Shown here in pieces: positions 1-64,000 of a DNA stretch of 64,000 nucleotides. Numbering within the stretch: position 1 is the stretch's first letter; each line of letters opens with the position of its first letter. This stretch comes from a virus. The notes beneath the pieces were generated by a model. The model did no database searches. It saw only the letters and a list, made by a program, of their open reading frames with translations, and was not told the DNA's origin. The DNA lies in IMG/VR virus record IMGVR_UViG_3300027313_000002, positions 1 through 64,000 of that record; one strand, written 5' to 3'. The position numbers and the translations under genes were made by a program.

Positions 1-183
1 GGCGTTCATCGCCTGCGCCGCGTACAGCGCGTAATCCTCAGCCGTGGCGATGTCGTCCACCCATTCCCCGCCGCTCTTGCGCGGCGTGCGGACGGTGCCG
101 GAATACTGCAGGTGCGGCATCGCAGACGGGCGCTCCGGTGTCCGCACGTGCATGTCGCCGTGCGGCCTCGTTGTCGTGCTCAT
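1..183 (-). CDS. Hypothetical protein, C-terminus beyond window
   Basis: An open frame from an ATG at 183 runs off the left edge. It begins MSTTTRPHGDMHVRT and continues with SGGEWVDDIATAEDYALYAAQAMNA. I do not recognise the family. The start overlaps the stop of the upstream small gene by ATGA, which supports translational coupling, and it is the last visible gene of the operon driven from the promoter near 1000. Confidence 0.6.
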   Translation of the reverse strand, partial: MSTTTRPHGDMHVRTPERPSAMPHLQYSGTVRTPRKSGGEWVDDIATAEDYALYAAQAMNA

Positions 184-308
184 GTGCCTGTCCCTTCGAG
201 TAGGGCCCGGCAGGTCTCGCAGGGCGTGGCCTGCGAGCAGCCGGGCGTGATGTTGCATGTCACGGTGACCGTGATGGCCACCAGGTCCTTGCGCGGCCAG
301 TCAGGCAT
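180..308 (-). CDS. Small four-cysteine protein (42 aa)
   Basis: A 42-residue frame from ATG 308 to TGA 180 with four Cys residues (CNITPGC and CETC patterns), suggesting a small metal-binding or disulfide protein. It overlaps the upstream gene by 8 bp and the downstream start by ATGA, the packing typical of this operon. There is no strong Shine-Dalgarno sequence and function is unknown. Confidence 0.5.
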   Translation of the reverse strand: MPDWPRKDLVAITVTVTCNITPGCSQATPCETCRALLEGTGT

Positions 309-825
309 CAGAGCCGCCGTAGGGCCGGCCTGCCTGGTTTTCCCACTCCTCCCGGTATGCGCCGAGCAGGGCCAGGCGCCGCTGCAGGTTCTCGTTGCCG
401 GTGCCGCCGGTCTCGCCGAGCGCGGTCATCAGGTCCGCCGAGCCGGCGTCGGCGAGGTCGCCGAACGGCGCGACCTCAGCCCGGCCGTGGCGCCGGCCCA
501 GCGTGCGGGCGCCGTCCTCGGTGCCCTCGCCGCGCCGTTTCGCGCATGACGGATGCTGGCATTTCCCTCCGATCGCCACCGGGTGAAGGTCCTCCTCGCA
601 CATGGTGTACGTGCCGGGGGCATACCACTCCGCGCCCCACCTGGCACCATTGACCGGCTCGCGGTCGATCCAGTCGACCTGGCCCCGCAGGCCATCCATG
701 GCCGCCGCCTCATCGCGGCTGACCGGCCAGGTGACCGGCGTCCCGTTGCAGGTGCCGACCAGCGTGCCCCACTCACGGCCCTTCTTGACCTTGAGCCTGC
801 GGCCCTTGTACGTCTCGGTGAGCAT
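301..825 (-). CDS. Hypothetical protein (174 aa)
   Basis: The ATG at 825 lies just after a GAGGG ribosome site inside the previous gene's end. The N-terminal half is a compact, aromatic-rich domain with a lone pair of Cys (CQHPSC at about residue 89). The C-terminal half is helical and charged. No family is recognised. It is the second gene of the operon that begins at 969. Confidence 0.65.
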   Translation of the reverse strand: MLTETYKGRRLKVKKGREWGTLVGTCNGTPVTWPVSRDEAAAMDGLRGQVDWIDREPVNGARWGAEWYAPGTYTMCEEDLHPVAIGGKCQHPSCAKRRGEGTEDGARTLGRRHGRAEVAPFGDLADAGSADLMTALGETGGTGNENLQRRLALLGAYREEWENQAGRPYGGSDA

Positions 826-828
826 GCC

Positions 829-969
829 TCAGCCCTCCCTCAGCTCACGGGCGATGGCCCGGCGGCGCAGCTCGCCCTTCGGCGTGCGCCTGCGGTGGAT
901 GCCCGCCGCGCCGGACCGGCGCAGCTCGTACAGCTGCCGTCCGCGCCCGGTGCCTGCTCGCTTGCTCAT
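829..969 (-). CDS. Small basic protein (46 aa)
   Basis: ATG 969 follows a GGGAGA ribosome site and sits about 20 bp downstream of a strong promoter/operator. The product is extremely Arg-rich (for example HRRRTPKGELRRRAIARELR) and probably binds nucleic acid. It is the first gene of the leftmost operon. The function is not known. Confidence 0.6.
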   Translation of the reverse strand: MSKRAGTGRGRQLYELRRSGAAGIHRRRTPKGELRRRAIARELREG

Positions 970-989
970 GTGCCTCTCCCTGCGACTGC

Positions 990-1031
990 TTGACTTGAGT
1001 CAAGTCTATGGCCTGGGCGCCGCGATGTCAA
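990..1031 (-). promoter_or_regulatory. Promoter with TTGACT-nn-AGTCAA operator
   Basis: On the minus strand TTGACA (1031-1026) is separated by exactly 17 bp from TAGACT (1008-1003). The last bases of the -10 run directly into the 14-bp palindrome TTGACTCAAGTCAA (1003-990). A protein on this palindrome would cover the -10 and the start site and so repress the operon 969 to 1. Confidence 0.85.
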
Positions 1032-1063
1032 CCAGGGTGCCCGGCCTGGCCGGCGAGTGCCGC

Positions 1064-1177
1064 TTACAGCCGGTCGCGCCGCGAGGCGGCCACCATCAGC
1101 GCCATCACGAACACGCCGATCGCCGCGCCCATGAACAGGCCGCCAAGGCCGGCCAGCAACGGCACGAGCCACGTCAT
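1064..1177 (-). CDS. Single-pass membrane peptide (37 aa)
   Basis: ATG 1177 overlaps the preceding stop (ATGA). The product is one hydrophobic helix (LVPLLAGLGGLFMGAAIGVF and on to VMALMVA) followed by a basic tail RRDRL, giving a type III-like membrane peptide. It is the last gene of the operon starting at 2199. It could be a small holin-like or superinfection protein, but nothing in the sequence decides this. Confidence 0.55.
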   Translation of the reverse strand: MTWLVPLLAGLGGLFMGAAIGVFVMALMVAASRRDRL

Positions 1178-2199
1178 CACAGCGCCACCTCCTGGCGGAC
1201 GGGCTCGACCCCGGCCGCACGCAGCTCGCCCTCGGGAATGAACTGGGCGCCCTGCTGCACCAGGCAGCCCGGGAACTTCTCATCGCGCAGCGCCAGCATC
1301 CGGTCGCGGTCGCGGTGCCCGCCGCTGACCAGCTCGCGGCCGTCGGCAGACACGATCCACCAGCGCTCGGCTGCGTCGGCCACGGTCAGGATCACGGTGG
1401 CGTACAGCCGCTTGTCGTCCTGGTCCAGGCGCGCGCCGTCGGGACGGACGCTGACGAGGGCGTAATCCCACCGGTCATCCCCGCGGCGGTGCGGCTCGGA
1501 CCCCTGCATCACGCCCAGCGAGGTGGCGGCCTGGCCGAGGCCCGCGCCGCCGCACAGCCACACCCGGGTACCCGGGCGGGCCAGCAGCGCCAGCTTGGCC
1601 AGCTTGGGGTCGTCGCCGTGCTGCTCGCGCAGCAGCTCGACCTCGGCCAGGAATCCGGCGGCGCGGATGCGCTGCTCGGTCTCGCGGACCGCGAACCCGG
1701 CCCGGCGGCACAGCTCCAGCATCGCCTGCTCGCGCCGTGCCGCGGCCTCGTGCAGCGCGATGGCGTCGGCCAGCTCCAGCTGCGCCACCCACAGCTCGCC
1801 GGACATGCCAGGCCCGTGGGGCTCGACGATGTCGAAGTTGAAGTCCTGGCGGTGCGACGGGCTGATGTGCCGGCCCTGCTGGTCGCTGCGCAGCATCCGG
1901 GTGCGGAACGCCTTGAGGGGGCGCAGCGCCCGCTTGTACTCCTCCGCGGTCGCGCTGCCCTCACCCGGGCGCCCGGTCACCATGGCGCGCATGATCATGT
2001 TCTGCAGCCCGGCCGCCGCGTCAGACGGCTTGCGCCAGTAAGGCCAGCCGTCGCTGTTCGCGTTGGTCATGTCCACCAGGTTCGCCATGGTGCGGGCCGC
2101 GGGGCCGAGCACCGGGTGCAGCTGGAACCTGTCCCAGGCCTCCTGGACGTCGCTCTCGTTCATGCCGCGGTAGTAAGCGCGGCGGGTCTGTCGGGCCAT
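1177..2199 (-). CDS. Hypothetical protein (340 aa)
   Basis: I chose ATG 2199 (MARQTRRAYYRGMNESDVQ) because it follows the AGGGAGG ribosome site. The longer open frame upstream runs through the operator and is not credible. The product is mostly helical, with a charged middle (about residues 150-220: ELADAIALHEAAARREQAML) and a C-terminal beta-rich part. No catalytic motif or family is recognised. It begins a two-gene operon with the membrane peptide at 1064-1177. Confidence 0.65.
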   Translation of the reverse strand: MARQTRRAYYRGMNESDVQEAWDRFQLHPVLGPAARTMANLVDMTNANSDGWPYWRKPSDAAAGLQNMIMRAMVTGRPGEGSATAEEYKRALRPLKAFRTRMLRSDQQGRHISPSHRQDFNFDIVEPHGPGMSGELWVAQLELADAIALHEAAARREQAMLELCRRAGFAVRETEQRIRAAGFLAEVELLREQHGDDPKLAKLALLARPGTRVWLCGGAGLGQAATSLGVMQGSEPHRRGDDRWDYALVSVRPDGARLDQDDKRLYATVILTVADAAERWWIVSADGRELVSGGHRDRDRMLALRDEKFPGCLVQQGAQFIPEGELRAAGVEPVRQEVAL

Positions 2200-2224
2200 T
2201 AGCTCTGTGCCTCCCTGTGAGTGA

Positions 2225-2247
2225 TTGACTTGAGTAAAGCCTAGCAC
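2225..2247 (-). promoter_or_regulatory. Operator variant next to a -10 element
   Basis: The palindrome has one change (plus strand TTGACTTGAGTAAA, 2225-2238). On the minus strand it directly follows a -10-like TAGGCT. I see no good -35 at 16-18 bp, so the promoter should be weaker than its relatives. It lies about 25 bp upstream of the gene starting at 2199. Confidence 0.65.
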
Positions 2248-2282
2248 CGGGGCCTGACATTCCGGCAGGCCCGCCCTCGTGC

Positions 2283-2630
2283 TCAGGCCTCGCGGCAGGC
2301 GACCGCCGGCCGCTTCGGCGGGTAGCCGTCGGCGCACGTCACGGTGTAGACGAACGCACCGTCGCCCGCGTCCGCGCTCATGATGCCCAGGCTGATGAAG
2401 TCCAGCGGCTGGCCGTCATGGGCGTACTCGCCGGCCTGCCAGACCACGAACTTGGCGGCCAGGTAGGACGGGTCATTGAACCGGGTGTCGCTGGTCTGTG
2501 CCTCGACGGCGGCAAAGAACCTGTCCAGGTCGGGCAGCACGCCCTCCGGATAGCCGTTGCTGTGGCGGTAGATGTTGGCCTCGACCTCGCCGCGCTCGTC
2601 GGCGAAGTGGATGTTGCACCTCGTGCTCAT
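2283..2630 (-). CDS. Hypothetical phage protein (115 aa)
   Basis: ATG 2630 follows CAGGGAGG at a suitable distance. The N-terminus MSTRCNIHFADERGEVEANI resembles a widespread group of small phage and bacterial proteins of unknown function that start MSTRCNI. It is monocistronic, directly downstream of the strong promoter at 2659-2700. Confidence 0.7.
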   Translation of the reverse strand: MSTRCNIHFADERGEVEANIYRHSNGYPEGVLPDLDRFFAAVEAQTSDTRFNDPSYLAAKFVVWQAGEYAHDGQPLDFISLGIMSADAGDGAFVYTVTCADGYPPKRPAVACREA

Positions 2631-2658
2631 GATGGTCTGTGCCTCCCTGTGATTGGTC

Positions 2659-2700
2659 TTGACTTGAGTCAAGTCTACTCGCGGGCTAGACGCGAGTCAA
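2659..2700 (-). promoter_or_regulatory. Strong promoter with operator at -10
   Basis: Minus strand: TTGACT (2700-2695), 17-bp spacer, TAGACT (2677-2672) running into the operator TTGACTCAAGTCAA (2672-2659). The -35 itself begins a degenerate second copy (TTGACTCGCGTCTA). It drives the gene at 2283-2630. Confidence 0.85.
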
Positions 2701-2721
2701 GCAGGGCGCCCGGCCTGGTCA
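2659..2721. repeat. 63-bp duplicated promoter-operator segment, copy 1
   Basis: These 63 bp are identical, base for base, to 4138-4200. The copy includes the operator, the -10, the spacer, the -35 and about 20 bp further upstream, ending at the stop region of the upstream gene. Perfect identity implies a recent duplication or gene conversion. Confidence 0.9.
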
Positions 2722-2931
2722 CTCGCTCGCGTTGCCCCGGCCATGCGCCAGCGCGGCCCGGATGTCCGGCCGCAACTCGGCCTTGAGCACCGGGAACGGG
2801 TCCATGGGCACGTCCAGGGGCTGGAACAGGTAGTGCCGGGACGAGCCGGTGGTGAGCACCCGGAACCGGGACCAGCGGCCCTGCACCACGGCCACGTACT
2901 GCTTAGCCTGGCACTCGGGCCGGAACCTCAC
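2719..2931 (-). CDS. Hypothetical protein (70 aa)
   Basis: A 70-residue basic and aromatic protein (MRFRPECQAKQYVAVVQGRW). It is the last gene of a five-gene overlapping operon running from 4106. Its start overlaps the stop of the upstream gene. The family is not recognised. Confidence 0.65.
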   Translation of the reverse strand: MRFRPECQAKQYVAVVQGRWSRFRVLTTGSSRHYLFQPLDVPMDPFPVLKAELRPDIRAALAHGRGNASE

Positions 2932-3203
2932 GGCTCCACCTTCCGCAGGTTAGCCGCCGAGACTTCCCACTCGCCGTCGTTCAGGATGGCCTGCACCGGC
3001 CCGCCGCCCAGGTCGACTAGCTCGGCCACGACCAGCGGGGGGTCCATGCCCCCGGTCCTGTAGGTCCCGTCCTGCTGCCGCCACGCCTCATTCTCGTAGA
3101 CCACGTGGTCGCCCGGCTTGATGGTCCCCTTGGCCCCGGTGAACCCGCGCAGCACCCTGGGCGCGTCCGGGTCGCCCGCGTCGGTGGCGTAGTACCTGCT
3201 CAA
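2928..3203 (-). CDS. Hypothetical protein (91 aa)
   Basis: ATG 3203 overlaps the upstream stop by 4 bp. The centre (TGAKGTIKPGDHVVYENEAW) has the look of a small beta-barrel such as a KOW/SH3-like fold, but no active residues can be named. It belongs to the operon 4106 to 2719. Confidence 0.65.
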   Translation of the reverse strand: MSRYYATDAGDPDAPRVLRGFTGAKGTIKPGDHVVYENEAWRQQDGTYRTGGMDPPLVVAELVDLGGGPVQAILNDGEWEVSAANLRKVEP

Positions 3204-3484
3204 CGGTGCTCGCCCCCCGCGGCCTCAGCGCGCTCGGCCTCGCGGCGCCACGCGTCCCCGGCCGGCTTCTCGCTCGCGCAGGCCAGCCAGGCCAGCCGAT
3301 CGTCCTGCGGCATGGGCAGCTCGGGCCCGTTCCAGTGCGACATCGCGGTCGCGGCGGCCAGCGCCAGCGTGGCGTGCACCTGGGCCGCCTGGCGCTGCCG
3401 GTCCGTTTCTGCCAGCAGCCGGCCCTGCTCGCCGGCCGCAGCCAGCAGCCGCTCGGCCTCGGCGTAGTGCTCGGGGCCGGTCAT
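3200..3484 (-). CDS. Hypothetical helical protein (94 aa)
   Basis: Starts MTGPEHYAEAERLLAAAGEQ and is Ala/Glu/Arg-rich, predicted almost entirely helical. Small proteins with this MTGPEHY-type opening are common in Streptomyces and their phages, with no known role. Both ends overlap neighbours by 4 bp. Confidence 0.7.
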   Translation of the reverse strand: MTGPEHYAEAERLLAAAGEQGRLLAETDRQRQAAQVHATLALAAATAMSHWNGPELPMPQDDRLAWLACASEKPAGDAWRREAERAEAAGGEHR

Positions 3485-3720
3485 GACGCACCGTCCACCA
3501 GGTCGTCGAGGCGATCCAGCGAGATGCCGGGCTCCAGCACGGCCAGCGTCCGGGTCACCTGCTCCAGCACGGCCTTGCCGGTGCCCGGGTGCAACCTGAG
3601 GTACAGCACCGGGTACTGCGCCATCAGCTCGCCACGGTCCTCGGACGGCAGCCGGTTCATCAGCCAGGTGACCAGGGTGACCAGCTCGCCCTGGGTCAGG
3701 TTACCGGGCCGGAAGCTCAC
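3481..3720 (-). CDS. Hypothetical protein (79 aa)
   Basis: A 79-residue protein (MSFRPGNLTQGELVTLVTWL) with amphipathic helices. It shares 4-bp overlaps with both neighbours in the operon 4106 to 2719. Unknown family; no motif seen. Confidence 0.65.
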   Translation of the reverse strand: MSFRPGNLTQGELVTLVTWLMNRLPSEDRGELMAQYPVLYLRLHPGTGKAVLEQVTRTLAVLEPGISLDRLDDLVDGAS

Positions 3721-4106
3721 GTGCCCGCCTCCTCGTGCCAGGGCAGCTGCATGTCCGCCGCCATGTGCGCCACCGGGATGCCGTCTTCCTCCAGGGCCTC
3801 CAGGGTGTCATAACCGTAGCCGGCGACCCGGGCCAGCACCCGGGCCCGGATGACCTCGTTGTCGATCCACTCGACCAGCCAGCCGTCGTCGGCCTCCCAG
3901 CCGAACGTGCCCTCGGGCAGCTCGGGGCTGGCGGCGTAGAAGGTCCCGTGCCGGAACGGCCCGGTCCAGGTGATCCGCCCGGCCAGCGGGCGGGGGGCGT
4001 TGGCGATCAGCCAGCCCTCGGGGACCTCGGGCCGGTCCAGGCCCGGGCGGCCGGGCACGCTCGCCTCGGCGGCCCAGTCCGCGGTATTGACCAGGATAGC
4101 CTGCAT
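3717..4106 (-). CDS. Hypothetical protein (129 aa)
   Basis: ATG 4106 (MQAILVNTADWAAEASVPGR) is preferred because it follows a GGGAGG site. The upstream in-frame extension reads through the operator. The product is rich in Trp/Tyr (EGWLIANAP, WLVEWIDNE). It is the first gene of a five-gene operon under the promoter at 4138-4179. No function is recognised. Confidence 0.65.
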   Translation of the reverse strand: MQAILVNTADWAAEASVPGRPGLDRPEVPEGWLIANAPRPLAGRITWTGPFRHGTFYAASPELPEGTFGWEADDGWLVEWIDNEVIRARVLARVAGYGYDTLEALEEDGIPVAHMAADMQLPWHEEAGT

Positions 4107-4137
4107 GTGCTCGGCGCCTCCCTGTACTCGGGGTTCA

Positions 4138-4200
4138 TTGACTTGAGTCAAGTCTACTCGCGGGCTAGACGCGAGTCAAGCAGGGCGCCCGGCCTGGTCA
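4138..4200. repeat. 63-bp duplicated promoter-operator segment, copy 2
   Basis: Identical to 2659-2721. It contains TTGACT-17-TAGACT on the minus strand with the TTGACTCAAGTCAA operator overlapping the -10 (4151-4138), and drives the operon beginning at 4106. The last 3 bp are the stop codon of the membrane protein gene upstream. Confidence 0.9.
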
Positions 4201-4773
4201 GTCCCGGTGCGGGGAATGCCACGGACCGGGGTCCGGCGGGGGCGGCGGCATCCGCGCGGCCAGCTGCGCGGCCAGGTGCTCGATGGTGCGGGCCAGCTCG
4301 GCGTTGCCGGTCACGATGCCCTCGATGCGCTCCAGCATGATGTCGCGCCCGCGCTCGGCCGAGGCGCGGGAGTCGGTGACGGCCAGGGCGATGCCGTCGG
4401 CGGTCACCTGGCCCTCCAGCACGTGCCGGGTCAGCTCGGTGTTCTGCTGCAGCAGGTCCCGGGCCAGGGCGCCCACCCTGGCCGTGTCCTCGGTCAGCTC
4501 GGTGTTGCGGGCCAGCAGCTCGGCCTGGGCCCGGGCCTGCCGGTCGCCCAGCGCCTGGGTCTTGTTCCCGATCCAGGTCAGCAGCGGCAGCGCGAACAGC
4601 TGCACCCACCCGCTGCCGTAATAGAACACCTTGGCCTGCACCGCGGCCGGGAACAGCGGAGCGACCAGCGGGATGACGAAGAACGCCCAGACGGTCCAGA
4701 CGAAGCCGAACACCAGCGCCAGCTTGACGGCCAGCCACTCGCTGCCGTCGCTGACGGCGCGCCACCAGCTCAC
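4198..4773 (-). CDS. Membrane protein with coiled-coil tail (191 aa)
   Basis: The GTG at 4773 (GTGA overlap with the upstream stop) gives MSWWRAVSDGSEWLAVKLAL. Two hydrophobic segments at about residues 17-35 and 55-70 are followed by a long coiled coil (ELLARNTELTEDTARV, with leucine-spaced heptads) and a Pro-rich end. The longer upstream frame is rejected as it overlaps a better small gene. The topology resembles phage membrane-anchored coiled-coil proteins; the role is unknown. Confidence 0.6.
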   Translation of the reverse strand: MSWWRAVSDGSEWLAVKLALVFGFVWTVWAFFVIPLVAPLFPAAVQAKVFYYGSGWVQLFALPLLTWIGNKTQALGDRQARAQAELLARNTELTEDTARVGALARDLLQQNTELTRHVLEGQVTADGIALAVTDSRASAERGRDIMLERIEGIVTGNAELARTIEHLAAQLAARMPPPPPDPGPWHSPHRD

Positions 4774-4919
4774 GGGTAGGCCCGGGTGCCGCACACGGGC
4801 GGGCCGAGGTGCACCCGGACGCAGGCGTAGCCGTCCGGGCGAGGCGCCAGGACCAGCAGCAGCACGGTGCCGGCCGCGACCACGGCCAGCACGGCCGCGC
4901 TGAACGCCCGGGCACCCAT
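4770..4919 (-). CDS. Small membrane or exported protein (49 aa)
   Basis: ATG 4919 gives MGARAFSAAVLAVVAAGTVL with one hydrophobic helix, then a short tail with two Cys (YACVRVHLGPPVCG) that could form a disulfide outside the cell. It overlaps the downstream GTG by 4 bp. It is divergent from the plus-strand peptide gene at 5012. Confidence 0.5.
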   Translation of the reverse strand: MGARAFSAAVLAVVAAGTVLLLVLAPRPDGYACVRVHLGPPVCGTRAYP

Positions 4920-4947
4920 GCCTGTGTACTTCGGCACCGGGGGTGTA

Positions 4948-4976
4948 TTGACGGTACGTAGCCACGCGAGTACGTT
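4948..4976 (+). promoter_or_regulatory. Plus-strand promoter of the secreted peptide gene
   Basis: TTGACG (4948-4953), a 17-bp spacer, then TACGTT (4971-4976). The TTGACT-nn-AGTCAA palindrome found at the minus-strand promoters is absent. Instead GTACGT and AGTACGT lie at the spacer edges. The transcript would start near 4983 and read into the gene at 5012. Confidence 0.65.
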
Positions 4977-5011
4977 CTGTTATTAAGCGCCGCCGGACCG
5001 GAAGGATGCCC

Positions 5012-5167
5012 ATGACCAGGAACCTGCGCCGCCTCGGTGCCGCCCTCGCCATCCTCGGCGGCGTGCTCGCCGCGTCCGGGGGCACCGCCGCCGCGGCCTC
5101 CGCGGTCACCTGGCACGCCCCCGCGGCCCCGCACGGCATCGCCCCCGACGTCACCTGGGGCGGCTGA
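5012..5167 (+). CDS. Secreted small peptide (51 aa)
   Basis: A short plus-strand gene inside a minus-strand region. ATG 5012 is preferred to ATG 5006 because of the GGAAGG ribosome site. The N-terminus (MTRNLRRLGAALAILGGVLA) is a classical Sec signal: Arg-rich n-region, hydrophobic core, and an Ala-x-Ala stretch near residues 25-31. Cleavage would leave about 20 residues ending APDVTWGG. It has its own promoter without the repressor palindrome, so lysogenic expression is plausible. Family unknown. It could be a signalling, surface or superinfection peptide. Confidence 0.65.
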   Translation: MTRNLRRLGAALAILGGVLAASGGTAAAASAVTWHAPAAPHGIAPDVTWGG

Positions 5168-5172
5168 GCCCC

Positions 5173-5550
5173 TTACCCGGGGCCGAGGCCGGACCGGCGG
5201 CTGGCCGGGCGCACCTGGCTCAGCGGCACCTGGTAGCTGGACGTCACGCCCTCGGGGACGACCCGGGCGGTGAACTCGGTCCCGGCGTCCAGGCCGGCGA
5301 ACGTGCCGCGGCGGGTGACGCCGCCCTCGCCGAACTGGTACTCGACCGGCTGGCCGGGCTCAGGCCAGCCCGCGGCGTCCAGCTGGGCCAGCGCGGTCAG
5401 CACCGCGGCGGCCGAGTCCTCGTAGCTCCAGCCGGGATGACGGACCCCGGCGGCGGCCAGCGCGGCGGCCACCTCCCGCGTGCCCGGCGGCGGGCCCTTG
5501 ACCAGATGCAGAACGGGCCGGGCCGGCGTCATGCCGGTGCTGTCGCTCAA
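5173..5550 (-). CDS. Hypothetical protein (125 aa), TTG start
   Basis: The best start is TTG 5550, four bases after GGGAGG (MSDSTGMTPARPVLHLVKGP). The more upstream ATG has no ribosome site. The C-terminal half is beta-rich (PVEYQFGEGGVTRRGTFAGL) and may be a small barrel. It is monocistronic under the promoter at 5596-5623 and convergent with the peptide gene at 5012. No family is recognised. Confidence 0.6.
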   Translation of the reverse strand: MSDSTGMTPARPVLHLVKGPPPGTREVAAALAAAGVRHPGWSYEDSAAAVLTALAQLDAAGWPEPGQPVEYQFGEGGVTRRGTFAGLDAGTEFTARVVPEGVTSSYQVPLSQVRPASRRSGLGPG

Positions 5551-5595
5551 TGCGCCTCCCTGTCCCGGAACAGTCACGGGTTGCACGGATCCCCC

Positions 5596-5623
5596 AGCCT
5601 ACCGGCTCGTTGACTCCGGTCAA
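5596..5623 (-). promoter_or_regulatory. Promoter with operator over the -35
   Basis: Minus strand TTGACC (5623-5618), 16-bp spacer, TAGGCT (5601-5596). The operator variant (plus strand TTGACTCCGGTCAA, 5610-5623) covers the -35 instead of the -10. It drives the gene at 5173-5550. Confidence 0.7.
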
Positions 5624-5632
5624 AGACGACAC

Positions 5633-5663
5633 GCAGCCCCGGGCCGCCACGACCCGGGGCTGC
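5633..5663 (-). terminator. Intrinsic-type terminator hairpin
   Basis: A perfect 11-bp stem GCAGCCCCGGG / CCCGGGGCTGC with a 9-nt loop lies just downstream of the secreted protein gene 5683-6288. A T-containing stretch follows on the minus strand. It separates that gene from the next promoter. Confidence 0.75.
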
Positions 5664-5682
5664 GCTCTCCTCTCGTGCTAGG

Positions 5683-6288
5683 TCAGCGCTCGGCCTTGAC
5701 CGGGTACAGCGCGGCCCAGGTGCTGCCCGCGGGCACGGCCTGGGAGCCGTCCTGGCTCCAGGTGCCGGCCAGCTGGCCCTTGATCTCGCCCCGGTGGTGC
5801 CGCGGCTGCGGCAGCACCTTGACGGTGCCGGTGAAGGTCCGGTTGCCCTGCACCGAGCCGGCCGGGTAGCTGACGGTGAACTTCACCGTGGCCGTGCCGT
5901 CCCGGTTCTCGGTGACGCTGCCGTCCTTGATCCGCATGACCAGCAGCTTGTCCTGGCCCGTGGTGAGCAGGTAGTACTTCGCGTCGGTCAGGTAGCCGCG
6001 CAGTGCGTAGACCTGGCCGGGCCGGTGACCGCGCAGCATGAACGCCGACTGGCTGAACCGGACCTGATAGGTCCAGGTCTGGCCGGCGAACGGCAGCGAG
6101 ATCTCGTTGCGCCCGGACAGGTCCCACTTCTGGGCCTGCTGGTAGCGCACTTGCGTGACGGCAGCCGGGTGAACGGCTGCCGTGGCGGTGGCCGCGCTGG
6201 CGGCCGGGGCGGCGAGCGACGCGCCGAGGACGGCGGCGGCGCCCGCTGCTGACAGGGCTATGATGGCCCTGCGCATGAGGTGTGGCAT
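5683..6288 (-). CDS. Secreted protein, unknown function (201 aa)
   Basis: Starts MPHLMRRAIIALSAAGAAAV, a Sec signal peptide with a likely AASA cleavage site near residue 32. The mature part is a beta-rich domain (TWTYQVRFSQSAFMLRGHRP, KFTVSYPAGSVQGNRTFTGT) with no Cys and no catalytic pattern I can name. It is bounded by hairpin terminators on both sides. An exported phage protein of this kind probably acts on the host surface. Confidence 0.7.
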   Translation of the reverse strand: MPHLMRRAIIALSAAGAAAVLGASLAAPAASAATATAAVHPAAVTQVRYQQAQKWDLSGRNEISLPFAGQTWTYQVRFSQSAFMLRGHRPGQVYALRGYLTDAKYYLLTTGQDKLLVMRIKDGSVTENRDGTATVKFTVSYPAGSVQGNRTFTGTVKVLPQPRHHRGEIKGQLAGTWSQDGSQAVPAGSTWAALYPVKAER

Positions 6289-6324
6289 GGTTGTTTCTCC
6301 CTTCTCGTGCCTGCCTCTTGTGGG

Positions 6325-6354
6325 GTACCGGGCCCGGGTTAGCGGGCCCGGTAC
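6325..6354 (-). terminator. Terminator hairpin
   Basis: A 12-bp perfect stem GTACCGGGCCCG / CGGGCCCGGTAC with a 6-nt loop lies between the stop at 6369 and the start at 6288. It would end the transcript of the DUF4190-like gene. Confidence 0.7.
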
Positions 6355-6368
6355 GTCTGGGGGCCGGG

Positions 6369-6686
6369 TCAGGACCCGGCGGCCGGGCCGTGCATCGCCG
6401 CGGCGATGACCGCGATCATGACGATGACGGCCAGGATGGTGAGCGCCCAGCCGATCCAGGTGGCCGCGACGGCCAGGCCGGACCGGCGGCGGCCCGCGCG
6501 GGCGGACTCGCGGTTGGACACGTGGCCGAGGATGGCGCCGGCCAGCGGCGCGATGAAGGCCGCGAGGAACGCGATGACGGCCAGGGCGTTGTGAACCGGC
6601 GGGGCCAGCGCGGCCTTGTCGTACTCGCGCCGTAGCCAGGCCGGGTCGCCGGGCTCGGGGCCCGGGATGTCAGGGGTGTTGCTCAT
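6369..6686 (-). CDS. DUF4190-like two-helix membrane protein (105 aa)
   Basis: ATG 6686 gives a short Pro-rich cytoplasmic N-terminus, then two hydrophobic helices (HNALAVIAFLAAFIAPLAGA and LAVAATWIGWALTILAVIVM). They are joined by the ILGHVSNRESARAGRRRSGL loop, which matches the G-H-x-x-R pattern of DUF4190 proteins. The function of that family is unknown. It lies under the doubly operated promoter at 6740-6781. Confidence 0.7.
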   Translation of the reverse strand: MSNTPDIPGPEPGDPAWLRREYDKAALAPPVHNALAVIAFLAAFIAPLAGAILGHVSNRESARAGRRRSGLAVAATWIGWALTILAVIVMIAVIAAAMHGPAAGS

Positions 6687-6739
6687 GATGGATCCGGCGC
6701 CTCCCTGTGATCAGCGCCGCGCGGCCTCATGCCCGCGGC

Positions 6740-6781
6740 TTAACTACAGTCAAGGCTACCGGGAGGTTTAACCAGTGTCAA
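6740..6781 (-). promoter_or_regulatory. Promoter flanked by two operator copies
   Basis: Minus strand TTGACA (6781-6776), 17-bp spacer, TAGCCT. The -10 runs into operator TTGACTGTAGTTAA (6753-6740). The -35 opens a second copy TTGACACTGGTTAA (6781-6768). Two copies one promoter-length apart suggest cooperative repressor binding. Confidence 0.8.
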
Positions 6782-6800
6782 ATGGGACGGCTAACCGCCG

Positions 6801-7115
6801 TTAGACGGGCCGGGCACTGGGGAAGTGATGACGGCCGACGGCGCGGCCGAGGTCGGTCAGGGCATACCGGTCCCGGGTACCCTCGACCTCGCGCCCGGGA
6901 CCGGGCACCCGGCAGGAGGTGACCAGGCCGCGGGCGGCCAGGCTGCGCAGCAGGCGCCTGGTCTCGCCGGGCGTGCTGTAGGTCCAGCCGTCACCCGGCC
7001 AGTAGCTCTCGTGCCAGCCGTGGTGGCGGCCGAGCAGGCAGCCGAGCAGCGCGACCTGGTGCGCGCCGAGCCGCTCGCAGGCCCGGGCGATGTCCTGGTC
7101 GGTGACCGCGGTCAT
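6801..7115 (-). CDS. Winged-helix-like protein (104 aa)
   Basis: MTAVTDQDIARACERLGAHQ, then a helix-rich stretch and an ETRRLLRSLAARGLVTSCRV to RYALTDLGRAVGRHH pattern. That is the recognition helix plus wing layout of PadR/MarR-like winged helix domains. It may be a small transcription regulator. It overlaps the stop of the upstream gene at 7112 by 4 bp. Confidence 0.6.
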   Translation of the reverse strand: MTAVTDQDIARACERLGAHQVALLGCLLGRHHGWHESYWPGDGWTYSTPGETRRLLRSLAARGLVTSCRVPGPGREVEGTRDRYALTDLGRAVGRHHFPSARPV

Positions 7116-7369
7116 GACGGCGCCCCGGCCCTGGCGCGCTCGCGCACCTGGCCGAACAGCTCCTCGAAGCTGTCAGGGCCCTGCTCGGCCTCCCACACGG
7201 CGTTCAGGCCGTCCTTCGCGGTCAGCCAGCCGCGCAGCTGCCGCTCCAGCAGCACACCGTCACGGACCTCAGCGGGCTGGGCCCAGTAGTGGGCCATGAA
7301 CGCGTAGGCGACCACGGCCACCGGCCAGTCGAACCCCTGGTCAGCCTTGTTCTCTTCCCAGAACTGCAT
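7112..7369 (-). CDS. Hypothetical protein (85 aa)
   Basis: I place the start at ATG 7369 (MQFWEENKADQGFDWPVAVV), with AAGGGA about 11 bp upstream. ATG 7381 lies directly on the ribosome site and is less likely. Trp-rich N-terminus, acidic C-terminus (EQGPDSFEELFGQVRERARA). Its mRNA leader of about 330 nt contains the structured RNA at 7554-7697. Confidence 0.6.
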   Translation of the reverse strand: MQFWEENKADQGFDWPVAVVAYAFMAHYWAQPAEVRDGVLLERQLRGWLTAKDGLNAVWEAEQGPDSFEELFGQVRERARAGAPS

Positions 7370-7553
7370 GTCTCGTGCCATCCCTTCGCTCGGTACTACG
7401 GACGGACGCGGCGCTCCCGCGGTACCGGGCCGCTGTTTACCTGGCACGCGGGCCAGGCATTGCGAACGACCTCCCAGACGACATCACCTAGAACCCGGGA
7501 CCTGCTCGGCTCCCGGCCCCCGGCCCGGCCGTGGTGTCTGTAACGCGCCGCGC

Positions 7554-7697
7554 CTCCACATCACCCCGGCCCTGGCGGGCTGCTTCCCTGACCTGGCTCG
7601 GCCCGGGTGCCCCGCAGGCTCCTTGGTCCGTCGGCCGGGTCTGGGTGCCCGATGCCTTCTCCGGGGGGAGTCCCGCCAGGAACGGGGTGATGTGGAG
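7554..7697 (-). ncRNA. Structured RNA with 23-bp closing helix
   Basis: Positions 7554-7567 pair perfectly with 7684-7697 (14 bp). After a 3x3 internal loop, 7571-7579 pair with 7672-7680 (9 bp). Together they close a 92-nt multibranched loop with smaller hairpins such as CTCC-CCCC-GGAG. The promoter at 7708-7736 would start transcription a few bases before the 5' arm, so the helix begins at the RNA's 5' end. The loop contains GGTCAGGGAAGCAGCC, which resembles the two conserved SRP RNA strands but lacks the tetraloop. I assign no known family. It could be a free RNA or a structured leader of the gene at 7369. Confidence 0.7.
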
Positions 7698-7707
7698 TTA
7701 GGGCTCC

Positions 7708-7736
7708 AGCCTACCACGATACTTGACTAGAGTCAA
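7708..7736 (-). promoter_or_regulatory. Promoter of the structured RNA, operator over -35
   Basis: Minus strand TTGACT (7736-7731), exactly 17 bp, TAGGCT (7713-7708). The perfect operator TTGACTCTAGTCAA (7736-7723) covers the -35. The predicted start is near 7701, just before the RNA helix at 7697. The element overlaps the 3' end of the sigma factor gene. Confidence 0.8.
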
Positions 7737-8802
7737 ATCCAGGCGGGGCGCCCTGGCTGGCCGGAGCGCTCGGCGACAGACTCGGCGACGGGCCCGGCGG
7801 CGCTGTCGTACCGGTCATGCCCGGGCTCGGCGCAGGGCGGGCCGGAGCGGCGGCCGGGACCGCGCTCGGGCTGGCCGCGGGGGAGGTGCACGCCGCCGGG
7901 AGCATGGCCGGGGCGGCCCGGGCGTGCCGGCCGCCGCTCATGCGAGGTCCCGCGAGCGGGGGTGCGGGCACCGCGAGGGCGGGCCGGGACACGGCCGGGG
8001 CCGCGGGGGCCCCCGGCGGCGTGGCATAGGGGAGGGTGACCAGCGTCAGCCCGGCCGCGGCGGCCACCCCGGCGCCGAGCGCGGCCGGGTGCAGCCGGGT
8101 CAGGAACCGGCGGGCGGCCAGCAGCAGCGCGGCCGGGCCGAGCAGCTCGCGCATCCGGGCGTTCAGCCCGGCCAGCTCGGCGGCCTGCGCCCGGCAGCCG
8201 GGGCACCCGGCCAGGTGCGCGTCCAGGGCGGCCCGCCTGGACCGGGCCAGCCGGCCTCTCGTGGCGGCGCCGAGGTCCGCGGCGTACCGGCGGCAGGGCC
8301 CGGGCACCGGGCCCACGTGAGCCTGCAACCAGGCGCGGCGCAGCCCCTCGCGGGCCCGCGCGGCCAGCTGCGCCACGGCGGCCGGGCTCATGCCCCAGCG
8401 CCCGGCCAGCTCGGCCGGGCCGTGCCCCTCGACGGCGGTCGCCCACAGCACCGCGCGCCAGCGCTCGGGCAGCGCGGCGAACGCGGCCAGCACCCGCATG
8501 GCCTCCTCGGCCCGGGCGGCCTCCTCGTCCGCGCCGGGCGCGGGCGGCGGTTCCGGGGCGGGCTCCGGAACCGCCCGGAGCCGGTGCTTGCCGGCCGACC
8601 GGCGCGCCTCGTGGCGCATCACGGTCATGAGGTAGGGCCGGAACCGCTCCGGGCGCCCGCCCCGGCGCACCGCCGCGGTGATCCTGGCGAACGACTCGGC
8701 CACCAGGTCCTCCGCATCGTCGCGGGGGACCAGGCAGGCGGCCAGCCGGCGCGCGCCGGGCGCGTGCTCGGCATACAGCCCGGCCAGGTCCGGCGATGCC
8801 AT
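7711..8802 (-). CDS. ECF-type sigma factor with fused zinc-finger and membrane anchor
   Basis: 363 residues. Region 2 (about 1-75: DLAGLYAEHAPGARR, DDAEDLVAESFARI) and region 4 (about 110-160: ALPERWRAVLWA, helix-turn-helix around ELAGRWGMSPAAVAQ) identify an ECF sigma factor. An anti-sigma-like zinc site HLAGCPGC follows at about 195-202. Next comes one membrane helix (LGAGVAAAAGLTLVTLPYAT, about 240-262) and a Pro/Ala/Ser-rich tail of about 100 residues. Such fusions are known in actinobacterial ECF groups. The tethered sigma should be released or signalled from outside the cell. Its last codons lie inside the operator at 7723-7736. No clear ribosome site. Confidence 0.75.
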   Translation of the reverse strand: MASPDLAGLYAEHAPGARRLAACLVPRDDAEDLVAESFARITAAVRRGGRPERFRPYLMTVMRHEARRSAGKHRLRAVPEPAPEPPPAPGADEEAARAEEAMRVLAAFAALPERWRAVLWATAVEGHGPAELAGRWGMSPAAVAQLAARAREGLRRAWLQAHVGPVPGPCRRYAADLGAATRGRLARSRRAALDAHLAGCPGCRAQAAELAGLNARMRELLGPAALLLAARRFLTRLHPAALGAGVAAAAGLTLVTLPYATPPGAPAAPAVSRPALAVPAPPLAGPRMSGGRHARAAPAMLPAACTSPAASPSAVPAAAPARPAPSPGMTGTTAPPGPSPSLSPSAPASQGAPPGFDSSQVSW

Positions 8803-8849
8803 CAGGTCATGGTAGGGCCGGGGGCCCGGCCGCCGCAGGCGAAGGGGAA

Positions 8850-8987
8850 TTATCCCGCCGGGACGGTGCCTACCCAGTCGTAGTCGGCGGCCAGCCGGGC
8901 GCTGATGCCGTCCTCGACCTGCAGCCGCGCCGCCTCCTCGTCATCGGCCTCGACGTAGAAGGCCATGTCCACCCGGTACCGGCTCAT
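8850..8987 (-). CDS. Hypothetical protein (45 aa)
   Basis: ATG 8987 gives MSRYRVDMAFYVEADDEEAA, a short beta-alpha protein. It overlaps the upstream stop by 4 bp and is the last gene of a two-gene operon with the SWIM-like protein. Unknown function. Confidence 0.6.
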   Translation of the reverse strand: MSRYRVDMAFYVEADDEEAARLQVEDGISARLAADYDWVGTVPAG

Positions 8988-9418
8988 GCGGGCAGCCTGA
9001 CGCCGTACTTGCCGCTGAACCGGTCGAACCAGACCGTGGCGTCCTGGCCGTCGCCCAGCCGCACCCTCTTCGGGCCGCCGAGGCTGCCCGTCGCGGTCAG
9101 CTGGCGGTCCACGGTGTCCCGGACGGCGCCGCGGGCCATCAGCAGCTTGCGCGCGGCCGTGGTGCCGAGGCCCTCGTAATCCGGCCTGGGCACGGGCACC
9201 TGCCAGCCAGCCGCCTTGAACGCCTGCCAGAGGTGCTTGCAGAAGAAGTCCTCCAGCCGCGCGGGGCGGCCCTCGGGCGGGTTGGCGCGGCGGTACCGGA
9301 AGTCCGGGCACCAGCAGTCAGGCAGCTGCACCCGGTAGGTCCGCTCGGGGTCGGTCTCGGACTGGACCTCGAACGCGGTGGGCCGCAGGGCCATGACGGT
9401 GTCCTTGGTGATGCTCAC
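8984..9418 (-). CDS. SWIM-type zinc-finger protein (144 aa)
   Basis: The GTG at 9418 lies five bases after GGGAGG. The N-terminal part carries CWCPDF and, 24 residues later, CKHLWQAF, a C-x-C-x(n)-C-x-H pattern matching the SWIM zinc finger, which mediates DNA or protein binding. The rest is basic and helical. It is the first gene after the operator at 9445-9458. Confidence 0.65.
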   Translation of the reverse strand: MSITKDTVMALRPTAFEVQSETDPERTYRVQLPDCWCPDFRYRRANPPEGRPARLEDFFCKHLWQAFKAAGWQVPVPRPDYEGLGTTAARKLLMARGAVRDTVDRQLTATGSLGGPKRVRLGDGQDATVWFDRFSGKYGVRLPA

Positions 9419-9444
9419 GGTGTGCCTCCCTTGCACTCGTTGGG

Positions 9445-9458
9445 TTGTCTGGAGTCAA
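9445..9458 (-). promoter_or_regulatory. Operator variant at a -10 element
   Basis: Plus strand TTGTCTGGAGTCAA; on the minus strand the palindrome follows a TAGACT -10. No convincing -35 is seen 16-18 bp upstream. It controls the two-gene unit 9418 to 8850. Confidence 0.65.
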
Positions 9459-9476
9459 GTCTAACTCGGGGCACTG

Positions 9477-9734
9477 TCATTTTCGCGGCCCGGCGGTGCC
9501 GTCCGAGCGCAGCACCATCCGGTTGCGGTTCCGGGTGCGCCCGGTGGCCACGAGCACCTCCAGCGCGGCCACCCGGTCCTCCAGCTCGGCGATCCGGCCG
9601 CCCTCCAGCGCGGCGATCCGGCCCCGGGCAATGTCCAGCTGGTGCTGCAGCCGGGTGATGTAGTCCCGGGCCCAGGCGGGCAGCAGGGCGATGCGCTCGG
9701 GGGTCGCGTCGGTGCGGGCGCCGTAGCGGGCCAT
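9477..9734 (-). CDS. Coiled-coil protein (85 aa)
   Basis: Starts MARYGARTDATPERIALLPA, followed by a clear coiled coil (ITRLQHQLDIARGRIAALEG, RIAELEDRVAALEVLVATGR) and a basic tail. It probably oligomerises. The start overlaps the upstream stop by one base. It ends the long operon that begins at 11333. Confidence 0.65.
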   Translation of the reverse strand: MARYGARTDATPERIALLPAWARDYITRLQHQLDIARGRIAALEGGRIAELEDRVAALEVLVATGRTRNRNRMVLRSDGTAGPRK

Positions 9735-10141
9735 CAGTACGGCGGCTTGTCGTCCTCAGGGCGCACGGCGTAAACCGCAAGCGCCGCGCAGGCTGCCGTG
9801 ATCCGCCGCCGCCCCCGGTCGCAGCCCTCGTGCCACTTCGGGTCAGCCGGGTGCGGCTCGGACAGCAGCAGGTCCAGGCCCTGCATGCAGGCCCGCAGGT
9901 AGTCATAGGTCCGCTGCCAGCTGCCCAGCCAGGACTCGGGCACGGCCGCATCATCCGGCGCTATCACCGAGACCACCGGGCCGTCGTAGTCGGACTGCAG
10001 CGAGACCACGGTGCCCTGCTGGGGGGACCGGCGATCCCACGGCGGGCCCGGCACGGTCACCGTGTCGCCGACCTTGGTGCCGTCCGGGGCCTCGTAGGTG
10101 TACCGGCGCGCGGCGCCGGGCAGCTCGACCAGGATCCTCAT
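9734..10141 (-). CDS. Hypothetical protein (135 aa)
   Basis: I chose ATG 10141 (MRILVELPGAARRYTYEAPD), which overlaps the upstream stop by 4 bp. The N-terminal half looks like a small beta-barrel (GTKVGDTVTVPGPPW, QQGTVVSLQSDYDG). The C-terminal half is helical with three scattered Cys. Unknown family. Confidence 0.65.
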   Translation of the reverse strand: MRILVELPGAARRYTYEAPDGTKVGDTVTVPGPPWDRRSPQQGTVVSLQSDYDGPVVSVIAPDDAAVPESWLGSWQRTYDYLRACMQGLDLLLSEPHPADPKWHEGCDRGRRRITAACAALAVYAVRPEDDKPPY

Positions 10142-10464
10142 GCTGATGCCTCCTCCGCGGTGTAGGGCTCGACGATGACCTCGTCGCGGGCCAGGATGGT
10201 CACCCGGCCCGAGGCCTGCCAGCCGCCGCTCCAGTCGATGGTCTCCTGCACCTTGCTCTTCCAGCGCCTGGCGACCGCCCAGCCGCGGGCCGGGTCGTAG
10301 GCCCACCACGGGTCGGACCAGGCGCCCCTGACGGACAGCCCGCCGATGTGCCGGCTGCGCGGCCCGGCGATGAACGACACCGGGGCCCGGGCGATCAGCT
10401 GGTAGCCCTCGACCCAGTCGCCGGCGGCCAGCTCGCGCGGCGGCAGCTCGGGCAGCCCGGTCAC
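10138..10464 (-). CDS. Hypothetical protein (108 aa)
   Basis: Starts at GTG 10464 through a GTGA overlap with the upstream stop. Trp-rich (WSDPWWAYDPARGWAVARRW) and mostly beta, ending EVIVEPYTAEEASA. No motif I can assign. Member of the operon 11333 to 9477. Confidence 0.6.
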   Translation of the reverse strand: MTGLPELPPRELAAGDWVEGYQLIARAPVSFIAGPRSRHIGGLSVRGAWSDPWWAYDPARGWAVARRWKSKVQETIDWSGGWQASGRVTILARDEVIVEPYTAEEASA

Positions 10465-10742
10465 GGGACCAGCCGCCAGCCGTTGCGCGCGGCGGTGCCC
10501 AGCGCGGTGATCCGGCGCTCGGTCTCGGTCGAGTCCCCGGCGCACCAGGTGCCGCCGGGCATGTGCTTCACAGCCCAGGCGTACCGGTCCGGCCGGGCGT
10601 ACTCGTACCGGCCAGGGAACTTGCGGGCCTGCTCCAGCACCCACTCGGCCTCGGCGGGCGGGTAACCGCGCGCGGCCAGGTAGCCGCGGGCCTGCTCCTC
10701 GGTGCCGCCCTGCACCTCGGCGGGCATGACCTGCTCAGCCAT
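10461..10742 (-). CDS. Hypothetical protein (93 aa)
   Basis: ATG 10742 gives MAEQVMPAEVQGGTEEQARG. A central PPAEAEWVLEQARKFPGRYE stretch is followed by YAWAVKHMPGGTWC. It overlaps both neighbours. It may be a small DNA- or RNA-binding protein, but this is not shown by any motif. Confidence 0.6.
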   Translation of the reverse strand: MAEQVMPAEVQGGTEEQARGYLAARGYPPAEAEWVLEQARKFPGRYEYARPDRYAWAVKHMPGGTWCAGDSTETERRITALGTAARNGWRLVP

Positions 10743-10953
10743 CGCCGGCCAGCTCCCGGGTGAAGTCGGTCGGCGTCTGTGCCATCCCGGCAAACCCGGC
10801 CAGCGGCTTGGCATCGGCGATGAACGCCAGCTGGCCCTTCTCCACCCGGACCACGAGGTCGTTGCCGCCCTCCGGGTCCGCGCAGGTCAGCAGCACGTGC
10901 TGCTCATCCCGCTCGACCTCGAAGCTCTTGACGTACCCGAACATGTCAGCCAT
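10735..10953 (-). CDS. Hypothetical protein (72 aa)
   Basis: MADMFGYVKSFEVERDEQHV, a small beta-rich protein with acidic patches (CADPEGGNDLVVRVEKGQLA). Preceded by AGGAGCC. Overlaps the next start by 8 bp. Unknown family. Confidence 0.65.
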   Translation of the reverse strand: MADMFGYVKSFEVERDEQHVLLTCADPEGGNDLVVRVEKGQLAFIADAKPLAGFAGMAQTPTDFTRELAGDG

Positions 10954-10961
10954 GGCTCCTC

Positions 10962-11333
10962 CTAGTGGGTCGCGTAGGCGATGGCCGTACGGATGACTTC
11001 GGCCGTGGGGGTGCGGGACCAGCCCGACACCGGCACCGAGTAGCCGCCGCGCTCGCGGCTCTCATCGTCCACCCAGCGGGTAACCGGGCCCTTGACGAAG
11101 CTGAACGGCGGGTCAACCATGTTGACGGCCTGCCAGAGCGTGAGGCCGAGGCCGACGTCGGCATTCAGGATGATGCTGTAGGCGTTGTCCCACGTGGCCT
11201 CGCACGGGGTCTCGACCGCGGCGCGCAGCCGGTCTTTCAGCGCCCTGCCTAGCCGCCCGCTCATGTTGGTCATCGAGTCCAGGTCGCGCTCCAGCGTGTC
11301 GCCCGGCTGCGGCTTCTCGGAAGTCTCGCTCAT
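10962..11333 (-). CDS. Hypothetical protein (123 aa)
   Basis: ATG 11333 (MSETSEKPQPGDTLERDLDS) is the first gene after the promoter at 11382-11411. The middle (AYSIILNADVGLGLTLWQAV) is hydrophobic but not long enough to be a certain membrane segment. No family is recognised. Confidence 0.65.
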   Translation of the reverse strand: MSETSEKPQPGDTLERDLDSMTNMSGRLGRALKDRLRAAVETPCEATWDNAYSIILNADVGLGLTLWQAVNMVDPPFSFVKGPVTRWVDDESRERGGYSVPVSGWSRTPTAEVIRTAIAYATH

Positions 11334-11381
11334 GATGTGCCCCACCCTCTAGTACGGCCCTGGGACCGGGCCACTGATCCC

Positions 11382-11411
11382 ATGGTACCAGGCTGACTTG
11401 ACTCGGGTCAA
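11382..11411 (-). promoter_or_regulatory. Promoter with operator over the -35
   Basis: Minus strand TTGACC (11411-11406), 18 bp, TACCAT (11387-11382). The operator variant TTGACTCGGGTCAA (plus strand 11398-11411) covers the -35. It drives the six-gene operon 11333 to 9477. Confidence 0.7.
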
Positions 11412-11412
11412 A

Positions 11413-11487
11413 TTATTCCTCGTCGGCGGGACGGTCCGGGTCCTCGGGATGGCGCTCCCGGCGGAGCATGAATTTCAGCTCGGTCAT
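11413..11487 (-). CDS. Possible 24-aa ORF
   Basis: MTELKFMLRRERHPEDPDRP and four more residues before TAA at 11413. It fills the gap between the upstream gene and the promoter at 11382-11411. The upstream GAGGG is too distant to be convincing, so this is tentative. Confidence 0.35.
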   Translation of the reverse strand: MTELKFMLRRERHPEDPDRPADEE

Positions 11488-11502
11488 GGCGATGCTGTGC
11501 CC

Positions 11503-11718
11503 TCACTGCTCATGGCCGGCCTTCTTGATGCCGAGCAGGGGCCAGCAGTAGTGCACGGTACCGTCGGAGTGCAGCACCTCGAACTCGCCGTCCGTGCCGA
11601 AGCCCAGCAGCGTGCCCTCGGTCACCACGGCCGGCGTCTCGCCCTCGGCCAGTTTCAGGGTGACGACCACGCGCTTGCCCAGCAGAGGCCGCGCCTCGTC
11701 GAGCGGGTTACCGGCCAT
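11503..11718 (-). CDS. Hypothetical protein (71 aa)
   Basis: The ATG at 11718 overlaps the natural stop of the upstream reading frame (TGATG). The product MAGNPLDEARPLLGKRVVVT, with LLGFGTDGEFEVLHSDGTVH, looks like a small beta-barrel. The larger continuous frame 11503-11961 exists only because the upstream gene carries a one-base frame change. Confidence 0.6.
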   Translation of the reverse strand: MAGNPLDEARPLLGKRVVVTLKLAEGETPAVVTEGTLLGFGTDGEFEVLHSDGTVHYCWPLLGIKKAGHEQ

Positions 11719-11961
11719 CACCTGGCCGCCTTGGCGAACTGGGCCACCATGCGCAGGAAGTCCTGCAGCGGCGGCTTCTCGACCGGTGCCCTTGATCCAG
11801 CCGTAGCCGCCGTCGGGGGCCTCGATGGCCAGGATGGTGACGTGCCCATCGACGCCGCCGCCGAGGATCATGCGCCCGCCGGCGAACTGGTCGGCCCGCT
11901 CCTGCATGTCCGCGTAGAACTCGCGGGACATCCCGTCACGGTCCTCGATGATCATTCTCAT
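11718..11961 (-). pseudogene. Frame-disrupted small protein
   Basis: The frame from ATG 11961 reads MRMIIEDRDGMSREFYADMQ and on to YGWIKG. After about 11783 the sensible protein continues one frame over (VEKPPLQDFLRMVAQFAKAA) and stops at 11718, overlapping the next ATG. The span is 244 bp, one more than a multiple of three, consistent with an extra base in GACCGGTG (plus strand). Either a mutation or a sequence error; an intact protein would have about 80 residues. Confidence 0.55.
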
Positions 11962-12536
11962 GCTGCGTGCCTCCTCCTCAGCGGGCAGTTACCCGGGTCG
12001 CGGTGCCGCACCAGGTGCGGCCGGACCTGCCAGTAGCTGGCGCGCAGGCAGGCGATGCACTGCCCGGCGGCCAGCGCCTGGTCGCGGATGACCGCCCAGG
12101 CGGCCTCCTCCTCGGCCCGCTTGCGCGCGGTGTACTCGGCGTGCCAGCGGGCCACGGCCTCGCGCCGCGCCTGCTCGGCCTCGCGCTCGGCCTGCTCCTC
12201 GTACCAGGCGGCCAGCCGGACCGCAGAATAATTCACCAGGCAGGCCGGGTTCTGGCAGCCGTGCGCCTCCCAGGCCGCGCGGTCGCTGTCGTAGTAACCC
12301 TGCGGGCGGTATTCGCTGCCCTCGGCCTGGCAGTAGCGGATGCGGTCCAGCTCGCGGGCGTTGTGGCCCTCGGGGCTGATCACCGGGGACTCGCACCACG
12401 GGCAGGCGTACTCCCCGTACGGGTAGTCCCGGGCGGGGCGCTCGGACCCGTCGGCCAGCACGACGAAGATGACCCGCTCGGGGTGCTCGGCCCGCTCGCG
12501 CTCGGCGAAGCCGCCCGGCTCGATGACGGTGCTCAC
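11958..12536 (-). CDS. Cysteine-rich protein with helical middle (192 aa)
   Basis: GTG 12536 overlaps the upstream stop (GTGA). Cys pairs at CPWC (about residue 45), around RYCQAEG and GCQNPACL (about 68-100), and CIAC (about 163) suggest two zinc-binding knuckles. They flank a long Glu/Arg-rich helix (EEQAEREAEQARREAVARWH). Unknown family; possibly a nucleic-acid-binding early phage protein. Confidence 0.65.
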   Translation of the reverse strand: MSTVIEPGGFAERERAEHPERVIFVVLADGSERPARDYPYGEYACPWCESPVISPEGHNARELDRIRYCQAEGSEYRPQGYYDSDRAAWEAHGCQNPACLVNYSAVRLAAWYEEQAEREAEQARREAVARWHAEYTARKRAEEEAAWAVIRDQALAAGQCIACLRASYWQVRPHLVRHRDPGNCPLRRRHAA

Positions 12537-12811
12537 GGCCTGGCCTCCTCGCGCTCGATGCTGCCGGGCGGGTAGGCCTGGGGGCCGGGCTCGGGCAGCT
12601 GCGCAGCGCGCAGCCGCTCCACCTGGCCGACCAGCCCGTCGCGCTCGGCCTCGACGGCCTCGATGTAGGCCCGGGCGTACAGCGGCAGCCGGTAGAACTG
12701 GTCCGCGGTCAGCCCCGCGCGGATGGGGAAGCCGCCGATGCGCTTCCAGGCCACCTGGTCGCGGCGCGCGGCGGGGCCCGCCGGGGTGGCGGGCCCCTCG
12801 CTCGTGCTCAC
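12533..12811 (-). CDS. Hypothetical protein (92 aa)
   Basis: MSTSEGPATPAGPAARRDQV, then a helical region with a short coiled coil (EAVEAERDGLVGQVERLRAA). It has a GTGA-type overlap with the downstream gene. No family is recognised. Confidence 0.6.
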   Translation of the reverse strand: MSTSEGPATPAGPAARRDQVAWKRIGGFPIRAGLTADQFYRLPLYARAYIEAVEAERDGLVGQVERLRAAQLPEPGPQAYPPGSIEREEARP

Positions 12812-12814
12812 CTG

Positions 12815-13060
12815 CTACCTCCCTTCGCTCGTGGTCACCGCGACACCGTAGCCGCGGCCCTCGCACCAGTACTCCCCGCGCGCCCACGCGTGGGCGGGGT
12901 GCGGGGTCTTGCGGGCCTCGCACTGCCGGTACAGCGGCCCGTCCTCGGCCATGTGCTGCGGCAGGATCGCGTAGCCGGGCTCGTCGCTATAGTCGGTCAG
13001 CTGGCCGGCGGTCATGAACGGGCCGTCCAGCGGGTCCGGGCCCTGCGGCTGCTGCGCCAT
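12815..13060 (-). CDS. Hypothetical protein (81 aa)
   Basis: ATG 13060 after GGAGG (MAQQPQGPDPLDGPFMTAGQ). Two Cys near CEARKTPHPAHAWARGEYWC plus His residues could bind a metal. It is the first gene of the operon 13060 to 11503. Confidence 0.6.
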   Translation of the reverse strand: MAQQPQGPDPLDGPFMTAGQLTDYSDEPGYAILPQHMAEDGPLYRQCEARKTPHPAHAWARGEYWCEGRGYGVAVTTSEGR

Positions 13061-13078
13061 CTCAGTCCTCCAATATGC

Positions 13079-13120
13079 TTGACTGGAGTCAAGTCTACTC
13101 GCGTCCTCGACTCCAGTCAA
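13079..13120 (-). promoter_or_regulatory. Strong promoter with two operator copies
   Basis: Minus strand TTGACT (13120-13115), 17 bp, TAGACT (13097-13092). One perfect operator (13092-13079) follows the -10. A second near-perfect copy TTGACTGGAGTCGA (13120-13107) contains the -35. It is the best example of the two-site arrangement in the window. Confidence 0.85.
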
Positions 13121-13130
13121 GCGATACGGT

Positions 13131-13646
13131 TCAGCGGCTCAGGACGTGCCCGGCCGTGTCGCGCACGTCGGACTCGCGCCGCTCCTCGGCCTGGGCCAGC
13201 GCGGAGAGCGCGAGCCGCCGCGTCTCGGTATAGACCTGGACTGCGCGCCGCGCGGACTCCAGATCATGCGTAGCCTGGTTGACCTGCTGCTGGCACAGCA
13301 CCACGATGGTACGGCCGAGCGCGGCCTCGGCAGTGCGCAGCCGGGCCTCGCCGACCTCGGTCAGGCCGTACCGGCGGCTGCCGTGAAGCGTGCGGTACCC
13401 AGCCCAGCCCTTGCTCACCAGGCGCCGCGCCACGCGGTGCCACTGCACCGGGTGATCCGGGTCCGGCAGCCAGCGCTCGGCGGACAGCTCGGTGATCAGG
13501 TGCATGCGGTGAATGCCGTCCGGCTGGCCAGGGGTCGGCTCGCGGCGCAGGGCCGAGGCATCGCGCAGCGCGCGGGCCAGGGCCAGCTCGTCGGGGGTGA
13601 AGTGGCGCAGCGCCGCCTCGGTCATCTCGGTCTGGTACAGGCTCAT
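13131..13646 (-). CDS. Winged-helix protein with coiled-coil tail (171 aa)
   Basis: ATG 13646 gives MSLYQTEMTEAALRHFTPDE. The middle (WHRVARRLVSKGWAGYRTLH, GSRRYGLTEVGEARLRTAEA) matches a winged helix with a final wing strand and helix. The C-terminus is a long helix (HDLESARRAVQVYTETRRLA) suitable for dimerisation. A phage transcription regulator is likely. Whether it binds the TTGACT palindrome cannot be told from sequence. Confidence 0.65.
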   Translation of the reverse strand: MSLYQTEMTEAALRHFTPDELALARALRDASALRREPTPGQPDGIHRMHLITELSAERWLPDPDHPVQWHRVARRLVSKGWAGYRTLHGSRRYGLTEVGEARLRTAEAALGRTIVVLCQQQVNQATHDLESARRAVQVYTETRRLALSALAQAEERRESDVRDTAGHVLSR

Positions 13647-13659
13647 GGTGCCGTCCCCC

Positions 13660-13860
13660 TCACGCGCGCCAGCGCGCGAACTCGATGTCGCCGGCCGACA
13701 GGGCCAGCCGAGCCATGCCCGCCGGGTCCTCGGCCGCGCCGTCGGCGATGGCGGCCAGGACCGAGCGGTACATCTCATCCTCCAGCCCGTGCGCGTGCTC
13801 GTCGTCTGCCTTGTTGCGGGCCACCTCGTCCACCAGGCCCTGCACATCCTTGACGTTCAT
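13660..13860 (-). CDS. Hypothetical acidic helical protein (66 aa)
   Basis: ATG 13860 (MNVKDVQGLVDEVARNKADD) after AAGGGA. Acidic and helical. First gene of a pair with the winged-helix protein, downstream of the operator at 13915. Unknown family. Confidence 0.65.
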   Translation of the reverse strand: MNVKDVQGLVDEVARNKADDEHAHGLEDEMYRSVLAAIADGAAEDPAGMARLALSAGDIEFARWRA

Positions 13861-13914
13861 GGCGCCGTCCCTTGCTCGGGGGTTGTCAGTACCCCTATAT
13901 CCTCTCATACGGAC

Positions 13915-13928
13915 TTGACTGGAGTCAA
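13915..13928 (-). promoter_or_regulatory. Perfect operator with -35 inside
   Basis: Perfect palindrome, plus strand TTGACTGGAGTCAA. On the minus strand its first half is a consensus TTGACT -35. The candidate -10, GAGGAT at 18 bp, is poor. It drives 13860 to 13131 and also lies near the stop of the gene at 13958. Confidence 0.75.
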
Positions 13929-13957
13929 GCAGGCGGCGCGCCCTGGACGCGGGAATC

Positions 13958-14164
13958 TCAGGTCACGCGGTACACCGGGCCGTCTGCCAGGCGCAGCTCC
14001 TCATGCACGCGGTGAACCGGGCACCACGCCAGGCCGCCCAGGCCCGCGGCCCTGATCCGGCCCTCGACACCGGAGCGGGTCAGCCGGTAGCGCTGCGCGA
14101 TCACGCACGCCGAGAGGCCCTGCCGGTACAGCCCGGCCGCCTGCTCGCTGGTCAGCCTGGCCAT
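13958..14164 (-). CDS. Small HTH protein (68 aa)
   Basis: The N-terminal LTSEQAAGLYRQGLSACVIA, followed by QRYRLTRSGVEGRIRAAGL, is a helix-turn-helix of the resolvase/sigma-region-4 type found in small phage DNA-binding proteins. The tail contains WCPVHRVHEEL with one Cys and two His. It is divergent from the lysis genes at 14198. Confidence 0.65.
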   Translation of the reverse strand: MARLTSEQAAGLYRQGLSACVIAQRYRLTRSGVEGRIRAAGLGGLAWCPVHRVHEELRLADGPVYRVT

Positions 14165-14197
14165 GGAAGGAGATTATTTCCTGCCGATGGTCCGGGT

Positions 14198-14674
14198 ATG
14201 GCCACCACCCCGCTGCCGGGCGTCCCGGCGCCCGCGCAGCCCTCCCTCGGCGACCAGCTGCGCACCGCGGTCTCGCTCAACCCGGTCGCCGTCACCTGGG
14301 CGGTCAACACCGCCCTGGTGCTCGCCGCGGGGTTCGGCCTGCGGCTGGACCGGTCCCAGGCCGGCGCGATCACCACCGTGAGCACCTCCCTGGTCGCGGT
14401 GATCACCGCGCTGGCCGCCCGGCCGTGGTTCATCCCGGGCATCACCGGGGCCACCGCCGCGGTGCTGGCCGCGGCCTCGGCGTTCGGGCTGCACGCCAGC
14501 GGCCCGCAGGTCAGCGCGCTGACCGCGGGCCTGTCCGCGGTGCTCATGCTGCTGACCCACCAGGCCGTGATCCCGGTGGCCGCGCACCGCCTCGGGCTGA
14601 CCGCCGAGGACATCCTGCTCGGGAAGGTACCGCCCAACGGGCGCCACCACGCGCTGCCGATAGAGCAGGCATGA
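14198..14674 (+). CDS. Putative holin, multi-helix membrane protein (158 aa)
   Basis: ATG 14198. After a Pro-rich start come three hydrophobic helices: AVTWAVNTALVLAAGFGLRL, TTVSTSLVAVITALAARPWF and GATAAVLAAASAFGL, followed by LTAGLSAVLMLLTHQAVIPV. It ends with a charged tail. The stop overlaps the start of the endolysin-like gene (ATGA), the usual holin-endolysin coupling. The GAAGGAG ribosome-like site lies about 28 bp upstream, further than normal. The pair is on the opposite strand to the genes around it. Confidence 0.6.
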   Translation: MATTPLPGVPAPAQPSLGDQLRTAVSLNPVAVTWAVNTALVLAAGFGLRLDRSQAGAITTVSTSLVAVITALAARPWFIPGITGATAAVLAAASAFGLHASGPQVSALTAGLSAVLMLLTHQAVIPVAAHRLGLTAEDILLGKVPPNGRHHALPIEQA

Positions 14675-15243
14675 CACTGCTGCAGGCGGCGCCCGGTGAC
14701 GTGCTGGCGGTCTGGACCTCGGCCAGCTGGGCCTCGGACGCGATCCGGGCCGGCGAGGCGCTGATGGGCAGGCCCGCCGTCGCCAACCACGTGGCCATCG
14801 TCACCCACCAGGACAGGCGCGGCCGGTGGATCGCGGTGCAGGGCGAGCCCGGCGGGGTCGGCCTGGTCGACGTCACCCCCTGGCTGCCGGACTCCCGGAC
14901 CCGGTCCAACCACGGCCAGCCCAAGCCGGACAACCGCGGCCAGCTGAGCACCCTGCTCGCCTCGGCCGCGAAGTCCGTCGGCATCGCCTATGACTGGGTG
15001 GGCATCGCCGAGGACACCTGCCGGGCACTGCACCTGACCGACCTGAGCGAGGCGATCGACCCGCTGTGGCGCTGGCCCAGCGACCACAACCTGCTGCCCG
15101 GGCACGTGGTCTGCAGCTCGCTGGCGGCCATGCTGTACGACCTGCCCGAGGTCGGCTACGCGCACCCGGACCTGGGCGATGAGCGCAAGTGCACCCCTGC
15201 CGACTGGTGGGACTTCAGTGACCGCCAGCTGTGGGCGAAGTGA
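14671..15243 (+). CDS. Permuted NlpC/P60-like endolysin or amidase (190 aa)
   Basis: The N-terminal NHVAIVTHQDRR supplies the candidate catalytic His. The C-terminal GHVVCSSLAAMLYDLPE supplies the candidate nucleophile Cys at about residue 149. His-before-Cys order is that of circularly permuted NlpC/P60 (YiiX-like) hydrolases, which cut peptide or ester bonds. Opening: MTLLQAAPGDVLAVWTSASW. Position directly after the putative holin suggests a cell-wall lytic role, though other permuted members act on lipids or in virions. Confidence 0.6.
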   Translation: MTLLQAAPGDVLAVWTSASWASDAIRAGEALMGRPAVANHVAIVTHQDRRGRWIAVQGEPGGVGLVDVTPWLPDSRTRSNHGQPKPDNRGQLSTLLASAAKSVGIAYDWVGIAEDTCRALHLTDLSEAIDPLWRWPSDHNLLPGHVVCSSLAAMLYDLPEVGYAHPDLGDERKCTPADWWDFSDRQLWAK

Positions 15244-15250
15244 CCCCGGG

Positions 15251-15445
15251 CTAGCCCGGCCAGCCGTCCCGCTCCAGCTTCGCCAGGTCGCGGCGGACCT
15301 CGCGGCGGGCCTGCCAGGCCGGCCACCACCTGGTCGCAACCAGGACAGCCAGGATGCCGACGGCGAGCGTCACGGCCAGGCCCAGGGCCAGCGCCCAGGC
15401 CGGCAGCGGCGGCCCGGGTGGCGCACCCGCCGGCCACCGGGTCAC
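15251..15445 (-). CDS. Single-pass membrane protein (64 aa)
   Basis: MTRWPAGAPPGPPLPAWALA, then one transmembrane helix (LGLAVTLAVGILAVLVATRW) and a basic cytoplasmic tail. Convergent with the endolysin gene. It overlaps the upstream stop. Possibly an accessory lysis or membrane protein. Confidence 0.6.
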   Translation of the reverse strand: MTRWPAGAPPGPPLPAWALALGLAVTLAVGILAVLVATRWWPAWQARREVRRDLAKLERDGWPG

Positions 15446-15714
15446 GACGGCAGCTCCGGCTGAGGCGCGCGCTCCAGCTCCTTGAGGAACGCGGTCATCC
15501 GGGCCCCGGACAGCCAGCCGGTCTCCTTGGCCCGGATGGCCAGCCCGTGCAGCTCGCAGGCCCGGCCGATGTGCCCGGGCAGCGGCATCCCGGCGCGGCG
15601 CAGCGGGCCCGGGTTCGGGTGCCTGTCAGCCAGCCGGCGCAGCATCCACAGCGGCACCCAGGTCTCCTCCAGCAGGACGCCCTCCTCCCAGGCCGGGCGC
15701 CAGGCGGTCCTCAC
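15442..15714 (-). CDS. Hypothetical protein (90 aa), GTG start
   Basis: GTG 15714 overlaps the upstream stop (GTGA). Begins MRTAWRPAWEEGVLLEETWV and continues as a helical protein with LRRLADRHPNPGPLRRAGMP. The longer frame upstream is a shadow of the membrane protein at 15711. Unknown family. Confidence 0.6.
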   Translation of the reverse strand: MRTAWRPAWEEGVLLEETWVPLWMLRRLADRHPNPGPLRRAGMPLPGHIGRACELHGLAIRAKETGWLSGARMTAFLKELERAPQPELPS

Positions 15715-15902
15715 GTCCGGCCCCCGCGGGCCGAGTACCAGATGAGCCCGAGCCCGGCCACGGCACACAGCGACGCCATCACGGCCAGGCCCAGCGCCAG
15801 AGACATCACGAAGAGCGCCATCACGATGCCGCCGGACAGGTACAGCGGCCAGTCCTCCCGCCACGCCTGCCGGTCGAAGAACCAGGCCAGGAACTGCCTC
15901 AT
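15711..15902 (-). CDS. Small membrane protein (63 aa)
   Basis: ATG 15902 gives MRQFLAWFFDRQAWREDWPL, then two close hydrophobic segments (GGIVMALFVMSLALGLAVMA and LCAVAGLGLIWYSA). Overlaps both neighbours by 4 bp in the operon 17151 to 15251. Confidence 0.6.
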   Translation of the reverse strand: MRQFLAWFFDRQAWREDWPLYLSGGIVMALFVMSLALGLAVMASLCAVAGLGLIWYSARGGRT

Positions 15903-16102
15903 CACGGGCGCCAGCGCATGGCATCGCCGGTCAGGACCTGGGACCGGCCGTCCAGGACGCACACGATCCAGGCGTAGACGGCCAGCTCCCACCACGCAGG
16001 ACGCACGCCCCAGGCCAGCGCGGCAGTGATCACCGCCGCGCACGCTAGCGAGACCGCCGACAGCGCCAGGCTGATCCGCGCCCAGCGCCGGGCCAGGAGC
16101 AC
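15902..16102 (-). CDS. Two-helix membrane protein (66 aa)
   Basis: GTG 16102. Begins with a basic segment and a hydrophobic helix (ISLALSAVSLACAAVITAAL), then a second helix (WELAVYAWIVCVL). ATGA overlap with the next gene. Unknown role. Confidence 0.6.
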   Translation of the reverse strand: MLLARRWARISLALSAVSLACAAVITAALAWGVRPAWWELAVYAWIVCVLDGRSQVLTGDAMRWRP

Positions 16103-16103
16103 C

Positions 16104-16601
16104 TCAGTCTCCCCTCGACGCGTCCCGCTCGCGCTCGGCCGCGCTGCGGAACGGCTCGCCGGTCTCGACCGGCGCCACCCAGGGCCCGGGACCGGTATAG
16201 CCCGCGCGATCCCGGGCCGCGTCCGCGTGCGCCTCGCTGTCGTCGTCGGCCAGGTGCGGCACCGGCACGGGCGCCGGGTGCTCCCAGCCGGGGTGCCCGG
16301 TGACAGGCTCGCCCGACTCGTAGCGCTCGGCCAGCTCGACCAGGTGGACCACCGCGGCGTCCAGCTCGACGGCCAGCGGCGGGCGGCCGGGCCCGCGCTG
16401 GCAGATGGTCTCGATCCGGTTCCGCGCGGCCTGCTCGGCCACCTCGAACGCGTCCGCCTCCCGGCCGTGGCGGCCGGGCCCGCGGTACTCCGTGCGGAAC
16501 CTGGTCAGGTAGGCGCAGGCGCGGTGCTCGTCGACGGCGATCAGGTAGACGTCCAGGCGGCCGGAGCCGCGGACCGTGCGGTCCAGGGTGTACCACTCCA
16601 T
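16104..16601 (-). CDS. Hypothetical protein (165 aa)
   Basis: MEWYTLDRTVRGSGRLDVYL opens a beta-rich N-terminal domain. The rest is helical (VAEQAARNRIETICQRGPGR) and ends in a long acidic, Asp/Pro-rich tail. No family is recognised. Confidence 0.6.
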   Translation of the reverse strand: MEWYTLDRTVRGSGRLDVYLIAVDEHRACAYLTRFRTEYRGPGRHGREADAFEVAEQAARNRIETICQRGPGRPPLAVELDAAVVHLVELAERYESGEPVTGHPGWEHPAPVPVPHLADDDSEAHADAARDRAGYTGPGPWVAPVETGEPFRSAAERERDASRGD

Positions 16602-16960
16602 CAGGCCTCCTCATGCTCGCAGCCGGGCTCATCCAGCAGCAGCCCGCCGCTCAGCTGGCCCAGGTCATAACCGCGCTCGGCCTCGGCGGCCAGCGCCTCG
16701 AAGTCCGCATCGCCCATCAGCTTGCCGCGGGCGGTGATCAGCGCCTGCAGGGCCTCGCGCAGCGCGGCCTCGGTGCCCTGGTCCTCGCAGCCGGGCTCAT
16801 CCAGCAGCAGCCCGCCGCGCAGCCGACCATACGGGCCGGCCATCAGGTCGCCCATCCGCCGGAAGAACGAGCCCTCGGCCTGGTCGGTGCACGCATCATG
16901 CAGGCCGTCGATCAGCTGCGCCAGGTCCGGCACCGGGTCATAGCCGCGCGCTGCGGTCAT
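16601..16960 (-). CDS. Hypothetical protein with duplicated GGLLLDEPGCE motif (119 aa)
   Basis: The 11-residue motif GGLLLDEPGCE occurs twice, at about residues 49-59 and 105-115, the second near the C-terminus. The underlying DNA is also almost identical, which points to a recent internal duplication or recombination. Opening: MTAARGYDPVPDLAQLIDGL. Each motif has a Cys and acidic residues. Unknown function. Confidence 0.6.
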   Translation of the reverse strand: MTAARGYDPVPDLAQLIDGLHDACTDQAEGSFFRRMGDLMAGPYGRLRGGLLLDEPGCEDQGTEAALREALQALITARGKLMGDADFEALAAEAERGYDLGQLSGGLLLDEPGCEHEEA

Positions 16961-17151
16961 CCCCCCGTCACCTCCAGGTGCTCGGCCACGTCCGCCGGCA
17001 CGATGGCCGCGACGCGCCGGCCGTGGTCGGTCAGCCAGGTCACGCGGTCCTGGTCGCTGGCATTGTCGATGGCGTCGCGCAGCTGCTCCAGCCAGGCCTG
17101 CGTAACGTGCATCCCGAGCAGGTGCCCGACGTCCAGCGCGGTCCCGCTCAT
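16957..17151 (-). CDS. Small antitoxin-like protein (64 aa)
   Basis: ATG 17151 (MSGTALDVGHLLGMHVTQAW). The C-terminal part RVTWLTDHGRRVAAIVPADV resembles the N-terminal core of Phd/YefM antitoxins, where a strand-turn-strand around HGrpvA-vP is typical. The order is unusual and no toxin gene is adjacent, so this is only a resemblance. Confidence 0.45.
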   Translation of the reverse strand: MSGTALDVGHLLGMHVTQAWLEQLRDAIDNASDQDRVTWLTDHGRRVAAIVPADVAEHLEVTGG

Positions 17152-17552
17152 GATGCCGCCCACGCCTGCTCGCGGTCCCGGAACCAGGCGATGCGGATGT
17201 GCCGGCTGGCCTCCCCGGCCAGCGCGACCGCCAGCTCCAGCACCCGGAGCATGGCCCGGGCCTCGGCCTCGCAGGCGGGCCCGTCCCGCATCGCCCAGGT
17301 GACCTCGGCGCCCGTGTCGCTGGCGCCCGGCTCGCCCGGGTCCGGCGTGGTGGTGATGACGACCCGGGCCTGCAGGCCGGGCACCGGCACGGGGTCCAGC
17401 GCGCCCGCGTTCACCGCGATGACGTCCACCTCGCGGTCGGCCAGCAGGGCGCCCAGCGCGGCCTCGAAGCCGGTCTCGTCCTCCTCGCCGCGGGGGGTCA
17501 GGTCCCGGCCGCCCCGGGCGATGATGCGGACCTTGTGCGGGTCATAGCTCAC
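17148..17552 (-). CDS. Hypothetical protein (134 aa)
   Basis: The GTG at 17552 follows AGGGAGG and lies 43 bp downstream of the promoter's -10. Begins MSYDPHKVRIIARGGRDLTP. Contains VDVIAVNAGALDPVPVPGLQ and a C-terminal helix. No family is recognised. First gene of the operon 17552 to 15251. Confidence 0.6.
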   Translation of the reverse strand: MSYDPHKVRIIARGGRDLTPRGEEDETGFEAALGALLADREVDVIAVNAGALDPVPVPGLQARVVITTTPDPGEPGASDTGAEVTWAMRDGPACEAEARAMLRVLELAVALAGEASRHIRIAWFRDREQAWAAS

Positions 17553-17821
17553 GTGCTCGTGCCTCCCTGTTCCGGTGATGCGGTCACGGGGCCCATGATA
17601 GCGGGTCGCTTGACTGCAGTCAAAGCCCGGGGCGCCGGGCGCGGCCGGGGACGGCGCAGCACCGGCCGGGCCAGTACCGCGAGCCCGGCCGCCATGGCCA
17701 GGGCGAACGCCGCGCCGGGCACGGCCATGCCGGGGCGGGCCAGCCCGGCGGCGGCCTCGGCGGCCAGGAACGCGCCGAGCGCGGCCAGGACCGCCAGGCC
17801 GGCGATGAGGACGGCGCGCAT
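17549..17821 (-). CDS. Two-helix membrane protein (90 aa)
   Basis: ATG 17821 gives MRAVLIAGLAVLAALGAFLA, with a second helix AAFALAMAAGLAVLARPVL and then a basic tail. The 3' end runs through the next promoter and operator, so its last residues (LTAVKRPAIMG) are encoded by regulatory DNA. It overlaps the downstream GTG by 4 bp. Confidence 0.55.
   Translation of the reverse strand: MRAVLIAGLAVLAALGAFLAAEAAAGLARPGMAVPGAAFALAMAAGLAVLARPVLRRPRPRPAPRALTAVKRPAIMGPVTASPEQGGTST
17595..17623 (-). promoter_or_regulatory. Consensus promoter with operator over -35
   Basis: Minus strand TTGACT (17623-17618), 17 bp, TATCAT (17600-17595). The perfect palindrome TTGACTGCAGTCAA (17623-17610) covers the -35. 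It lies inside the end of the upstream membrane protein gene and drives 17552 onward. Confidence 0.85.
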
Positions 17822-17991
17822 CACGGCCTCCGCTCCCGGACCGCCCAGTCGGTCAGCTCGGCCGCCGCGGGGGTCATTTCCTCCAGCGCCTGCGCCGGGA
17901 AGTCCTCCAGGCACCCGGTGTCGGTGAAGTCATCGGGCACCTCGACCGCATGCGTGCTCTTCCAGGTGCAGGTGACCTGCACGATCTTCAT
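17821..17991 (-). CDS. Hypothetical protein (56 aa)
   Basis: ATG 17991 (MKIVQVTCTWKSTHAVEVPD) with a GAGGA site upstream. A small acidic beta protein. ATGA overlap with the membrane protein gene downstream. Unknown family. Confidence 0.6.
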   Translation of the reverse strand: MKIVQVTCTWKSTHAVEVPDDFTDTGCLEDFPAQALEEMTPAAAELTDWAVRERRP

Positions 17992-18004
17992 CGCGCCCTC
18001 CTCT

Positions 18005-18937
18005 CTAGAACGGGGGATTATTTCCCTGCGGGTCCGGGTCGTACGGCGGCGGCTTGGGGGCCCGCTTCGGGTGAGTGCCGCGGCACTCGCAGCCGCGGTC
18101 CCGGCACAGGTCGCAGCGCTTGTCCAGGCAGTCATTGCAGTGCGCGCGCAGCAGGTACCCGTAGCCGGCTGGCAGGACCCGGGTCTTCGGCATCGGCGGG
18201 GCGCCGGGGGGCGGCGTGACCTGTCCGTTACCGTTGGGGGCGCGGGGCGGGCGGCTGCCATTGCCAGCCATCACGCGCGGCCGGGGGGAAGACCGGCCGC
18301 GAGCGGGCCGCCCGCCCCGCGCCTTGCGGGCCCGGCTCACGCCGTGCGTGGTGCGCTGCACGCGCGCCCGGGCACCGAGGTAGCGGCGGCGCCGGAACGG
18401 CCACAGCAGCGCGGTGCCGTAGCCGGTGCAGCAGTCCTCGGCGATGTGCAGGCCCATGCCCAGCGCGATCATCCAGGCCAGCGCGCCCGGGTCCCGGGTC
18501 ACCACGTACCAGGCGAGCCCGGCGCCGGCCAGCAGCGCGACCGGGCCCTGGCGGGCGAACCCGGTGGCGATCAGCCCGCCGGCGACCAGCACCGCGAGGA
18601 ACGCGCCGAACGCCCAGGCGGCCGGGCGGCAGTGCGCGACGCCCACGGTCCACAGGGCCAGGCCGGACAGCGCCGCGGTGACCGGGATGCTGTGCAGGCC
18701 CTGGCGGTGCCCGCCGAACGCGACCGCGGCCAGGTGGGACACGCCCCGGCTCAGCGGGCCCGCGGTCCAGGCGAACGTGGCGCGCGGGTGGTCGATGTCG
18801 GGGGCCAGCGCCAGCCCGCCGACGGCCAGCCCCTGCACCGCGGCCAGGGCCAGGTGATGCTGCCACGGGCCCGGGACGGCGAAGGCCAGGGCGGCGCCGG
18901 CGATCATGCCGCTCGCGGCGTGGGTGGTTCCCTCCAG
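18005..18937 (-). CDS. YdjM/DUF457-like membrane metal-dependent hydrolase (310 aa)
   Basis: An N-terminal THAASGMIAG, then LALAPDIDHPRATFA, HRQGLHS, and GMGLHIAEDCCTGYG give the His/Asp ligands and membrane helices of the DUF457 (YdjM-like) family, predicted membrane-embedded metal-dependent hydrolases. After about residue 190 come a basic linker and a Cys cluster (CNDCLDKRCDLCRDRGCEC, near 270-290) likely to bind zinc. No ATG or GTG fits. CTG 18937, spaced from AGGGAG, best matches where the family begins. It directly follows the HNH gene. Confidence 0.6.
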   Translation of the reverse strand: MEGTTHAASGMIAGAALAFAVPGPWQHHLALAAVQGLAVGGLALAPDIDHPRATFAWTAGPLSRGVSHLAAVAFGGHRQGLHSIPVTAALSGLALWTVGVAHCRPAAWAFGAFLAVLVAGGLIATGFARQGPVALLAGAGLAWYVVTRDPGALAWMIALGMGLHIAEDCCTGYGTALLWPFRRRRYLGARARVQRTTHGVSRARKARGGRPARGRSSPRPRVMAGNGSRPPRAPNGNGQVTPPPGAPPMPKTRVLPAGYGYLLRAHCNDCLDKRCDLCRDRGCECRGTHPKRAPKPPPYDPDPQGNNPPF

Positions 18938-18938
18938 C

Positions 18939-19460
18939 TCACACTCCCTCGTACAGGCCCAAGTCTGAATTGGTGAGCGCGAACTCGCCGAAGTGCCGCG
19001 GCGCCGCGTCGTCGTAGGCCCGTGCCGCGTCCCGCTCATCATCGAAGTACCCAAGATGCACATGCCGCCCGGCACACGTAAGGCCAGCTGCCCACCGGCC
19101 GGTCCGCGGGGTGAAGCTGACGCCCTTGAACCGGGACGACGCATTGGCGCGCTTGCGCTTGGCGGTGTTCGCCTGGTTCTGGCCATCGGCGGCCTCGCGC
19201 AGGTTGAGCCGCGTGTTGTTCAGCCCGTTGCGGTCCCGGTGATCCACCCGTGGCCAGCCCGTGATGAGCGTGTGCATGGCGATGTAGCGCGGCGAACGCC
19301 CGAGCGGGCGGCTGAACGAGCCCGGGACGTAGGCCACCGCGTACCACAGGCCGTTGCCCTTGCGATGAGCACACCAGGTGAACCCGGCGACCAGCGGCAC
19401 GTCGGCCAGGTCGGCGAGGGCCGCCTTGCCCTGGCTGAGCAGGATGCTGACTGGTTCCAT
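18939..19460 (-). CDS. HNH homing endonuclease with AP2 domain (173 aa)
   Basis: ATG 19460 after GGGAG. An N-terminal HNH core (AMHTLITGWPRVDHRDRNGL, then NNTRLNLR) and a C-terminal AP2 DNA-binding domain (RFKGVSFTPRTGRWAAGL to HLGYFDDERDAARAYDDAA) form the standard free-standing phage homing endonuclease. It would nick or cut the equivalent site in uninfected relatives and spread itself. It lies under the paired operators at 19538-19566. Its DNA is less GC-rich than its neighbours. Confidence 0.85.
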   Translation of the reverse strand: MEPVSILLSQGKAALADLADVPLVAGFTWCAHRKGNGLWYAVAYVPGSFSRPLGRSPRYIAMHTLITGWPRVDHRDRNGLNNTRLNLREAADGQNQANTAKRKRANASSRFKGVSFTPRTGRWAAGLTCAGRHVHLGYFDDERDAARAYDDAAPRHFGEFALTNSDLGLYEGV

Positions 19461-19537
19461 CGTTCTCCCGGTGCTCGCCGGCCCGGGACAGCGGCCGGCT
19501 CAGGTAGCTGGTGCGCAGCGGGGTTGCCATGCCCCCA

Positions 19538-19566
19538 TTGTCTCAAGTCAAGTTGACTCAAGTCAA
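19538..19566 (-). promoter_or_regulatory. Tandem operators upstream of HNH gene
   Basis: Two copies one base apart: TTGTCTCAAGTCAA (19538-19551) and perfect TTGACTCAAGTCAA (19553-19566). On the minus strand the second supplies TTGACT; GACAAT at 18 bp may be the -10. The perfect copy also contains the TGA stop of the gene at 19563-19733. Confidence 0.75.
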
Positions 19567-19733
19567 GTGCTGGCGTCCGATCCCCCGGATTCTTTTCCTG
19601 ATTTCGGGTCGCCGGCAGGGTGGATGTGCTCCATCGACAAGCTGGCGTACTCGTCCCATGACTCGTGCAGCCAGCCCGGCTCGGGCTCGCCGGCCAGGTG
19701 CGCCACGCCGGCGCCCTCGGTCAGCCTCTCCAC
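19563..19733 (-). CDS. Hypothetical acidic protein (56 aa)
   Basis: GTG 19733 with GAGGGG upstream gives MERLTEGAGVAHLAGEPEPG, then WLHESWDEYASLSMEHIHPA and a Lys/Ser/Gly tail. The stop codon lies in the operator. It is the last gene of the operon 22049 to 19563. Unknown family. Confidence 0.55.
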   Translation of the reverse strand: MERLTEGAGVAHLAGEPEPGWLHESWDEYASLSMEHIHPAGDPKSGKESGGSDAST

Positions 19734-19743
19734 CGCCGGCCCC

Positions 19744-19935
19744 TCACAGCCGGTGCCCGAGGCGGAACCCGCCGGGCAGGCGGATGCTGCCGTACCAGCC
19801 CCGGCCGTAGGTGTAGTACAGGTTCGGGTGCGCGCCGTGCGCCCGGTAGTGCCGGCGGTGGCTGCGCGCCCCGCCGGCCAGGTGCGCCACGGCCAGCACG
19901 GCCAGCACCAGGCCCGCGATCACCAGACCTCCCAT
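19744..19935 (-). CDS. Single-pass membrane protein (63 aa)
   Basis: MGGLVIAGLVLAVLAVAHLA is one transmembrane helix. The remainder is His/Arg/Tyr/Gly-rich (RHYRAHGAHPNLYYTYGRGW). Ribosome site GGAGG upstream. Unknown role. Confidence 0.6.
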   Translation of the reverse strand: MGGLVIAGLVLAVLAVAHLAGGARSHRRHYRAHGAHPNLYYTYGRGWYGSIRLPGGFRLGHRL

Positions 19936-19949
19936 GGTCAGTTACCTCC

Positions 19950-20252
19950 TCAGTCCATCGGCAGCGGCGGCTCGCGCCAGCGGCGCGGGCCGAAGACGTA
20001 GGCCGCCCAGGCCGCCACGGCGACCGCCGCGGCCACCGTGGCCGGGAACGGCCAGAAGACATACCCGGCGGCCAGCGCGCCGGCCACCACGGCGGGCCCG
20101 GCCGACATCACCGCCCGGTACCAGGGCGGGCGGGCCAGCCAGCGGGCGTGGTGCCCGGTCGGGGAGGCGCCCAGCCAGCCGTGGTCGGCGCAGCCGTGCG
20201 CCACGGTCAGCCCGGCGGCCAGGATCACCAGCGCCAGCGCCCACCCGGTCAC
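19950..20252 (-). CDS. Three-helix membrane protein (100 aa)
   Basis: GTG 20252 overlaps the upstream stop. Helices at about residues 3-20, 48-65 and 68-88 (for example AVMSAGPAVVAGALAAGYVF), ending in the basic RRWREPPLPMD. Part of a run of membrane proteins at 19.7-22 kb. Function unknown. Confidence 0.6.
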   Translation of the reverse strand: MTGWALALVILAAGLTVAHGCADHGWLGASPTGHHARWLARPPWYRAVMSAGPAVVAGALAAGYVFWPFPATVAAAVAVAAWAAYVFGPRRWREPPLPMD

Positions 20253-20431
20253 GGCACGGCCTGCTTCTGCTCCGCGGAGGCCTCCCAGCAGATCCGGCAC
20301 AGCCCGGCGTCCTGCCCGGCCCGCGGGTGACGGCCGCGGAACTGCGCGGCCACCACCGCCTCGCGCTGCCCGCAGTCGGTGCACCGCTCCGGGGGCTCCG
20401 GCGGCGCCGGGCGGCGCCAGGGCAGCCTCAC
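20249..20431 (-). CDS. Small zinc-ribbon protein (60 aa)
   Basis: CTDCGQREAVVAAQF, then LCRICWEAS about 30 residues later: two C-x-x-C knuckles spaced as in a zinc ribbon. Basic Pro-rich N-terminus. Likely binds zinc and a protein or nucleic acid partner. It overlaps both neighbours. Confidence 0.65.
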   Translation of the reverse strand: MRLPWRRPAPPEPPERCTDCGQREAVVAAQFRGRHPRAGQDAGLCRICWEASAEQKQAVP

Positions 20432-20922
20432 GGGATCACCTCGAACTCGGTCATGTCCAGCGTGCCCGGGGCGTCATCGGGGCCCAGCGGCACGCCGCGC
20501 AGCAGCGCCGGGCGATCCGGGCCCGGCAGGGCCGGGCGGGCGGGGGCCGGCCAGCGGTACGGCGGCGGGTCCGGCAGCGGCGCCGGCGAGGGAGCAGGCG
20601 GGCCGGACGGGTCCAGGCCGGCGGCGATGACCAGGTCGCGGTCCACGGGCGGCGCGCCGGGCGTGACCCGGAACCCGGGCAGCGGGGCCGGGCGGGGGAC
20701 CCGGCGGGCACCGCGGCGCAGCGCGATGACGCCCCAGGCGAGCGCGCCGGCCGCCAGCGAGGCCTCGATCACGATCCCGGCCACCAGCGCCCGGACCACC
20801 CCGGCCGCGATCACCGTCCCGGCGAAGATGACCCCGCCGCCGATCAGGGCCCACGGGAAGCACTGCGCCGCCGCGCACTGGCGCGCGCACCAGGCCGCGT
20901 AGGCGGCATATGCCGCCCTCAC
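20428..20922 (-). CDS. Membrane protein with Pro-rich tail (164 aa)
   Basis: GTG 20922 (GTGA overlap). Two hydrophobic helices (WALIGGGVIFAGTVIAAGVV and LVAGIVIEASLAAGALAWGV) are followed by a 90-residue Pro-rich cytoplasmic tail. No family is recognised. Confidence 0.6.
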   Translation of the reverse strand: MRAAYAAYAAWCARQCAAAQCFPWALIGGGVIFAGTVIAAGVVRALVAGIVIEASLAAGALAWGVIALRRGARRVPRPAPLPGFRVTPGAPPVDRDLVIAAGLDPSGPPAPSPAPLPDPPPYRWPAPARPALPGPDRPALLRGVPLGPDDAPGTLDMTEFEVIP

Positions 20923-21020
20923 GAGGCCCGCCCCCGGCGGCGGCGCAGCGCGGCCAGGGCCCGCGACAGGTCCGCGGCCAGGGCCCGGCCGGACAGCTGC
21001 GCCCACGGGAAGGCGCTCAC
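20919..21020 (-). CDS. Possible 33-aa basic ORF
   Basis: GTG 21020 with GTGA overlaps at both ends gives MSAFPWAQLSGRALAADLSR, then a basic tail RRRRGRAS. The upstream gene ends with the same RGRAS residues and the DNA around both stop/start junctions is alike, so this may be a duplicated junction rather than a functional gene. Confidence 0.4.
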   Translation of the reverse strand: MSAFPWAQLSGRALAADLSRALAALRRRRGRAS

Positions 21021-21547
21021 GAGGCCCGCCCCCGCTCCCGCTCGTCCAGCACGTCGGTGACGTGCGCGGGCAGGTCCATCCGGGCCACCTCGCGGCGCCA
21101 GCCGCCGCGGGACGCGCCGCGCCGGGCGCCGGAGGCCCGCCACTCCTCGTACCCGGCGGTGCCCTTGAGGTTCTCCAGGTCCAGCCGGTCGATGAAGGTG
21201 AACTGGGTCAGCCGGGCCTGGTGCCGGTCCCGGCACGGGAACACCCGCACCTCGGCGATCCGGCCGGTCCCGCCGCCGTCCCCGCGCGGCCCGCCCGGGG
21301 CCAGCGGCACCCCGGCGCAGCCGTGCCTGCGCACCTTGGCGCCCAGGCGCTCCCACAGGTTCTCGGTCTCCCCGGCGTCGAACCAGCGGGTCGGCCGGCC
21401 GCCGCGCGGGGCGTCCTCGGCCAGCAGGTAGGCCCAGGCGCCCGGGCACAGCGCGAACCGCAGCCCGCCGAACACCGCGAACAGGTCCTCCGGGAACGCC
21501 AGCGGGGCCGCGGGCGGCGCCGCGGGCCGGTTCTTGCGGCCTCTCAC
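21017..21547 (-). CDS. Hypothetical protein (176 aa)
   Basis: Starts MRGRKNRPAAPPAAPLAFPE after an AAGGAGG site. Contains FAVFGGLRFALCPGAWAYLL and a mixed alpha/beta C-terminal part (AEVRVFPCRDRHQARLTQFT). No family is recognised. First gene downstream of the repeat cluster at 21653-21737. Confidence 0.6.
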   Translation of the reverse strand: MRGRKNRPAAPPAAPLAFPEDLFAVFGGLRFALCPGAWAYLLAEDAPRGGRPTRWFDAGETENLWERLGAKVRRHGCAGVPLAPGGPRGDGGGTGRIAEVRVFPCRDRHQARLTQFTFIDRLDLENLKGTAGYEEWRASGARRGASRGGWRREVARMDLPAHVTDVLDERERGRAS

Positions 21548-21652
21548 GTAAATCCTCCTTCACGGGCGGCGCGGGGGGTGTCATTTTTTCCCGCGCCGGG
21601 CGGGCCCGGGCGGAAGATCTCCGGCCCGCGGCGGTCCCCGGGCCCGGGTGCT

Positions 21653-21737
21653 AGCAGTATGGCAGTACGGGCATGCCCGTACTGATAGCAGTATGGCAGT
21701 ACGGGCATGCCCTGCTGTATATCAGTACGGTCATGCC
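21653..21737. repeat. Palindromic direct-repeat (iteron-like) cluster
   Basis: AGCAGTATGGCAGTACGGGC-ATGCCC occurs at 21653-21678 and, identical, at 21687-21712. A third shorter copy CAGTACGGTCATGCC lies at 21723-21737. The first copy continues into its reverse complement, forming a perfect 22-bp palindrome (21663-21684, arms CAGTACGG/CCGTACTG). This non-coding cluster, about 0.85 kb from the TraB-like gene, could be a replication origin, a partition or TraB recognition site, or an operator. Confidence 0.75.
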
Positions 21738-21743
21738 AGCGCG

Positions 21744-22049
21744 CTAGCGGCCCCGGCCCAGGCAGCGCTCGCACAGGTGCCGCTCGGTCACGCCGTCGTC
21801 CCAGGTGACGCTCAGGTGCACGCCCCGGTCCCGGGACCCGCAGCGCGGGCAGGTCCGGGCCGGGCGGGCCAGCCACATGCCCAGCGCCAGCGCGCCGAGG
21901 GCCGCCGCGGCCAGCGCCAGCGCGCCGCGATGCCCGGTGCCCAGCCCGGCCGCGAGCAGGGCCAGGGCGGGCACGGCCGCCAGCGGCACGGCGCGGACCA
22001 TCCGGCGGTGCCGCCGCGCCACCGCGGCCGGGTCGTTCCTGCTGGTCAT
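21744..22049 (-). CDS. Membrane-anchored zinc-ribbon protein (101 aa)
   Basis: ATG 22049 after CGGAGG. Two hydrophobic helices (AVPLAAVPALALLAAGLGTG and LALAAAALGALALGMWL), then CPRCGSRD and CERCLG, a C-terminal zinc ribbon. First gene of the operon under the operator at 22097-22110. Confidence 0.65.
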   Translation of the reverse strand: MTSRNDPAAVARRHRRMVRAVPLAAVPALALLAAGLGTGHRGALALAAAALGALALGMWLARPARTCPRCGSRDRGVHLSVTWDDGVTERHLCERCLGRGR

Positions 22050-22080
22050 CGGGGCCTCCGGGGGGCTCGGGTACCCCTCC

Positions 22081-22110
22081 AGCATACCACGGGGGCTTGA
22101 CTGGAGTCAA
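22081..22110 (-). promoter_or_regulatory. Promoter with perfect operator over -35
   Basis: Minus strand TTGACT (22110-22105), 18 bp, TATGCT (22086-22081). The palindrome TTGACTCCAGTCAA (22110-22097) covers the -35. It is the rightmost member of the family; none is seen in the TraB module or the structural genes. Confidence 0.8.
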
Positions 22111-22287
22111 GGGGGGCGGGGGGCACTGAGCGGGGGGCCGGGGGCAGGGCGCAGGCCACCGCACAGCGCCGGCTGCCGGCTGACTATATATTTGCTCCGC
22201 TTCCGGCCCTGCAGGTGCCCGGGCAATCTCCCTGCAATCTCCCCCCCTTCCGCTGACCGGGGGGCGTACTGACGCTGACAGCATGAC

Positions 22288-22422
22288 CTACGTGCACCCC
22301 CTGACGCCGGCCAGCGGGTCGCAGCTGGCCAGCCTCACCTCGGCGCCCCCGGTGTGCGGCCTCGGCTCTCCGGTCATCAGGCCGGGGGTCCAGTCGGCGC
22401 CGTTCGGATTTGAGAAGTTCAC
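22288..22422 (-). CDS. Small protein at end of Tra-like operon (44 aa)
   Basis: GTG 22422 six bases after GGGAGG gives MNFSNPNGADWTPGLMTGEP and ends ASCDPLAGVRGCT. It overlaps the upstream stop (GTGA). The 180 bp beyond it towards the next operon hold an AT-rich TATATATTT and two GGGAGATTGC repeats, but no gene I can support. Confidence 0.5.
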   Translation of the reverse strand: MNFSNPNGADWTPGLMTGEPRPHTGGAEVRLASCDPLAGVRGCT

Positions 22423-22592
22423 GGATGTCCTCCCTTGACGTGGCCCGCGCTGGCTGCCGCGGCGTTCACGGCCTCCCCCAGGCGGGCGATGAGATGGCCT
22501 GCGGCCTGGCCCGCGCCGTGCGGGTCCCGGGCCGCCAGGACCAGGACGGCCGCCGCGGCAGCGGCCAGGGCCAGGTGCGCGAGCGCGGTCAC
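22419..22592 (-). CDS. Small exported or membrane protein (57 aa)
   Basis: GTG 22592 overlaps the TraB-like stop. Begins MTALAHLALAAAAAVLVLAA, a hydrophobic segment, then an amphipathic helix (GQAAGHLIARLGEAVNAAAA). Its position after TraB is where small Spd (spread) genes sit in Streptomyces transfer operons, but the similarity is positional only. Confidence 0.5.
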   Translation of the reverse strand: MTALAHLALAAAAAAVLVLAARDPHGAGQAAGHLIARLGEAVNAAAASAGHVKGGHP

Positions 22593-24562
22593 GCCTCCTC
22601 CCCGGGCTCGTCCCGCGGGTCCTCATCCTGCCCTGCCGCGGGCGGCGGCGCCTCGCAGACGGCCCAGTGCTTGACCGGCGCGTCGCCCAGGTACTGCACC
22701 ACGCCGCGGTCCTCCAGCACGGCCATGGCGCCCTCCGGGCCGTACAGCCAGGACCGGGACCGCCCGGCCCGCTGGCAGACCCCGGACTCGTTCAGGTCCC
22801 GGGCAGTCACCTCGGCCTGGCCGGCGGCGTTGCGCGGGCGGGCCGGGTCGTCACGCAGGGCCCACAGCAGGTCGCGGACCAGGGCGATGGCCTGCGCCGG
22901 GGCGGGCTTGGCCGCGGGCGGCGGCGCGCCCGCCTTATCGTACCGGCCACCCACGGGCCTGTCCGTGCTGGTAGGAGACGGGCCGGGCTTGGCCAGCAGC
23001 GCGTCCATCGTGCAGCCGTCCACCTCGCGGTCGCGGTCCTGGGCGTACTGCTGCACGTGCTCGAAGATGGCCTGCGCGCCGTCCCCCCAGGAGTACAGCC
23101 GGACCGGCAGCGCCTTGTCCGCGTCCGGGATGGTGAGCGTGTCCCACACGCTCATCCCCGGGTAGGACGCCCCCCACAGCTGCGGCCGGGCGCCCCGCTG
23201 CCGCTGGGTCTCGCTCAGCCCCAGCTCGGCCTGGCCGGCGTCGGCCACCCCGAAGCACACGTGGCCCTGCTGGGCGCGGGCTACCGTCGGGCCCTGGCTG
23301 TGGTGCACCGACTGCTGGGAGGAGTCGGCCCGGATGCCGGCCGACCGGACGTTGCGCTGCAGGGACACCCACAGGTCCTCCAGCTGCTTGCGGTCCAGCA
23401 GCGCCAGGATGTCCGGGGTCTCCTCGAAGAGGGCGTGCAGGTAGCTCAGGCCGCAGCCCCGCTCCCACTCGGTCATCTTGCGCTTCGCCAGGTAGTCGCA
23501 GCGGGCCAGCCGGGCCCGCTTGAGCGCGTACAGCAGCTCGACGGCATCCTCGGGCTCCACGGCCAGCGGCAGCGCCATCGCTGCCTCCAGCGCGCCGAGG
23601 AACTGGCGCCGCTTGGCGACGTCCGCGGCCACCACCGCGTAGTCGCGCCGGGTGACGCCCTCGGCGATCATGTTCCAGGCGTAGCCCATCGACTTGGCCG
23701 ACCCGGACTGGCCCATCACCTTGACCGAGTGCGAGGGCAGCAGGCGGTACAGGAACAGGTCGGAGTCCTGCCGCAGGCCGAGGCGGAACGGCGCATCAGC
23801 GATGCTCTCCCCGGGAGCGGACGGCCCCGGCCACGGGACGGGCCCGCGCAGCAGCACCTGCGGGTCGGTGATCTTGACGTTGCCGACCCCCGCGTCGCCC
23901 AGGTCGCTGGTCACCGTCCAGCTGCCCGGCGGGTGCCGCAGGGCGGCCTCCACCCGCTCGATGTCCTCAGCGGCCTCGCCGACCACCATGCCGTCCGGCA
24001 GCTGCAGCCCGGCCTCGGTCACCACCGCCCGCTGGCCGCCCGCCGGGGACCCGGCCCGGCGGTGCCGGACGCTGAACAGCCGGGCGCCCTGCATGCCGAC
24101 CGGCTCGGCCTTGGCCGCGAACGCCTTGGCCAGGTCCCGGTTGTCGCCCGCGCTCAGCCACAGGTCCCAGATGACGCAGGCGCACAGCCCGCCCAGGAAG
24201 TAGGCCATCGCCAGCACCCGGCCGAAGCCGAAGATCAGGAACGCGGCCAGCGCCAGGGCGGCCAACGCCGCGGTGACCGGGCCGATCAGCCGACCGACCA
24301 CGGCGGCCCGGTGCCAGCGCAGGTGCAGGTCGAAGCCGGTCACGGCGGTGCCCAGCGCCAGCACCGTCAGCACCGTCCCGGCCCGGAACCAGAACCCGCT
24401 CTCGATGAGCAGGAACAGCTTCAGCACCAGCCCGGTCAGGGTCAGCCCGATCCAGGCGCCCCAGGGCAGCACCATGTGCCAGAGCTTGATCAGGACCTCG
24501 TTCCGGCCGCTCTGGTGCTGCGCGGACGGCGTCGGCCGCCCGCTGACGGTCCGGCTAGGCAC
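22589..24562 (-). CDS. FtsK/SpoIIIE-type DNA translocase, TraB-like (657 aa)
   Basis: Four membrane helices lie in the first 140 residues (for example GAWIGLTLTGLVLKLFLLIE, YFLGGLCACVIWDLWLSAGD). The motor domain follows, with a P-loop-like GQSGSAKS near residue 284; the second conserved Gly is Ala but Lys and Ser are kept. A Walker B-like AVVAADVAKR follows at about 310. The C-terminus (about 560-640) has a winged-helix-like segment (LNESGVCQRAGRSRSWLYGP), as in FtsK-gamma/TraB DNA-recognition domains. Such hexameric pumps move double-stranded DNA through septa or between mycelia. Co-transcribed with SpdB- and Xis-like genes. Confidence 0.8.
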   Translation of the reverse strand: MPSRTVSGRPTPSAQHQSGRNEVLIKLWHMVLPWGAWIGLTLTGLVLKLFLLIESGFWFRAGTVLTVLALGTAVTGFDLHLRWHRAAVVGRLIGPVTAALAALALAAFLIFGFGRVLAMAYFLGGLCACVIWDLWLSAGDNRDLAKAFAAKAEPVGMQGARLFSVRHRRAGSPAGGQRAVVTEAGLQLPDGMVVGEAAEDIERVEAALRHPPGSWTVTSDLGDAGVGNVKITDPQVLLRGPVPWPGPSAPGESIADAPFRLGLRQDSDLFLYRLLPSHSVKVMGQSGSAKSMGYAWNMIAEGVTRRDYAVVAADVAKRRQFLGALEAAMALPLAVEPEDAVELLYALKRARLARCDYLAKRKMTEWERGCGLSYLHALFEETPDILALLDRKQLEDLWVSLQRNVRSAGIRADSSQQSVHHSQGPTVARAQQGHVCFGVADAGQAELGLSETQRQRGARPQLWGASYPGMSVWDTLTIPDADKALPVRLYSWGDGAQAIFEHVQQYAQDRDREVDGCTMDALLAKPGPSPTSTDRPVGGRYDKAGAPPPAAKPAPAQAIALVRDLLWALRDDPARPRNAAGQAEVTARDLNESGVCQRAGRSRSWLYGPEGAMAVLEDRGVVQYLGDAPVKHWAVCEAPPPAAGQDEDPRDEPGEEA

Positions 24563-25289
24563 GGCTCACCTCCGGCGCGTGCCCGTTGACGTGCTCGCGC
24601 AGCAGCTGGCTGGCCGACTGGCGGCTGCAGCCGAGATCGCGGGCCAGCTCGTTGCGGCCCCCGGCGGCGGCCACCCGGCGCGCCAGCTCCTCCGGCGGCA
24701 GCTTGCGCCACTCGGGAATGGCGCCCGCCCTGCCACGCGGCTTGCGCCCGGCAGGGCGGCGCTGGACCCGCCGGGGGGCGCCGGGCCCGGGTGAGGCAGG
24801 CTCCTGCTCCGGCGCGCTCCCGGCGGCGGGCTCAGGCTCCGGCTGCGCCTCCGCGGCAGCCGGGGTCTCGCTGGCCATCCGCACCAGCCACACGGTCAGC
24901 TCATAGGCGGCGACGAACGCCACCGCGGGCCAGGCGCTGATGCCCGGCCGCAGCCACACGCCCCACGAGGGGTAATCCGGCGACAGGTTGATGATGATGG
25001 TGACCGCGATGCCGGCGATCAGCACCAGCCAGGCAGGCACGGTCCGCCAGAAACTCGCGTGCTTGCGGGCCGCCGCCCAGACGGCCAGGGTGGCGGCGAC
25101 GATCAGGCCGTCCACGCTCCACGGGAACAGCCCCGCATCCCAGTGCGCCTGGCCGTACCGGATGGCCTGCTCGTACTGATGCTGGTAAGACCCGGATGCA
25201 GCGACGCCCGCGACGAACGCGGTCACCGCGCAGGCGGCGGCGACCAGCCGCCAGGACTGCTCGATGCGGAGCCAGGACGGCACCTGCAT
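24555..25289 (-). CDS. SpdB-like DUF2637 membrane protein with HTH tail (244 aa)
   Basis: ATG 25289. Four membrane helices at about residues 15-35, 55-75, 85-103 and 115-135 (SVDGLIVAATLAVWAAARK, VLIAGIAVTIIINLSPDYPS) match DUF2637, found in SpdB-type spread proteins and their relatives. After an acidic/Pro linker, the C-terminus (ELARRVAAAGGRNELARDLG, then CSRQSASQLLREHV) is a helix-turn-helix. ATGA overlap with the HTH gene before it and an 8-bp overlap with TraB. Confidence 0.75.
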   Translation of the reverse strand: MQVPSWLRIEQSWRLVAAACAVTAFVAGVAASGSYQHQYEQAIRYGQAHWDAGLFPWSVDGLIVAATLAVWAAARKHASFWRTVPAWLVLIAGIAVTIIINLSPDYPSWGVWLRPGISAWPAVAFVAAYELTVWLVRMASETPAAAEAQPEPEPAAGSAPEQEPASPGPGAPRRVQRRPAGRKPRGRAGAIPEWRKLPPEELARRVAAAGGRNELARDLGCSRQSASQLLREHVNGHAPEVSRA

Positions 25290-25552
25290 CAGGCCACCTC
25301 CTCGGCCGGGCGCTCCGCCCACCACGCGGCGGTCACCTCGGACATGTCCCCGGGACCGCTGCGCCCGGCCGAGGCCCGCACCGCATCCAGCCAGCTGACG
25401 TAGACCGACAGCTGCCCGCCGAAGGTGCGCACCGACGGCATCCGCCCGGCGTTCGCCCACTCGCGCAGCGCATCCTCCGAGCGGCCGAGCAGCCGGGCTG
25501 CCATCGGCAGGGTGGTCAGCCGCTCCAGCCGCTCCCATCCGGTTACCGCCAT
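25289..25552 (-). CDS. Excisionase-like HTH protein (87 aa)
   Basis: I chose ATG 25552 after CGGGAGG. LTTLPMAARLLGRSEDALRE, then WANAGRMPSVRTFGGQLSVY is the winged-helix pattern of MerR/excisionase small proteins (helix-turn-helix followed by a proline and a wing). In AICEs such genes sit next to the transfer genes. It is first in the operon divergent from the GntR regulator. It could bind att or the tra promoter. Confidence 0.65.
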   Translation of the reverse strand: MAVTGWERLERLTTLPMAARLLGRSEDALREWANAGRMPSVRTFGGQLSVYVSWLDAVRASAGRSGPGDMSEVTAAWWAERPAEEVA

Positions 25553-25597
25553 CCGCCTGGTCCTCCCGGGGAATCCTGGGAATCTCCGTATCCGGCC

Positions 25598-25626
25598 AAT
25601 GTACTGCGTACCGTACACGACCGCAA
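25598..25626 (-). promoter_or_regulatory. Tra-operon promoter with GTAC operator
   Basis: Minus strand TTGCGG (25626-25621), 17 bp, TACATT (25603-25598). Three GTAC tetrads (25601, 25608, 25613) fill the spacer and -10 edge. The palindrome common to the early operons is absent. The GntR gene starts 73 bp away on the other strand, so GntR is the likely ligand-responsive repressor here. Confidence 0.6.
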
Positions 25627-25698
25627 GCAACCGGCTTACCGTTTCATCAGGCCCGACGTAAGATCAGGGCGTACCATCACCAGCACACGGAGGACGCG

Positions 25699-26466
25699 GT
25701 GTCTCCTCGGGCCCAGCGCACGCTGCCGCTGCACCAGCAGATTTACGACCACTACGAGCAGCTCATCACCGACGGGAACCTGCAGCCAGGCGACAAGCTG
25801 CCGTCCGTCCGCCGGACCGCCGAGGAGTGGGGCACCGGCCAGCAGGCCGCCCAGCACGCCTACGCACTGCTGCGCGCGGCCAAGCTGACCCGGACCAGCA
25901 CCGAGGGGACCTTCGTCGCGCAGCGTCGCGCCACCTACGGCCCGCAGCAGCGGGCCCGGTCGGTGCGGTTCTCCCCGGGCACCTCCACCGATGTCCGGGA
26001 CGCGGGCAGAGTCCTGATCACGCCGCCGCACCCGTGGGATTACGTCATCGCGATCCTCGGCCTGGAGCCCGACCATGAGGGCGACTTCGAGGTGATCCGG
26101 CGCGAGGAGCTGATCAGCGACGAGGGCGGACCGGTCATGCTGCTGGTCACCTGGGCCTCGCCGGGCTGGCTGCCGCGGGTGCCCGAGCTGGCCGTGGCCG
26201 ACATCCTGCCGGACCCGCGCGGCGCGGCGCACCTGATCGCGGACCGCTGGCCAGTCACGGTCGAATGGGGCGAGTACTCCGACGAGACCCGGCTGCCGAT
26301 GGACGACGGCCGCGAAATCCCGCTGCTGGAGCTGGCACCCGGTGAATACGTGGGCGGCAAGACCTGGAAGTGGGGCCACGGCGCCGGCGAGGCCGAGCAG
26401 CTGCTCGCCTACGAGGAGGCCACAGTCAAGCGGAACCGGGTCATCCGGCTGTACATCGAGCCCTAG
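25699..26466 (+). CDS. GntR-family regulator with UTRA domain (255 aa)
   Basis: GTG 25699 five bases after GGAGG. N-terminal winged helix (about 8-75: PLHQQIYDHYEQLITDGNLQ, PGDKLPSVRRTAEEWG), then a UTRA effector domain (about 100-250) ending VIRLYIEP. This is the HutC/FarR subfamily organisation, also used by KorSA-type repressors that silence AICE transfer genes. Divergent from the tra-like operon. Some of the winged-helix turn differs from consensus (GTGQQAAQHAYALLRA). The ligand is unknown. Confidence 0.8.
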   Translation: MSPRAQRTLPLHQQIYDHYEQLITDGNLQPGDKLPSVRRTAEEWGTGQQAAQHAYALLRAAKLTRTSTEGTFVAQRRATYGPQQRARSVRFSPGTSTDVRDAGRVLITPPHPWDYVIAILGLEPDHEGDFEVIRREELISDEGGPVMLLVTWASPGWLPRVPELAVADILPDPRGAAHLIADRWPVTVEWGEYSDETRLPMDDGREIPLLELAPGEYVGGKTWKWGHGAGEAEQLLAYEEATVKRNRVIRLYIEP

Positions 26467-26984
26467 CCGAGCACATCCTCGGCGAACGAGGCGTAGACCC
26501 ACTCGGTGGCCAGCGCCAGCGGCACCTCGCCGGCACCGCGCGGCAGCCACAGCATCCCGGCAGACAGCAGCGCGACCCGGGCGCCCAGGGGGGACCGCCT
26601 GCCCGGCTCGGTGTCGGCGCTCAGCTGCTCCCGGCGCACGTGGTAGCGCTCCAGCGCCCGGCCCAGCGGCACGGCCGAGGCGAGCAGCTGCTCGCGCACC
26701 TCCGCGTCGGGGATGCGGCCCGGGATGTAGGTGGCCTGGACCTCGGCGATGCGGGCGCCGCTGACCGTGCGCAGGAAGCCGGACCGCCAGGCCGCGATCA
26801 TCCCCCCGGGAGCCTGCAGCAGCCGCCGCTCCGCGCCGGTCAGGCAGGTCTCGTGCCACCGGGCGGTCACCTCGGCGGTCACCTCCTCGCCGGCCAGCTT
26901 CTCGGCCAGCGCGGTGAAGGTGAGGGCGCCGTCCAGCATGCCTGCTAGTTCGGCAGCCGGGGACAGCCGTGTCTCTGTCGCCAT
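26463..26984 (-). CDS. Chorismate-lyase/UTRA-fold-like protein (173 aa)
   Basis: ATG 26984 with GGAAGGA upstream. The order WHETCLTGAERRLLQAPGGM, ARIAEVQATYIPGRIPDAEV and SAVPLGRALERYHVRREQLS follows the chorismate lyase-like fold (DUF98 and UTRA share it). There is no DNA-binding domain, so it could be a stand-alone ligand-binding or enzyme domain. Convergent with the GntR-UTRA gene, overlapping by 4 bp at the 3' ends. Assignment by pattern only. Confidence 0.45.
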   Translation of the reverse strand: MATETRLSPAAELAGMLDGALTFTALAEKLAGEEVTAEVTARWHETCLTGAERRLLQAPGGMIAAWRSGFLRTVSGARIAEVQATYIPGRIPDAEVREQLLASAVPLGRALERYHVRREQLSADTEPGRRSPLGARVALLSAGMLWLPRGAGEVPLALATEWVYASFAEDVLG

Positions 26985-27150
26985 GCTGATGTTCCTTCCA
27001 GCATGGCCGGGCCGGGGGTACTCCCCGGGCCAACGGTTCTTCGCCCCGGGCCCGGCCGCTACGGAGCGCGTCCACAGCCTCGCGTCAAGTGAACGCCGCC
27101 CTCCTACCGTGCCCCCGGGCACGGAGCGCTGTCAAGAGGCCGCACATGGC

Positions 27151-27183
27151 GAGCGCCCTGCGGACGCAGACCGCAGGGCGCTC
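27151..27183 (-). terminator. Terminator hairpin
   Basis: Perfect 13-bp stem GAGCGCCCTGCGG / CCGCAGGGCGCTC with a 7-nt loop, 17 bp after the stop of the secreted protein gene. There is no U-tract, as is usual in actinobacteria. The stretch 26985-27150 towards the next gene holds no ORF I can support. Confidence 0.75.
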
Positions 27184-27200
27184 GGGTCAGGGGGCAGGGA

Positions 27201-27962
27201 TCAGGTGGCAGGAGCGAACGGGTAGATGGTCCTGGTCTTGGTCGGGGTAGGGACCGGGACCGGCACTGACGCCAGCCTGGACGTGCCGACGGCCTGCACC
27301 TGGACGTCGAACACGGTCGGGGTGCCGAGCGCGCCCGGGTCATAGTTCAGGAACCAGGCCGCATTGAAGCTGTTGACGAAGCGCGGCAGGCTGCACTGCG
27401 GCTGGCCGTACTTCAGCCCCCTGGTCGGGAAGCTCCACATGCCCTCCAGGTCATACCGGCCCGAGCCGGTCACCCCGGCGTAGATGCCGGTGCCGGGGCC
27501 GAACCGCCAGGGCAGGTCGAACTGGCTGACCGTGATGGAGCAGGTGGCGCGGTCCACCCTCGCGCCGGACAGCGGGAAGTGCCGGATGTCCACGCCGTTC
27601 GGGCCCTGGAAGATGAAGCTGAGCACCTGGCTGAGCGTGGTGAGGTGACCGATGTCCAGCGAGACCGGGCCGGTGGCGATCACGTAGCCGTCCGGGTCAG
27701 CAGTGCCGACGTTGATGTCGATGTCCTGCTGGCCAAACGGGGTGACGACCGGGGGAACGGTCTCGGTGACGGTCGGCGTCGGCAGTGGCTGGGTCGGCGT
27801 CGGCGTCACAGTGGGCTTGCCGGTCGAGTAGGTAGGCGTGGGCGTCGGGTGGTGCGTGCCCGCGAGCGCCGGGACGGTCATCGCGGCGAGCCCCCCCACG
27901 GCCAGCACGACCACCGTGCCGGCAGCCGCCCAGGCCTGCCTCGACGTCAGATGTCCGAACAT
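27201..27962 (-). CDS. Secreted/anchored protein with Thr-Pro stalk (253 aa)
   Basis: ATG 27962 after GGAAAGGA. The N-terminal helix (WAAAGTVVVLAVGGLAAMTV, PALAG) is a signal peptide or anchor. Residues about 38-75 are a Pro/Thr stalk (HPTPTPTYSTGKPTVTPTPT). The C-terminal 170 residues form a beta-rich domain with two Cys (DRATCSITV, QPQCSLPRF). It lies at the distal end of the late region, next to fibre genes, and is built like the TVT-repeat protein at 62685. Probably exported to the host surface; function unknown. Confidence 0.65.
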   Translation of the reverse strand: MFGHLTSRQAWAAAGTVVVLAVGGLAAMTVPALAGTHHPTPTPTYSTGKPTVTPTPTQPLPTPTVTETVPPVVTPFGQQDIDINVGTADPDGYVIATGPVSLDIGHLTTLSQVLSFIFQGPNGVDIRHFPLSGARVDRATCSITVSQFDLPWRFGPGTGIYAGVTGSGRYDLEGMWSFPTRGLKYGQPQCSLPRFVNSFNAAWFLNYDPGALGTPTVFDVQVQAVGTSRLASVPVPVPTPTKTRTIYPFAPAT

Positions 27963-28088
27963 GTTGGTCCTTTCCGTTGGTCTTGCGCTTGTCAGCGGAA
28001 GTAGCCGAACGGAAAGCCGCTATCGGACACCCGGAGCGCCAGCCCGCGATACGAGGTAACGAAAGGGCAACAACCTGCGCCCGGAAAC

Positions 28089-28814
28089 CTACGAGAAAAC
28101 GACAGTCGTCGCAAAAACCCACGCAGCCCCGGGCATCTTCTGGCCCAGCCCGCCCGCCGGGATTTTCCTGTTCAGCATGGCGGCCGACCCGCCCGTGGCG
28201 TACACCGAGGACAGCACCGGCCCGGCGGTCGGCACCCCGGCGCCCGAAGCCCAGCACCACTCCAGCCAGGTGAAGTTGGCGTTGCCCGCGGCGAAGGTGG
28301 ACTGCCCGTTGATCGTGGCGGGCAGGGTCAGCGTGGGATAGGTGGCGTCCATCGACTGGTACCAGCTGTTACCCGCGCCCTCCCCGCCGGCGTTGGACAG
28401 GTGCGTCTGGGTGGCCACGAACCCGGTGGCCCCGTCGATGCCCACCCCGATGCACGGCGCGCCTGCCGCGCCGCCGCCGGAGGCCAGGGTGAGCGGGCGC
28501 CCGGCGGCGCCGGACGGCGCGGCGCCGGTCAGCAGGTTGATCAGGTTGGTGAGCCCGCCGTTGACCATGGAATTGCCCTCGTCATAGGCGTAGCCGTCCT
28601 CCGGCCCGCCGGGGAACACCCGGCGCAGCCAGTCGCCGTGCAGGCGGGGCACCCTGATCCCGAGGAACTCGACGAGCAGGTGGCGGCCCCAGCTCAGCTC
28701 GCTCTCCAGCTTGCGCTGCGCCCAGGCGGCCTGGTCCGGGCTGTACTTCTCGACCGTGACCGTGGGGTACCAGCGGATGCTGTCCCGGCCCGTCCGCGGG
28801 CTCACGTCAGTCAC
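28089..28814 (-). CDS. Late-region tail-associated protein (241 aa)
   Basis: GTG 28814 with GAGGAG upstream (MTDVSPRTGRDSIRWYPTVT). Gly/Ala/Ser/Thr-rich and beta, typical of tail appendage proteins (GQSTFAAGNANFTWLEWCWA, ATGGSAAMLNRKIPAGGLGQ). Last recognisable structural gene of the leftward late operon. It may be a minor tail or adhesin subunit. Confidence 0.55.
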   Translation of the reverse strand: MTDVSPRTGRDSIRWYPTVTVEKYSPDQAAWAQRKLESELSWGRHLLVEFLGIRVPRLHGDWLRRVFPGGPEDGYAYDEGNSMVNGGLTNLINLLTGAAPSGAAGRPLTLASGGGAAGAPCIGVGIDGATGFVATQTHLSNAGGEGAGNSWYQSMDATYPTLTLPATINGQSTFAAGNANFTWLEWCWASGAGVPTAGPVLSSVYATGGSAAMLNRKIPAGGLGQKMPGAAWVFATTVVFS

Positions 28815-28941
28815 GGGCAGCTCCTCGGGCCGGCGAGTCGGGACTACCCGCTCCAATCGGCCCACCAGCGCCTTGGCGCGGTGTTAGGCTGCGCGGATTC
28901 CGTGCCGAATTTCCGGGTGGGGCTGATTCGAGGAGGCCGGT

Positions 28942-29562
28942 ATGAGCGGATCCCTGACCGAGCTGCTGGAGGCCCGGCGCGTGACGCCGGAGGAGGTCGA
29001 GCAGGCCAGCTTCTCCAGGGTCCGCTTCGGCGGCGTCAGCGACGGGGAGGTGGCCGCGTTCCTGGACCGGGTGCACGACGAGCTGGTGGTGCTGGCCGCC
29101 GAGCGGGACGCCGCGCTGGCCGGCGCCGCGCGGGACCGGGATACCGCGGCGGCGACCGCCGGCGAGCCAGGCCCGGGCGCCATGGAGGCGGTGCGCATCC
29201 TGGCCGAGGCGCAGGCCACCGCCGCCAGGCTAGTGGCCGAGGCCCGGGCCGAGGCGGACGAGCTGACCGGCAACGCCAAGCGGCAGCGCGACCAGCTGCT
29301 CGCCGACGCCGAGGCGAAAGCCGCCGCGACCCTGAGCACCGCCGGGGCGGAGGCCGCCGCCGTGCGCGCCCAGGCGCCCGCTGAGGCCCTCGCGCGGCTG
29401 GCCCGGTGGCAGAGCATGGGGCAGAGCCTCGGCGGCCACCTGGAGGCGCTGCAGGACGAGATCACGGCGGTCCTGGACTTCTGGGGAGAGCCGCCACCGG
29501 AGCCCGCGCCCGCCCGGCCGGCCCGGCGCCGCCGCCCCGCTACGCCAGCGGATACGGCATGA
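28942..29562 (+). CDS. DivIVA/Wag31-like coiled-coil protein (206 aa)
   Basis: ATG 28942 after GAGGAGG. Residues about 14-50 (VTPEEVEQASFSRVRFGGVS, DGEVAAFLDRVHDELV) match the DivIVA N-terminal domain, where the F-x-x-v-R and DEV-aFLD pattern binds curved membrane. A long Ala/Glu coiled coil (about 80-170) and a basic C-terminus follow. In actinobacteria DivIVA proteins organise polar growth. It stands alone on the plus strand among late genes, with an extended -10 (TGTTAGGCT, 28882-28890). It could alter host tip growth or localise phage proteins. Confidence 0.75.
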   Translation: MSGSLTELLEARRVTPEEVEQASFSRVRFGGVSDGEVAAFLDRVHDELVVLAAERDAALAGAARDRDTAAATAGEPGPGAMEAVRILAEAQATAARLVAEARAEADELTGNAKRQRDQLLADAEAKAAATLSTAGAEAAAVRAQAPAEALARLARWQSMGQSLGGHLEALQDEITAVLDFWGEPPPEPAPARPARRRRPATPADTA

Positions 29563-29968
29563 CCTCGGTGACGAGCACGCCCTCCGGCGGCAGCTGAGTC
29601 GCGGCGGCCGTGCCGCGCTGGTTCCCCGCCATCATCCACGCCCGCTGCACCTGGACCGTGGCCTGCACCGCGGGCTGGGCGACGCCGAGCAGGCCGGCGA
29701 TGTCCTGGCAGATGCCGTCCAGCGTGCTGGCGATGGCCGCCTCCACCTGGTCCTGGTCGAACTTGCTGTAGTCCCAGGTGTAGACGTTCAGGTCCTTCTG
29801 CGGGTCCGGCTGGGTGCTGCCGGTCTCGAAGAAGAACACGAACTGGACCGGGTTCGGCACCCCGAACGCCACCGTGCCGCCCTGGGCGGTCAGCCCGCTG
29901 AACGTGCAGTCGTAGCTGACCGACGCGCAGTGCGCCAGCGGGCCGAGGTCCGGCATCCGTGTGGCCAT
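29540..29968 (-). CDS. Tail-region protein (142 aa)
   Basis: MATRMPDLGPLAHCASVSYD. Contains NPVQFVFFFETGSTQPDPQK and a helical C-terminal half (VEAAIASTLDGICQDIAGLL). Short proteins here, after the large tail protein, are often baseplate or chaperone subunits. The 3' end overlaps the end of the DivIVA-like gene on the other strand by 23 bp. Confidence 0.6.
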   Translation of the reverse strand: MATRMPDLGPLAHCASVSYDCTFSGLTAQGGTVAFGVPNPVQFVFFFETGSTQPDPQKDLNVYTWDYSKFDQDQVEAAIASTLDGICQDIAGLLGVAQPAVQATVQVQRAWMMAGNQRGTAAATQLPPEGVLVTEVMPYPLA

Positions 29969-29977
29969 GGCCCTCCC

Positions 29978-32900
29978 TCAGTGCGTGTAGCTGACGGTGA
30001 GCATCGGCTTCTGGCTGTTAGTGGCGTTCATGCCCCGGTAATACCCAGTGTACTGCGAGGACCCGCCGCCGATCGGGTTGCAGGCCGCCATCAGGTACGT
30101 GTAGGTGCCCAGCAGGTCAGTGATGAGCTGGAGGTTGGTGGTGGACCCGACCGAGTTGGTCTGCCCGGCCTTGAAGCTGGGCTGAGTCCGGGGCGTCGTG
30201 GAGACCACGCTGCCGGTGCTCCGCGCGCTGGACGGGTAGATGCCGACGACCGCCCCGCCCGAATAATAGGTGCCCATGCACGTCATCCGCAGCGACCAGC
30301 TGGTGATCGTCGCCCCGGACGGGATAGCCGCCTTGACATTCGAGAAGTCCATGAACGAGTAGCAGCTGCCGCCGCCATTGTTATAGGCATTCCAGCCGCA
30401 GTACACCGCGCCCCCGACGGCGAGCAGGCCGCCAGCGCCCGAGTAGGCCCAGGTCTGGTTCGGGTAGAACGACTGCGTGTAGAGCTGGCTGCCGGCGCCG
30501 CCGCTGGTGCCGGTGCCCAGGGCCAGGCCGGTGTTGGTGGTGACGCCGGGGCCGCCGAAGCCGAGGTCGGTCACCCGCATCTCCACCACGTTCTCGTACT
30601 TGAACGCGCCGGACTGGATGAAGGCGGTCAGCAGGAACCGGAAGGTCTGCGCGGCCGAGCTGTTGTACGGCATCACGTATTCCATGTACGGGCTCATGTT
30701 GTTGCTGGTCGAGCCGCTGGGCACCGGGACGATGCTGGGGTTGCTCAGCACGGTCGCCGACGACGTGGTGGGCGTGGAGCCGTCCGTCGTGTAGTGCAGC
30801 TTCTGCACCATCTGCGTGGCCGAGCCGGGCGCGGTCGTCGGCACGAAGTCGCACGGCAGCACCTGGAGCAGGTAGGCCCGGCCGGGCGGCACGGTCACGT
30901 CCAGTTCCAGGACGGCGACCTCGCTGGCCCCGATCGCGGTGGACGGCCACGGGCCGCCCGGCGTCCAGCCCCGCGAGACCAGGCCCTGCGGCAGGCTCGG
31001 CAGCAGCGTGTTCAGCAGCGACTGGCCCTGCACGATGACGTCGGTCGCGGCGCTGACGTACTGGCCGGTCACATCGCCGTCCGCGTCGATGCCGCCGAGC
31101 TGGTTGCCCCACGGGTCGGTCACCCCGAGGACGTTGGTCAGCATCGGCAGCCCGTAGAAGTTGATGCCCTGCGGGACGGCGTTGCCCAGTGCGTCGGTGC
31201 CGGGCACGGGCGAGTTGGAGTACACCAGGCCGCCGGCCACCTGCACGGTGTCGATGTACAGCAGCGTGCCGCTGGTGTCGGCGTGCGCCTCCTGCACGGT
31301 GAAGGTGGCGCTCACCGCGGTCGACGGCACCGTGGCCCCGGTCAGGGTCACCGCGGTCGGCGTGGTCGCGGCCAGCGCGAACGCGCCCTGGTCCCCGGCC
31401 ACCGTGCCCAGGTTCGTGCCGGTGCCGTTCGCGCCGCTCCAGAACGTGACGAAGACCGACACCGCGGACAGCGCGACGGCCGAGTACAGCACCGCCTGGG
31501 CGGTGGTGAACGTGCCGGCCTGGACCGTGAAGGCAGGCGAGGTCGCGCCCCAGGTGGCCGCCCCGGTCGCCGTGCACAGCAGCGAGTACGAGCCGGTGTT
31601 CGCCCAGGCGCCGGAGGCGGACAGCGTGCAGCTGACCGCCGCCCAGGACGAGGTGCTGCCCGACCCGGAGCCCTCGAAGTCCCACGTCGTCGGGCCGGTC
31701 GGCGACCCGTAGATGAGCTGGGTGCCGCCCGGCTGCAGCTCCATGAGCAGCTGCGTGCCGGCCGCGGTGTACCAGTAGATGGTGCCGTCCGGGCCGATCT
31801 TGAACACGACCGCGCCCGCCGAGTTGGTGATGGTGATCGAGCCGTCAGGGTTGATGGACGTACGCGGGTTGGTGCTGCTGTTCTGGATGGTGGAACCGGT
31901 GACCGTGGTGCCGTTGATGATCCCGGCGAGCACGATCCCGGCCTGGAACAGGCCCGCGGTCAGCGTCCCGGTGGCGATCTGGCCTGCGGTGATGGTCGAG
32001 CTGGCGATCTGGGTGGCCGTTATCGTACCGCTCGCGATCTGCGTCGCGGTGATGGTGCCCGCCGCGATGAGCGCCGCCGTGACCGAGCCCGCCGCGATGG
32101 CCTGCGTGCCGTACTGGTACGCCGTCCAGGCCGAGCCGGTCCAGCGCTGCAGCTGGTAGCCAGCAGTGCCGTTGAACCACAGGTCACCGGTCTGCGGCGA
32201 GGTCGGCGCCGTGCTGCCCACGGTGACGTTCGGCCCGCCGCCGATGGCCTGGGCGGTGAACGCCACCTGCCCGGCGGTGATCCCGGCGGTAGCCGATAGC
32301 TGACTGCCCAGGATCCCGGCCGTGGCGGAGATCTGGGTGGAGGTGATGGTCCCGGTCTGGATGACGGTGCCGGGCAGGCTGCCCGGGGTGATGGCCGACC
32401 CCACCGCCAGCGGGGTGGCGGTGCTCTGCGCCGACGCCGCCGAGGCCACGCCGGACTGGTTGACCGCCACCAGCTTGACGTAATACGGGGTGCCCGCGGT
32501 CAGCCCGCCGATGCCGAACAGCCCGCCCACGGCCATGGTGCCCTGCAGGGTGGGCGTGCCCGGGGTGAACCCGGACGTCGTCGACCCGTGCACCTGGACG
32601 TAGCGGAAGTCGTACAGCGGCGCCGCCCCGGCCAGGTTCCCGTCCCAGCCGACGATGACCCCGAGCAGCCCGGCCACGACCGTGGGGGCGTCCGGCTGGC
32701 CCGGCGGCGGGGCGTTGACCGTGACCGCGGTCACCGTCCCGTCGGACTGCTGGCCGAGGACGACCCGCGCGGTGCCGGTCGGGTCGCGGATCACGACGCC
32801 GGTCGGGGTGGTGGACACCGAGGCGGCCGGGACGGCGCCGGCCGAGTCGGCCGCCGTGCCCGCCGAGGCGCCCGCCGCGGTCACGGTGTGGCTGCCCGGA

Positions 32901-35047
32901 GCGATGGTGGTCGTGCCGCCCGAGCCGGTGACGGTGACGTTGGCGGTGCTGCCGGTGTCCGGGTTGACCGTGCCGGCCGGCACCCAGGTCCCCGTCTGGG
33001 AGTTGTACACCAGCGGCGCGTTGTTGGCCGCGCCGCCGCCCACCACGTTGGACAGGCCGGCCATGGTCAGCGAGTACACCGACGGCTGGGTCAGGTTGCT
33101 GATACCGCCGGCCACCGCGGTGGTCCCGGTGACAGACAGGAACTGCCCGCCGAGCTTGCCGACCACGTAGGCCAGCTGCTCCTGCAGCCACTGCAGGTAG
33201 GACACCAGGGTCAGCTCATGGGTCTCGACCCCGCTGGCGTCGACCTGCACGGCGATGGCGATGACCTGCACGGAGTCGACCGCAGAGTAATCCGGCCGCT
33301 CCAGCCCCACCCAGTCGCCGACGTCGAAGTCCCGGAACACGGTCTTGCCCGGCCGGTTCGGGGTGATCTGCAATGTCCACTGCAGCTGCTCGATGGAGGT
33401 CTGCTCGACCGAGGCGGCGGCCACCACGTCGATGTCGGTGGGGCTGACCTGGACGGCGGCTTGGATCCATGCCTCGCGCTGGCCCCAGCTGGCGATCGAC
33501 GTGGTGTTCGAGGCGGTGACCGTGCGGCCGTCGGAGTTGATGGCGGCGATGAGGTTGGCGATCTGGTTGCGGGTGCGGGTGCGCTGCTTGGAGGTCTCGT
33601 CCCGGGCCTCGCGCAAGATGACAGACTGCGACCGGTCCGCGCCCAGGGTGATGATCCCGGTGGCCCTCGGGATGCCGACCTGCAGGACGAACCCGGGCTG
33701 CATGACGAACTCGGCGTTGATCATGCTCGCGTGGCCCTGGAGCAGGGCGAACAGGTCGGTGCCGTTCTGGATTTGCACGGACTGGCTGTCGCTCCAGGCG
33801 TTGCCGAAGCTGTCGTAGCTGGCGCTCATCCGGGTAGTGATGAACGGGATGGTGCCGCGGCCCTGGGCGGCCTGCAGCTCCTGCAGCCACACCGACATGA
33901 TGGGCTGGTTGAAGTACAGCGCCCCGGCCAGGCTGGACGTCGTGACGTTGCTGTTCAGGCTGGTGATGGTGGCGAACTGGCTGTTGTCGACGTCGTACTT
34001 GGCGCTCACGTAGAACGCCACCTGAGTCGCGTTCCAACTGTGCGCGACCTTGAACTGCTGAGCCCAGTTCTGGCCGTCGGGACTGGTCCAGGCATAGAAG
34101 TAGCCGGCGCTCTCGCTGATCTGCCAGTACTGGTAGGCCTGGTTGTTGGCAGCGACGGTGTTGAAATTGGCGGCCGAGCTGATGACCTTGGTCTGCGTGC
34201 CGGTCGGGTCGCCCAGCTGAGCGTAGAAGTTCAGCCCGCTCATCCCGATGAGGAAGTAATGGCCCGCGTTGTTCACGTCCTGCACGTAGAACTGGGTGAG
34301 CTGGCTGCCGTCCAGGGTGGCGCCTGCGGCGTTCGGCGAGACCATGGGGTTGACCTGGGCGGATATGAGGGTGCTGGTGGCGTCGAAGACGCTGGTGCCC
34401 AGGAACGTGGTGGACGGGCTGGCCATGACCTGAGCGGTGCCGCTCGGGTTCAGCGCGATGTGCGAGGTCGGGCTGGCCAGGTTCCACAGGTAGAAGTCGG
34501 GCACCAGCTGGCCGGAGGTGTTGACCTCGGAGAAGCTGTCGGTGATGGCGTCCAGCTTGTAGATGATGCTCGGGAAGCCGGGCGGCGCCGCCATGGCCCA
34601 GGACAGCGCGGCGATGGAGCCCGGCCCGGTGACGGTGGCGATCCGCTGCTCGCTCGGGTCGACGAGCTGCTCGGTCACGGTCTCGGCGAAGAACTCGAAC
34701 CGGAGCACGCCGTCCTGCCAGACCTGCCACAGGTGCTCGTAGTCCAGGATGTTGTGCGCGGCCAGGCCGCCGGGCAGCACGACCTGCCAGAACGAGTCAT
34801 CCATGTTCAGCGTGACGGTGCCCGAGCCCTTGTCAGACAGCTGCTTGGCGAACTGCAGGGTCAGGACCGTCCGCGGCGGCAGCTTGGCCAGCTGCTGGTA
34901 GTAGGACGGGGCGGCCAGCACGGTGACCTCCCAGCCCGACCCGGCGCCGGGGGGAGGCGGGCCGCCCGGGCCGCCCGCGGCGTACGGCTGGCCGGGCAGC
35001 AGCAGGCCGGAGCCGATGGCGTCGGGCAGGACGGTGGCGAGCGGCAC
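29978..35047 (-). CDS. Large tail/baseplate protein with Fn3 and fibre repeats (1689 aa)
   Basis: The first ~600 residues resemble the siphovirus minor tail proteins of the Gp37-like type (QQLAKLPPRTVLTLQFAKQL, LDYEHLWQVWQDGVLRFEFF). Residues about 785-880 look like a fibronectin type III domain (PYYVKLVAVNQSGVASAASA). Residues about 970-1045 carry short repeats of the form GTITATQIA and STITAGQIA, typical of trimeric fibre shafts. The last ~150 residues (SFMDFSNVKAAIPSGATITS, WSLRMTCMGT) look like a carbohydrate-binding or DNRLRE-type tip. It probably docks to the host wall. Confidence 0.75.
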   Translation of the reverse strand: MPLATVLPDAIGSGLLLPGQPYAAGGPGGPPPPGAGSGWEVTVLAAPSYYQQLAKLPPRTVLTLQFAKQLSDKGSGTVTLNMDDSFWQVVLPGGLAAHNILDYEHLWQVWQDGVLRFEFFAETVTEQLVDPSEQRIATVTGPGSIAALSWAMAAPPGFPSIIYKLDAITDSFSEVNTSGQLVPDFYLWNLASPTSHIALNPSGTAQVMASPSTTFLGTSVFDATSTLISAQVNPMVSPNAAGATLDGSQLTQFYVQDVNNAGHYFLIGMSGLNFYAQLGDPTGTQTKVISSAANFNTVAANNQAYQYWQISESAGYFYAWTSPDGQNWAQQFKVAHSWNATQVAFYVSAKYDVDNSQFATITSLNSNVTTSSLAGALYFNQPIMSVWLQELQAAQGRGTIPFITTRMSASYDSFGNAWSDSQSVQIQNGTDLFALLQGHASMINAEFVMQPGFVLQVGIPRATGIITLGADRSQSVILREARDETSKQRTRTRNQIANLIAAINSDGRTVTASNTTSIASWGQREAWIQAAVQVSPTDIDVVAAASVEQTSIEQLQWTLQITPNRPGKTVFRDFDVGDWVGLERPDYSAVDSVQVIAIAVQVDASGVETHELTLVSYLQWLQEQLAYVVGKLGGQFLSVTGTTAVAGGISNLTQPSVYSLTMAGLSNVVGGGAANNAPLVYNSQTGTWVPAGTVNPDTGSTANVTVTGSGGTTTIAPGSHTVTAAGASAGTAADSAGAVPAASVSTTPTGVVIRDPTGTARVVLGQQSDGTVTAVTVNAPPPGQPDAPTVVAGLLGVIVGWDGNLAGAAPLYDFRYVQVHGSTTSGFTPGTPTLQGTMAVGGLFGIGGLTAGTPYYVKLVAVNQSGVASAASAQSTATPLAVGSAITPGSLPGTVIQTGTITSTQISATAGILGSQLSATAGITAGQVAFTAQAIGGGPNVTVGSTAPTSPQTGDLWFNGTAGYQLQRWTGSAWTAYQYGTQAIAAGSVTAALIAAGTITATQIASGTITATQIASSTITAGQIATGTLTAGLFQAGIVLAGIINGTTVTGSTIQNSSTNPRTSINPDGSITITNSAGAVVFKIGPDGTIYWYTAAGTQLLMELQPGGTQLIYGSPTGPTTWDFEGSGSGSTSSWAAVSCTLSASGAWANTGSYSLLCTATGAATWGATSPAFTVQAGTFTTAQAVLYSAVALSAVSVFVTFWSGANGTGTNLGTVAGDQGAFALAATTPTAVTLTGATVPSTAVSATFTVQEAHADTSGTLLYIDTVQVAGGLVYSNSPVPGTDALGNAVPQGINFYGLPMLTNVLGVTDPWGNQLGGIDADGDVTGQYVSAATDVIVQGQSLLNTLLPSLPQGLVSRGWTPGGPWPSTAIGASEVAVLELDVTVPPGRAYLLQVLPCDFVPTTAPGSATQMVQKLHYTTDGSTPTTSSATVLSNPSIVPVPSGSTSNNMSPYMEYVMPYNSSAAQTFRFLLTAFIQSGAFKYENVVEMRVTDLGFGGPGVTTNTGLALGTGTSGGAGSQLYTQSFYPNQTWAYSGAGGLLAVGGAVYCGWNAYNNGGGSCYSFMDFSNVKAAIPSGATITSWSLRMTCMGTYYSGGAVVGIYPSSARSTGSVVSTTPRTQPSFKAGQTNSVGSTTNLQLITDLLGTYTYLMAACNPIGGGSSQYTGYYRGMNATNSQKPMLTVSYTH

Positions 35048-35053
35048 GGCGGG

Positions 35054-35269
35054 CTACTTCTTGGCCCGGCCGGTAACGTGCAAGCGGGCGTTACCGGTGA
35101 CCGGCGGCGGGTCCGGGCCGGGCGTAGCCGGGAACACGGTGCCGAGACGTGCCTGGTCCTCGCCCGGCCCGGGGTCCTCCCACGGGCCGCCATGATCCAT
35201 AGCGTCCCGGATGTCCCCGAGTACGTCAGCGTCCGGCCGGGACCACGGCAGGTCATTCTGCTCGGTCAT
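35054..35269 (-). CDS. Hypothetical late protein (71 aa)
   Basis: ATG 35269 (MTEQNDLPWSRPDADVLGDI), ATGA overlap with the upstream small gene. Acidic and Pro-rich with a basic end (HVTGRAKK). Unknown function. Confidence 0.6.
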   Translation of the reverse strand: MTEQNDLPWSRPDADVLGDIRDAMDHGGPWEDPGPGEDQARLGTVFPATPGPDPPPVTGNARLHVTGRAKK

Positions 35270-35433
35270 GGCGCACACTCGATGACGGCCAGCAGGTCGG
35301 CAACGTCCTGGCTCTCCAAGGCCCGGACTTCCAGCCGGGCCCGGGCCTCGGCGTACCGGCACTCGCGCTCCTGGCGCTGCGCGCGCAGCCCGTCGGCGAC
35401 GGCGGACAGGTCGATGACTAGCTCGTGATCCAT
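35266..35433 (-). CDS. Small helical late protein (55 aa)
   Basis: ATG 35433 gives MDHELVIDLSAVADGLRAQR, then a charged helix. Overlaps the downstream start by 4 bp and begins 5 bp after the fibre gene stop. Small helical proteins in this position are common in actinophages; no role can be assigned. Confidence 0.6.
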   Translation of the reverse strand: MDHELVIDLSAVADGLRAQRQERECRYAEARARLEVRALESQDVADLLAVIECAP

Positions 35434-35437
35434 TGGC

Positions 35438-36379
35438 TCACCCAAATGCGTAGAGGCCGAAGAAGGAACCGGACAGGTAGTAGCAGCTGGCCGGGCAGGC
35501 CAGCGACAGCGAGCTGATCGCGGCCTGGGCGGCCGGGTTGTAGAAGCCCCAGCGGATCCGGCCGTCGACCATGGCCCCGGTCCCGTTGCCCGACCCGGAC
35601 ATGCTGTAGTAGCTCTTGTTGTACGTCGCCTGGCTGTAGTTGGGCAGGAAGGCGAACCCGCCGCCGGCGTTGACCGCCGACCCGGCCAGGCTGGCCGCGA
35701 CCCGGCAGACCGGCCAGACGGTGTTCGCGGCCGAGGCGAACTGGCTGCTGGCCAGCGCCCCGGTGCCGGCCCCGCTGATGTTGGACAGGTAGAAGCTCAG
35801 GTAGCTGTAGACCGCGGTGGTATCCCCGTTGACCTGCATCAGGATGTCGTCGGTCTGGTTGTTGGTCTCGGTCAGCCGGGCCTGGATCATGATGAGCAGG
35901 TGCTTGAAGGTCGCCGGGATGGCGCTCCAGGTAACCAGGTTCGTGGTGCTGTTGGGCAGCGTGGTCTCGTTGATGGTCGTGAAGGCGCCGACCGACCAGG
36001 CGGTCGAGGGCAGGCCGTGCGGCAGCTGGGCCAGCTGGGCGATCTCGTGGGCCCGGCTCAGCGCCAGGTCCCCGGCCGTCATCTCGTGCTGCACCGTGGT
36101 GCCGGCACCCCAGGCCGAGGCCGAGGTGGTGTCCTGGGCCCGGGTGATGGTCCACGGCGTGCCCGAAGTCCCGGCCCCGGCCGTGACGTAGACGATTTCC
36201 GCGCCGCCGAGCACCAGCTTGAACGGGAACGTGGTGGGGTACCCGGACGGCGTGGTACTCAGGTACACGCTGGTCGCGGAGTTGGAGATGGCCGCTCCGG
36301 TCACGCCGGCTACGGCGACGTTGCTAAATAGTAGAAGGCGGGCGTCGTCATCCTTCCTCGTCACCCCCGCCCACGCCAC
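35438..36379 (-). CDS. Tail fibre-like protein (313 aa)
   Basis: GTG 36379 (MAWAGVTRKDDDARLLLFSN). A beta-rich N-terminal part (SVYLSTTPSGYPTTFPFKLV, TPWTITRAQDTTSASAWGAG) is typical of phage fibre heads. It continues with a Ser/Asn/Gly-rich C-terminal domain ending LSGSFFGLYAFG. Separated from the other tail genes by the HNH gene at 36382. Confidence 0.65.
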   Translation of the reverse strand: MAWAGVTRKDDDARLLLFSNVAVAGVTGAAISNSATSVYLSTTPSGYPTTFPFKLVLGGAEIVYVTAGAGTSGTPWTITRAQDTTSASAWGAGTTVQHEMTAGDLALSRAHEIAQLAQLPHGLPSTAWSVGAFTTINETTLPNSTTNLVTWSAIPATFKHLLIMIQARLTETNNQTDDILMQVNGDTTAVYSYLSFYLSNISGAGTGALASSQFASAANTVWPVCRVAASLAGSAVNAGGGFAFLPNYSQATYNKSYYSMSGSGNGTGAMVDGRIRWGFYNPAAQAAISSLSLACPASCYYLSGSFFGLYAFG

Positions 36380-36381
36380 CG

Positions 36382-36951
36382 TTACTGCAAGGAGCGCCGC
36401 CTGCCTCGCACGATGTAGGAGATACTGGCCTGAGACACCCCGTAAAGGGCAGCCAAGCTCTCCTGCGAGACACCACCAGCCTGGTAAACGGCAATGAGCG
36501 CGCGAGCCTGGTCATCGGTGAGCTTGGCCCGTCCTGCCTCAATGCCAACCCGCACAGGAGGCAGGTGACCGCGCCCCCGCGAATGCATTTCCTTGGTGTT
36601 CTCAGCTGCTGTGCCCTCATGGACATGCTCAGGGTTCTCGGCATTGCAACAGAGCCCGAAGTCACAGCCGTGCAGGGCCTGCGGCTCAGGCCAGTGACCG
36701 TGCACAAAATAGAACGCTGCACGGTGGGCAAGAACAAACTGCCGCCGCTCGCCTCCCCAGAAGAACCTGCCGTAGTACAGGTCCGGCATGCCCTTGGCAA
36801 GCGCCTTGGCACCCGTCCAGGGCCAGCACTCGTCATAGCCCCGGCGGTCCACCTTGGGCCAGAAGCGAACCTCAGGCGATACAACGCCACTGCCCTTTGG
36901 CCGTCCTGCTGACTGGTGCCGTCGGCACCGGCACCCTGACTCGCAACGCAT
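36382..36951 (-). CDS. HNH homing endonuclease (189 aa)
   Basis: Begins MRCESGCRCRRHQSAGRPKG. FWPKVDRRGYDECWPWTGAK, LAHRAAFYFVHGHWPEPQAL, HGCDFGLCCNAENPEHVHEG and TAAENTKEMHSRGRG follow the HNH endonuclease line with its zinc ligands. The C-terminus (ARALIAVYQAGGVSQESLAA, LYGVSQASISYIV) is a helix-turn-helix for target binding. Inserted between two tail genes in DNA of clearly lower GC than the flanks. A selfish element. Confidence 0.85.
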   Translation of the reverse strand: MRCESGCRCRRHQSAGRPKGSGVVSPEVRFWPKVDRRGYDECWPWTGAKALAKGMPDLYYGRFFWGGERRQFVLAHRAAFYFVHGHWPEPQALHGCDFGLCCNAENPEHVHEGTAAENTKEMHSRGRGHLPPVRVGIEAGRAKLTDDQARALIAVYQAGGVSQESLAALYGVSQASISYIVRGRRRSLQ

Positions 36952-36976
36952 ATCTTAATGATACAGCCTCGCATAT

Positions 36977-37834
36977 CTATAGGTAGCAATCGTTCCATTT
37001 CAGCGTGGCTGTCCCAGCGGAGACCTGGATGATGTTGGCTCCGGGCAAGAGACAGAGCCACATGCGGCTGCCGCTGTGGGTGAGCCCGGCCGCCTGGTTG
37101 ATGCCCGCGGTGTCGGTGACGGTGAAGTTGAGGATGTCGACGGTGACCGGGTAGACAGCCCCGGCCGCGCTGAAGCTGAACGCCACCCCGCACGTGGTGT
37201 TGGTGACGGTGGCCGCGGCGCTCAGCTGGACGGTGAAGGCGCTGACCGCACTGGGGTACCCCTCGCCCACGATGCCCTCGCCCAGGGCCGTGCACGTGGT
37301 GCTGGCGCCCGTGCAGGCCGCGGTCTGCTGCGCGCCGTAGAAGTACGGGTCGGACAGGAGGAAGTCGACGCTGAACGCGGCCGAGGTACGGCCGTTCATG
37401 GTCAGGTCCATGGAGCCGGCGATCTCGGCCATGGCCGTGCTGGTGACCAGCTTGGGAGTGCCCTGGGTGAGGTACCAGTTGCGCTGCAGCTGGCCCTGCA
37501 CCGACCCGGTGGGGTTGCGGTACCACAGCATCTTGCGCAGCTGCTGCAGGTTGTCGTTGAAGGCCAGCCGCTCGTCCGCACTCGGGTAGGACTGCGAGGC
37601 GCTGGCCTGGCCGCCGGCCCACATGGCCAGGGTGAGGGTGCGCTCGTCCGGGTATTTCTGCCGGAAGCCCTGGCCCGCGCGGTAGGCCGCCGCGTAGTCC
37701 GAGCCGCGCAACGTGGGCAGCGCGAACCGGCTGCCGCCGAAGGTGGCGATGTTCATGTAGGACTGGTTGAGCGCGGTGCCGTTCCAGTACCACAGCTCGG
37801 CCGGGGAGTAGGCGGCAGCCGACGGCGCTGGCAT
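36977..37834 (-). CDS. Distal tail-type protein (285 aa)
   Basis: ATG 37834 preceded by AAGGGGG. MPAPSAAAYSPAELWYWNGT, WYRNPTGSVQGQLQRNWYLT and MDLTMNGRTSAAFSVDFLLS match the layout of siphovirus distal tail (Dit-like) proteins, which sit directly after the tape measure and form the baseplate hub ring. It overlaps the tape measure stop by 82 bp. Confidence 0.65.
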   Translation of the reverse strand: MPAPSAAAYSPAELWYWNGTALNQSYMNIATFGGSRFALPTLRGSDYAAAYRAGQGFRQKYPDERTLTLAMWAGGQASASQSYPSADERLAFNDNLQQLRKMLWYRNPTGSVQGQLQRNWYLTQGTPKLVTSTAMAEIAGSMDLTMNGRTSAAFSVDFLLSDPYFYGAQQTAACTGASTTCTALGEGIVGEGYPSAVSAFTVQLSAAATVTNTTCGVAFSFSAAGAVYPVTVDILNFTVTDTAGINQAAGLTHSGSRMWLCLLPGANIIQVSAGTATLKWNDCYL

Positions 37835-40800
37835 AACGCGAGCCCCCTTCCGGCCAGGAACGCGAGGCGGTTGGACGCCCGGGTGATCGACTGGCTGGGC
37901 TGCTCGGCCGTGGGGTTGTTGATGACCATGCTCTCGACGTTCAGGGCCGGCCCCCTGGTCGCCGCAGCGGCATCGGACAGGGTGCGCGGCTGCTCACCGC
38001 CGAACCCCGGGGCGGACAGCTTGCGGGCCATCACGGGACTCACGCCCATCGGGCTGAAGTAGACCGGCCCGCCGAGCGCGAACATGCCGGCGACGTCGCC
38101 CAGGCCGCCGCCCGCGGCGAAGCCGTAGCCCGCGCCGGTCACCGACAGGTCGAAGACGGGCTGGCCGGGTCCGCCGACGGTGACCAGCGGGCCCAGGTTC
38201 CAGCCGATGCCGGGCGTGGTGTCCACCCGCGGCGCCGCCGGGCCCGGGCCGCCGAGGATGCCGCCGGCGATGCCCGCGCCGGCGTACAGCTCGGACCAGG
38301 CCTGCTGCGCCACGTCCTTGGTAATCCCCAGGTGCCCCAGCTGGGTCCGCATGGCGCTCCACTGGCCGGGCAGGTAACGGAGCGCATCCCACCCGCTGGG
38401 CGGCACGGTGCCCGGCTTCCACCCGGACGGCATCTTCTTCGGCCAGGTATGGCCCAGCTCGGCGCCCCACGCGCTGCGCGGCGCTCCGGGCACGGTGTAC
38501 AGCCAGTTCCACATCGTGCTCAGCTGCTTGCCGAAGTTCGTCCACATGCCCGGCGTGATGACGTCGGGCCGCACGAAGTCCTCGGACAGCGCCATGTACG
38601 CCCCGGCCGGGACGGCGCCGATGCCGATGGCCCTGTTCTGCTGGGCCTGGAGGATGTCGATGTCGGCCTGCCATTGCAGCGCGCCCGGTGTCTGCGCGAT
38701 AGCCTTCGGCAGCCTGGCATTCTTGAGCGCGGTCCACGCCTGCGCCTCAGCCTGCACCGCCTGCGGCAGCGTGGTCTTGGAGTAGTTCAGCCACGTGGTC
38801 TCGGCGTCCAGGCCGCCGGGGAAGACCGTGCCGCCCGCGGCGTAGCTCAGGCCCGAGGCGATCAGCGCGCTGGCCACCGGGTCCGACGCCCACGGCTGGT
38901 ACCCGGACGCGTTGTACAGGGAGACGGCCGCCCGGGTGTTGTTGGCCGCGTTGAGCAGGTTCCCGAAGGCGCCGTTCTGGCTGATGCCGCTGGTCGGGGT
39001 GATCTGGTACAGGCCCCAGCCGGTCAGGCCGGGCGGCTGGCCCTGCTGGATGGCGCCCGCGTTGTCCCCGGACTCGGCGTAGGCGATCCGGGCCATGTTC
39101 TGTGCCGCGGAGGCCCGGCCGCCCTCCTGGACCCACAGCGAGGCGATCTGCGCCGCCGTCATGAGACCGCCGGTCGGGCCGGCCGCAGCGGCGGAGGCGA
39201 AGGCGCCGAGCGCAGACTGGCTGGCGATGGCCTGGCTCTTAGCCTTGGAGTCCTGGCCGGTCATGAAGTTGTCGATGCCCAGCTTCAGGTTATGGGCCAG
39301 CGCCTGCAGGATGGCCCCGGGCATGGTGTCGCCGGGCACCACGCCGAACAGCGGCGCGACGGTGTGGTCCCAGACGGCGTTGAAGATGGCCGTGGCGCCC
39401 TGCCGGGCCAGCTTCAGCAGCTCGCCGGCACCGCCGCTGACCAGGTTCGCCAGCGGCTTGATGAGGCTGCCCAGCCCGGTGCCTGCCGAGTCCAGCAGCC
39501 CTTCCACGGTCTGCCAGACCTGGCCGATGCCGCCGAGCGCGGCGCTGATGACGTTCTGCCCGCCGGGGCCGCCGAGCCGCACGCCGACGACGAAATTGTC
39601 GTTGCTGATGGGCGTCTCGGTCACGCCCAGGGCGGTGTCGTAGGCGCTGATGAGGGTGCCGGACGCGGCGGCCATGCCGGTATGGCCGATGCCGCCCCAC
39701 TTGGACGGGTCGGGCGAGGCCCCGGTGAAGAACAGGATGTCGCCGGCCTGGATCTGGCTGCGGTTGGTGAAGGTGTAGTCCGAGTCCCAGGCCGAGAACC
39801 AGTCGGCTTCGAGGTTGGCGATGGCCGAGGACTGCGGGATGGGCACCCCAGCCGCGTTGGCGGCGGACCACACCAGGCTGGAACAGTCGTACGGCGGGCG
39901 CCCCCACCGGTTGGCCTCGCTGTAGGCATCCCCCCGGCGGGCCAGCATGTAGCTGAGCATGGCCTGCTCGATCTGGCCGCCCGAGGCGTACGGGGCCGGG
40001 GACCAGTCCCTCGGCGCGTTGCCCCGGCCGGGCATGTGCGGCGGGTTGCCGAGCCCGCCGCCGGCCGCGAACCCCTGCGAGGCCATGGTGCCGCGGGACC
40101 CGGCGCCGAGCCACTGGTCCGCCTGGTTGAGGCCGTTCAGGAAGTCCGGCCCGAACGCCCGGTCCAGCGCCATCCGGGCCGGCTGGCGGAGCATGTACTC
40201 CCCGCCCATGGCCAGGATGGGCGTGCCGTCCACCGCGCTGGCCCCGGGCACCGACCCGCCGCCCGGGTAGACCGGGCCCCCGGCTGCCCTGATGAGCGGC
40301 ACATCAGGGATGGACAGGCCGCCCGGCAGGTGCTTCAGGATGACGTTGTTAATCGCGTTGATCGTGCCATTGATGGGGTTCTGGATTACCCAGTTAATGG
40401 CAGCCTTGAAGGCGGTCTCGATGTCATTGCCGAGGCCGGAGATCATGCCGCCGACGGGTATGGCGATCTTGGACTGGAACCAGCCGCGGAACTGGTCGAA
40501 CCACTGCGGCACCAGCACGGTGAACAGGTGCGACATCCCGCCCACGATGTCGTTATTGAAGAAGCGCCAGCTGTCGGCCCAGGCGATGGCGGACCCGGAC
40601 ACGAAGCTGTTAAGCCAGGCCGGCACGCTGACGGTGAAGAAGTGCGCCACGTTGCTGACCAGGGTGCTGCTGAAGAACCGCCAGGCCTGGGCCCAGGCGA
40701 TGCTGGCCCCGTTCACGAAGCCGGCGAACCAGGCGGGCACGGAGGCGGTGAAGAAGTGCGCGACATTGGCCACGATGGCGCTGTCGAACCAGTGCCAGGC

Positions 40801-43800
40801 GGCGAAGAACCCGTCATGCGCCGCCTTCGGGATGGTGACGTTGAAGAAGCCCGGGGCGGTGACGGTGAGGAAGTGCGTGAGCGGGCCGGCGAAGTCCTGC
40901 TGGAAGTGCTCGTAGCCGATCGACCAGCCGTGCGCGATGGCATTGGGCAGCAAGGTGCTGAAGAACCGGCTCACCGGGTCGCCGAAGCCGGAGGAGAAAT
41001 TGGCCGCCGCGGTGTTCCACGTGCCCTTGGTGCCGAGCGCGAAGCTCCGGGCCCAGCCCGGCATCAGGAGCATGAACAGCTCCTCGACCTTGGTCACGAA
41101 CCCGCCGTTGAGCGAGTCCCAGATGCTGGCGCCCCACCCGGCGATGGCATGCGGCAGCGTGCGGTTGAAGAAGCCCGGCATCGTGACCGTGAGGAAATTG
41201 GTGACCGGGCTGCCGAACCCGCGCATGAAGTTCTCGTAGATGGTGCTCCAGGCGAAGGCGATCCCGTGCGGCAGGGACACGTTGAACCAGTTGGGGATCT
41301 TGTTGACCAGCACCTCGGTCAGCGGGCCGGCGAAATTGCGCTGGAAGTCCTCGTAGGCGACGCTCCAGCCATGCGCGGTGGCATTCGGGATGGTGTCGGT
41401 GAAGAAGTGCGGCAGGGTGGTCCCGAAGAACCGGCCCATCTGGTCGATGTTGGAGAAGAAATCGTCTTTCCGCTGGCCCCAGAACCCGGACTGGGCCAGC
41501 TTGTCTGAGGCATCAGCGGACTTGGCCAGGCCCTGCTGCAGCGACTGCATGGGCTTCTCGCCCTTGGACACCTCGGCCCACAGCCTGTCGGCCTGGACCT
41601 GGGTGAAGCCCATGGACTTCATCCAGGCCTCGAACTGGGTCTTGGCGTCCTTGGCGTTCCCGCTGGCGCTGATCAGGATCTCGGCGACCTGCCTGCCTGC
41701 CTGGATGGTCGGCTGGGCGCTCGGCCCGAACTTGGCCAGGTCGGTGGCGAAGCCGTTGAAGGCGCCCTGGCCGCCGAGGGCGTTGAAAGTCGCGGTGGAC
41801 ATGGCCGGGACCAGGTCCTGCTGCAAGGTCGTGGTGAGCTTGGCGGCATCCTGGTCCAGCTGGGACAGCGGCTTGTCAGCCGTGGCCATCTTGTTCTGCA
41901 GGTCCTGCGTGGCCGCCGCCGCGCCGAGCGGGCCGATCCACCTGGTCAGCTGCTTCCAGGTGGTGATCGACGGGTCGGCCTCCTGGACCAGGGCGAGGAT
42001 GGCGCTGCGCGCGGTCGAGCTGTTGCCGGCCAGCGGGACGAGCATGGCGGCCAGGTCCCTGGTCGCCCCGGTGAGCAGCGCCGTGCCGGCCGCGCCGGAC
42101 TGGGTGACCGCGGACTGGCTGCGCAGCCAGTCGAGCACCTGCCCGGCCTGCGGGATGAGCTGGATGAACGAGGACCGCAGCGTCAGGCTCTGGCTGTTCA
42201 GCCCGGACATGGAGGCGCCCGCGGCAGCCGCGTTGGTGTGGGTGGTGTTGAGGTTCTGCTCCAGGGTGACGAAGGTGGACTCGCCGCCGGTTATCAGGGT
42301 CAGCCACTGGTCCCAGGCGGTGTTCAGCGCCTGCATCTGCTTGAGCTGGTCGGAGTTCATGACCAGCTGCACCGACACGTCGCCCTGCAGCTGGGTGAGC
42401 CCCTGGCCCATCGCGGCGTACCCGGCGACCAGCCCCTTGACCTGCTGCATGTCGGCGGCCCACACCTTGCCCTGGGCGGTGAACAGGTCGCTGGTCTTGA
42501 CCCCGGCGGTCTGCAGCAGCTGCAGCGCGCCGGGCATGTTCACCCCGTAGGCCTTCTGGATTTCCCCGGTGTGCACCAGCTCGGCCTGCAGCTGGCCGGA
42601 CAGCTGAGCATGCTGGGCGCTCAGCTCGCCGACCTCGGTCGAGTTGAGATGCTGGGCGTTGGTCAGCTGGACCGTGGTGGCGGCCAGGTCCGAGACGGTC
42701 TTGCCGATGACGGTGAGCATGGACTGCTGGCCCAGCCCCTGGTTCATCGTGTCGATCCACTGCTGGGCGGCGTCCTTGGCGGTGGCCACCTTGTAGGCGA
42801 AATAGCCGATGGCTGCGACGAACGCCGCGATCAGCGCGACGTCGAGCACGGAGGCCAGCAGGGCCAGCGCCCCGGACAGGCTGAAGGTCGCCCCGGCGGC
42901 GGCGGTCTCCGCCACCGCCAGCTCCCCGCCGGACATCGCCGCCGCCTCCTCGGCGATGGCCGCCTGCCCGGCCGAGGCCGCGACTGCCTCCTGGGCCGGG
43001 GCCAGGATCCCGAGGCTGACCAGGAGATCCCGGATCCGGGTGGGGATGGCGCCGAACCCGGCCGCGATGTCGGTGAGGATGGCCCGGAACCGCTGCAGCC
43101 CGCTGGCGCCCTCGGGCAGCAGGCCCAGCGCGCTGGTGGCCGCGGAGATGCCGCCGACCAGCAGGGCCAGCGACCGGACCATGTTGAGCACGACGGTGAC
43201 GGCCAGGCCGCCCCACAGCTGGATGCCGTGCAGGCCGAGGACGAACACGGTCAGCCACGCGCCGACCTGGGTGTGCATGAGGTCGCCCAGCAGGCCGAGC
43301 AGCTTGGACAGCACCGCGGTGACGGCCACCAGGTCCTCGGCGATGTGAGTCTTCTGGGCCGCGTCGAACAGGCCGGAGATGAACCGGCCGACGTTCAGCG
43401 CGATCTGGCCGAGGTTCTTCAGGACCGACTCACCATCGGCCAGGAAGCGCTGGATGGCCGGCCCGGCCGCGTTGAAGTCCACCACGAGGCGGGCCAGGAA
43501 CCGGTCCAGCACGGCTCCGGTGCTGAGCGCTAGCTGGCCGATCAGGCTCATCTTCCCGCTCGCCGCGCCGAGGGCATCCCCGAACAGCTGCCAGACCTGC
43601 GGCCGGATCTTGCTAGCCAGGTTGTCGAAGAAGTTGCCCAGCGGGTAGATGGCCTGCCCGGTGGCGGTGGAAGCCGCCCAGACCGCCTTCATCCGGTCGC
43701 TGATCCGGCCCAGGGTGTCCTGGGCGAGGTAGGCGACGAGCAGGAACGAGCCGATGCCGGCCGCCAGGGTGCCGATGGCAGTGGTCAGGATGATGGCGGT

Positions 43801-45303
43801 CTCGACCACGGCATCCAGGGCGAAGTGCCAGGCGTGGATAGAGCCGATGAACCCGGTCGTGCCGAGCAGGCCGGCGAAGACCAGGACCTTGGCGTTCAGG
43901 AACCCCCAGCCGTTGGCCGCGTTCACCAGCCACGGGGCCATCCAGCCGAGCGCGGAGCCCAGGGTGCGGCCCGTATCCGCGGTGTCCTTGTTGGCCGCGG
44001 CGGCCTCCCGGGCAGCCTGCGCCTGGGCCATGGTGGCCATCCAGATAAGCCGGGCCTTGGCCGTCAGGTCGTCCTCGGCCGCGGCGGCGGCCCACAGCTC
44101 GTCCGCCATGTCCTTGGTGCTCTTGGCCGCATCGTCGGCGGCGGCGGCCTGGTTGCGCAGCGCGCTGGCGGTCGCGTTGATGTCGGCCGGCTCCTCGGGC
44201 GGCGGGGCCGCGCCCGCAGCCGGCGGAGGGCCCCCGCCTCCCCCGCCTGCCGCGCCGCCCATGCCCAGCGTGGGCCCGATGGTCGGCGCGAACCGCTCGG
44301 CCATGGCCGCCTTCAGCCGGGCCATGAACGCGTTCAGCTCCTCCATCGCCGCGGTGTCGTCGAACTCGGCGGCGAAGGCGTACCGCTCCCGGACCGCGCG
44401 CATCAGCTCGTCCATCCACTGGCTCAGCTGCACCTGGGCGTGGCTGGTGTCGACGTCGATGACCTCCAGTTCCTCCAGCCTGGCGGGCAGGAACCTGTAG
44501 GGCTCGATGGCCTTGGACGGCTCGGTGCCCGGGTAGGTGGCCGGCCCGTAGCCGCCCTGGCCGGGCGGCAGCGCGGCTCGCAGCGGCGGCGGCAGGACGG
44601 CGGGCCGGAACGTCTCCGCGCTCGGCAGGGCTGCCAGCGCGGCCCGGTAGACAGCCAGCTGGGCCATGGCCCTGGTGGCATCGAACTGCGCCTGGGTGAC
44701 CACGATGTCCGGCAGGCCGGACAGCGCGGCGGCGTAGCTGGCCGCGGCGCTGATGCCCTCGCCGAGCTGGCCGATGGACTCGTGCGTGCCGTGCACCGCA
44801 TCCTGGTAGGCCAGCATCGCCTGGGTCTCGGCTGTGATGGCGGTGGTCCGCGCCCGGATGGCGGCGCCCTCCTGGGAGTAGGCGGTGATCTCCTTCTGCA
44901 GGTACGTCAGCCACTGATCCGGCGTGAGATAGCCGCCAAACCGGGCCCTGTTCTCCTGCAGGGTCAGCGTGAGCATCTGCATCCGCCAGGCGGCGTACTG
45001 CTGCGGGGTGGTGAAGCCGAGGTCCCGGGCACGGTTGAGCAGCTCCTGCAGCTGGGTCTCGCGCTGCAGGTCGGCCAGGTGCTGGGTCATGTCGGACCGG
45101 CCGCCGTACAGCAGCTGCGGGTTGGTCGCCTTGGCCGCCGCGCCCAGCTGGTTCAGCGCGGTGGTCTCCTCGCGCATGGCGGCCACGTCGGCCTTGCGGG
45201 CCGCTGCCGCCGCGGTCGCGCCGGCCACCTCGGCCGCCGACTCGGCCTTGGCCGCCTCGGCCATGCCCTGCATTTCCTTCTTGGCGGCCTCGGCGTCCCG
45301 CAT
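37753..45303 (-). CDS. Tape measure protein with two wall-hydrolase domains (2516 aa open frame)
   Basis: Sets tail length and travels down the tail. N-terminal coiled coil; membrane-like helices at about 700-840; Phe/Trp repeats of about 38 residues (about 1285-1615, for example HFFTASVPAWFAGFVNGASI). An NlpC/P60 domain (RGDAYSEANRWGRPPYDCSS, Cys near 1805) and a lysozyme-like SLT domain (MARIAYAESGDNAGAI, Glu near 2078) should open the wall during injection. The true start is probably ATG 45374 (MAYEGPEYWYVIYK); one base seems missing near 45333, after which KAIADFGDLMRDAEAAKKEM continues. At about 1.5 A per residue, a tail of about 380 nm. Confidence 0.85.
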   Translation of the reverse strand: MRDAEAAKKEMQGMAEAAKAESAAEVAGATAAAAARKADVAAMREETTALNQLGAAAKATNPQLLYGGRSDMTQHLADLQRETQLQELLNRARDLGFTTPQQYAAWRMQMLTLTLQENRARFGGYLTPDQWLTYLQKEITAYSQEGAAIRARTTAITAETQAMLAYQDAVHGTHESIGQLGEGISAAASYAAALSGLPDIVVTQAQFDATRAMAQLAVYRAALAALPSAETFRPAVLPPPLRAALPPGQGGYGPATYPGTEPSKAIEPYRFLPARLEELEVIDVDTSHAQVQLSQWMDELMRAVRERYAFAAEFDDTAAMEELNAFMARLKAAMAERFAPTIGPTLGMGGAAGGGGGGPPPAAGAAPPPEEPADINATASALRNQAAAADDAAKSTKDMADELWAAAAAEDDLTAKARLIWMATMAQAQAAREAAAANKDTADTGRTLGSALGWMAPWLVNAANGWGFLNAKVLVFAGLLGTTGFIGSIHAWHFALDAVVETAIILTTAIGTLAAGIGSFLLVAYLAQDTLGRISDRMKAVWAASTATGQAIYPLGNFFDNLASKIRPQVWQLFGDALGAASGKMSLIGQLALSTGAVLDRFLARLVVDFNAAGPAIQRFLADGESVLKNLGQIALNVGRFISGLFDAAQKTHIAEDLVAVTAVLSKLLGLLGDLMHTQVGAWLTVFVLGLHGIQLWGGLAVTVVLNMVRSLALLVGGISAATSALGLLPEGASGLQRFRAILTDIAAGFGAIPTRIRDLLVSLGILAPAQEAVAASAGQAAIAEEAAAMSGGELAVAETAAAGATFSLSGALALLASVLDVALIAAFVAAIGYFAYKVATAKDAAQQWIDTMNQGLGQQSMLTVIGKTVSDLAATTVQLTNAQHLNSTEVGELSAQHAQLSGQLQAELVHTGEIQKAYGVNMPGALQLLQTAGVKTSDLFTAQGKVWAADMQQVKGLVAGYAAMGQGLTQLQGDVSVQLVMNSDQLKQMQALNTAWDQWLTLITGGESTFVTLEQNLNTTHTNAAAAGASMSGLNSQSLTLRSSFIQLIPQAGQVLDWLRSQSAVTQSGAAGTALLTGATRDLAAMLVPLAGNSSTARSAILALVQEADPSITTWKQLTRWIGPLGAAAATQDLQNKMATADKPLSQLDQDAAKLTTTLQQDLVPAMSTATFNALGGQGAFNGFATDLAKFGPSAQPTIQAGRQVAEILISASGNAKDAKTQFEAWMKSMGFTQVQADRLWAEVSKGEKPMQSLQQGLAKSADASDKLAQSGFWGQRKDDFFSNIDQMGRFFGTTLPHFFTDTIPNATAHGWSVAYEDFQRNFAGPLTEVLVNKIPNWFNVSLPHGIAFAWSTIYENFMRGFGSPVTNFLTVTMPGFFNRTLPHAIAGWGASIWDSLNGGFVTKVEELFMLLMPGWARSFALGTKGTWNTAAANFSSGFGDPVSRFFSTLLPNAIAHGWSIGYEHFQQDFAGPLTHFLTVTAPGFFNVTIPKAAHDGFFAAWHWFDSAIVANVAHFFTASVPAWFAGFVNGASIAWAQAWRFFSSTLVSNVAHFFTVSVPAWLNSFVSGSAIAWADSWRFFNNDIVGGMSHLFTVLVPQWFDQFRGWFQSKIAIPVGGMISGLGNDIETAFKAAINWVIQNPINGTINAINNVILKHLPGGLSIPDVPLIRAAGGPVYPGGGSVPGASAVDGTPILAMGGEYMLRQPARMALDRAFGPDFLNGLNQADQWLGAGSRGTMASQGFAAGGGLGNPPHMPGRGNAPRDWSPAPYASGGQIEQAMLSYMLARRGDAYSEANRWGRPPYDCSSLVWSAANAAGVPIPQSSAIANLEADWFSAWDSDYTFTNRSQIQAGDILFFTGASPDPSKWGGIGHTGMAAASGTLISAYDTALGVTETPISNDNFVVGVRLGGPGGQNVISAALGGIGQVWQTVEGLLDSAGTGLGSLIKPLANLVSGGAGELLKLARQGATAIFNAVWDHTVAPLFGVVPGDTMPGAILQALAHNLKLGIDNFMTGQDSKAKSQAIASQSALGAFASAAAAGPTGGLMTAAQIASLWVQEGGRASAAQNMARIAYAESGDNAGAIQQGQPPGLTGWGLYQITPTSGISQNGAFGNLLNAANNTRAAVSLYNASGYQPWASDPVASALIASGLSYAAGGTVFPGGLDAETTWLNYSKTTLPQAVQAEAQAWTALKNARLPKAIAQTPGALQWQADIDILQAQQNRAIGIGAVPAGAYMALSEDFVRPDVITPGMWTNFGKQLSTMWNWLYTVPGAPRSAWGAELGHTWPKKMPSGWKPGTVPPSGWDALRYLPGQWSAMRTQLGHLGITKDVAQQAWSELYAGAGIAGGILGGPGPAAPRVDTTPGIGWNLGPLVTVGGPGQPVFDLSVTGAGYGFAAGGGLGDVAGMFALGGPVYFSPMGVSPVMARKLSAPGFGGEQPRTLSDAAAATRGPALNVESMVINNPTAEQPSQSITRASNRLAFLAGRGLALCQRRRLPPTPRPSCGTGTAPRSTSPT

Positions 45304-45384
45304 CAGGTCACCGAAGTCGGCAATGGCCTTAACTTGTAGATGACATACCAGTACTCGGGTCCCTCATAGGCCATCTACGAACTC

Positions 45385-46403
45385 TCACCCCCCTCCGTGC
45401 CCGTTACCGCCGGCGCCCGGCGGCGGGCCGCCGAACTTCGTCATGAACGCCTCGAAGCTGCCCTCGGCGTTAGCCGCCTCCACGCCGCGCTCCGGATCCG
45501 CCTGGACCTTCCCGAACCGCGGGTCGTCCTCGATCCGGTCGGCCACCTTCGGCCCGCGGATGCGGTCCAGCTCGGCCTCCCGGGGATCCTGGCCGCCCAT
45601 GATGTCGAGGGCCTGGGCCATCTCGACCAGCGGGTTGCGCCCGCCGTGCCGGTCCGGGTCGACCTGGGCCTGCGCCCCGATGAACGTGCACACCGTCTTC
45701 ACCTGCCATTCGGCCAGGCGCAGCCGGGCTACGCTGTCCCGTTCCCGGCGGGCGCTGATGGCCTCCGCGATCTGCCTGAGCCGGCAGAGCGGGAGGCCGA
45801 GGATGTCAGCGTCGCGCCATCCGTACTCGGAGCTGATGAGGTCGAAGGCGGTGGCGAAGGCTCCTGCGAGGCCAGCTGCTCGGGGCCCGGCTCCGGTTCC
45901 GGCGGCTCCTTGTCCTGCCCGGTCCGGCGGAACAGGTCCATCATGGCCTCCAGCCGTTTTCCCAGGGCCTGCAGCTCCGGCGCCTCCTGCCGCACGATGA
46001 CCTCGATGAGGTCCAGCGTGTCGCCCAGTTCCGGGTTGAACAGCGCCTCGTTGAACCCCTCCCAGGCGGCGGCGTTGTCTTCCTTCTCCTGCTTGGTCAG
46101 CTGCGAGTCCGGCTTGTCGGCCAGGCCCGCGGGCTTGCACATGGACTGCAGGAACGTGATGGCCTCGGACTCGGCGTCGGGGATGCTCATCAGCACGAGC
46201 ATCAGGAACCGCTCGGTGAACTGCTCCGGCTCGTCGCGGAAGTTCAGCCGGGTCAGCGCGGGCCCGGCGCCGTGGGTGAGCACCCGCAGCAGCCGGAAGA
46301 ACTGCCTGGTCCTGAGCCTGACGACCTCGACGGGGAATCCGGTGGACAGCTTGACGGTGACAGGCTGCGGGTCGAGTCGCTCCAGCTCGCTCTCGTCCGG
46401 CAT
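45385..46403 (-). CDS. Tail assembly chaperone, -1 frameshift fusion (gpGT-like)
   Basis: The first frame begins at ATG 46403. At the slippery G GGC CCC (45888-45882) a -1 slip enters the second frame, which reads RAAGLAGAFATAFDLISSEY and runs to 45385 (AEGSFEAFMTKFGGPPPGAG). The second frame has no start of its own with a ribosome site. This is the lambda G/GT arrangement: the fused protein recruits the tail tube subunit to the tape measure. Product about 338 residues. Confidence 0.8.
45729..46403 (-). CDS. Tail assembly chaperone, unshifted product (gpG-like, 224 aa)
   Basis: MPDESELERLDPQPVTVKLS. A helical globular part to about residue 165 (FTERFLMLVLMSIPDAESEA) is followed by a Pro/Glu linker where frameshifting occurs. 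Past the slip site the frame becomes a low-complexity Ser/Pro tail to 45729. It lies between the major tail protein and the tape measure, the conserved place of these chaperones. Confidence 0.8.
   Translation of the reverse strand: MPDESELERLDPQPVTVKLSTGFPVEVVRLRTRQFFRLLRVLTHGAGPALTRLNFRDEPEQFTERFLMLVLMSIPDAESEAITFLQSMCKPAGLADKPDSQLTKQEKEDNAAAWEGFNEALFNPELGDTLDLIEVIVRQEAPELQALGKRLEAMMDLFRRTGQDKEPPEPEPGPEQLASQEPSPPPSTSSAPSTDGATLTSSASRSAGSGRSRRPSAPAGNGTA
45882..45888 (-). other. -1 ribosomal frameshift slippery heptamer
   Basis: Minus-strand GGGCCCC in the zero frame as G GGC CCC, fitting X XXY YYZ. Both tRNAs can re-pair one base back (GGG and CCC). Frame arithmetic (codon starts at 2 mod 3 before, 0 mod 3 after) gives exactly -1. 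Confidence 0.75.
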
Positions 46404-46458
46404 GCGGGCCTCCCGGGGCCTCTAGACGTTTCCCCGGCTATCGACACCCGGCTGCGGG

Positions 46459-47097
46459 CTAGACGATGGTGCCGCCGCCGGCGCCGAACGGCTCGGCGAC
46501 GAACGCTCCGGTCACGCTGCCCGGCCAGGAGACCAGCCGGCCGATGGATTTCGGATAGGCAGCGGGCAGCGCCCCGCCTATTTCATTGACTGCCGAGAAA
46601 AGCGCCCGGCCTGCAATTGAGCAGGACAATCCGGTCTTATAGCTCGGACCGGTGAAGTTGAAAGGCTGGAACTGGACCGCATACAAAACGAAGTCCAATG
46701 TCCTGACTTGACCGCCCGCATCCTTTGACGGGACACGAATGGCAAGAGGCCAGGTAGGCTGGTTCATAGACGCCAATGTCCAGAGCGGGATCGCGTAATA
46801 GTCTGCGCCCGCAGCGCCCGAGGAGGTGACCGTCGTCCCGGTGATCAGTGCAATTGTAGAGAAGGGGATAAACCCTTCTTCAATTGTCACGTTGGCGAAG
46901 TTGATCCAGAAATGCTCGCTCAGGACGACATCATCACCGGTATTTTCAAAGTTCCCCTGGTCGGTGCTTATCGTACCGTTTCTCACGCCGTAGACCGTAG
47001 AGGCCTCCGCGCCGGTCGTGCCGCTCAGGATGGCAGCGTGGCTGAGGCTGAAGCCCTCGAAGGGGGTGCCCGGATACGAGCTGCTGAGGTTGGCCAT
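46459..47097 (-). CDS. Major tail (tube) protein (212 aa)
   Basis: ATG 47097 with GAGGGC upstream. MANLSSSYPGTPFEGFSLSH, VLSEHFWINFANVTIEEGFI and GALPAAYPKSIGRLVSWPGS; a beta-rich single domain of usual size for a tube subunit. Position directly before the chaperone pair supports the call. The DNA between about 46555 and 46990 is much less GC-rich than the flanks, as also in the capsid gene. Confidence 0.75.
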   Translation of the reverse strand: MANLSSSYPGTPFEGFSLSHAAILSGTTGAEASTVYGVRNGTISTDQGNFENTGDDVVLSEHFWINFANVTIEEGFIPFSTIALITGTTVTSSGAAGADYYAIPLWTLASMNQPTWPLAIRVPSKDAGGQVRTLDFVLYAVQFQPFNFTGPSYKTGLSCSIAGRALFSAVNEIGGALPAAYPKSIGRLVSWPGSVTGAFVAEPFGAGGGTIV

Positions 47098-47150
47098 GCC
47101 CGCGTGCCCTCCTGGGTCGGCGAGTTGCGTCAGCCTGGATAATCGGCCGG

Positions 47151-47336
47151 CTACGGGCAGCCGGGCAGTTGCAGCTGCGCAGGGTGCTGGCCGAGCGCGA
47201 ACAGCTCGGCCAGCTGCCGGTCGTCGATGACGCAGACGTCGGTCTGGACATGCCGGACGACCATCAGGACCTCCAGCGACCAGACCGCGGCGCCGCCGAG
47301 CGCGCAGCCGACGATGACGGCCGTCACGACGGCCAC
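47151..47336 (-). CDS. Small membrane protein (61 aa)
   Basis: GTG 47336 gives MAVVTAVIVGCALGGAAVWS, one helix, then VRHVQTDVCVIDDRQLAELF and a two-Cys tail ending QLPGCP. A CTG at 47369 just past the upstream stop would add PPWWFF to the helix and is an alternative. Next to the holin-like gene, so possibly part of a lysis or injection set. Confidence 0.5.
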   Translation of the reverse strand: MAVVTAVIVGCALGGAAVWSLEVLMVVRHVQTDVCVIDDRQLAELFALGQHPAQLQLPGCP

Positions 47337-47365
47337 GGCGAAAAACCACCATGGCGGCCCGGCCC

Positions 47366-47686
47366 TCAGTGCGTGAGGCGCAGGTGCAGCCACACCGTCA
47401 GGAACACCACCAGCAGCGGCAGCAGCAGGCTCGTCAGCAAGATGGTTGCCAGCGTCCATATACGACTCCTCCGGGACTCGATCTGGCCGGCTATGCCATC
47501 GACCCTGATGGCCAGGGTCCGGCGGTTCTCCTCCGCGGTCGCCACCGACCGCTCGGTGGCCTCGATCCGGGTGAACTGCTCCGCCGTGTCGCTCTCCACG
47601 CCATCGAGCCGGTGCAGCACCGCCCGCTGAGCTTCCTGCCATCGTCCCCAGGTAACCGCCTGGTCATCAGGGCGAGCATTCGGCAT
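47366..47686 (-). CDS. Coiled-coil membrane protein, holin-like (106 aa)
   Basis: MPNARPDDQAVTWGRWQEAQ, a helical coil (HRLDGVESDTAEQFTRIEAT), and one C-terminal membrane helix (ILLTSLLLPLLVVFLTVWLH). Cytoplasmic coil plus a terminal helix is the XhlA-type layout, and it sits beside two wall-active enzymes. A second holin candidate besides 14198-14674. Confidence 0.55.
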   Translation of the reverse strand: MPNARPDDQAVTWGRWQEAQRAVLHRLDGVESDTAEQFTRIEATERSVATAEENRRTLAIRVDGIAGQIESRRSRIWTLATILLTSLLLPLLVVFLTVWLHLRLTH

Positions 47687-47687
47687 G

Positions 47688-48515
47688 CTAGGCCGCCGGG
47701 AGAGCCAGGGTGCCGCCGGTCAGCTGGTGGAAGTCCGCGGCCAGCGCCTGCTTGTCGACGCCGTACTCGAAGGCCACAGCGCCCAGGTGCTCGGGCCAGA
47801 TGCACACCCAGGCCTCCTCAGCCTGGGCGGTCCAGTACGCGTCGGTGAAGCTGGTCTCCTGCGCCCAGGTGATGAACCGCTCATCGCCGCCGAGCGGGCC
47901 CGCCCCGGGCGTCCCGTAGCCCCCGGTGAGGACCGAGTGCCCGCCCTCGGCCGCGCTGCCCGCCACCAGGTCCCACGGCTGGCCGGCCTGGAACTGGGCG
48001 AGATTGGCTGCCAGCACGTTGACCCCGGTCCAGACATACCCGAAGATCGCGATGGCCGCCTTGACCTCAGCGGCGTCCTGCGGGTTGACCGCGCCGAACG
48101 CGACCGCCTTCACCCCGTCCGGGCCGCCGACACGGACCAGGGCCTCCAGCGCGGTCTGGATGTCCATGCCGGCGTCGGCCTGGCTGCCGGGCCCGTCGGC
48201 GGCCGGGGAGCCCGCGGGGTCGAAGCCCGGGTTCTGGGTCCTGTAAAACTGCCAGACCTGGTCCTGGTCCGGGTAATGCCCTGGCGGGGCAAGCAGGGTG
48301 GTGACCAGCCGCCGGGCGTTGGCCCAGGTGACGGCCACGCAGTCCCCGGCCTCGCCGTTGCCGAGCACCTGCCAGCCGCCGTGCAGCTGGGCCAGGTAGT
48401 CGGCTGCGACAGGATAGCCCAGCGGCGCGCCGGGCGCGGTCAGCCGCCACCGGGAGAACTGCATGGCCGGGGCGCGCTTGGGCGGCCTGCGGCCATACCT
48501 GCCGGGCTGCGGCAT
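47688..48515 (-). CDS. Papain-like cysteine peptidase (275 aa)
   Basis: GNGEAGDCVAVTWANARRLV (nucleophile Cys near residue 58), EGGHSVLTGGYGTPGAGPLG (His near 195) and FITWAQETSFTDAYWTAQAE are the three signature blocks of C1/C39-like peptidases. No signal peptide. Such genes occur in actinophage late regions. It may process virion or wall substrates; the substrate is not known. Followed by a terminator-like hairpin on its upstream side. Confidence 0.65.
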   Translation of the reverse strand: MPQPGRYGRRPPKRAPAMQFSRWRLTAPGAPLGYPVAADYLAQLHGGWQVLGNGEAGDCVAVTWANARRLVTTLLAPPGHYPDQDQVWQFYRTQNPGFDPAGSPAADGPGSQADAGMDIQTALEALVRVGGPDGVKAVAFGAVNPQDAAEVKAAIAIFGYVWTGVNVLAANLAQFQAGQPWDLVAGSAAEGGHSVLTGGYGTPGAGPLGGDERFITWAQETSFTDAYWTAQAEEAWVCIWPEHLGAVAFEYGVDKQALAADFHQLTGGTLALPAA

Positions 48516-48532
48516 GGGGCCTCCCGGGAAGG

Positions 48533-48570
48533 ACGGAGGGCGGGACCCGCTCTAGAGCCTCGCCCTCCGT
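48533..48570 (-). terminator. Hairpin between lysin and peptidase genes
   Basis: Ten-bp stem ACGGAGGGCG / CGCCCTCCGT with an 18-nt loop, 10 bp after the lysin stop; CTTCCC follows on the minus strand. It could attenuate transcription into the tail genes. Confidence 0.55.
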
Positions 48571-48579
48571 ATCGACCCC

Positions 48580-49398
48580 TTAACAGCCGTCGTAGGGAGA
48601 CCAGTTGGACTGGCCGCCAGCAGCCAGGGCGTTAGCGAAGACCTGGTTCTGCTCGGCCACGCTGGCATGTCCGAAGTCCGCCGGGTTCCCGCCATACGCC
48701 GCCCAGGTGCTGGCGGCGAACTGGTACAGGCCGTAGTGCCCGGTGGCGTTCATCACCTGGGCGTTGCCGCCGGATTCGCGGGCGACCACGCACTGGCCGA
48801 ACGAGCCGCCGGGGTAAGAGCCGCCGGAATACCCGGCGGTGGCGACCTGATGCGGCTGGGAAGCCGGGGCCTGGTAGGCCGGGGCCTGGCGGGAGCCGCA
48901 GCTGACGTCCCATCCGTCGCCGTCGCCGTCGCCGCAGTAGTTCGGGTAGCCGTAGGTCACGCCCCAGACTTTCCCGGCCGGGTCGGCGGCCGGAGCGGCG
49001 GCAGCGGCCACGGCCGCGACCGCCGCGTGGCAGGCGAGGAGGATGTCCCGCCCGGCGTAGATGAGATCGGCGTCGGGGATGTGGTTGGCGGCGGCCAGGC
49101 TGGGATAGTCGCCAGCCGTGCCGCAGAACCGCCCGGAGATGCCCGAGAGCGTGTCCCCGGCCCGGATAAGGTATATGCCGGGAGCCTGGCCCGCGCGGGC
49201 GGCTGCATGGCTCTCAGCGGCTGCCAGCAGGACCATGTGACCGTCCTCCGGCAGCGCGGGCGGCACTGCCGGGCGGGCCGGGACCACCGCGGCATGCGCG
49301 GCCTCCGGCCTGGGGAAGATGGCGGCAATGGCCGCCATGACGGTGAGCACGGCCGCTATCCTGGCCGCGCGGATGAGGGTACAGGCGTGCTCCAGCAT
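48580..49398 (-). CDS. Secreted LysM-transglycosylase lysin (272 aa)
   Basis: Signal peptide (RIAAVLTVMAAIAAIFPRPE, AAHA). LysM domain at about 73-120 (IYLIRAGDTLSGISGRFCGT, LAAANHIPDADLIYAGRDIL). A C-terminal lysozyme-like domain (about 200-272: CVVARESGGNAQVMNATGHY, GLYQFAASTWAAYGG) with catalytic Glu in ARESGG, like Rpf/SLT enzymes of actinobacteria. An exported wall hydrolase in the late operon. The 155 bp upstream (49399-49553) hold no further gene. Confidence 0.8.
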   Translation of the reverse strand: MLEHACTLIRAARIAAVLTVMAAIAAIFPRPEAAHAAVVPARPAVPPALPEDGHMVLLAAAESHAAARAGQAPGIYLIRAGDTLSGISGRFCGTAGDYPSLAAANHIPDADLIYAGRDILLACHAAVAAVAAAAAPAADPAGKVWGVTYGYPNYCGDGDGDGWDVSCGSRQAPAYQAPASQPHQVATAGYSGGSYPGGSFGQCVVARESGGNAQVMNATGHYGLYQFAASTWAAYGGNPADFGHASVAEQNQVFANALAAGGQSNWSPYDGC

Positions 49399-49553
49399 GG
49401 TCTCTCCCCGCCCGGCAGGAGCAAGCCGCCGAGACTGCTTCCGGCGCGCCCGGGTCAGGGGGCGCTGCGGACTGGCGTCCTGCGGGCCAGTCGGTAACGG
49501 AACGAGGCGACCCTAACAGCAGCCGGAGGCGTCTCGCAGGTAAACGCCGCAGG

Positions 49554-49811
49554 TCATGGCGTATCTCGGCGCCCGTCGTACTGCTTCAGGAGCCAGTCCA
49601 CCCCGTTCACCCAGCCCTTTATGTCGCTGCTGGCGCCGCCCTGCTCGGGGAAAAACCGGTGCCACTTCTCCCGGCGCAGCCGCCTGGACCGGCCGATGAT
49701 GACACTGCCCTCAGCGTGCGGGACGCCCAGCCAGATGATGTACCACTCCGCCGGCTTCTTCTTGTCCCCGCGCTCACGGTGGGTGCCGTCGGGGACGAGC
49801 CGCATCCCCAC
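49554..49811 (-). CDS. Hypothetical protein (85 aa)
   Basis: GTG 49811 overlaps the Lsr2-like stop (TAGTG). Basic and aromatic (REKWHRFFPEQGGASSDIKG), with WYIIWLGVPHAEGSVIIGRS in the middle. Unknown family; perhaps co-functions with the Lsr2-like protein, since the two are coupled. Confidence 0.55.
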   Translation of the reverse strand: MGMRLVPDGTHRERGDKKKPAEWYIIWLGVPHAEGSVIIGRSRRLRREKWHRFFPEQGGASSDIKGWVNGVDWLLKQYDGRRDTP

Positions 49812-50209
49812 TAGGCGCCCTTACCCCGGCTCAGCAGGTGCTCCTGGTACCGCTGCTCCAGCCAGTCCGGGTAGGTGAAGGTGCCTTTCTTGCTGACGAA
49901 CGCGAGCCGCGACGGGTCGCGGGGATTGCGGATGTCCTCCTTCTCCGCCCAGGCCCGCAGCCGCGCCCGGTACACGCGGCGCTCCCGGCTGTTCTGCGCG
50001 CCGGACACGCTGGGCGAGGCGTCCGGCACGTGGCCTGCCTGCAGGTACGGGGCCAGCTTCTTCTCCAGCGCGGCAAAATTCTCGCCGGTCAGCTCCAGCT
50101 CGATCACCTTGCCGACCCAGCCGAGCCTGACCGTACGGTCTGCGCGGACATGACGGCCGGCGGCCAGCTCCAGGTCATCCCACAGCGCGACCTCGATGGT
50201 CTTAGCCAT
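49811..50209 (-). CDS. Lsr2-like nucleoid/xenogeneic silencer (132 aa)
   Basis: Starts MAKTIEVALWDDLELAAGRH. The N-terminal dimerisation part (DDLELAAGRHVRADRTVRLG, VIELELTGENFAALEKKLAP) and C-terminal helical DNA-binding part (VYRARLRAWAEKEDIRNPRD) follow host Lsr2. Instead of the usual RGR AT-hook-like loop it has RNPRDPSR. Lsr2 proteins bind AT-rich foreign DNA; phage copies can silence or counter-silence host control. Overlaps the upstream gene by 8 bp. Confidence 0.7.
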   Translation of the reverse strand: MAKTIEVALWDDLELAAGRHVRADRTVRLGWVGKVIELELTGENFAALEKKLAPYLQAGHVPDASPSVSGAQNSRERRVYRARLRAWAEKEDIRNPRDPSRLAFVSKKGTFTYPDWLEQRYQEHLLSRGKGA

Positions 50210-50654
50210 GCCTGAACCTAGCCTGCGGCACCTCCCCGGGCGCCCGGTCCGTGACCCGCGCGGCCTCCAGCACGATGGCCCTGTAGGGGCCGCCGGCCCG
50301 GGCATCGGCGACCACCCGGAACGTGCGCTTGCCGACCCGGCCCAGCTCCTGCGGGACTTTCTTCCACCTCCTGGAGTACCGGTACCGGTAGATCACGTCG
50401 ACGTCATAGGCGCCGCCGGGCAAGGTGACCGACCACCGCTCGACCATGCCGCACTCCAGGCAGGTCTCGATGACCAGGTAGCACCCGTCGACCTGCCGGA
50501 CCGCCTCCACGCCTTTCAGCCGCGAGCCCTTGCGACGGCGCCTGTCCAGTGCGAACGAGTGCCCGGCCGGGCCGCGGCATTCCACCTCCTCGTCGTCCAT
50601 CGAGTCGATGATGCTGGCGAGCCTGGCGTCGTTGTCGGCTGTCACTGCGGTCAT
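50202..50654 (-). CDS. Hypothetical protein (150 aa)
   Basis: ATG 50654. Contains CLECGMVERWSVTLPGGAYD, a single C-x-x-C in a beta context, and basic patches (RRRRKGSRLKGVEAVRQVDG). It lies directly before the Lsr2-like gene. Unknown family. Confidence 0.6.
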   Translation of the reverse strand: MTAVTADNDARLASIIDSMDDEEVECRGPAGHSFALDRRRRKGSRLKGVEAVRQVDGCYLVIETCLECGMVERWSVTLPGGAYDVDVIYRYRYSRRWKKVPQELGRVGKRTFRVVADARAGGPYRAIVLEAARVTDRAPGEVPQARFRHG

Positions 50655-50725
50655 GGGCCCCACCTCCCGGCACAGGTGAGCTTAACCCGAGACCAGGCCC
50701 GCCCTCAGCCAGAGTCTCCGCAAGG

Positions 50726-51034
50726 TCACCTGCTACTACGAGGATCATCCCTGTCCTCGGTCAGAGTCTGGACGAGACAGCCTGCAAGGTCATAACGGTG
50801 CAGCACCCGCCCGACCCGGACACCTGCCTGCTTCAGCCGGTACTTGCAGTCCTCGCAGGTCAGCTCGATGAGGTTGTCCGGATGCACGTAAGACGGGCGC
50901 CCGCCGGCCAGCCGCAGCTTCAGCAGCAGGCGGCCCGGCCTGCACCGGCCGCTGGGCAGCTGCTCGGGAACAGGGCAGCGGACCTCGACCACAGTCAAGC
51001 TCTCCGGGGCCATGCCCCGGCTGATCGTCACCAT
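50726..51034 (-). CDS. Hypothetical Cys-containing protein (102 aa)
   Basis: MVTISRGMAPESLTVVEVRC. Residues LIELTCEDCKYRLKQAGVRV include a C-x-x-C; with the earlier RCPVPEQLPSGRC they may form a zinc ribbon. The start touches the stop of the glycosyltransferase gene (TAAATG). Confidence 0.6.
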   Translation of the reverse strand: MVTISRGMAPESLTVVEVRCPVPEQLPSGRCRPGRLLLKLRLAGGRPSYVHPDNLIELTCEDCKYRLKQAGVRVGRVLHRYDLAGCLVQTLTEDRDDPRSSR

Positions 51035-53362
51035 TTACCCGCGCCTCCACCCGGCAGGCGCGGCCAGCGCGGCGATGCCGGCCTCCTCCGGCTCCCGACG
51101 GCAGCCCATGGCCAGGTCGTACACGGCCGCGCCCGGGCCGGCCACCTCGTCGCGGATACGCCGGAACAGCGCCTCGATGACCACCTGCCAGTCGCACATC
51201 AGCGGGATGGTGCGGGCGGCCAGCTCGGCCTTGCGCCGGGCCTCCTCGCGATGCGTGTAGATGTGCCAGATGACGTCCTTCAGGTGCGGCACCTGGACCC
51301 GGGCGTCATGAGCGGCCCACGGCTTCTGCTCGAAGGTCGGGGCCAGCTCGTAGCCCAGCGGGTAGGCGTAGTCGGCGTTCAGCCACTGCCGGTGGCCGCC
51401 GAAGTCGGTGGCGGCCACCGCCCCGCCCGTGGTCATGAACTCCAGCGCGGGCAGGTTCTTGCCCTCCCCCCTGGACGGCGCCAGCAGCACGTGCCCGGAG
51501 GCGTAGAAGTCCTGCAGCGTGCGGTGGTCGAACGCGTCGACGAACACCTTGATCCGCTGCTCCTCGAAGACCTTGTTCAGCTCGGGGAACAGGTCTCCCG
51601 GCAAGATGGTATGCAGCGCGAAGGTGGCGTTGTCGAAGCCGTCCGGCCATGGGCCCGGCCGCTCGAACTTCAGCTCGTTGAAGGCCTGGATGGCGGTCCA
51701 CGGGCACTTGCGGGCGCCGAGCGCGCCGTGCATGAGGAAGCCGAACCGGCCCAGGCCGTCCCAGTCCCGGGTGAGGAAGTGCCACTCCGAACTGTCGTAG
51801 CCGCCCTGCAGGACGCCGCGGCATACCCGGCGCGGGATGTAGGGCTCCAGCGCGGCCAGGCTCACCTCGTCATAGCCCAGCAGCAGGTCGAACCAGCGCA
51901 GCGCCGACGGCAGCCGGGTGCGGCCCCGGCAGTGCGGGACCAGCCCGGACACGCCCCTGCCGTCCCTGCCCGGGCCGCCGGCAAATTCCCACATCGTGTT
52001 ACCTGTGTAGAAGATGTGACCCTCATGCCGGGCCAGCCAGTTCCCGTGCTTAACCGACGGGCACCAGATCACGCCCTGGTACGTCTCTCGGGTCGGTGAC
52101 CGGGTATTGAGCACCGCCGTGTCCCGGGAAGAGAGGCGCACCGTAGCAAGGTGCGGATGCTGAGTCCTGTGCGGCCGGGACACCGGCTGGCCGGCCAGCA
52201 CGCAGGCAGCCACGAAAGCATCCAAGCGAGGCCCGCGAGCCTGCGAGAAAACCCGCTCGCTCTCGCATTCATGCCCGTCAGCCAGCAGGCTGACCTTAAT
52301 GAACAGCTCCAGCTGAGCTGGCGTAAGCGACAGCAGGAACCTCATCGACGGCACTTTGCCCGGGCAGGCGGCAAGGACCTCCTGAGACACCGGGCGAGAG
52401 ATATTGAAGATGATCATCCCGTCCGGCTTAGGTGGCGCCTCGGTCCAGGTCTGATACCCAGCCCGCTGCCCGAGAGCGCCCCGACCGGATTCACGCATGT
52501 AGCAGGTGTGGCACAGCCCGCGCGCCCGGGTGACCCGGCCGAGGCTGTCTGGCTTAGTGCTACCGCACAAGTCGCATGCCTCGGGCTTCCCGTTCGGCTG
52601 AGCCGGTCCGCACAGAGCCAGCAGCGCCGCGCGGATGCGCTGCGTCTTGGACGGGTTGACGCGCTCATTCTGCCCGATGCGGACAGACTTCCCGCGCTCC
52701 AGCCATCCCTCGGTGTAGGTCCAGGCGACCAGCTCAACGAACGCATCCGTGTACTTGGACTCTTGCGGCAGCTGAGCGCACGGCACGCTGCGGATGATCT
52801 GGTCACCCGCCTTCAAGGCCGCCGACGTCCGCCAGGCCAGGTGCTGCGCCGCGTCCCGGATGAGCCAACGGTGCGACGGGTTAGTCAGCGACTCGTGCCC
52901 GGGCGCCTTCAGGCGCACCATCTCGTGGCACGCATCGCCCGACCGGTAAACATCCCGGATGTCCTGCCATTCAGACAAGCCGGTCGCCGGATTGATCCCG
53001 AGTGCCTGGTCACTGGCCTCGATCTCCTCATGCCAGAGCCAGCCTCGCCTGGTGAAGATTTCCACGTTCTGTGATACGCACCAGGCGACCGCCACCCTGG
53101 TAGCCAGGCGCGCCTCCCTGGTGATGTACAGGTGAGCGGGATCCCAGTGATTGATCAGCAAGTCGAACGGCGGCTTCAGCTCGCGCGTGAACAGGTGCAC
53201 AAGGTCCCGGGGGATGGGCACATCGAGCCAGGTGGGCTGCGGGTACACCTCGCAGCCCCAGCGGTCCAGCCCCCGGATGAGGCCCCAGCCGTCAGTGCCG
53301 TACCCAGAGAACTCGCTAAACGGGCTCTTGACGATGACCTTCAGCGGGCGGTCAGCAGGCAC
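51035..53362 (-). CDS. GT4-like glycosyltransferase interrupted by an intein (775 aa precursor)
   Basis: GTG 53362. Exteins: residues 1-94 (MPADRPLKVIVKSPFSEFSG, ending RVAVAW) and 456-775 (TMWEFAGG, GFLMHGALGARKCPWTAIQA, LAPSRGEGKNLPALEFMTTG). The joined protein of 414 residues has the GT-B features of family 4 transferases, including the SRGEGKNLPALEFM phosphate/sugar-binding helix. The intein splits the conserved W-TMWE strand. It may glycosylate virion proteins or phage-modified surfaces, as the second transferase beside the capsid gene suggests. Confidence 0.8.
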   Translation of the reverse strand: MPADRPLKVIVKSPFSEFSGYGTDGWGLIRGLDRWGCEVYPQPTWLDVPIPRDLVHLFTRELKPPFDLLINHWDPAHLYITREARLATRVAVAWCVSQNVEIFTRRGWLWHEEIEASDQALGINPATGLSEWQDIRDVYRSGDACHEMVRLKAPGHESLTNPSHRWLIRDAAQHLAWRTSAALKAGDQIIRSVPCAQLPQESKYTDAFVELVAWTYTEGWLERGKSVRIGQNERVNPSKTQRIRAALLALCGPAQPNGKPEACDLCGSTKPDSLGRVTRARGLCHTCYMRESGRGALGQRAGYQTWTEAPPKPDGMIIFNISRPVSQEVLAACPGKVPSMRFLLSLTPAQLELFIKVSLLADGHECESERVFSQARGPRLDAFVAACVLAGQPVSRPHRTQHPHLATVRLSSRDTAVLNTRSPTRETYQGVIWCPSVKHGNWLARHEGHIFYTGNTMWEFAGGPGRDGRGVSGLVPHCRGRTRLPSALRWFDLLLGYDEVSLAALEPYIPRRVCRGVLQGGYDSSEWHFLTRDWDGLGRFGFLMHGALGARKCPWTAIQAFNELKFERPGPWPDGFDNATFALHTILPGDLFPELNKVFEEQRIKVFVDAFDHRTLQDFYASGHVLLAPSRGEGKNLPALEFMTTGGAVAATDFGGHRQWLNADYAYPLGYELAPTFEQKPWAAHDARVQVPHLKDVIWHIYTHREEARRKAELAARTIPLMCDWQVVIEALFRRIRDEVAGPGAAVYDLAMGCRREPEEAGIAALAAPAGWRRG
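51998..53080 (-). mobile_element. LAGLIDADG intein in the glycosyltransferase (361 aa)
   Basis: Residues 95-455. Block A CVSQNVEIFTRRGWLWHEEI; block B GHESLTNPSHRWLI with T-x-x-H; two LAGLIDADG-like helices (FVELVAWTYTEGWLE and LFIKVSLLADGHE); C-terminal block HEGHIFYTGN followed by Thr. Nucleophiles are Cys1 and +1 Thr. The usual penultimate His is Gly. A C-x-x-C pair (ACDLCGSTK, LCHTCYMR) inserted between the endonuclease motifs suggests an extra zinc knuckle. Confidence 0.85.
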
Positions 53363-53398
53363 GGCGAATCCCCCATCCCCTCCGGCGCGCGGGATTCC

Positions 53399-53923
53399 CT
53401 ATTCTGCCGCATCGGTCCAGCCCGCAGTGCCCACCCCGTAATACGCGGTGCCCCGCAGCAGCCCGTCGCCGTCCGGCACCGGGATGAACTGGATGTCGGT
53501 GAGCAGGTGGCAGTCGACGGTCACCAGGTCCCCCCACAGCAGGGCGTCCGGGTCCGTACGCTGCAGGCGGAACTGGGCGGCGGCGAACACGGCCAGGCCC
53601 CGGTTGGTGGTCAGCGAGGACGATTCGGTCAGGTTGCGCGAGGCATCGCGCAGCGGGTCGGTCCACACGTCCAGGCGCAGCCGCCGGAACCGCAGCGTGC
53701 CGAGCACCTCGGGCACCGACCAGCCGCCGAAGTCGGCGCACACGATGGCGGAGGCCGAGCTGCCCTCCATGGTCTTGAACACCCCGGTGTTGGTGTCGGC
53801 AAACAGCCACGGCCGCCCGGCGTTGGCCTGGTTGAGGTCGCCGGCCGGGAACGCGCCGAGCAGCGAGGTGACGTCGGGGAACCCGGCCAGGAACTTGACC
53901 GCGCCGCTCGCCACGTCGTCCAT
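53399..53923 (-). CDS. Tail terminator/completion-like protein (174 aa)
   Basis: I chose ATG 53923 (MDDVASGAVKFLAGFPDVTS). A TTG at 53932 would add three residues. Alpha/beta protein (RFRRLRLDVWTDPLRDASRN, LVTVDCHLLTDIQFIPVPDG) of the size and position of tail terminators, which lie after the neck proteins. Isolated from the neck gene by the terminator at 54062. Confidence 0.6.
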   Translation of the reverse strand: MDDVASGAVKFLAGFPDVTSLLGAFPAGDLNQANAGRPWLFADTNTGVFKTMEGSSASAIVCADFGGWSVPEVLGTLRFRRLRLDVWTDPLRDASRNLTESSSLTTNRGLAVFAAAQFRLQRTDPDALLWGDLVTVDCHLLTDIQFIPVPDGDGLLRGTAYYGVGTAGWTDAAE

Positions 53924-54061
53924 GCCCGCCAATATCGGGACAAGCGGCCCGGCCGGCCGGTAACGTGGGAGGCCGCTCAGAGCACCCCTCCGCTGCGCCA
54001 GGCTGCCGGCGCCGGTTAACGCCGGTCCGGGCGCGCCGAGACACTCTCCGCGAAACGGGTA

Positions 54062-54097
54062 GCGCCGGGCCCTGCTTCATCGGCCAGGGCCCGGCGC
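54062..54097 (-). terminator. Terminator hairpin after neck gene
   Basis: Perfect 13-bp stem GCGCCGGGCCCTG / CAGGGCCCGGCGC with a 10-nt loop directly after the stop at 54099. It may separate head and tail transcription, with 53933-54061 serving as the leader of the next unit. Confidence 0.75.
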
Positions 54098-54098
54098 G

Positions 54099-54536
54099 CT
54101 AAGATCCGCCACTGTAGGGCCCCAGGCCGCCGCTGGGCGCGTCGCCGCCCTTACCGTCGGTAACCCAGTCCCACAGGGCCTGCCGGACCTCGTGCTCGAA
54201 CTCAGGGCCGCCGGGGTCAAAGAAGTAGTGCATCCCCTCGGGATGATGATGCGGCGTGGTCTTCGGAGTAGGCGCCTGCCCGCGGGCCAGCTCGAAGATG
54301 CCGGGGTCGCGGACGTAGCTCACCTCGCCGCGCCAGGTCCCGAAGCCGAAGTCGGATTCCGGGTGACCGGAGCCCTTCAGCCCCCCGGTGATCACGTGCA
54401 CCCGGGCCTCGCTGACCGCGTAGCAGGCCAGCAGCGCGCTCTCCCACCGCCCGACGGTCGCCGCTCCCGGGCCGCGGGCCAGCCGGGACAGCTCGTCGCC
54501 GGCGCCATTCAGGTCGACCCAGAAGACGACGCCCAT
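54099..54536 (-). CDS. Neck protein, HK97 gp10-like (145 aa)
   Basis: MGVVFWVDLNGAGDELSRLA. HVITGGLKGSGHPESDFGFG, TWRGEVSYVRDPGIFELARG and FEHEVRQALWDWVTDGKGG follow the gp10-like pattern (an alpha/beta domain with a C-terminal amphipathic helix). Position between connector and tail terminator supports it. Confidence 0.65.
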   Translation of the reverse strand: MGVVFWVDLNGAGDELSRLARGPGAATVGRWESALLACYAVSEARVHVITGGLKGSGHPESDFGFGTWRGEVSYVRDPGIFELARGQAPTPKTTPHHHPEGMHYFFDPGGPEFEHEVRQALWDWVTDGKGGDAPSGGLGPYSGGS

Positions 54537-54609
54537 CAGGATGACCCTGGGCCGGGTGCGTGGTCGTCCCCGACCTGTCCATACACCCGGCCCATGAGCA
54601 TTACTACGG

Positions 54610-55101
54610 TCATGGCGGACTACCGGGGAACGGGGTGGGGCTGCCCGGCTGCAGCTGCTGGCTGACCTCGATGACCTGGACCTCGCAGTGGCTGGCGCCG
54701 ACCAGGTCCTGGGCGACGTCGGGGATCTGGCGGATCTCGAAGGTGCCGAAGATGGGCCCGACCACGCACTGCAGCCGGTCCGCGGCCAGCACCAGCGGCA
54801 CCCCGTTCGCGTCGGCGGTCACGCCGAAGTAGCACACCCCCACCCGGTCCGGCGCCCGGCCGGCCACGTAGGCGGGCGGGGCGTCCTTGCCGGGCCGCAG
54901 GAAGGTCAGGTCGATCCGGCACCTCATCAGCCCGGGCTGGTCCAGCAGCGGGTCGACGATGGCAGTGACCCGCTGCCAGGACATGGTCATGCCCCCGCCT
55001 GCCTGCAGGGTCTCGTTGAGCCGCAGCACCTGCACGGTGGAGGTGTAGAACGCTGCCAGCCCCGCCTGGCCCGGCGCGAACGGGACATACGGGCTGCTCA
55101 C
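54610..55101 (-). CDS. Head closure / connector protein (163 aa)
   Basis: MSSPYVPFAPGQAGLAAFYT. The beta-rich middle (LMRCRIDLTFLRPGKDAPPA, DRVGVCYFGVTADANGVPLV, GTFEIRQIPDVAQDLVGASH) fits the small barrel of head-closure (gp16/HCP1) proteins that seal the portal. Inference from order and fold type. Confidence 0.55.
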   Translation of the reverse strand: MSSPYVPFAPGQAGLAAFYTSTVQVLRLNETLQAGGGMTMSWQRVTAIVDPLLDQPGLMRCRIDLTFLRPGKDAPPAYVAGRAPDRVGVCYFGVTADANGVPLVLAADRLQCVVGPIFGTFEIRQIPDVAQDLVGASHCEVQVIEVSQQLQPGSPTPFPGSPP

Positions 55102-55514
55102 CGCTCCTCCAGCGGGATTTCCGGCGGCGGCTGGACGCCCTTGGCGGCCAGGGCCGCGCTCATGGCTCCGTAATCTGTCGCCAGATTGGCGTACACCGAG
55201 TAGACGAGCGTGATGAAGATGCCCACAGTCTCCCAGAAGCTGCGATGGAAGAAGAACAGCCAGGCCACAATGGGGAAATTGATGAGCCAGTACAGCACGC
55301 CCCAGCGGTGCACGCTGTACTGGGTGTCCGGGTCAGACTCCAGCCGGGCGATCATGCTCCTGACCGGACGGTTGCGCAGCATCCGCCAGGCCACGTAGAC
55401 CAGGACCGCCCCGGCCGCGCCGAGCAGGACATAGCCCGCGTGCAGCTTGCCGTCCGCGTCGATGACCACGGCAGCTACCAGCAGGCCGAGCAGCAGGTAG
55501 CGCAGCGCAGCCAT
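55098..55514 (-). CDS. Four-helix membrane protein (138 aa)
   Basis: ATG 55514. Helices at about 2-20 (ALRYLLLGLLVAAVVIDADG), 27-45, 74-92 (YWLINFPIVAWLFFFHRSFW) and 95-113. Ends with the acidic EIPLEER. A membrane protein amid head-completion genes is unusual. A role in superinfection exclusion or DNA entry is possible but not shown. Confidence 0.65.
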   Translation of the reverse strand: MAALRYLLLGLLVAAVVIDADGKLHAGYVLLGAAGAVLVYVAWRMLRNRPVRSMIARLESDPDTQYSVHRWGVLYWLINFPIVAWLFFFHRSFWETVGIFITLVYSVYANLATDYGAMSAALAAKGVQPPPEIPLEER

Positions 55515-55936
55515 CACGCCCGGAGAATCGGGTCGGTGAACCGCCGGGTCGGGATGCCGCAGCGCTTCTCGGCATAGTCGGCGCAGTGCACCGCGCCGTG
55601 CGAGCCGTGCGAGCCGTGCAGCGGGCAATCCTCCTTCTCGCACGGCCCGATGAAGGCCAGGCACGCGGTGGCACCGAGATCAGCCATGGCCTCGCTGCGC
55701 TCGAAGCCGGCCCGCGGGTTGAACCGGCCGTCCCGGTACCAGTTCCTGACCGGGTGCGGCTCGACCTGGCCGCCCAGGTCCTTCCAGATGCGCTCCAGGT
55801 CCTGGTCGCCCTTCCGGGCATGCCCGGAGACCAGGACGGCGTCCGGGGCCAGCTCGTGCGCCCGGCCGAGCACTCGGCAGGCCAGCGCCCAGTCGTTCCA
55901 GCTGCGGGAGCAGGTGATCAGGATGCGACGGGTCAC
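55514..55936 (-). CDS. SLOG-family (DUF2493) protein (140 aa)
   Basis: MTRRILITCSRSWNDWALAC, DAVLVSGHARKGDQDLERIW, EVEP-type strand then FIGPCEKEDCP. The Rossmann-like start and the V-SGHARKGD loop match the YspA/cpYpsA-related SLOG domain, which is proposed to bind nucleotide-derived ligands or sense nucleic acid. A C-terminal Cys/His cluster (GPCEKEDCPLHGSHGSHGAV, HCADYAEKRC) may bind zinc. Located next to an HNH gene. Confidence 0.7.
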   Translation of the reverse strand: MTRRILITCSRSWNDWALACRVLGRAHELAPDAVLVSGHARKGDQDLERIWKDLGGQVEPHPVRNWYRDGRFNPRAGFERSEAMADLGATACLAFIGPCEKEDCPLHGSHGSHGAVHCADYAEKRCGIPTRRFTDPILRA

Positions 55937-56667
55937 GTCAGGATTCCCTCGCGCTCTAGTACGGCGACCGCCCGCTGGTAGACCCCGGCAGCCTCATCCT
56001 CGGTGAGGAAGGTCCCGAGGTGAATACGCGCGACCCAGCCGGTGCGCCCCTCCCCGTAGCGCAGGTCCTTGATCTTGCTCACGCCCTTGGAACGGCCATC
56101 CCGCCGATCCTTATTGCGGTTCTGCTGTGAGTACGTCGCCCAGCGCACCTTGCCTGGCTCGTAATTGCCGTTTCCGTCCCGGCGGTCAAGGCTCCAGCCA
56201 CGCCCGGGATGCGGCCCTATTTCCGTCTCGACATCCTCGATGAACTGGCGCAGGTCGTGCCAGCGGTCACAGACCTCGATCCCCCGGCCACCGTAGTGCT
56301 CCCACCGGACATTATCCGGGTTCTCGCACCGGCTCAACATGTTGTGCCAGACCGCGTAGAGGGGATGCCCGGATAGCCCGTAGCCTGGCTGCTTAGCGAC
56401 CCAGGCTGCCTTGGCAACCTTGATGGTCTCCCGGCCGATGCGCGCAGACTGCTCCCGCCGCGCGCAGCCACAGGACGTGGTGTTGATCCGGCCTCTGCGC
56501 TCCACCAGAGACAGCAGCGCGGCCTCGTAGTTGCTGCCGCAGTCACAGCGGAGCAAGGCCCCGCGCTTGCCGCCTGTGACCCTGATCTGAGGGTCCAGCA
56601 CCACACCGCGGCCAATACGCTGGCCGACTTCGAAGTTTAGGGTAGGAGGTCTTCCTGTCTTCGGCAT
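55933..56667 (-). CDS. HNH homing endonuclease (244 aa)
   Basis: MPKTGRPPTLNFEVGQRIGR. CDCGSNY and CGCARREQ form an N-terminal zinc knuckle. MLSRCENPDNVRWEHYGGRG, GWSLDRRDGNGNYEPGKVRW and ATYSQQNRNK make the HNH core of the large phage family. A C-terminal AP2-like part (WVARIHLGTFLTEDEAAGVY) follows. Lower GC than neighbours; between a SLOG gene and the connector gene. Confidence 0.85.
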   Translation of the reverse strand: MPKTGRPPTLNFEVGQRIGRGVVLDPQIRVTGGKRGALLRCDCGSNYEAALLSLVERRGRINTTSCGCARREQSARIGRETIKVAKAAWVAKQPGYGLSGHPLYAVWHNMLSRCENPDNVRWEHYGGRGIEVCDRWHDLRQFIEDVETEIGPHPGRGWSLDRRDGNGNYEPGKVRWATYSQQNRNKDRRDGRSKGVSKIKDLRYGEGRTGWVARIHLGTFLTEDEAAGVYQRAVAVLEREGILT

Positions 56668-56691
56668 AAAGACAGTGTAGCAGCCATTATG

Positions 56692-57273
56692 CTAGAGACC
56701 AGGATCGGAGGGGAAGATTTGCGCGTTGATGTCGAACATCTGCCAGTCGATCTGGTCCCGGTCGCTCGGCCCGGCCATCACCATCCGCTGCTCGCGCTTG
56801 TCCCACACGATGCCCACGCCGTCGTAGCGCTCGCTGTACCGCTCGAACCCCGTGATCTGCCCGTAGAAGACGCCGTTGGCCCGGGTCCGCCTGGCCAGGA
56901 ACCGGACGGCCAGGTCGAACATGTCGACCCCGGTGCGCTCAGCGGTGACTTCCAGCGCCTGGGCGTTGCGGGCCATCTCCTGGATGGGCTTGGAGTAGCT
57001 GTAGGACCCGACCGTCTCGCTCATCAGCGGGTTGGCGAGGACCTGCTGGTAGGGCCAGCGCAGGTACAGGTAGTCGGCCATGGCCATGATGCCGGAGTTG
57101 GCCAGGGTCTGGTCGTCCGGGTTCATCGCGCCGTAGTCAGCCACGCCCAGCTCGGTCAGCGTGGTGAACATGATGGTGGCCTGCAGCAGCGCGCTGTTCA
57201 CGTACGTGGTGTAGCTGACCTCGGCCCGGCCGGTGTACTCGGCCAGCTCGGCGAGGGTGGGCAGCGGCCACAT
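56692..57273 (-). CDS. Head-tail connector/adaptor-like protein (193 aa)
   Basis: MWPLPTLAELAEYTGRAEVS. Mostly helical (NSALLQATIMFTTLTELGVA, ARNAQALEVTAERTGVDMFD), consistent with the helical adaptor that binds the portal. Ends in QIFPSDPGL. Order (after capsid, before closure and neck) supports this. Confidence 0.6.
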   Translation of the reverse strand: MWPLPTLAELAEYTGRAEVSYTTYVNSALLQATIMFTTLTELGVADYGAMNPDDQTLANSGIMAMADYLYLRWPYQQVLANPLMSETVGSYSYSKPIQEMARNAQALEVTAERTGVDMFDLAVRFLARRTRANGVFYGQITGFERYSERYDGVGIVWDKREQRMVMAGPSDRDQIDWQMFDINAQIFPSDPGL

Positions 57274-57320
57274 ACCTGGTACATCGGCCGGGGAGGGCTG
57301 CGCGCAGCCCGGTTTCCGCC

Positions 57321-57440
57321 TCAGGGGGCCGGACTCGGGTCAGAGGCCACATAGCAGGGATCGGACTCCGTGATGCGGCCCTCGCCTTCAAGGCCCCGGA
57401 GGCGGGGGCGTAGAGCCACCCTCCCCGGTGAGGAGAACAT
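57321..57440 (-). CDS. Small late protein (39 aa)
   Basis: ATG 57440 gives MFSSPGRVALRPRLRGLEGE, then GRITESDPCYVASDPSPAP. The protein looks like natural coding sequence and fills the gap between the neighbours, but no ribosome site is evident. Confidence 0.4.
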   Translation of the reverse strand: MFSSPGRVALRPRLRGLEGEGRITESDPCYVASDPSPAP

Positions 57441-57446
57441 CGGCCA

Positions 57447-57692
57447 CTACGAGCGGGGCCACCATACGGTGCATGCCCGGCAGAGATGCTGAGCCCCGCC
57501 ATGGCCCGGCGCCAGGGCGCAGCTGTGCTCGCCGCGCGTCTCGGTGCACCGCCGGGTCACGGCCCGGCGCTGGGCTAGCGCGAACTCGATGTCGCGCAGC
57601 CCGTGCTCGGTGAGCCCGATCCGGTAGATCGCCGGATGCTCCCGCAGCTCCAGGGTCAGGTGGCCGCCGTGGTCGGTGACCTGGACGTCCAC
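57447..57692 (-). CDS. Hypothetical protein (81 aa)
   Basis: MDVQVTDHGGHLTLELREHP; helix then a Cys/His region (TETRGEHSCALAPGHGGAQH, LCRACTVWW) that may bind zinc. Start overlaps the upstream stop by one base. Unknown function. Confidence 0.6.
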   Translation of the reverse strand: MDVQVTDHGGHLTLELREHPAIYRIGLTEHGLRDIEFALAQRRAVTRRCTETRGEHSCALAPGHGGAQHLCRACTVWWPRS

Positions 57693-58030
57693 TACAGCAG
57701 CGTGCTGATGTCGACGGTGGCGCCGAGGCTGGCCGGGATGGGTACCCCGGTCACCGGGGGCGGCGCGGTGGCGTCCGGGACGGCCAGCCTGGTCGTGATG
57801 GTGTAGGTGAACGCCGGGCTCACCGAGTCAGTCGTCGGGATGACCAGCGGCGTCATCACCCCGGCGATCACCTCGCCGGTCGCCGAGCCCTCCAGCAGCG
57901 TGGCCGCGGCCGGGTCGCTGACCGGGCCGGACGGGGTGAAGACGAAGAACCCGTTCAGTGGCTCGCCACCCATGTCCAGCACGTGCTGGCCGGTGACGGT
58001 GATGGTGGTGATGCCGGCCGGGAGGCTCAC
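57692..58030 (-). CDS. Beta-rich late protein (112 aa)
   Basis: GTG 58030, GTGA overlap. MSLPAGITTITVTGQHVLDM, FFVFTPSGPVSDPAAATLLE, SPAFTYTITTRLAVPDATAP: the repeat of beta strands with hydroxyl residues looks like an Ig-like or minor decoration module. Unknown family. Confidence 0.6.
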   Translation of the reverse strand: MSLPAGITTITVTGQHVLDMGGEPLNGFFVFTPSGPVSDPAAATLLEGSATGEVIAGVMTPLVIPTTDSVSPAFTYTITTRLAVPDATAPPPVTGVPIPASLGATVDISTLL

Positions 58031-58716
58031 CGGAACGCCGGGGCGGGCACGCCGCGGGCCCGCCTCGCCTCCGCCGCGTCGGCCTGCCGCAGCGCCTCCT
58101 CGCCCGGCCCGGCGATGGTCACCGGGTTGCCGGCGTGGTCGGTGCCGGACAGCTGCTGGAAGCCGCCCTGCTCCTCGGTGTAGGAGCGGCGCCCTGGCCA
58201 CGGCCCGTGCTCGAAGAACTGCCGGCCCCACCGCTCGGCCTGCTGCGCCCGGTTCAGCAGGATCCAGCCCCGGGCCTCCTCCCAGCGCGGGTGATCCGGG
58301 CCGATCTCCAGCTCCTGGCCGCGGTACCACACCTGGCCGAACGCGGTCAGCCCGTCGTCGATGAAGTGGATGAGCACGGCCCTGCCCTCGGTCGGCTGCC
58401 AGGCCTGCGGCTGGGCCTCGAAGCGGGCCGTCTCGGCGACCGCGGCGGCATGCGCCTTATCCCGCTCGGCCAGCTCCTCCGGGCTCAGCTGCGCCGCGGG
58501 CCGCGGCCGGACCCCCTCGGCCCGGACCGCGTCCGGGGCCTGCGCGGTCATGTCCAGGCCGCAGCTCGCGCAGAACCGGGCCCCGGTCACGTTCTGGTGG
58601 CCCAGCGCGCACACCGGGCCGGGCAGGCCCGGCTCTTCCGCCGGGCCGTCCGGCACCAGCTGCCCGGCCGCGGCGGCCGGGTCGACGATAACCTGCTTTC
58701 CGCTCAGTCCTGCCAC
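58027..58716 (-). CDS. Zinc-ribbon late protein (229 aa)
   Basis: GTG 58716 (MAGLSGKQVIVDPAAAAGQL). CALGHQNVTGARFCASCGLD at about 33-52 is a zinc-ribbon pattern. The rest is helical, with a conserved-looking FIDDGLTAFGQVWYRGQELE to GWILLNRAQQAERWGRQFFE. Such proteins occur next to capsid genes of actinophages, with no known role. Confidence 0.6.
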   Translation of the reverse strand: MAGLSGKQVIVDPAAAAGQLVPDGPAEEPGLPGPVCALGHQNVTGARFCASCGLDMTAQAPDAVRAEGVRPRPAAQLSPEELAERDKAHAAAVAETARFEAQPQAWQPTEGRAVLIHFIDDGLTAFGQVWYRGQELEIGPDHPRWEEARGWILLNRAQQAERWGRQFFEHGPWPGRRSYTEEQGGFQQLSGTDHAGNPVTIAGPGEEALRQADAAEARRARGVPAPAFR

Positions 58717-58735
58717 GCCCGGGGAATCGGCCGCC

Positions 58736-59479
58736 CTACACCACGATGTCCACGTCCCCGGCAGCGACCTCATGCCAGCGCTGCGGCGGGTAGTCCTCCT
58801 GATAGCAGCTGCTGCGGGTCGACGGGTACATGTGCGCGGACAGCTCGGAGCGGTACAGCGCGCTGACCTCGCCGATGTGCAGCGCACGGGACCGCAGCGG
58901 GAACAGGCACCGCACGCCCGCCTCGCCGAGCCGGATGCGCAGCTGGGCGTCCCAGCCGAGCGCGTTGCCCTCCGGCACCCCCCAGCCGGGCTCGATGAAC
59001 TCCTCCCAGCAGACCTTCCAGGTGCCCCAGGTCAGCGGGCTGAACCACGGCAGCCGCACGACGGCACCCGCCCGGGCATCCCGGCTGGACAGCACGTGCG
59101 CGCAGGCGATCATGATGTCCGGGTCCGCCGCATAGGTCGCCGCAGCCCAGCTGAAGTACTCCAGCACGTCGGCGGACACCACGACGTCCTCCTCGGCCAG
59201 CACCGCGAACGGGGCGCTGCTGCGGAAGGCGAGATCCAGGGCCCGGCGCGTGTTGGCCACCACGCCGAGGCGCTCGCGGTTGACCGAGCAGTGCGCGTGC
59301 CGGAAGGACCGCTCCGCCCAGGCCTCGAAGTCCGCCACCGGGAACGACGGGTCCGGCTCGATGCAGAACAGCAGGTAGGCGTCGTCTGCACCGCGGACCC
59401 GGGCCCAGGACTCCAGGGCCGCGCGCAGGTAGTCCTGCCGTTGCCCGCTGACCGTGAACGCGACAGTGACGGCTAGCAG
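58736..59479 (-). CDS. GT-A glycosyltransferase, GNT-I-like (about 247 aa)
   Basis: Coding sequence extends upstream of ATG/GTG 59338: AVTVAFTVSGQRQDYLRAAL, then YLLFCIEPDPSFPVADFEAW is the natural N-terminal strand-loop, so I use CTG 59479. PFAVLAEEDVVVSADVLEYF holds the acidic metal site (EED). LPWFSPLTWGTWKVCWEEFI and NALGWDAQLRIRLGEAGV match the acceptor region of GT13-type enzymes. Directly downstream of the capsid gene, which suggests it glycosylates the capsid or tail. Confidence 0.7.
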   Translation of the reverse strand: MLAVTVAFTVSGQRQDYLRAALESWARVRGADDAYLLFCIEPDPSFPVADFEAWAERSFRHAHCSVNRERLGVVANTRRALDLAFRSSAPFAVLAEEDVVVSADVLEYFSWAAATYAADPDIMIACAHVLSSRDARAGAVVRLPWFSPLTWGTWKVCWEEFIEPGWGVPEGNALGWDAQLRIRLGEAGVRCLFPLRSRALHIGEVSALYRSELSAHMYPSTRSSCYQEDYPPQRWHEVAAGDVDIVV

Positions 59480-59494
59480 AGCGATGCCGCCAGG

Positions 59495-60700
59495 CTAGTC
59501 GATGGTGCCGCCGCCCGGGGCGTTGCCCACCGCGCCAGCCCAGTACCCGGCCGGGGCCGCGGTCGCTCCGGTGCCGATGATGCCGGTGGCCACGAGCATC
59601 TGCTCAGGCCTGGTCACAATAGGCAGAAGATGCCATTCCAGAAGGTACTGCCTGGCCGACGGATCTTTTTCCTTCCAGGTTTTCGCGTACTTTCCAGTAA
59701 ATCCATCGGGCGCTTCATCATCGGCGGTCGGGCCGATTAGCAGCTCGATAGGCCGCTGGTCGGTGTAGTTGCCCAAATACATCTGTCCATCGGGGACAAA
59801 AAAGCTGATATTGCCGAGGTCCGACTCGAAGACCTGCTCCACTGTGTTCCATACGAGCCCCATAAAGCCGGACATTATGCCCGTGCTATAAAACTCGTCC
59901 TTCATACGATCTGAGAGCATGGTCGCCGGGATATTGACCGTGGCGCCGGAGGTAGCCTGGGTCCAGGCTTCCATGAGGGCCGCCATTGTCACCGAGGTCG
60001 CGAATACTTCCTTGGCCGGGACGCGCCCGTGGATTTGCACGACCCGCTTCCAGGAGCGGACGTCCTCCAGGATGGACACCGGGTTGGCGTACGTTATCGT
60101 ACCGGTCCCGGCGTTCAGCCGCGTGCCCGCCTGGCCCAGCGTGAGCGGGTTGCTCGGCGAGCCGGTGCCCGTGCCGCCGGTCGTGTAGTAGACCAGCGAG
60201 GGGTTGTTGACCCACGGCGTGGCCGGGGTGACGAAATGCGAGGCGGGGAACTTGTAGTCCACGACCGCCTGGATGTCCGCGTAGTTGTAATTGATACCGC
60301 CGCCGAGGGCCTGCCAGCAGCTCCATTCCGCAAAATTGTCGAACCTCATATTGAGGTCATTGATCTCGCGGAGGACTGCCTGCTCGGCGTTTACCCGCGC
60401 GATTTCCCCGGGCACCCGGAGCCAGTGAAGGGTGGTCGGCTCGAACACTTTCTTCTCGCGAAGATAAATGAATGCAGCCGACTCTTGCGAGCGGCCGAGA
60501 CGGGAAATTATGTGCGCTTCCGAATTGGGGACGTTAGGCTTAGCGACCGCACGCGAGCCCTTTACCACATCCCATGTCGCGGACGGGAAAGGCCAGGGAG
60601 TCTGATCCAGCCTGTTCATGAGCACGAGCGTTTCCGGCGTGACGAACTTCTCCACGACTCCGCGCAGGACCACGGGCTCAAGGAGGCTGATGTCTGGCAT
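59495..60700 (-). CDS. Major capsid protein, phage capsid E-like (401 aa)
   Basis: ATG 60700 after AAGGGAG (MPDISLLEPVVLRGVVEKFV). The N-terminal arm (LMNRLDQTPWPFPSATWDVV, KGSRAVAKPNVPNSEAHIIS), RVPGEIARVNAEQAVLREIN and the C-terminal TGKYAKTWKEKDPSARQYLL, EWHLLPIVTRPEQM fit the capsid protein E type of HK97-fold coats. Lower GC in patches than flanking genes. Separated from the upstream cargo cassette by the terminator at 60842. Confidence 0.8.
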   Translation of the reverse strand: MPDISLLEPVVLRGVVEKFVTPETLVLMNRLDQTPWPFPSATWDVVKGSRAVAKPNVPNSEAHIISRLGRSQESAAFIYLREKKVFEPTTLHWLRVPGEIARVNAEQAVLREINDLNMRFDNFAEWSCWQALGGGINYNYADIQAVVDYKFPASHFVTPATPWVNNPSLVYYTTGGTGTGSPSNPLTLGQAGTRLNAGTGTITYANPVSILEDVRSWKRVVQIHGRVPAKEVFATSVTMAALMEAWTQATSGATVNIPATMLSDRMKDEFYSTGIMSGFMGLVWNTVEQVFESDLGNISFFVPDGQMYLGNYTDQRPIELLIGPTADDEAPDGFTGKYAKTWKEKDPSARQYLLEWHLLPIVTRPEQMLVATGIIGTGATAAPAGYWAGAVGNAPGGGTID

Positions 60701-60841
60701 TTGCCGGCTCCCTTTCAGGTGCTTTCCGCTACGGAGGCAGCGGCACCTGCCCGGTGCCCGGCCTGCGCCGCCCCCCCGGGGGAGCCACCTGGCTGGCCTG
60801 GCCGCATGATCGCGGTTACCCGGTCTTATCGACCCGGGCAC

Positions 60842-60878
60842 GCGAGAGCCCCCGGCGCTGCGACGCCGGGGGTCTCGC
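60842..60878 (-). terminator. Terminator between peroxidase and capsid genes
   Basis: A 15-bp stem with one G-T pair (GCGAGAGCCCCCGGCG / CGCCGGGGGTCTCGC, 60842-60878) lies 29 bp after the peroxidase stop. It isolates the cargo cassette from the capsid gene. The following 140 bp (60701-60841) must carry the capsid mRNA start, though I see no clear promoter. Confidence 0.75.
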
Positions 60879-60906
60879 GCGGACAAGTGCCGCGGCCGGG
60901 ATGCGA

Positions 60907-62643
60907 TCAGGACTGCGGGCCGGCGTTCTGGCCGAGGGCAGGGGCCGGGCTGCTGCCGGACGGGACCACCCCGGCGAACCTCAGCAGGTCCGCCAGGCCG
61001 AACGACCCGTCCGCCGCGGCAATCGGCGCCGCTGGCTTGAAGTTGCTGGCGATGGCACCGCCCTTGTCGACCTGGAGAAGGCGCAGCAGCACATCAGTGC
61101 AGATCCTGGCCCCCACGGGGCCGAGCATCGCCTGGGTGTTGTTGCCGGCCGTGCCGGTGCCGTCGAAATTGTCCACCGTGGTGACGCCCTGGTTCTGCAG
61201 GAACGCCTCGTAGCCGACGTAGAACAGCAGCGGCGTGCCGTCCTCGAAGCCGGGGATGACGGTCGGGTCGATCGCCGTGCCGGGCGCAATTGGGGTCAGC
61301 CCGTAGGCCCTGGCCACGTCCTGCCCGGAGGGCATCTGGTAGAAGAACGCGCGGATGAAGTCGCGGAACATCAGCGAGTTGGACCCGGACGGCTGCGCGC
61401 CGCTCGGGCCGCCGATCGGCAGGCCCGCCCCGGTGCCGAGCAGCGCCGCGCCGGGCGGCTGGCCGAACAGCGACTGCGCGACCATGTGCAGGCCATCGGC
61501 GCCGGGCTGCTTGAGGACCTGGAGCGCCAGGCCGGGCACCGAGGGGTCATACAGCGCCTCGTGCCACTGCCGCCAGTCAATCTGGTGGTCGAGCGTCAGC
61601 GGATACCCGCCGTGCAGGTCACCCGCGGACTTGTTCGGCACGCCGCCTCCTCCGGCCGTGCCGGTGGCCCCGGCCACGCCCGTGAACAGGTTGTTCCGGC
61701 TGTCGGAGTTCGGGGAGATCACCGGGTTGGGCGCGTAGGCGTTCCTGACCAAGAAGTGACCGAACCTGTACGCGCCGACCGAGAACTCGATCGGCATGAC
61801 GGGCTTGGTCACGTCGGCGCCGGGGTCGTAGACCCGGCCTTTGCCGTCCAGCATGTCGGTGATGGTCTGCTGGCCGAAGAATGTCGGCATCAGGTCATGC
61901 AGGATGAGCCACTGCCAGTAGTGGATGACTGTCTTCTGGGCCTTGGCGAAGTGCTTGATCTTGAGCTGGTCGACCACGGCGTTATGGAACAGCAGCAACG
62001 AGACATGCAATTGCGAGATGATCTCGTTCTCGTCGTCGCGGGTCTCGACCACGATCGCCGAGCCGTCCGCGCGGCGGGGGAGGTCGACGACGCCGTTGAC
62101 GTTGGGGCCGACGATGAAGTGCAGCTTGTCGGCCTGGTACAGCTCGGGCGACACGCTCGGGCCGCCGCCGTAGATCATGGACAAGTCGACCTTCTTGGTC
62201 TCGTAGTCCAGGACCGGGTTGCCGTCCGGATCTAGCAGCGGGTCACGCGCCGACTTGGCCTTGAAGGAGAACGCGGCGGTGGGCTGCGGCTGCACGTCCA
62301 GGGTCACGTCGTGGTCGAGGATCTGGAGGGCGTAGGTGCGGGCGGCACCGAACGTGGTGTCAAACTTGCCGCCGGGCTGGAGCATGGCATCCGCCAGCGC
62401 GGCCAGCGCGGTGGCCGGGTCGCCGTTCGGGACGAACCCGGTCAGCTTGGGGAACATCCGGCCGAACATGGCGCCGGACGGGTCCTGGCCGGGCACCGAG
62501 ACGGCCCGGGTCGGGTCGAGCGCCATTGAAGCGGACGCCGGGCTGGCCAGCGCCCGGCCGCCGCCCTTCAGCAAGACGACGGCAGCGGGCGCGCCCACCA
62601 GGCCCAGGCGCAGCAGGGTGCGGCGGGACATATCAGCGGTCAT
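60907..62643 (-). CDS. Tat-exported animal-type heme peroxidase (578 aa)
   Basis: ATG 62643 with GAGAGGA upstream. The Tat signal SRRTLLRLGLVGAPAAVVLL marks export of a folded protein. Catalytic blocks of the peroxidase-cyclooxygenase superfamily are complete: distal ILDHDVTLDV (His near 113), VETRDDENEIISQLHVSLLL (Arg/Glu near 201-204) and proximal GAYRFGHFLVRNAY (His near 296). These enzymes oxidise halides or organic substrates with peroxide. It lies between head decoration and capsid genes with its own terminator, so it is cargo rather than a virion part. Host-surface defence or competitor killing is inference. Confidence 0.85.
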   Translation of the reverse strand: MTADMSRRTLLRLGLVGAPAAVVLLKGGGRALASPASASMALDPTRAVSVPGQDPSGAMFGRMFPKLTGFVPNGDPATALAALADAMLQPGGKFDTTFGAARTYALQILDHDVTLDVQPQPTAAFSFKAKSARDPLLDPDGNPVLDYETKKVDLSMIYGGGPSVSPELYQADKLHFIVGPNVNGVVDLPRRADGSAIVVETRDDENEIISQLHVSLLLFHNAVVDQLKIKHFAKAQKTVIHYWQWLILHDLMPTFFGQQTITDMLDGKGRVYDPGADVTKPVMPIEFSVGAYRFGHFLVRNAYAPNPVISPNSDSRNNLFTGVAGATGTAGGGGVPNKSAGDLHGGYPLTLDHQIDWRQWHEALYDPSVPGLALQVLKQPGADGLHMVAQSLFGQPPGAALLGTGAGLPIGGPSGAQPSGSNSLMFRDFIRAFFYQMPSGQDVARAYGLTPIAPGTAIDPTVIPGFEDGTPLLFYVGYEAFLQNQGVTTVDNFDGTGTAGNNTQAMLGPVGARICTDVLLRLLQVDKGGAIASNFKPAAPIAAADGSFGLADLLRFAGVVPSGSSPAPALGQNAGPQS

Positions 62644-62684
62644 GAGCGGTTTCCTCTCAGGTGGCTTCCCCCTCACGAGCCGAA

Positions 62685-63095
62685 TCAGCTCAGGATGTAC
62701 ACGGACACGTGATTCCGGAGACTGACACAGATGATGGACGGCACGTGGATGACCACGGTCCGGTGCAGGACCACCGAGTAAGTGGACTCGGCGGTAGTCG
62801 CCAGCCGGCAGCCGGAAAACGGGCTCGCCGACGGCGGCGCAGTGGGGGCGGCCGGGGACGTCACCGCGGGCGTGCTGCTCGGGCTAACAGTCACGGTGGG
62901 CGTCGGGGTCACGGTTGCCGCCGGGGTCACGGTTGCCGCCGGGGTCACGGTCACGGTCACGGTGGGGGTCGGCGAACTGGTGTCGGCCGGGCCAGCCGCA
63001 TGAGTGCTGGCCGCCAGGGCGGTGCCGCCAATGGCCAGCGCGGCGACGATTGCGCCCAAGACCGCGGCGACACGGATCATCAGTGAACGGGGCAT
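62685..63095 (-). CDS. Secreted TVT-repeat protein (136 aa)
   Basis: ATG 63095. Signal peptide MPRSLMIRVAAVLGAIVAAL. Residues about 40-95 are Thr/Val/Pro repeats (TVTVTVTPAATVTPAATVTP) encoded by 18-bp tandem repeats. The C-terminal 40 residues have two Cys (SGCRLATTAES, SIICVSLRN) and a strongly beta end. It is likely exported with the peroxidase and could act as its surface partner. Function unknown. Confidence 0.65.
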   Translation of the reverse strand: MPRSLMIRVAAVLGAIVAALAIGGTALAASTHAAGPADTSSPTPTVTVTVTPAATVTPAATVTPTPTVTVSPSSTPAVTSPAAPTAPPSASPFSGCRLATTAESTYSVVLHRTVVIHVPSIICVSLRNHVSVYILS

Positions 63096-63147
63096 ACCTG
63101 CCCTATCGGGCCCAGCAGGCGCTACGCACAACAAACCTGAAAGTTAC

Positions 63148-63165
63148 TTCTGAATTGCTTCAGAA
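63148..63165. other. 18-bp palindrome at decoration-gene stop
   Basis: TTCTGAA-TTGC-TTCAGAA (plus strand), with 7-bp arms, includes the stop codon of the decoration gene. It is one of few AT-rich palindromes here. It could be a weak terminator or an operator for the cargo cassette that starts 50 bp further on. Confidence 0.5.
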
Positions 63166-63825
63166 CACGAACGCGTTCACCCCAGGCGCGGTGGCCGGGA
63201 GCTGGCCGTCCATCGGGCCGCCGGGGAACGGCGCCGGGCCCTGCGCGGCGACCGAACCGCCGTACGGCACGTACCGCGCGCCCAGCTGGGCCAGGATCTG
63301 GCCTGCCCCGGATCCGAGGCCGTTGCCGACCACGTTGGTGGTCTCGGTGCCAGACACGATGTTTCCGTTCAGGATGCCGCGGATGACCATGTTGCCGAGC
63401 GCGTCGTTGGCCACCTTGCCCGCCGGGCTGGCCGGGAACACGACCGTGCCGCCGGCCAGCGTAATACCGTCCGGGTTCACGCTGTTGGTGTTGGAGTTGT
63501 ACGCGGCCACCGAGGCCGCGCCCGGGCCGCCCGTGTCCCGCGCATCGCGCAGCACGCCCATGGCCACGCCCCGCCCGTCGGTGGCGGCGGCCTGGTAGGC
63601 GAAGTACTTGCCGCTGGCCGTGTGCCTGGCCACCACGCAGCCGGTGGGCAGCACGCCCTGGCCCGCGGCCAAGGTGACGCCCCGCTGGGTGTAGCCGGCC
63701 ATGGACAGGAGCAGCTCGGCGACCGCTTCGGCATGGAACTCGTCACCGTAGGGTGCGCCCTGCTCATGAGTCGGCTTCTGGTACTGGGCCGGGTAGTCGA
63801 ACTCCACGCTGTCGCTGGCTGGCAT
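63160..63825 (-). CDS. Head decoration protein, lambda gpD-like (221 aa)
   Basis: ATG 63825 after GGGGAGG. MPASDSVEFDYPAQYQKPTH; the RGVTLAAGQGVLPTGCVVAR, then HTASGKYFAYQAAATDGRGV and AMGVLRDARD pattern is that of HDPD/gpD proteins that cement the capsid. The C-terminal extension (APFPGGPMDGQLPATAPGVN) is longer than in lambda. The cargo cassette lies between this gene and the capsid gene. Confidence 0.75.
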   Translation of the reverse strand: MPASDSVEFDYPAQYQKPTHEQGAPYGDEFHAEAVAELLLSMAGYTQRGVTLAAGQGVLPTGCVVARHTASGKYFAYQAAATDGRGVAMGVLRDARDTGGPGAASVAAYNSNTNSVNPDGITLAGGTVVFPASPAGKVANDALGNMVIRGILNGNIVSGTETTNVVGNGLGSGAGQILAQLGARYVPYGGSVAAQGPAPFPGGPMDGQLPATAPGVNAFVF

Positions 63826-63842
63826 CTAGGTCGCCTCCCCGT

Positions 63843-64000
63843 CTACCTGGTCTTGGTGCCGTTGGGCGAGAAGAACTGGGAGTGCGCAGCGGTGAGCCGC
63901 GCCACCTCGGTGTCGATGTCCTGCTCCTGGCGCTGGTCCCCGTCCGGCCCGCTGAGGCCCTCCTGGTTGTTCAGCTTGACCACCGGCTCCTCGGGCAGCA
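63843..64000 (-). CDS. C-terminus of an upstream head-region protein
   Basis: The frame enters from the right edge and ends at TAG 63843 with LPEEPVVKLNNQEGLSGPDG, then AHSQFFSPNGTKTR. Acidic and helical. From gene order it may be the end of a scaffold, protease or other head-assembly protein, which the visible part cannot decide. Confidence 0.5.
   Translation of the reverse strand, partial: LPEEPVVKLNNQEGLSGPDGDQRQEQDIDTEVARLTAAHSQFFSPNGTKTR

What the first reader, a model, noticed from the sequence alone, without database searches (positions are those of the whole stretch)
60842..63095. Tat-exported heme peroxidase cargo inserted between decoration and capsid genes
An animal-type peroxidase with all catalytic blocks and a Tat signal, preceded by a secreted TVT-repeat protein and closed by its own terminator, interrupts the normally contiguous decoration-capsid order. 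I know of no described role for a phage-borne, exported peroxidase. It may change host fitness (oxidative or halogenating chemistry at the cell surface, competitor or phage defence) during lysogeny.
Basis: partly seen in the sequence, partly recalled or inferred. Interest (0 to 1): 0.85.

Follow-up and report, generated by a model that had tools for sequence, protein, structure and literature searches.

The report
Phage-borne exported heme peroxidase gene
This virus of soil bacteria carries, wedged between two of its shell-building genes, a gene for an exported heme peroxidase (an enzyme of the kind animals use to make germ-killing oxidants); relatives of that gene hop as a single unit between the structural genes of many unrelated viruses, which points to a widespread but undescribed way for viruses to change the chemistry outside the cell they infect.

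Summary
Window 60907-62643 (-) encodes a 578-aa heme peroxidase of the peroxidase-cyclooxygenase superfamily (PF03098) with a twin-arginine signal. It sits between the head-decoration and capsid genes, and two further assemblies show the same arrangement. All catalytic motifs are present, except that the proximal Asn is Asp and the Gly before the distal Gln is Leu.

At least 32 other viral contigs encode relatives, nearly all inside late structural modules of phages with unrelated capsids (decoration/capsid, neck/tail-terminator, portal/protease, terminase/portal). They form one cluster, remote from cellular homologues (36% identity at most). DNA homology between carriers of unrelated capsid type ends at the coding sequence. 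Empty sites exist in close relatives. dN/dS is 0.16-0.45. No sequenced phage isolate searched carries one.

The lysogeny reading is not supported: integrase in 1 of 17 carrier records, no prophage with this capsid in 396 actinobacterial genomes, and in several phages the gene overlaps late structural genes. The 'own terminator' belongs to the junction, since cargo-less relatives have it.

Most likely it is a transferable late gene whose product is exported to the wall of the infected cell during lytic growth. Substrate and benefit are unknown.

The parts
60907..62643 (-). Tat-exported heme peroxidase, 578 aa (PF03098); alternative GTG start at 62676
62605..62628 (-). twin-arginine motif SRRTLLRL, followed by a hydrophobic stretch and ALA-S cleavage-like site
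   Evidence: sequence; twin Arg kept in all 14 members of the Tat subclade
62308..62325 (-). distal motif QILDHD (Gln, heme-ester Asp, catalytic His, Ca-binding Asp)
   Evidence: signature from PMC4420034
62026..62040 (-). RDDEN: distal Arg and heme-ester Glu (R-x-x-E)
61756..61773 (-). AYRFGH: proximal His ligand
61351..61368 (-). FRDFIR: Asp in place of the usual proximal Asn (shared with L005, L006, L107, L109)
62685..63095 (-). secreted TVT/TPT-repeat ORF with signal peptide, same operon orientation; found only in this phage
63160..63825 (-). head decoration protein (HDPD, phrog_49), upstream flank
60841..60880 (-). terminator-like GC stem-loop of the junction (MFE z = -2.9)
60727..60811 (-). 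conserved structured RNA leader of the capsid gene (model R1)
59495..60700 (-). major capsid protein (Phage_cap_E, phrog_29), downstream flank

Best explanation
A transferable single-gene cargo of lytic phages of soil actinobacteria. A dedicated viral lineage of exported peroxidase-cyclooxygenase-superfamily heme peroxidases is passed between unrelated phages and inserted at junctions of late structural genes. In this phage it sits in the decoration-gene unit, upstream of the junction hairpin and the structured capsid leader, so it would be transcribed with the late head genes. The protein would bind heme in the cytoplasm, leave folded through the host Tat pore, and use hydrogen peroxide in the wall space to oxidise small molecules or surface groups while the cell makes virions; lysis then releases it. 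Shown: gene, fold and motifs, export signal, position, recurrence, mobility, purifying selection, empty sites. Inferred: late expression, heme loading, actual export, catalysis. Not known: substrate and benefit. My favoured benefit is conditioning of the envelope and surroundings of the infected cell (surface oxidation or removal of harmful small molecules).
For: PF03098 match and fold; motifs invariant in viral members; export signal in all members checked, Tat in one subclade and Sec-like in the other. One viral cluster (100/99 support with a single long cellular branch inside; a strict viral clade is not rejected, p-AU 0.34). Homology between phages of unrelated capsid type is limited to the CDS, e.g. 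L062/L080 81% over 4318-5837 only. Empty sites: decoration-capsid gap about 200 bp in 15 loci, 187 bp in phage Magritte; neck-tail terminator 16 bp apart in L172 against a 1.6-kb insert in L080. The same slot holds either of two peroxidase subclades in two phage types: window/L008 and L005/L080. Structural neighbours by PHROGs; ATGA overlaps with neighbouring genes in L080, L109, L117, L124. dN/dS 0.16-0.45. Near absence of integrases and prophages.
Against: No expression, export or activity data. Asp for the proximal Asn and Leu for Gly in this member could alter activity. Viral contigs are recognised partly by structural genes, which favours finding cargo near them; L107 carries the gene alone between opposite-strand genes, and the context of L088 and L091 is unclear. 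Records are incomplete, so integrases may be missed. dN/dS by a crude method in GC-rich genes. Model TM-scores are moderate (about 0.5).
Confidence: 0.62

Rival explanations
1. Lysogenic-conversion gene: expressed from the prophage, giving the host a fitness gain through exported oxidative or halogenating chemistry.
For: Own signal peptide and solitary gene, as in classical morons; a hairpin follows it; one carrier, L111's record, has an integrase.
Against: Integrase in 1 of 17 carriers and 1 of 14 relatives, no serine recombinase in carriers, no clear prophage with this capsid in 396 genomes; no peroxidase of the viral cluster seen in a bacterial chromosome; ATGA overlaps with late genes; the hairpin is ancestral to the junction.
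Confidence: 0.12
2. Virion component: the peroxidase is packaged in or on the particle, as DyP peroxidases are in encapsulins, and acts at entry or in free particles.
For: Sits beside capsid, portal and neck genes in many phages.
Against: Cleavable export signals in all members checked would remove it from the assembly compartment; occurs with unrelated capsids and necks, so no shared docking partner; optional in close relatives.
Confidence: 0.08
3. Passive passenger: structural-gene junctions collect foreign genes through homing-endonuclease breaks, and the peroxidase has no benefit to the phage.
For: The junction holds many unrelated cargoes, three of them HNH/endonuclease VII genes; an HNH gene also lies at 55933-56667.
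Against: Purifying selection between copies in different phages, intact motifs in all viral members, an export signal always present, recurrent use of the same gene family in many phage types.
Confidence: 0.13
4. Chromosomal contamination or mis-assembly.
For: Cellular homologues occur in about 8% of actinobacterial genomes sampled.
Against: Identical junctions in two further assemblies; a 39%-identical peroxidase at the same place in a sister phage seen in eight assemblies; viral cluster separate from cellular ones.
Confidence: 0.01

Closest known systems
Peroxidase-cyclooxygenase superfamily (PF03098): bacterial peroxicins, Cyanobacterium TDX16 peroxidase 8s6c, lactoperoxidase, myeloperoxidase
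   Same: Fold, distal Q-x-x-D-H-D, R-x-x-E, proximal His, residues for two heme ester bonds
   Different: Phage-encoded, Tat signal, Asp instead of proximal Asn and Leu instead of Gly in this member; at most 36% identity to the cellular relatives found
Haem peroxidase of Orpheovirus IHUMI-LCC2 (giant virus of amoebae)
   Same: Only other viral protein of this fold among predicted viral structures (E=3e-8)
   Different: Eukaryotic giant virus, 13% identity, not a phage structural-gene cargo
Phage morons / auxiliary metabolic genes
   Same: Single gene, optional in close relatives, moved alone between unrelated phages
   Different: In several phages fused into the late operon by start/stop overlaps instead of carrying its own promoter and terminator; exported enzyme
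Extracellular animal-type heme peroxidases of Mn(II)-oxidising bacteria (MopA, PMC6247904)
   Same: Superfamily and secretion
   Different: Cellular proteins; no phage link described in the papers found

Membership tests
Peroxidase-cyclooxygenase superfamily (PF03098) | Pfam profile above curated cut-off and peroxidase fold | tested here: met
   30.3 bits against a cut-off of 25; fold match E=1e-10
Peroxidase-cyclooxygenase superfamily (PF03098) | Distal signature G-Q-x-x-D-H-D | tested here: inconclusive
   Q-x-x-D-H-D met; the Gly is Leu in this member only and Gly in the other viral members
Peroxidase-cyclooxygenase superfamily (PF03098) | R-x-x-E (catalytic Arg, ester Glu) and proximal His | tested here: met
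   RDDE and AYRFGH; invariant in viral members
Peroxidase-cyclooxygenase superfamily (PF03098) | Proximal His hydrogen-bonded to Asn (all families except 4 and 7) | tested here: not met
   Asp at that column in window, L005, L006, L107, L109 and some cellular members; Asn in the other viral members where the column is present. Superfamily membership still stands on fold and profile; assignment to a particular family within it is left open
Peroxidase-cyclooxygenase superfamily (PF03098) | Covalently bound heme, peroxidase activity | not testable with these tools
   Residues present; needs purified protein
Tat substrate | Twin-Arg motif, hydrophobic core, signal-peptidase site | tested here: met
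   SRRTLLRLGLVGAPAAVVLLKGGGRALA-SP, by eye on the sequence
Tat substrate | Tat-dependent export | not testable with these tools
   Needs a tatC mutant
Phage moron | Absent from close relatives, clean boundaries, unrelated flanks | tested here: met
Phage moron | Own promoter and terminator | tested here: not met
   No promoter-like site on its strand (weak test in actinophages); hairpin is ancestral to the junction; gene overlaps in other phages
Lysogenic-conversion gene | Carried by temperate phages | tested here: inconclusive
   1 of 17 carriers with an integrase, but records are fragments
Encapsulin-type DyP cargo | DyP peroxidase with C-terminal targeting peptide | tested here: not met
   PF03098 is the only Pfam match, no DyP match; N-terminal export signal; the targeting peptide itself was not tested

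The most novel reading that the evidence does not exclude
Phages of soil actinobacteria keep a virus-specific lineage of exported heme peroxidases as an extracellular counter-defence: made late and released at lysis, the enzyme oxidises antiphage small molecules secreted by Streptomyces and kin (for example DNA-intercalating anthracyclines, PMC13250531) or oxidises receptors on cells and debris, protecting progeny in the neighbourhood.
Probability: 0.12. Interest if true: 0.85.

Novelty: new variant of a known kind. Interest (0 to 1): 0.64.

Why it matters
Phage cargo genes are mostly known as intracellular metabolic enzymes or prophage fitness genes. A mobile, selected, exported heme peroxidase that recurs at many structural-gene junctions of apparently lytic phages would mean that phages alter oxidative chemistry outside the infected cell, and would make testable whether phages answer the chemical antiphage defences of soil actinobacteria. 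It also shows that structural-gene junctions serve as exchange slots where the same position is filled by different versions of one enzyme.

Tried and rejected
Homologues in annotated phages: none in 50,697 records with either of two queries. In plasmids: only distant cellular-type peroxidases, under 60% identity (best listed about 37%). NCBIfam: no model matches. Rfam at the locus: nothing. Serine recombinases in carriers: none. tRNAs for host assignment: none. TVT-repeat protein as a conserved partner: found only in this phage, so set aside. Promoter scan: uninformative in this GC range. A scan by the L005 tail-terminator protein alone returned only its own contig; a capsid-based scan solved it. 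Mis-assembly and virion cargo were considered and rejected or ranked low (see rivals). The literature searched held no phage-encoded PF03098 peroxidase; subscription papers and preprints are not held.

Full report
What is there. The window is the first 64,000 bases of a 77,292-base IMG/VR viral record. On the minus strand the order is decoration protein (63160-63825, HDPD), a secreted TVT-repeat ORF (62685-63095), the peroxidase (60907-62643), a GC hairpin (60841-60880), a structured leader (60727-60811) and the major capsid protein (59495-60700, Phage_cap_E). Beyond the window lie a Mu-like protease/scaffold and a Mu-like portal gene, so the region is a phage head module. Two other assemblies have the same junctions at 100%.

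The protein. PF03098 matches above its curated threshold. A profile of viral relatives reaches lactoperoxidase-like and peroxinectin chains, and the AlphaFold2 model matches solved superfamily members. Against the published signatures (PMC4420034), QxxDHD, RxxE and the proximal His are kept. The Gly before the distal Gln is Leu, and the proximal Asn is Asp; the Asp is shared by the whole subclade window/L005/L006/L107/L109, while the other viral members with the column present have Asn. The N-terminus is a good twin-arginine signal.

Not a one-off. Scans with three queries found peroxidases of this group on at least 32 other viral contigs (counted by contig name). Their neighbours are neck/tail completion and tail terminator (L005, L080, L084), head-tail adaptor and major tail (L006, L114), portal and maturation protease (L086), terminase and portal (L090), major head proteins (L117, L129), portal (L122, L125), and decoration/capsid (window, L008). 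L107 is an exception, lying alone between opposite-strand genes, and the context of L088 and L091 is unclear. The phages have unrelated capsids (phrog_29, phrog_1650, phrog_10).

Mobility. Between phages of unrelated capsid type the DNA similarity begins and ends with the coding sequence, for example 81% between L062 and L080 over bases 4318-5837 of a gene at 4274-5836, and nothing else. Empty sites are seen in both well-sampled lineages: decoration-capsid gaps of about 200 bp in 15 loci and 187 bp in the isolate Magritte; neck and tail terminator 16 bp apart in L172, where L080 (84% identical neck and terminator) has the peroxidase, whose stop overlaps the terminator's start. In each of the two lineages the same slot is filled by members of two different peroxidase subclades (window and L008, 39% identical, while capsids are 94% and decoration proteins 86% identical; L005 and L080). 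Either the slots attract this cargo or the versions replace each other.

Origin and selection. In a tree of 59 proteins the 21 viral sequences fall in one strongly supported group, with one long-branched Solirubrobacterales sequence inside; a strict viral clade is not rejected (p-AU 0.34). The nearest cellular relatives found are at most 36% identical; distant homologues occur in 30 of 396 actinobacterial genomes. dN/dS between phage copies is 0.16-0.45, so the gene has been kept working.

How it probably works. Integrase genes are nearly absent from carriers and from the large relatives, and no clear prophage with this capsid was found (one weak match, E=3e-4, in 396 genomes); records are fragments, so this is suggestive only. 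ATGA overlaps with neighbouring genes in four phages tie expression to the late operon. In the window the cassette lies upstream of the hairpin that also closes the decoration unit in cargo-less relatives. I therefore infer late expression, heme loading in the cytoplasm, Tat export, and peroxide-driven oxidation in the wall space. What is oxidised, and why that helps the phage, is open. Envelope conditioning or removal of harmful small molecules fits timing and location better than prophage fitness, but no result here tests it.

A cargo slot. The same decoration-capsid slot holds HNH and endonuclease VII genes, a LysM protein, a 686-aa secreted Fn3 protein and small unknown proteins in other relatives. 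Endonuclease genes at the slot offer a plausible route for insertion (inference).

Limits. Pattern-based scans give lower bounds. Contigs recognised as viral through structural genes favour this kind of neighbourhood. No structure or activity is measured, and the model has low-confidence loops.

Noticed in passing
window 60727-60811 (-); L166:4890-4973; 37 relatives in alignment A6: A structured RNA leader precedes the capsid-E gene in all 37 distinct relatives aligned: 98% of cells paired (34-54% in slid controls), 49 double changes against 11 in shuffles; one copy in the window. No Rfam match at E<=1. It is also present, unannotated, upstream of the capsid gene of the isolate Microbacterium phage Magritte (E=4e-13), where it could be tested.
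   Followed up: partly
decoration-capsid junction, loci L008-L075: The decoration-capsid junction of this phage group is a cargo hot spot, from about 200 bp (empty) to 2.4 kb, with HNH/endonuclease VII, LysM, secreted Fn3 and unknown genes in different relatives.
   Followed up: partly
window 58736-59338 (-), 51035-53362 (-); L006:8182-9222; L114:2343-3392; L109:9770-10528: Glycosyltransferase-like genes lie close to the peroxidase in several of the phages, which may point to a common theme of surface modification.
   Followed up: no
L107:4574-6319: In this contig the peroxidase stands alone between genes of the opposite strand, so here it must have its own promoter.
   Followed up: no
window 22589-26466: A DUF2637 gene and a GntR regulator in the early region, resembling genes of actinomycete plasmids and integrative elements (resemblance from memory).
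   Followed up: no
BFVD A0A2I2L5A1 (Orpheovirus): A giant amoeba virus encodes a haem peroxidase of the same fold, the only significant viral structure match.
   Followed up: no
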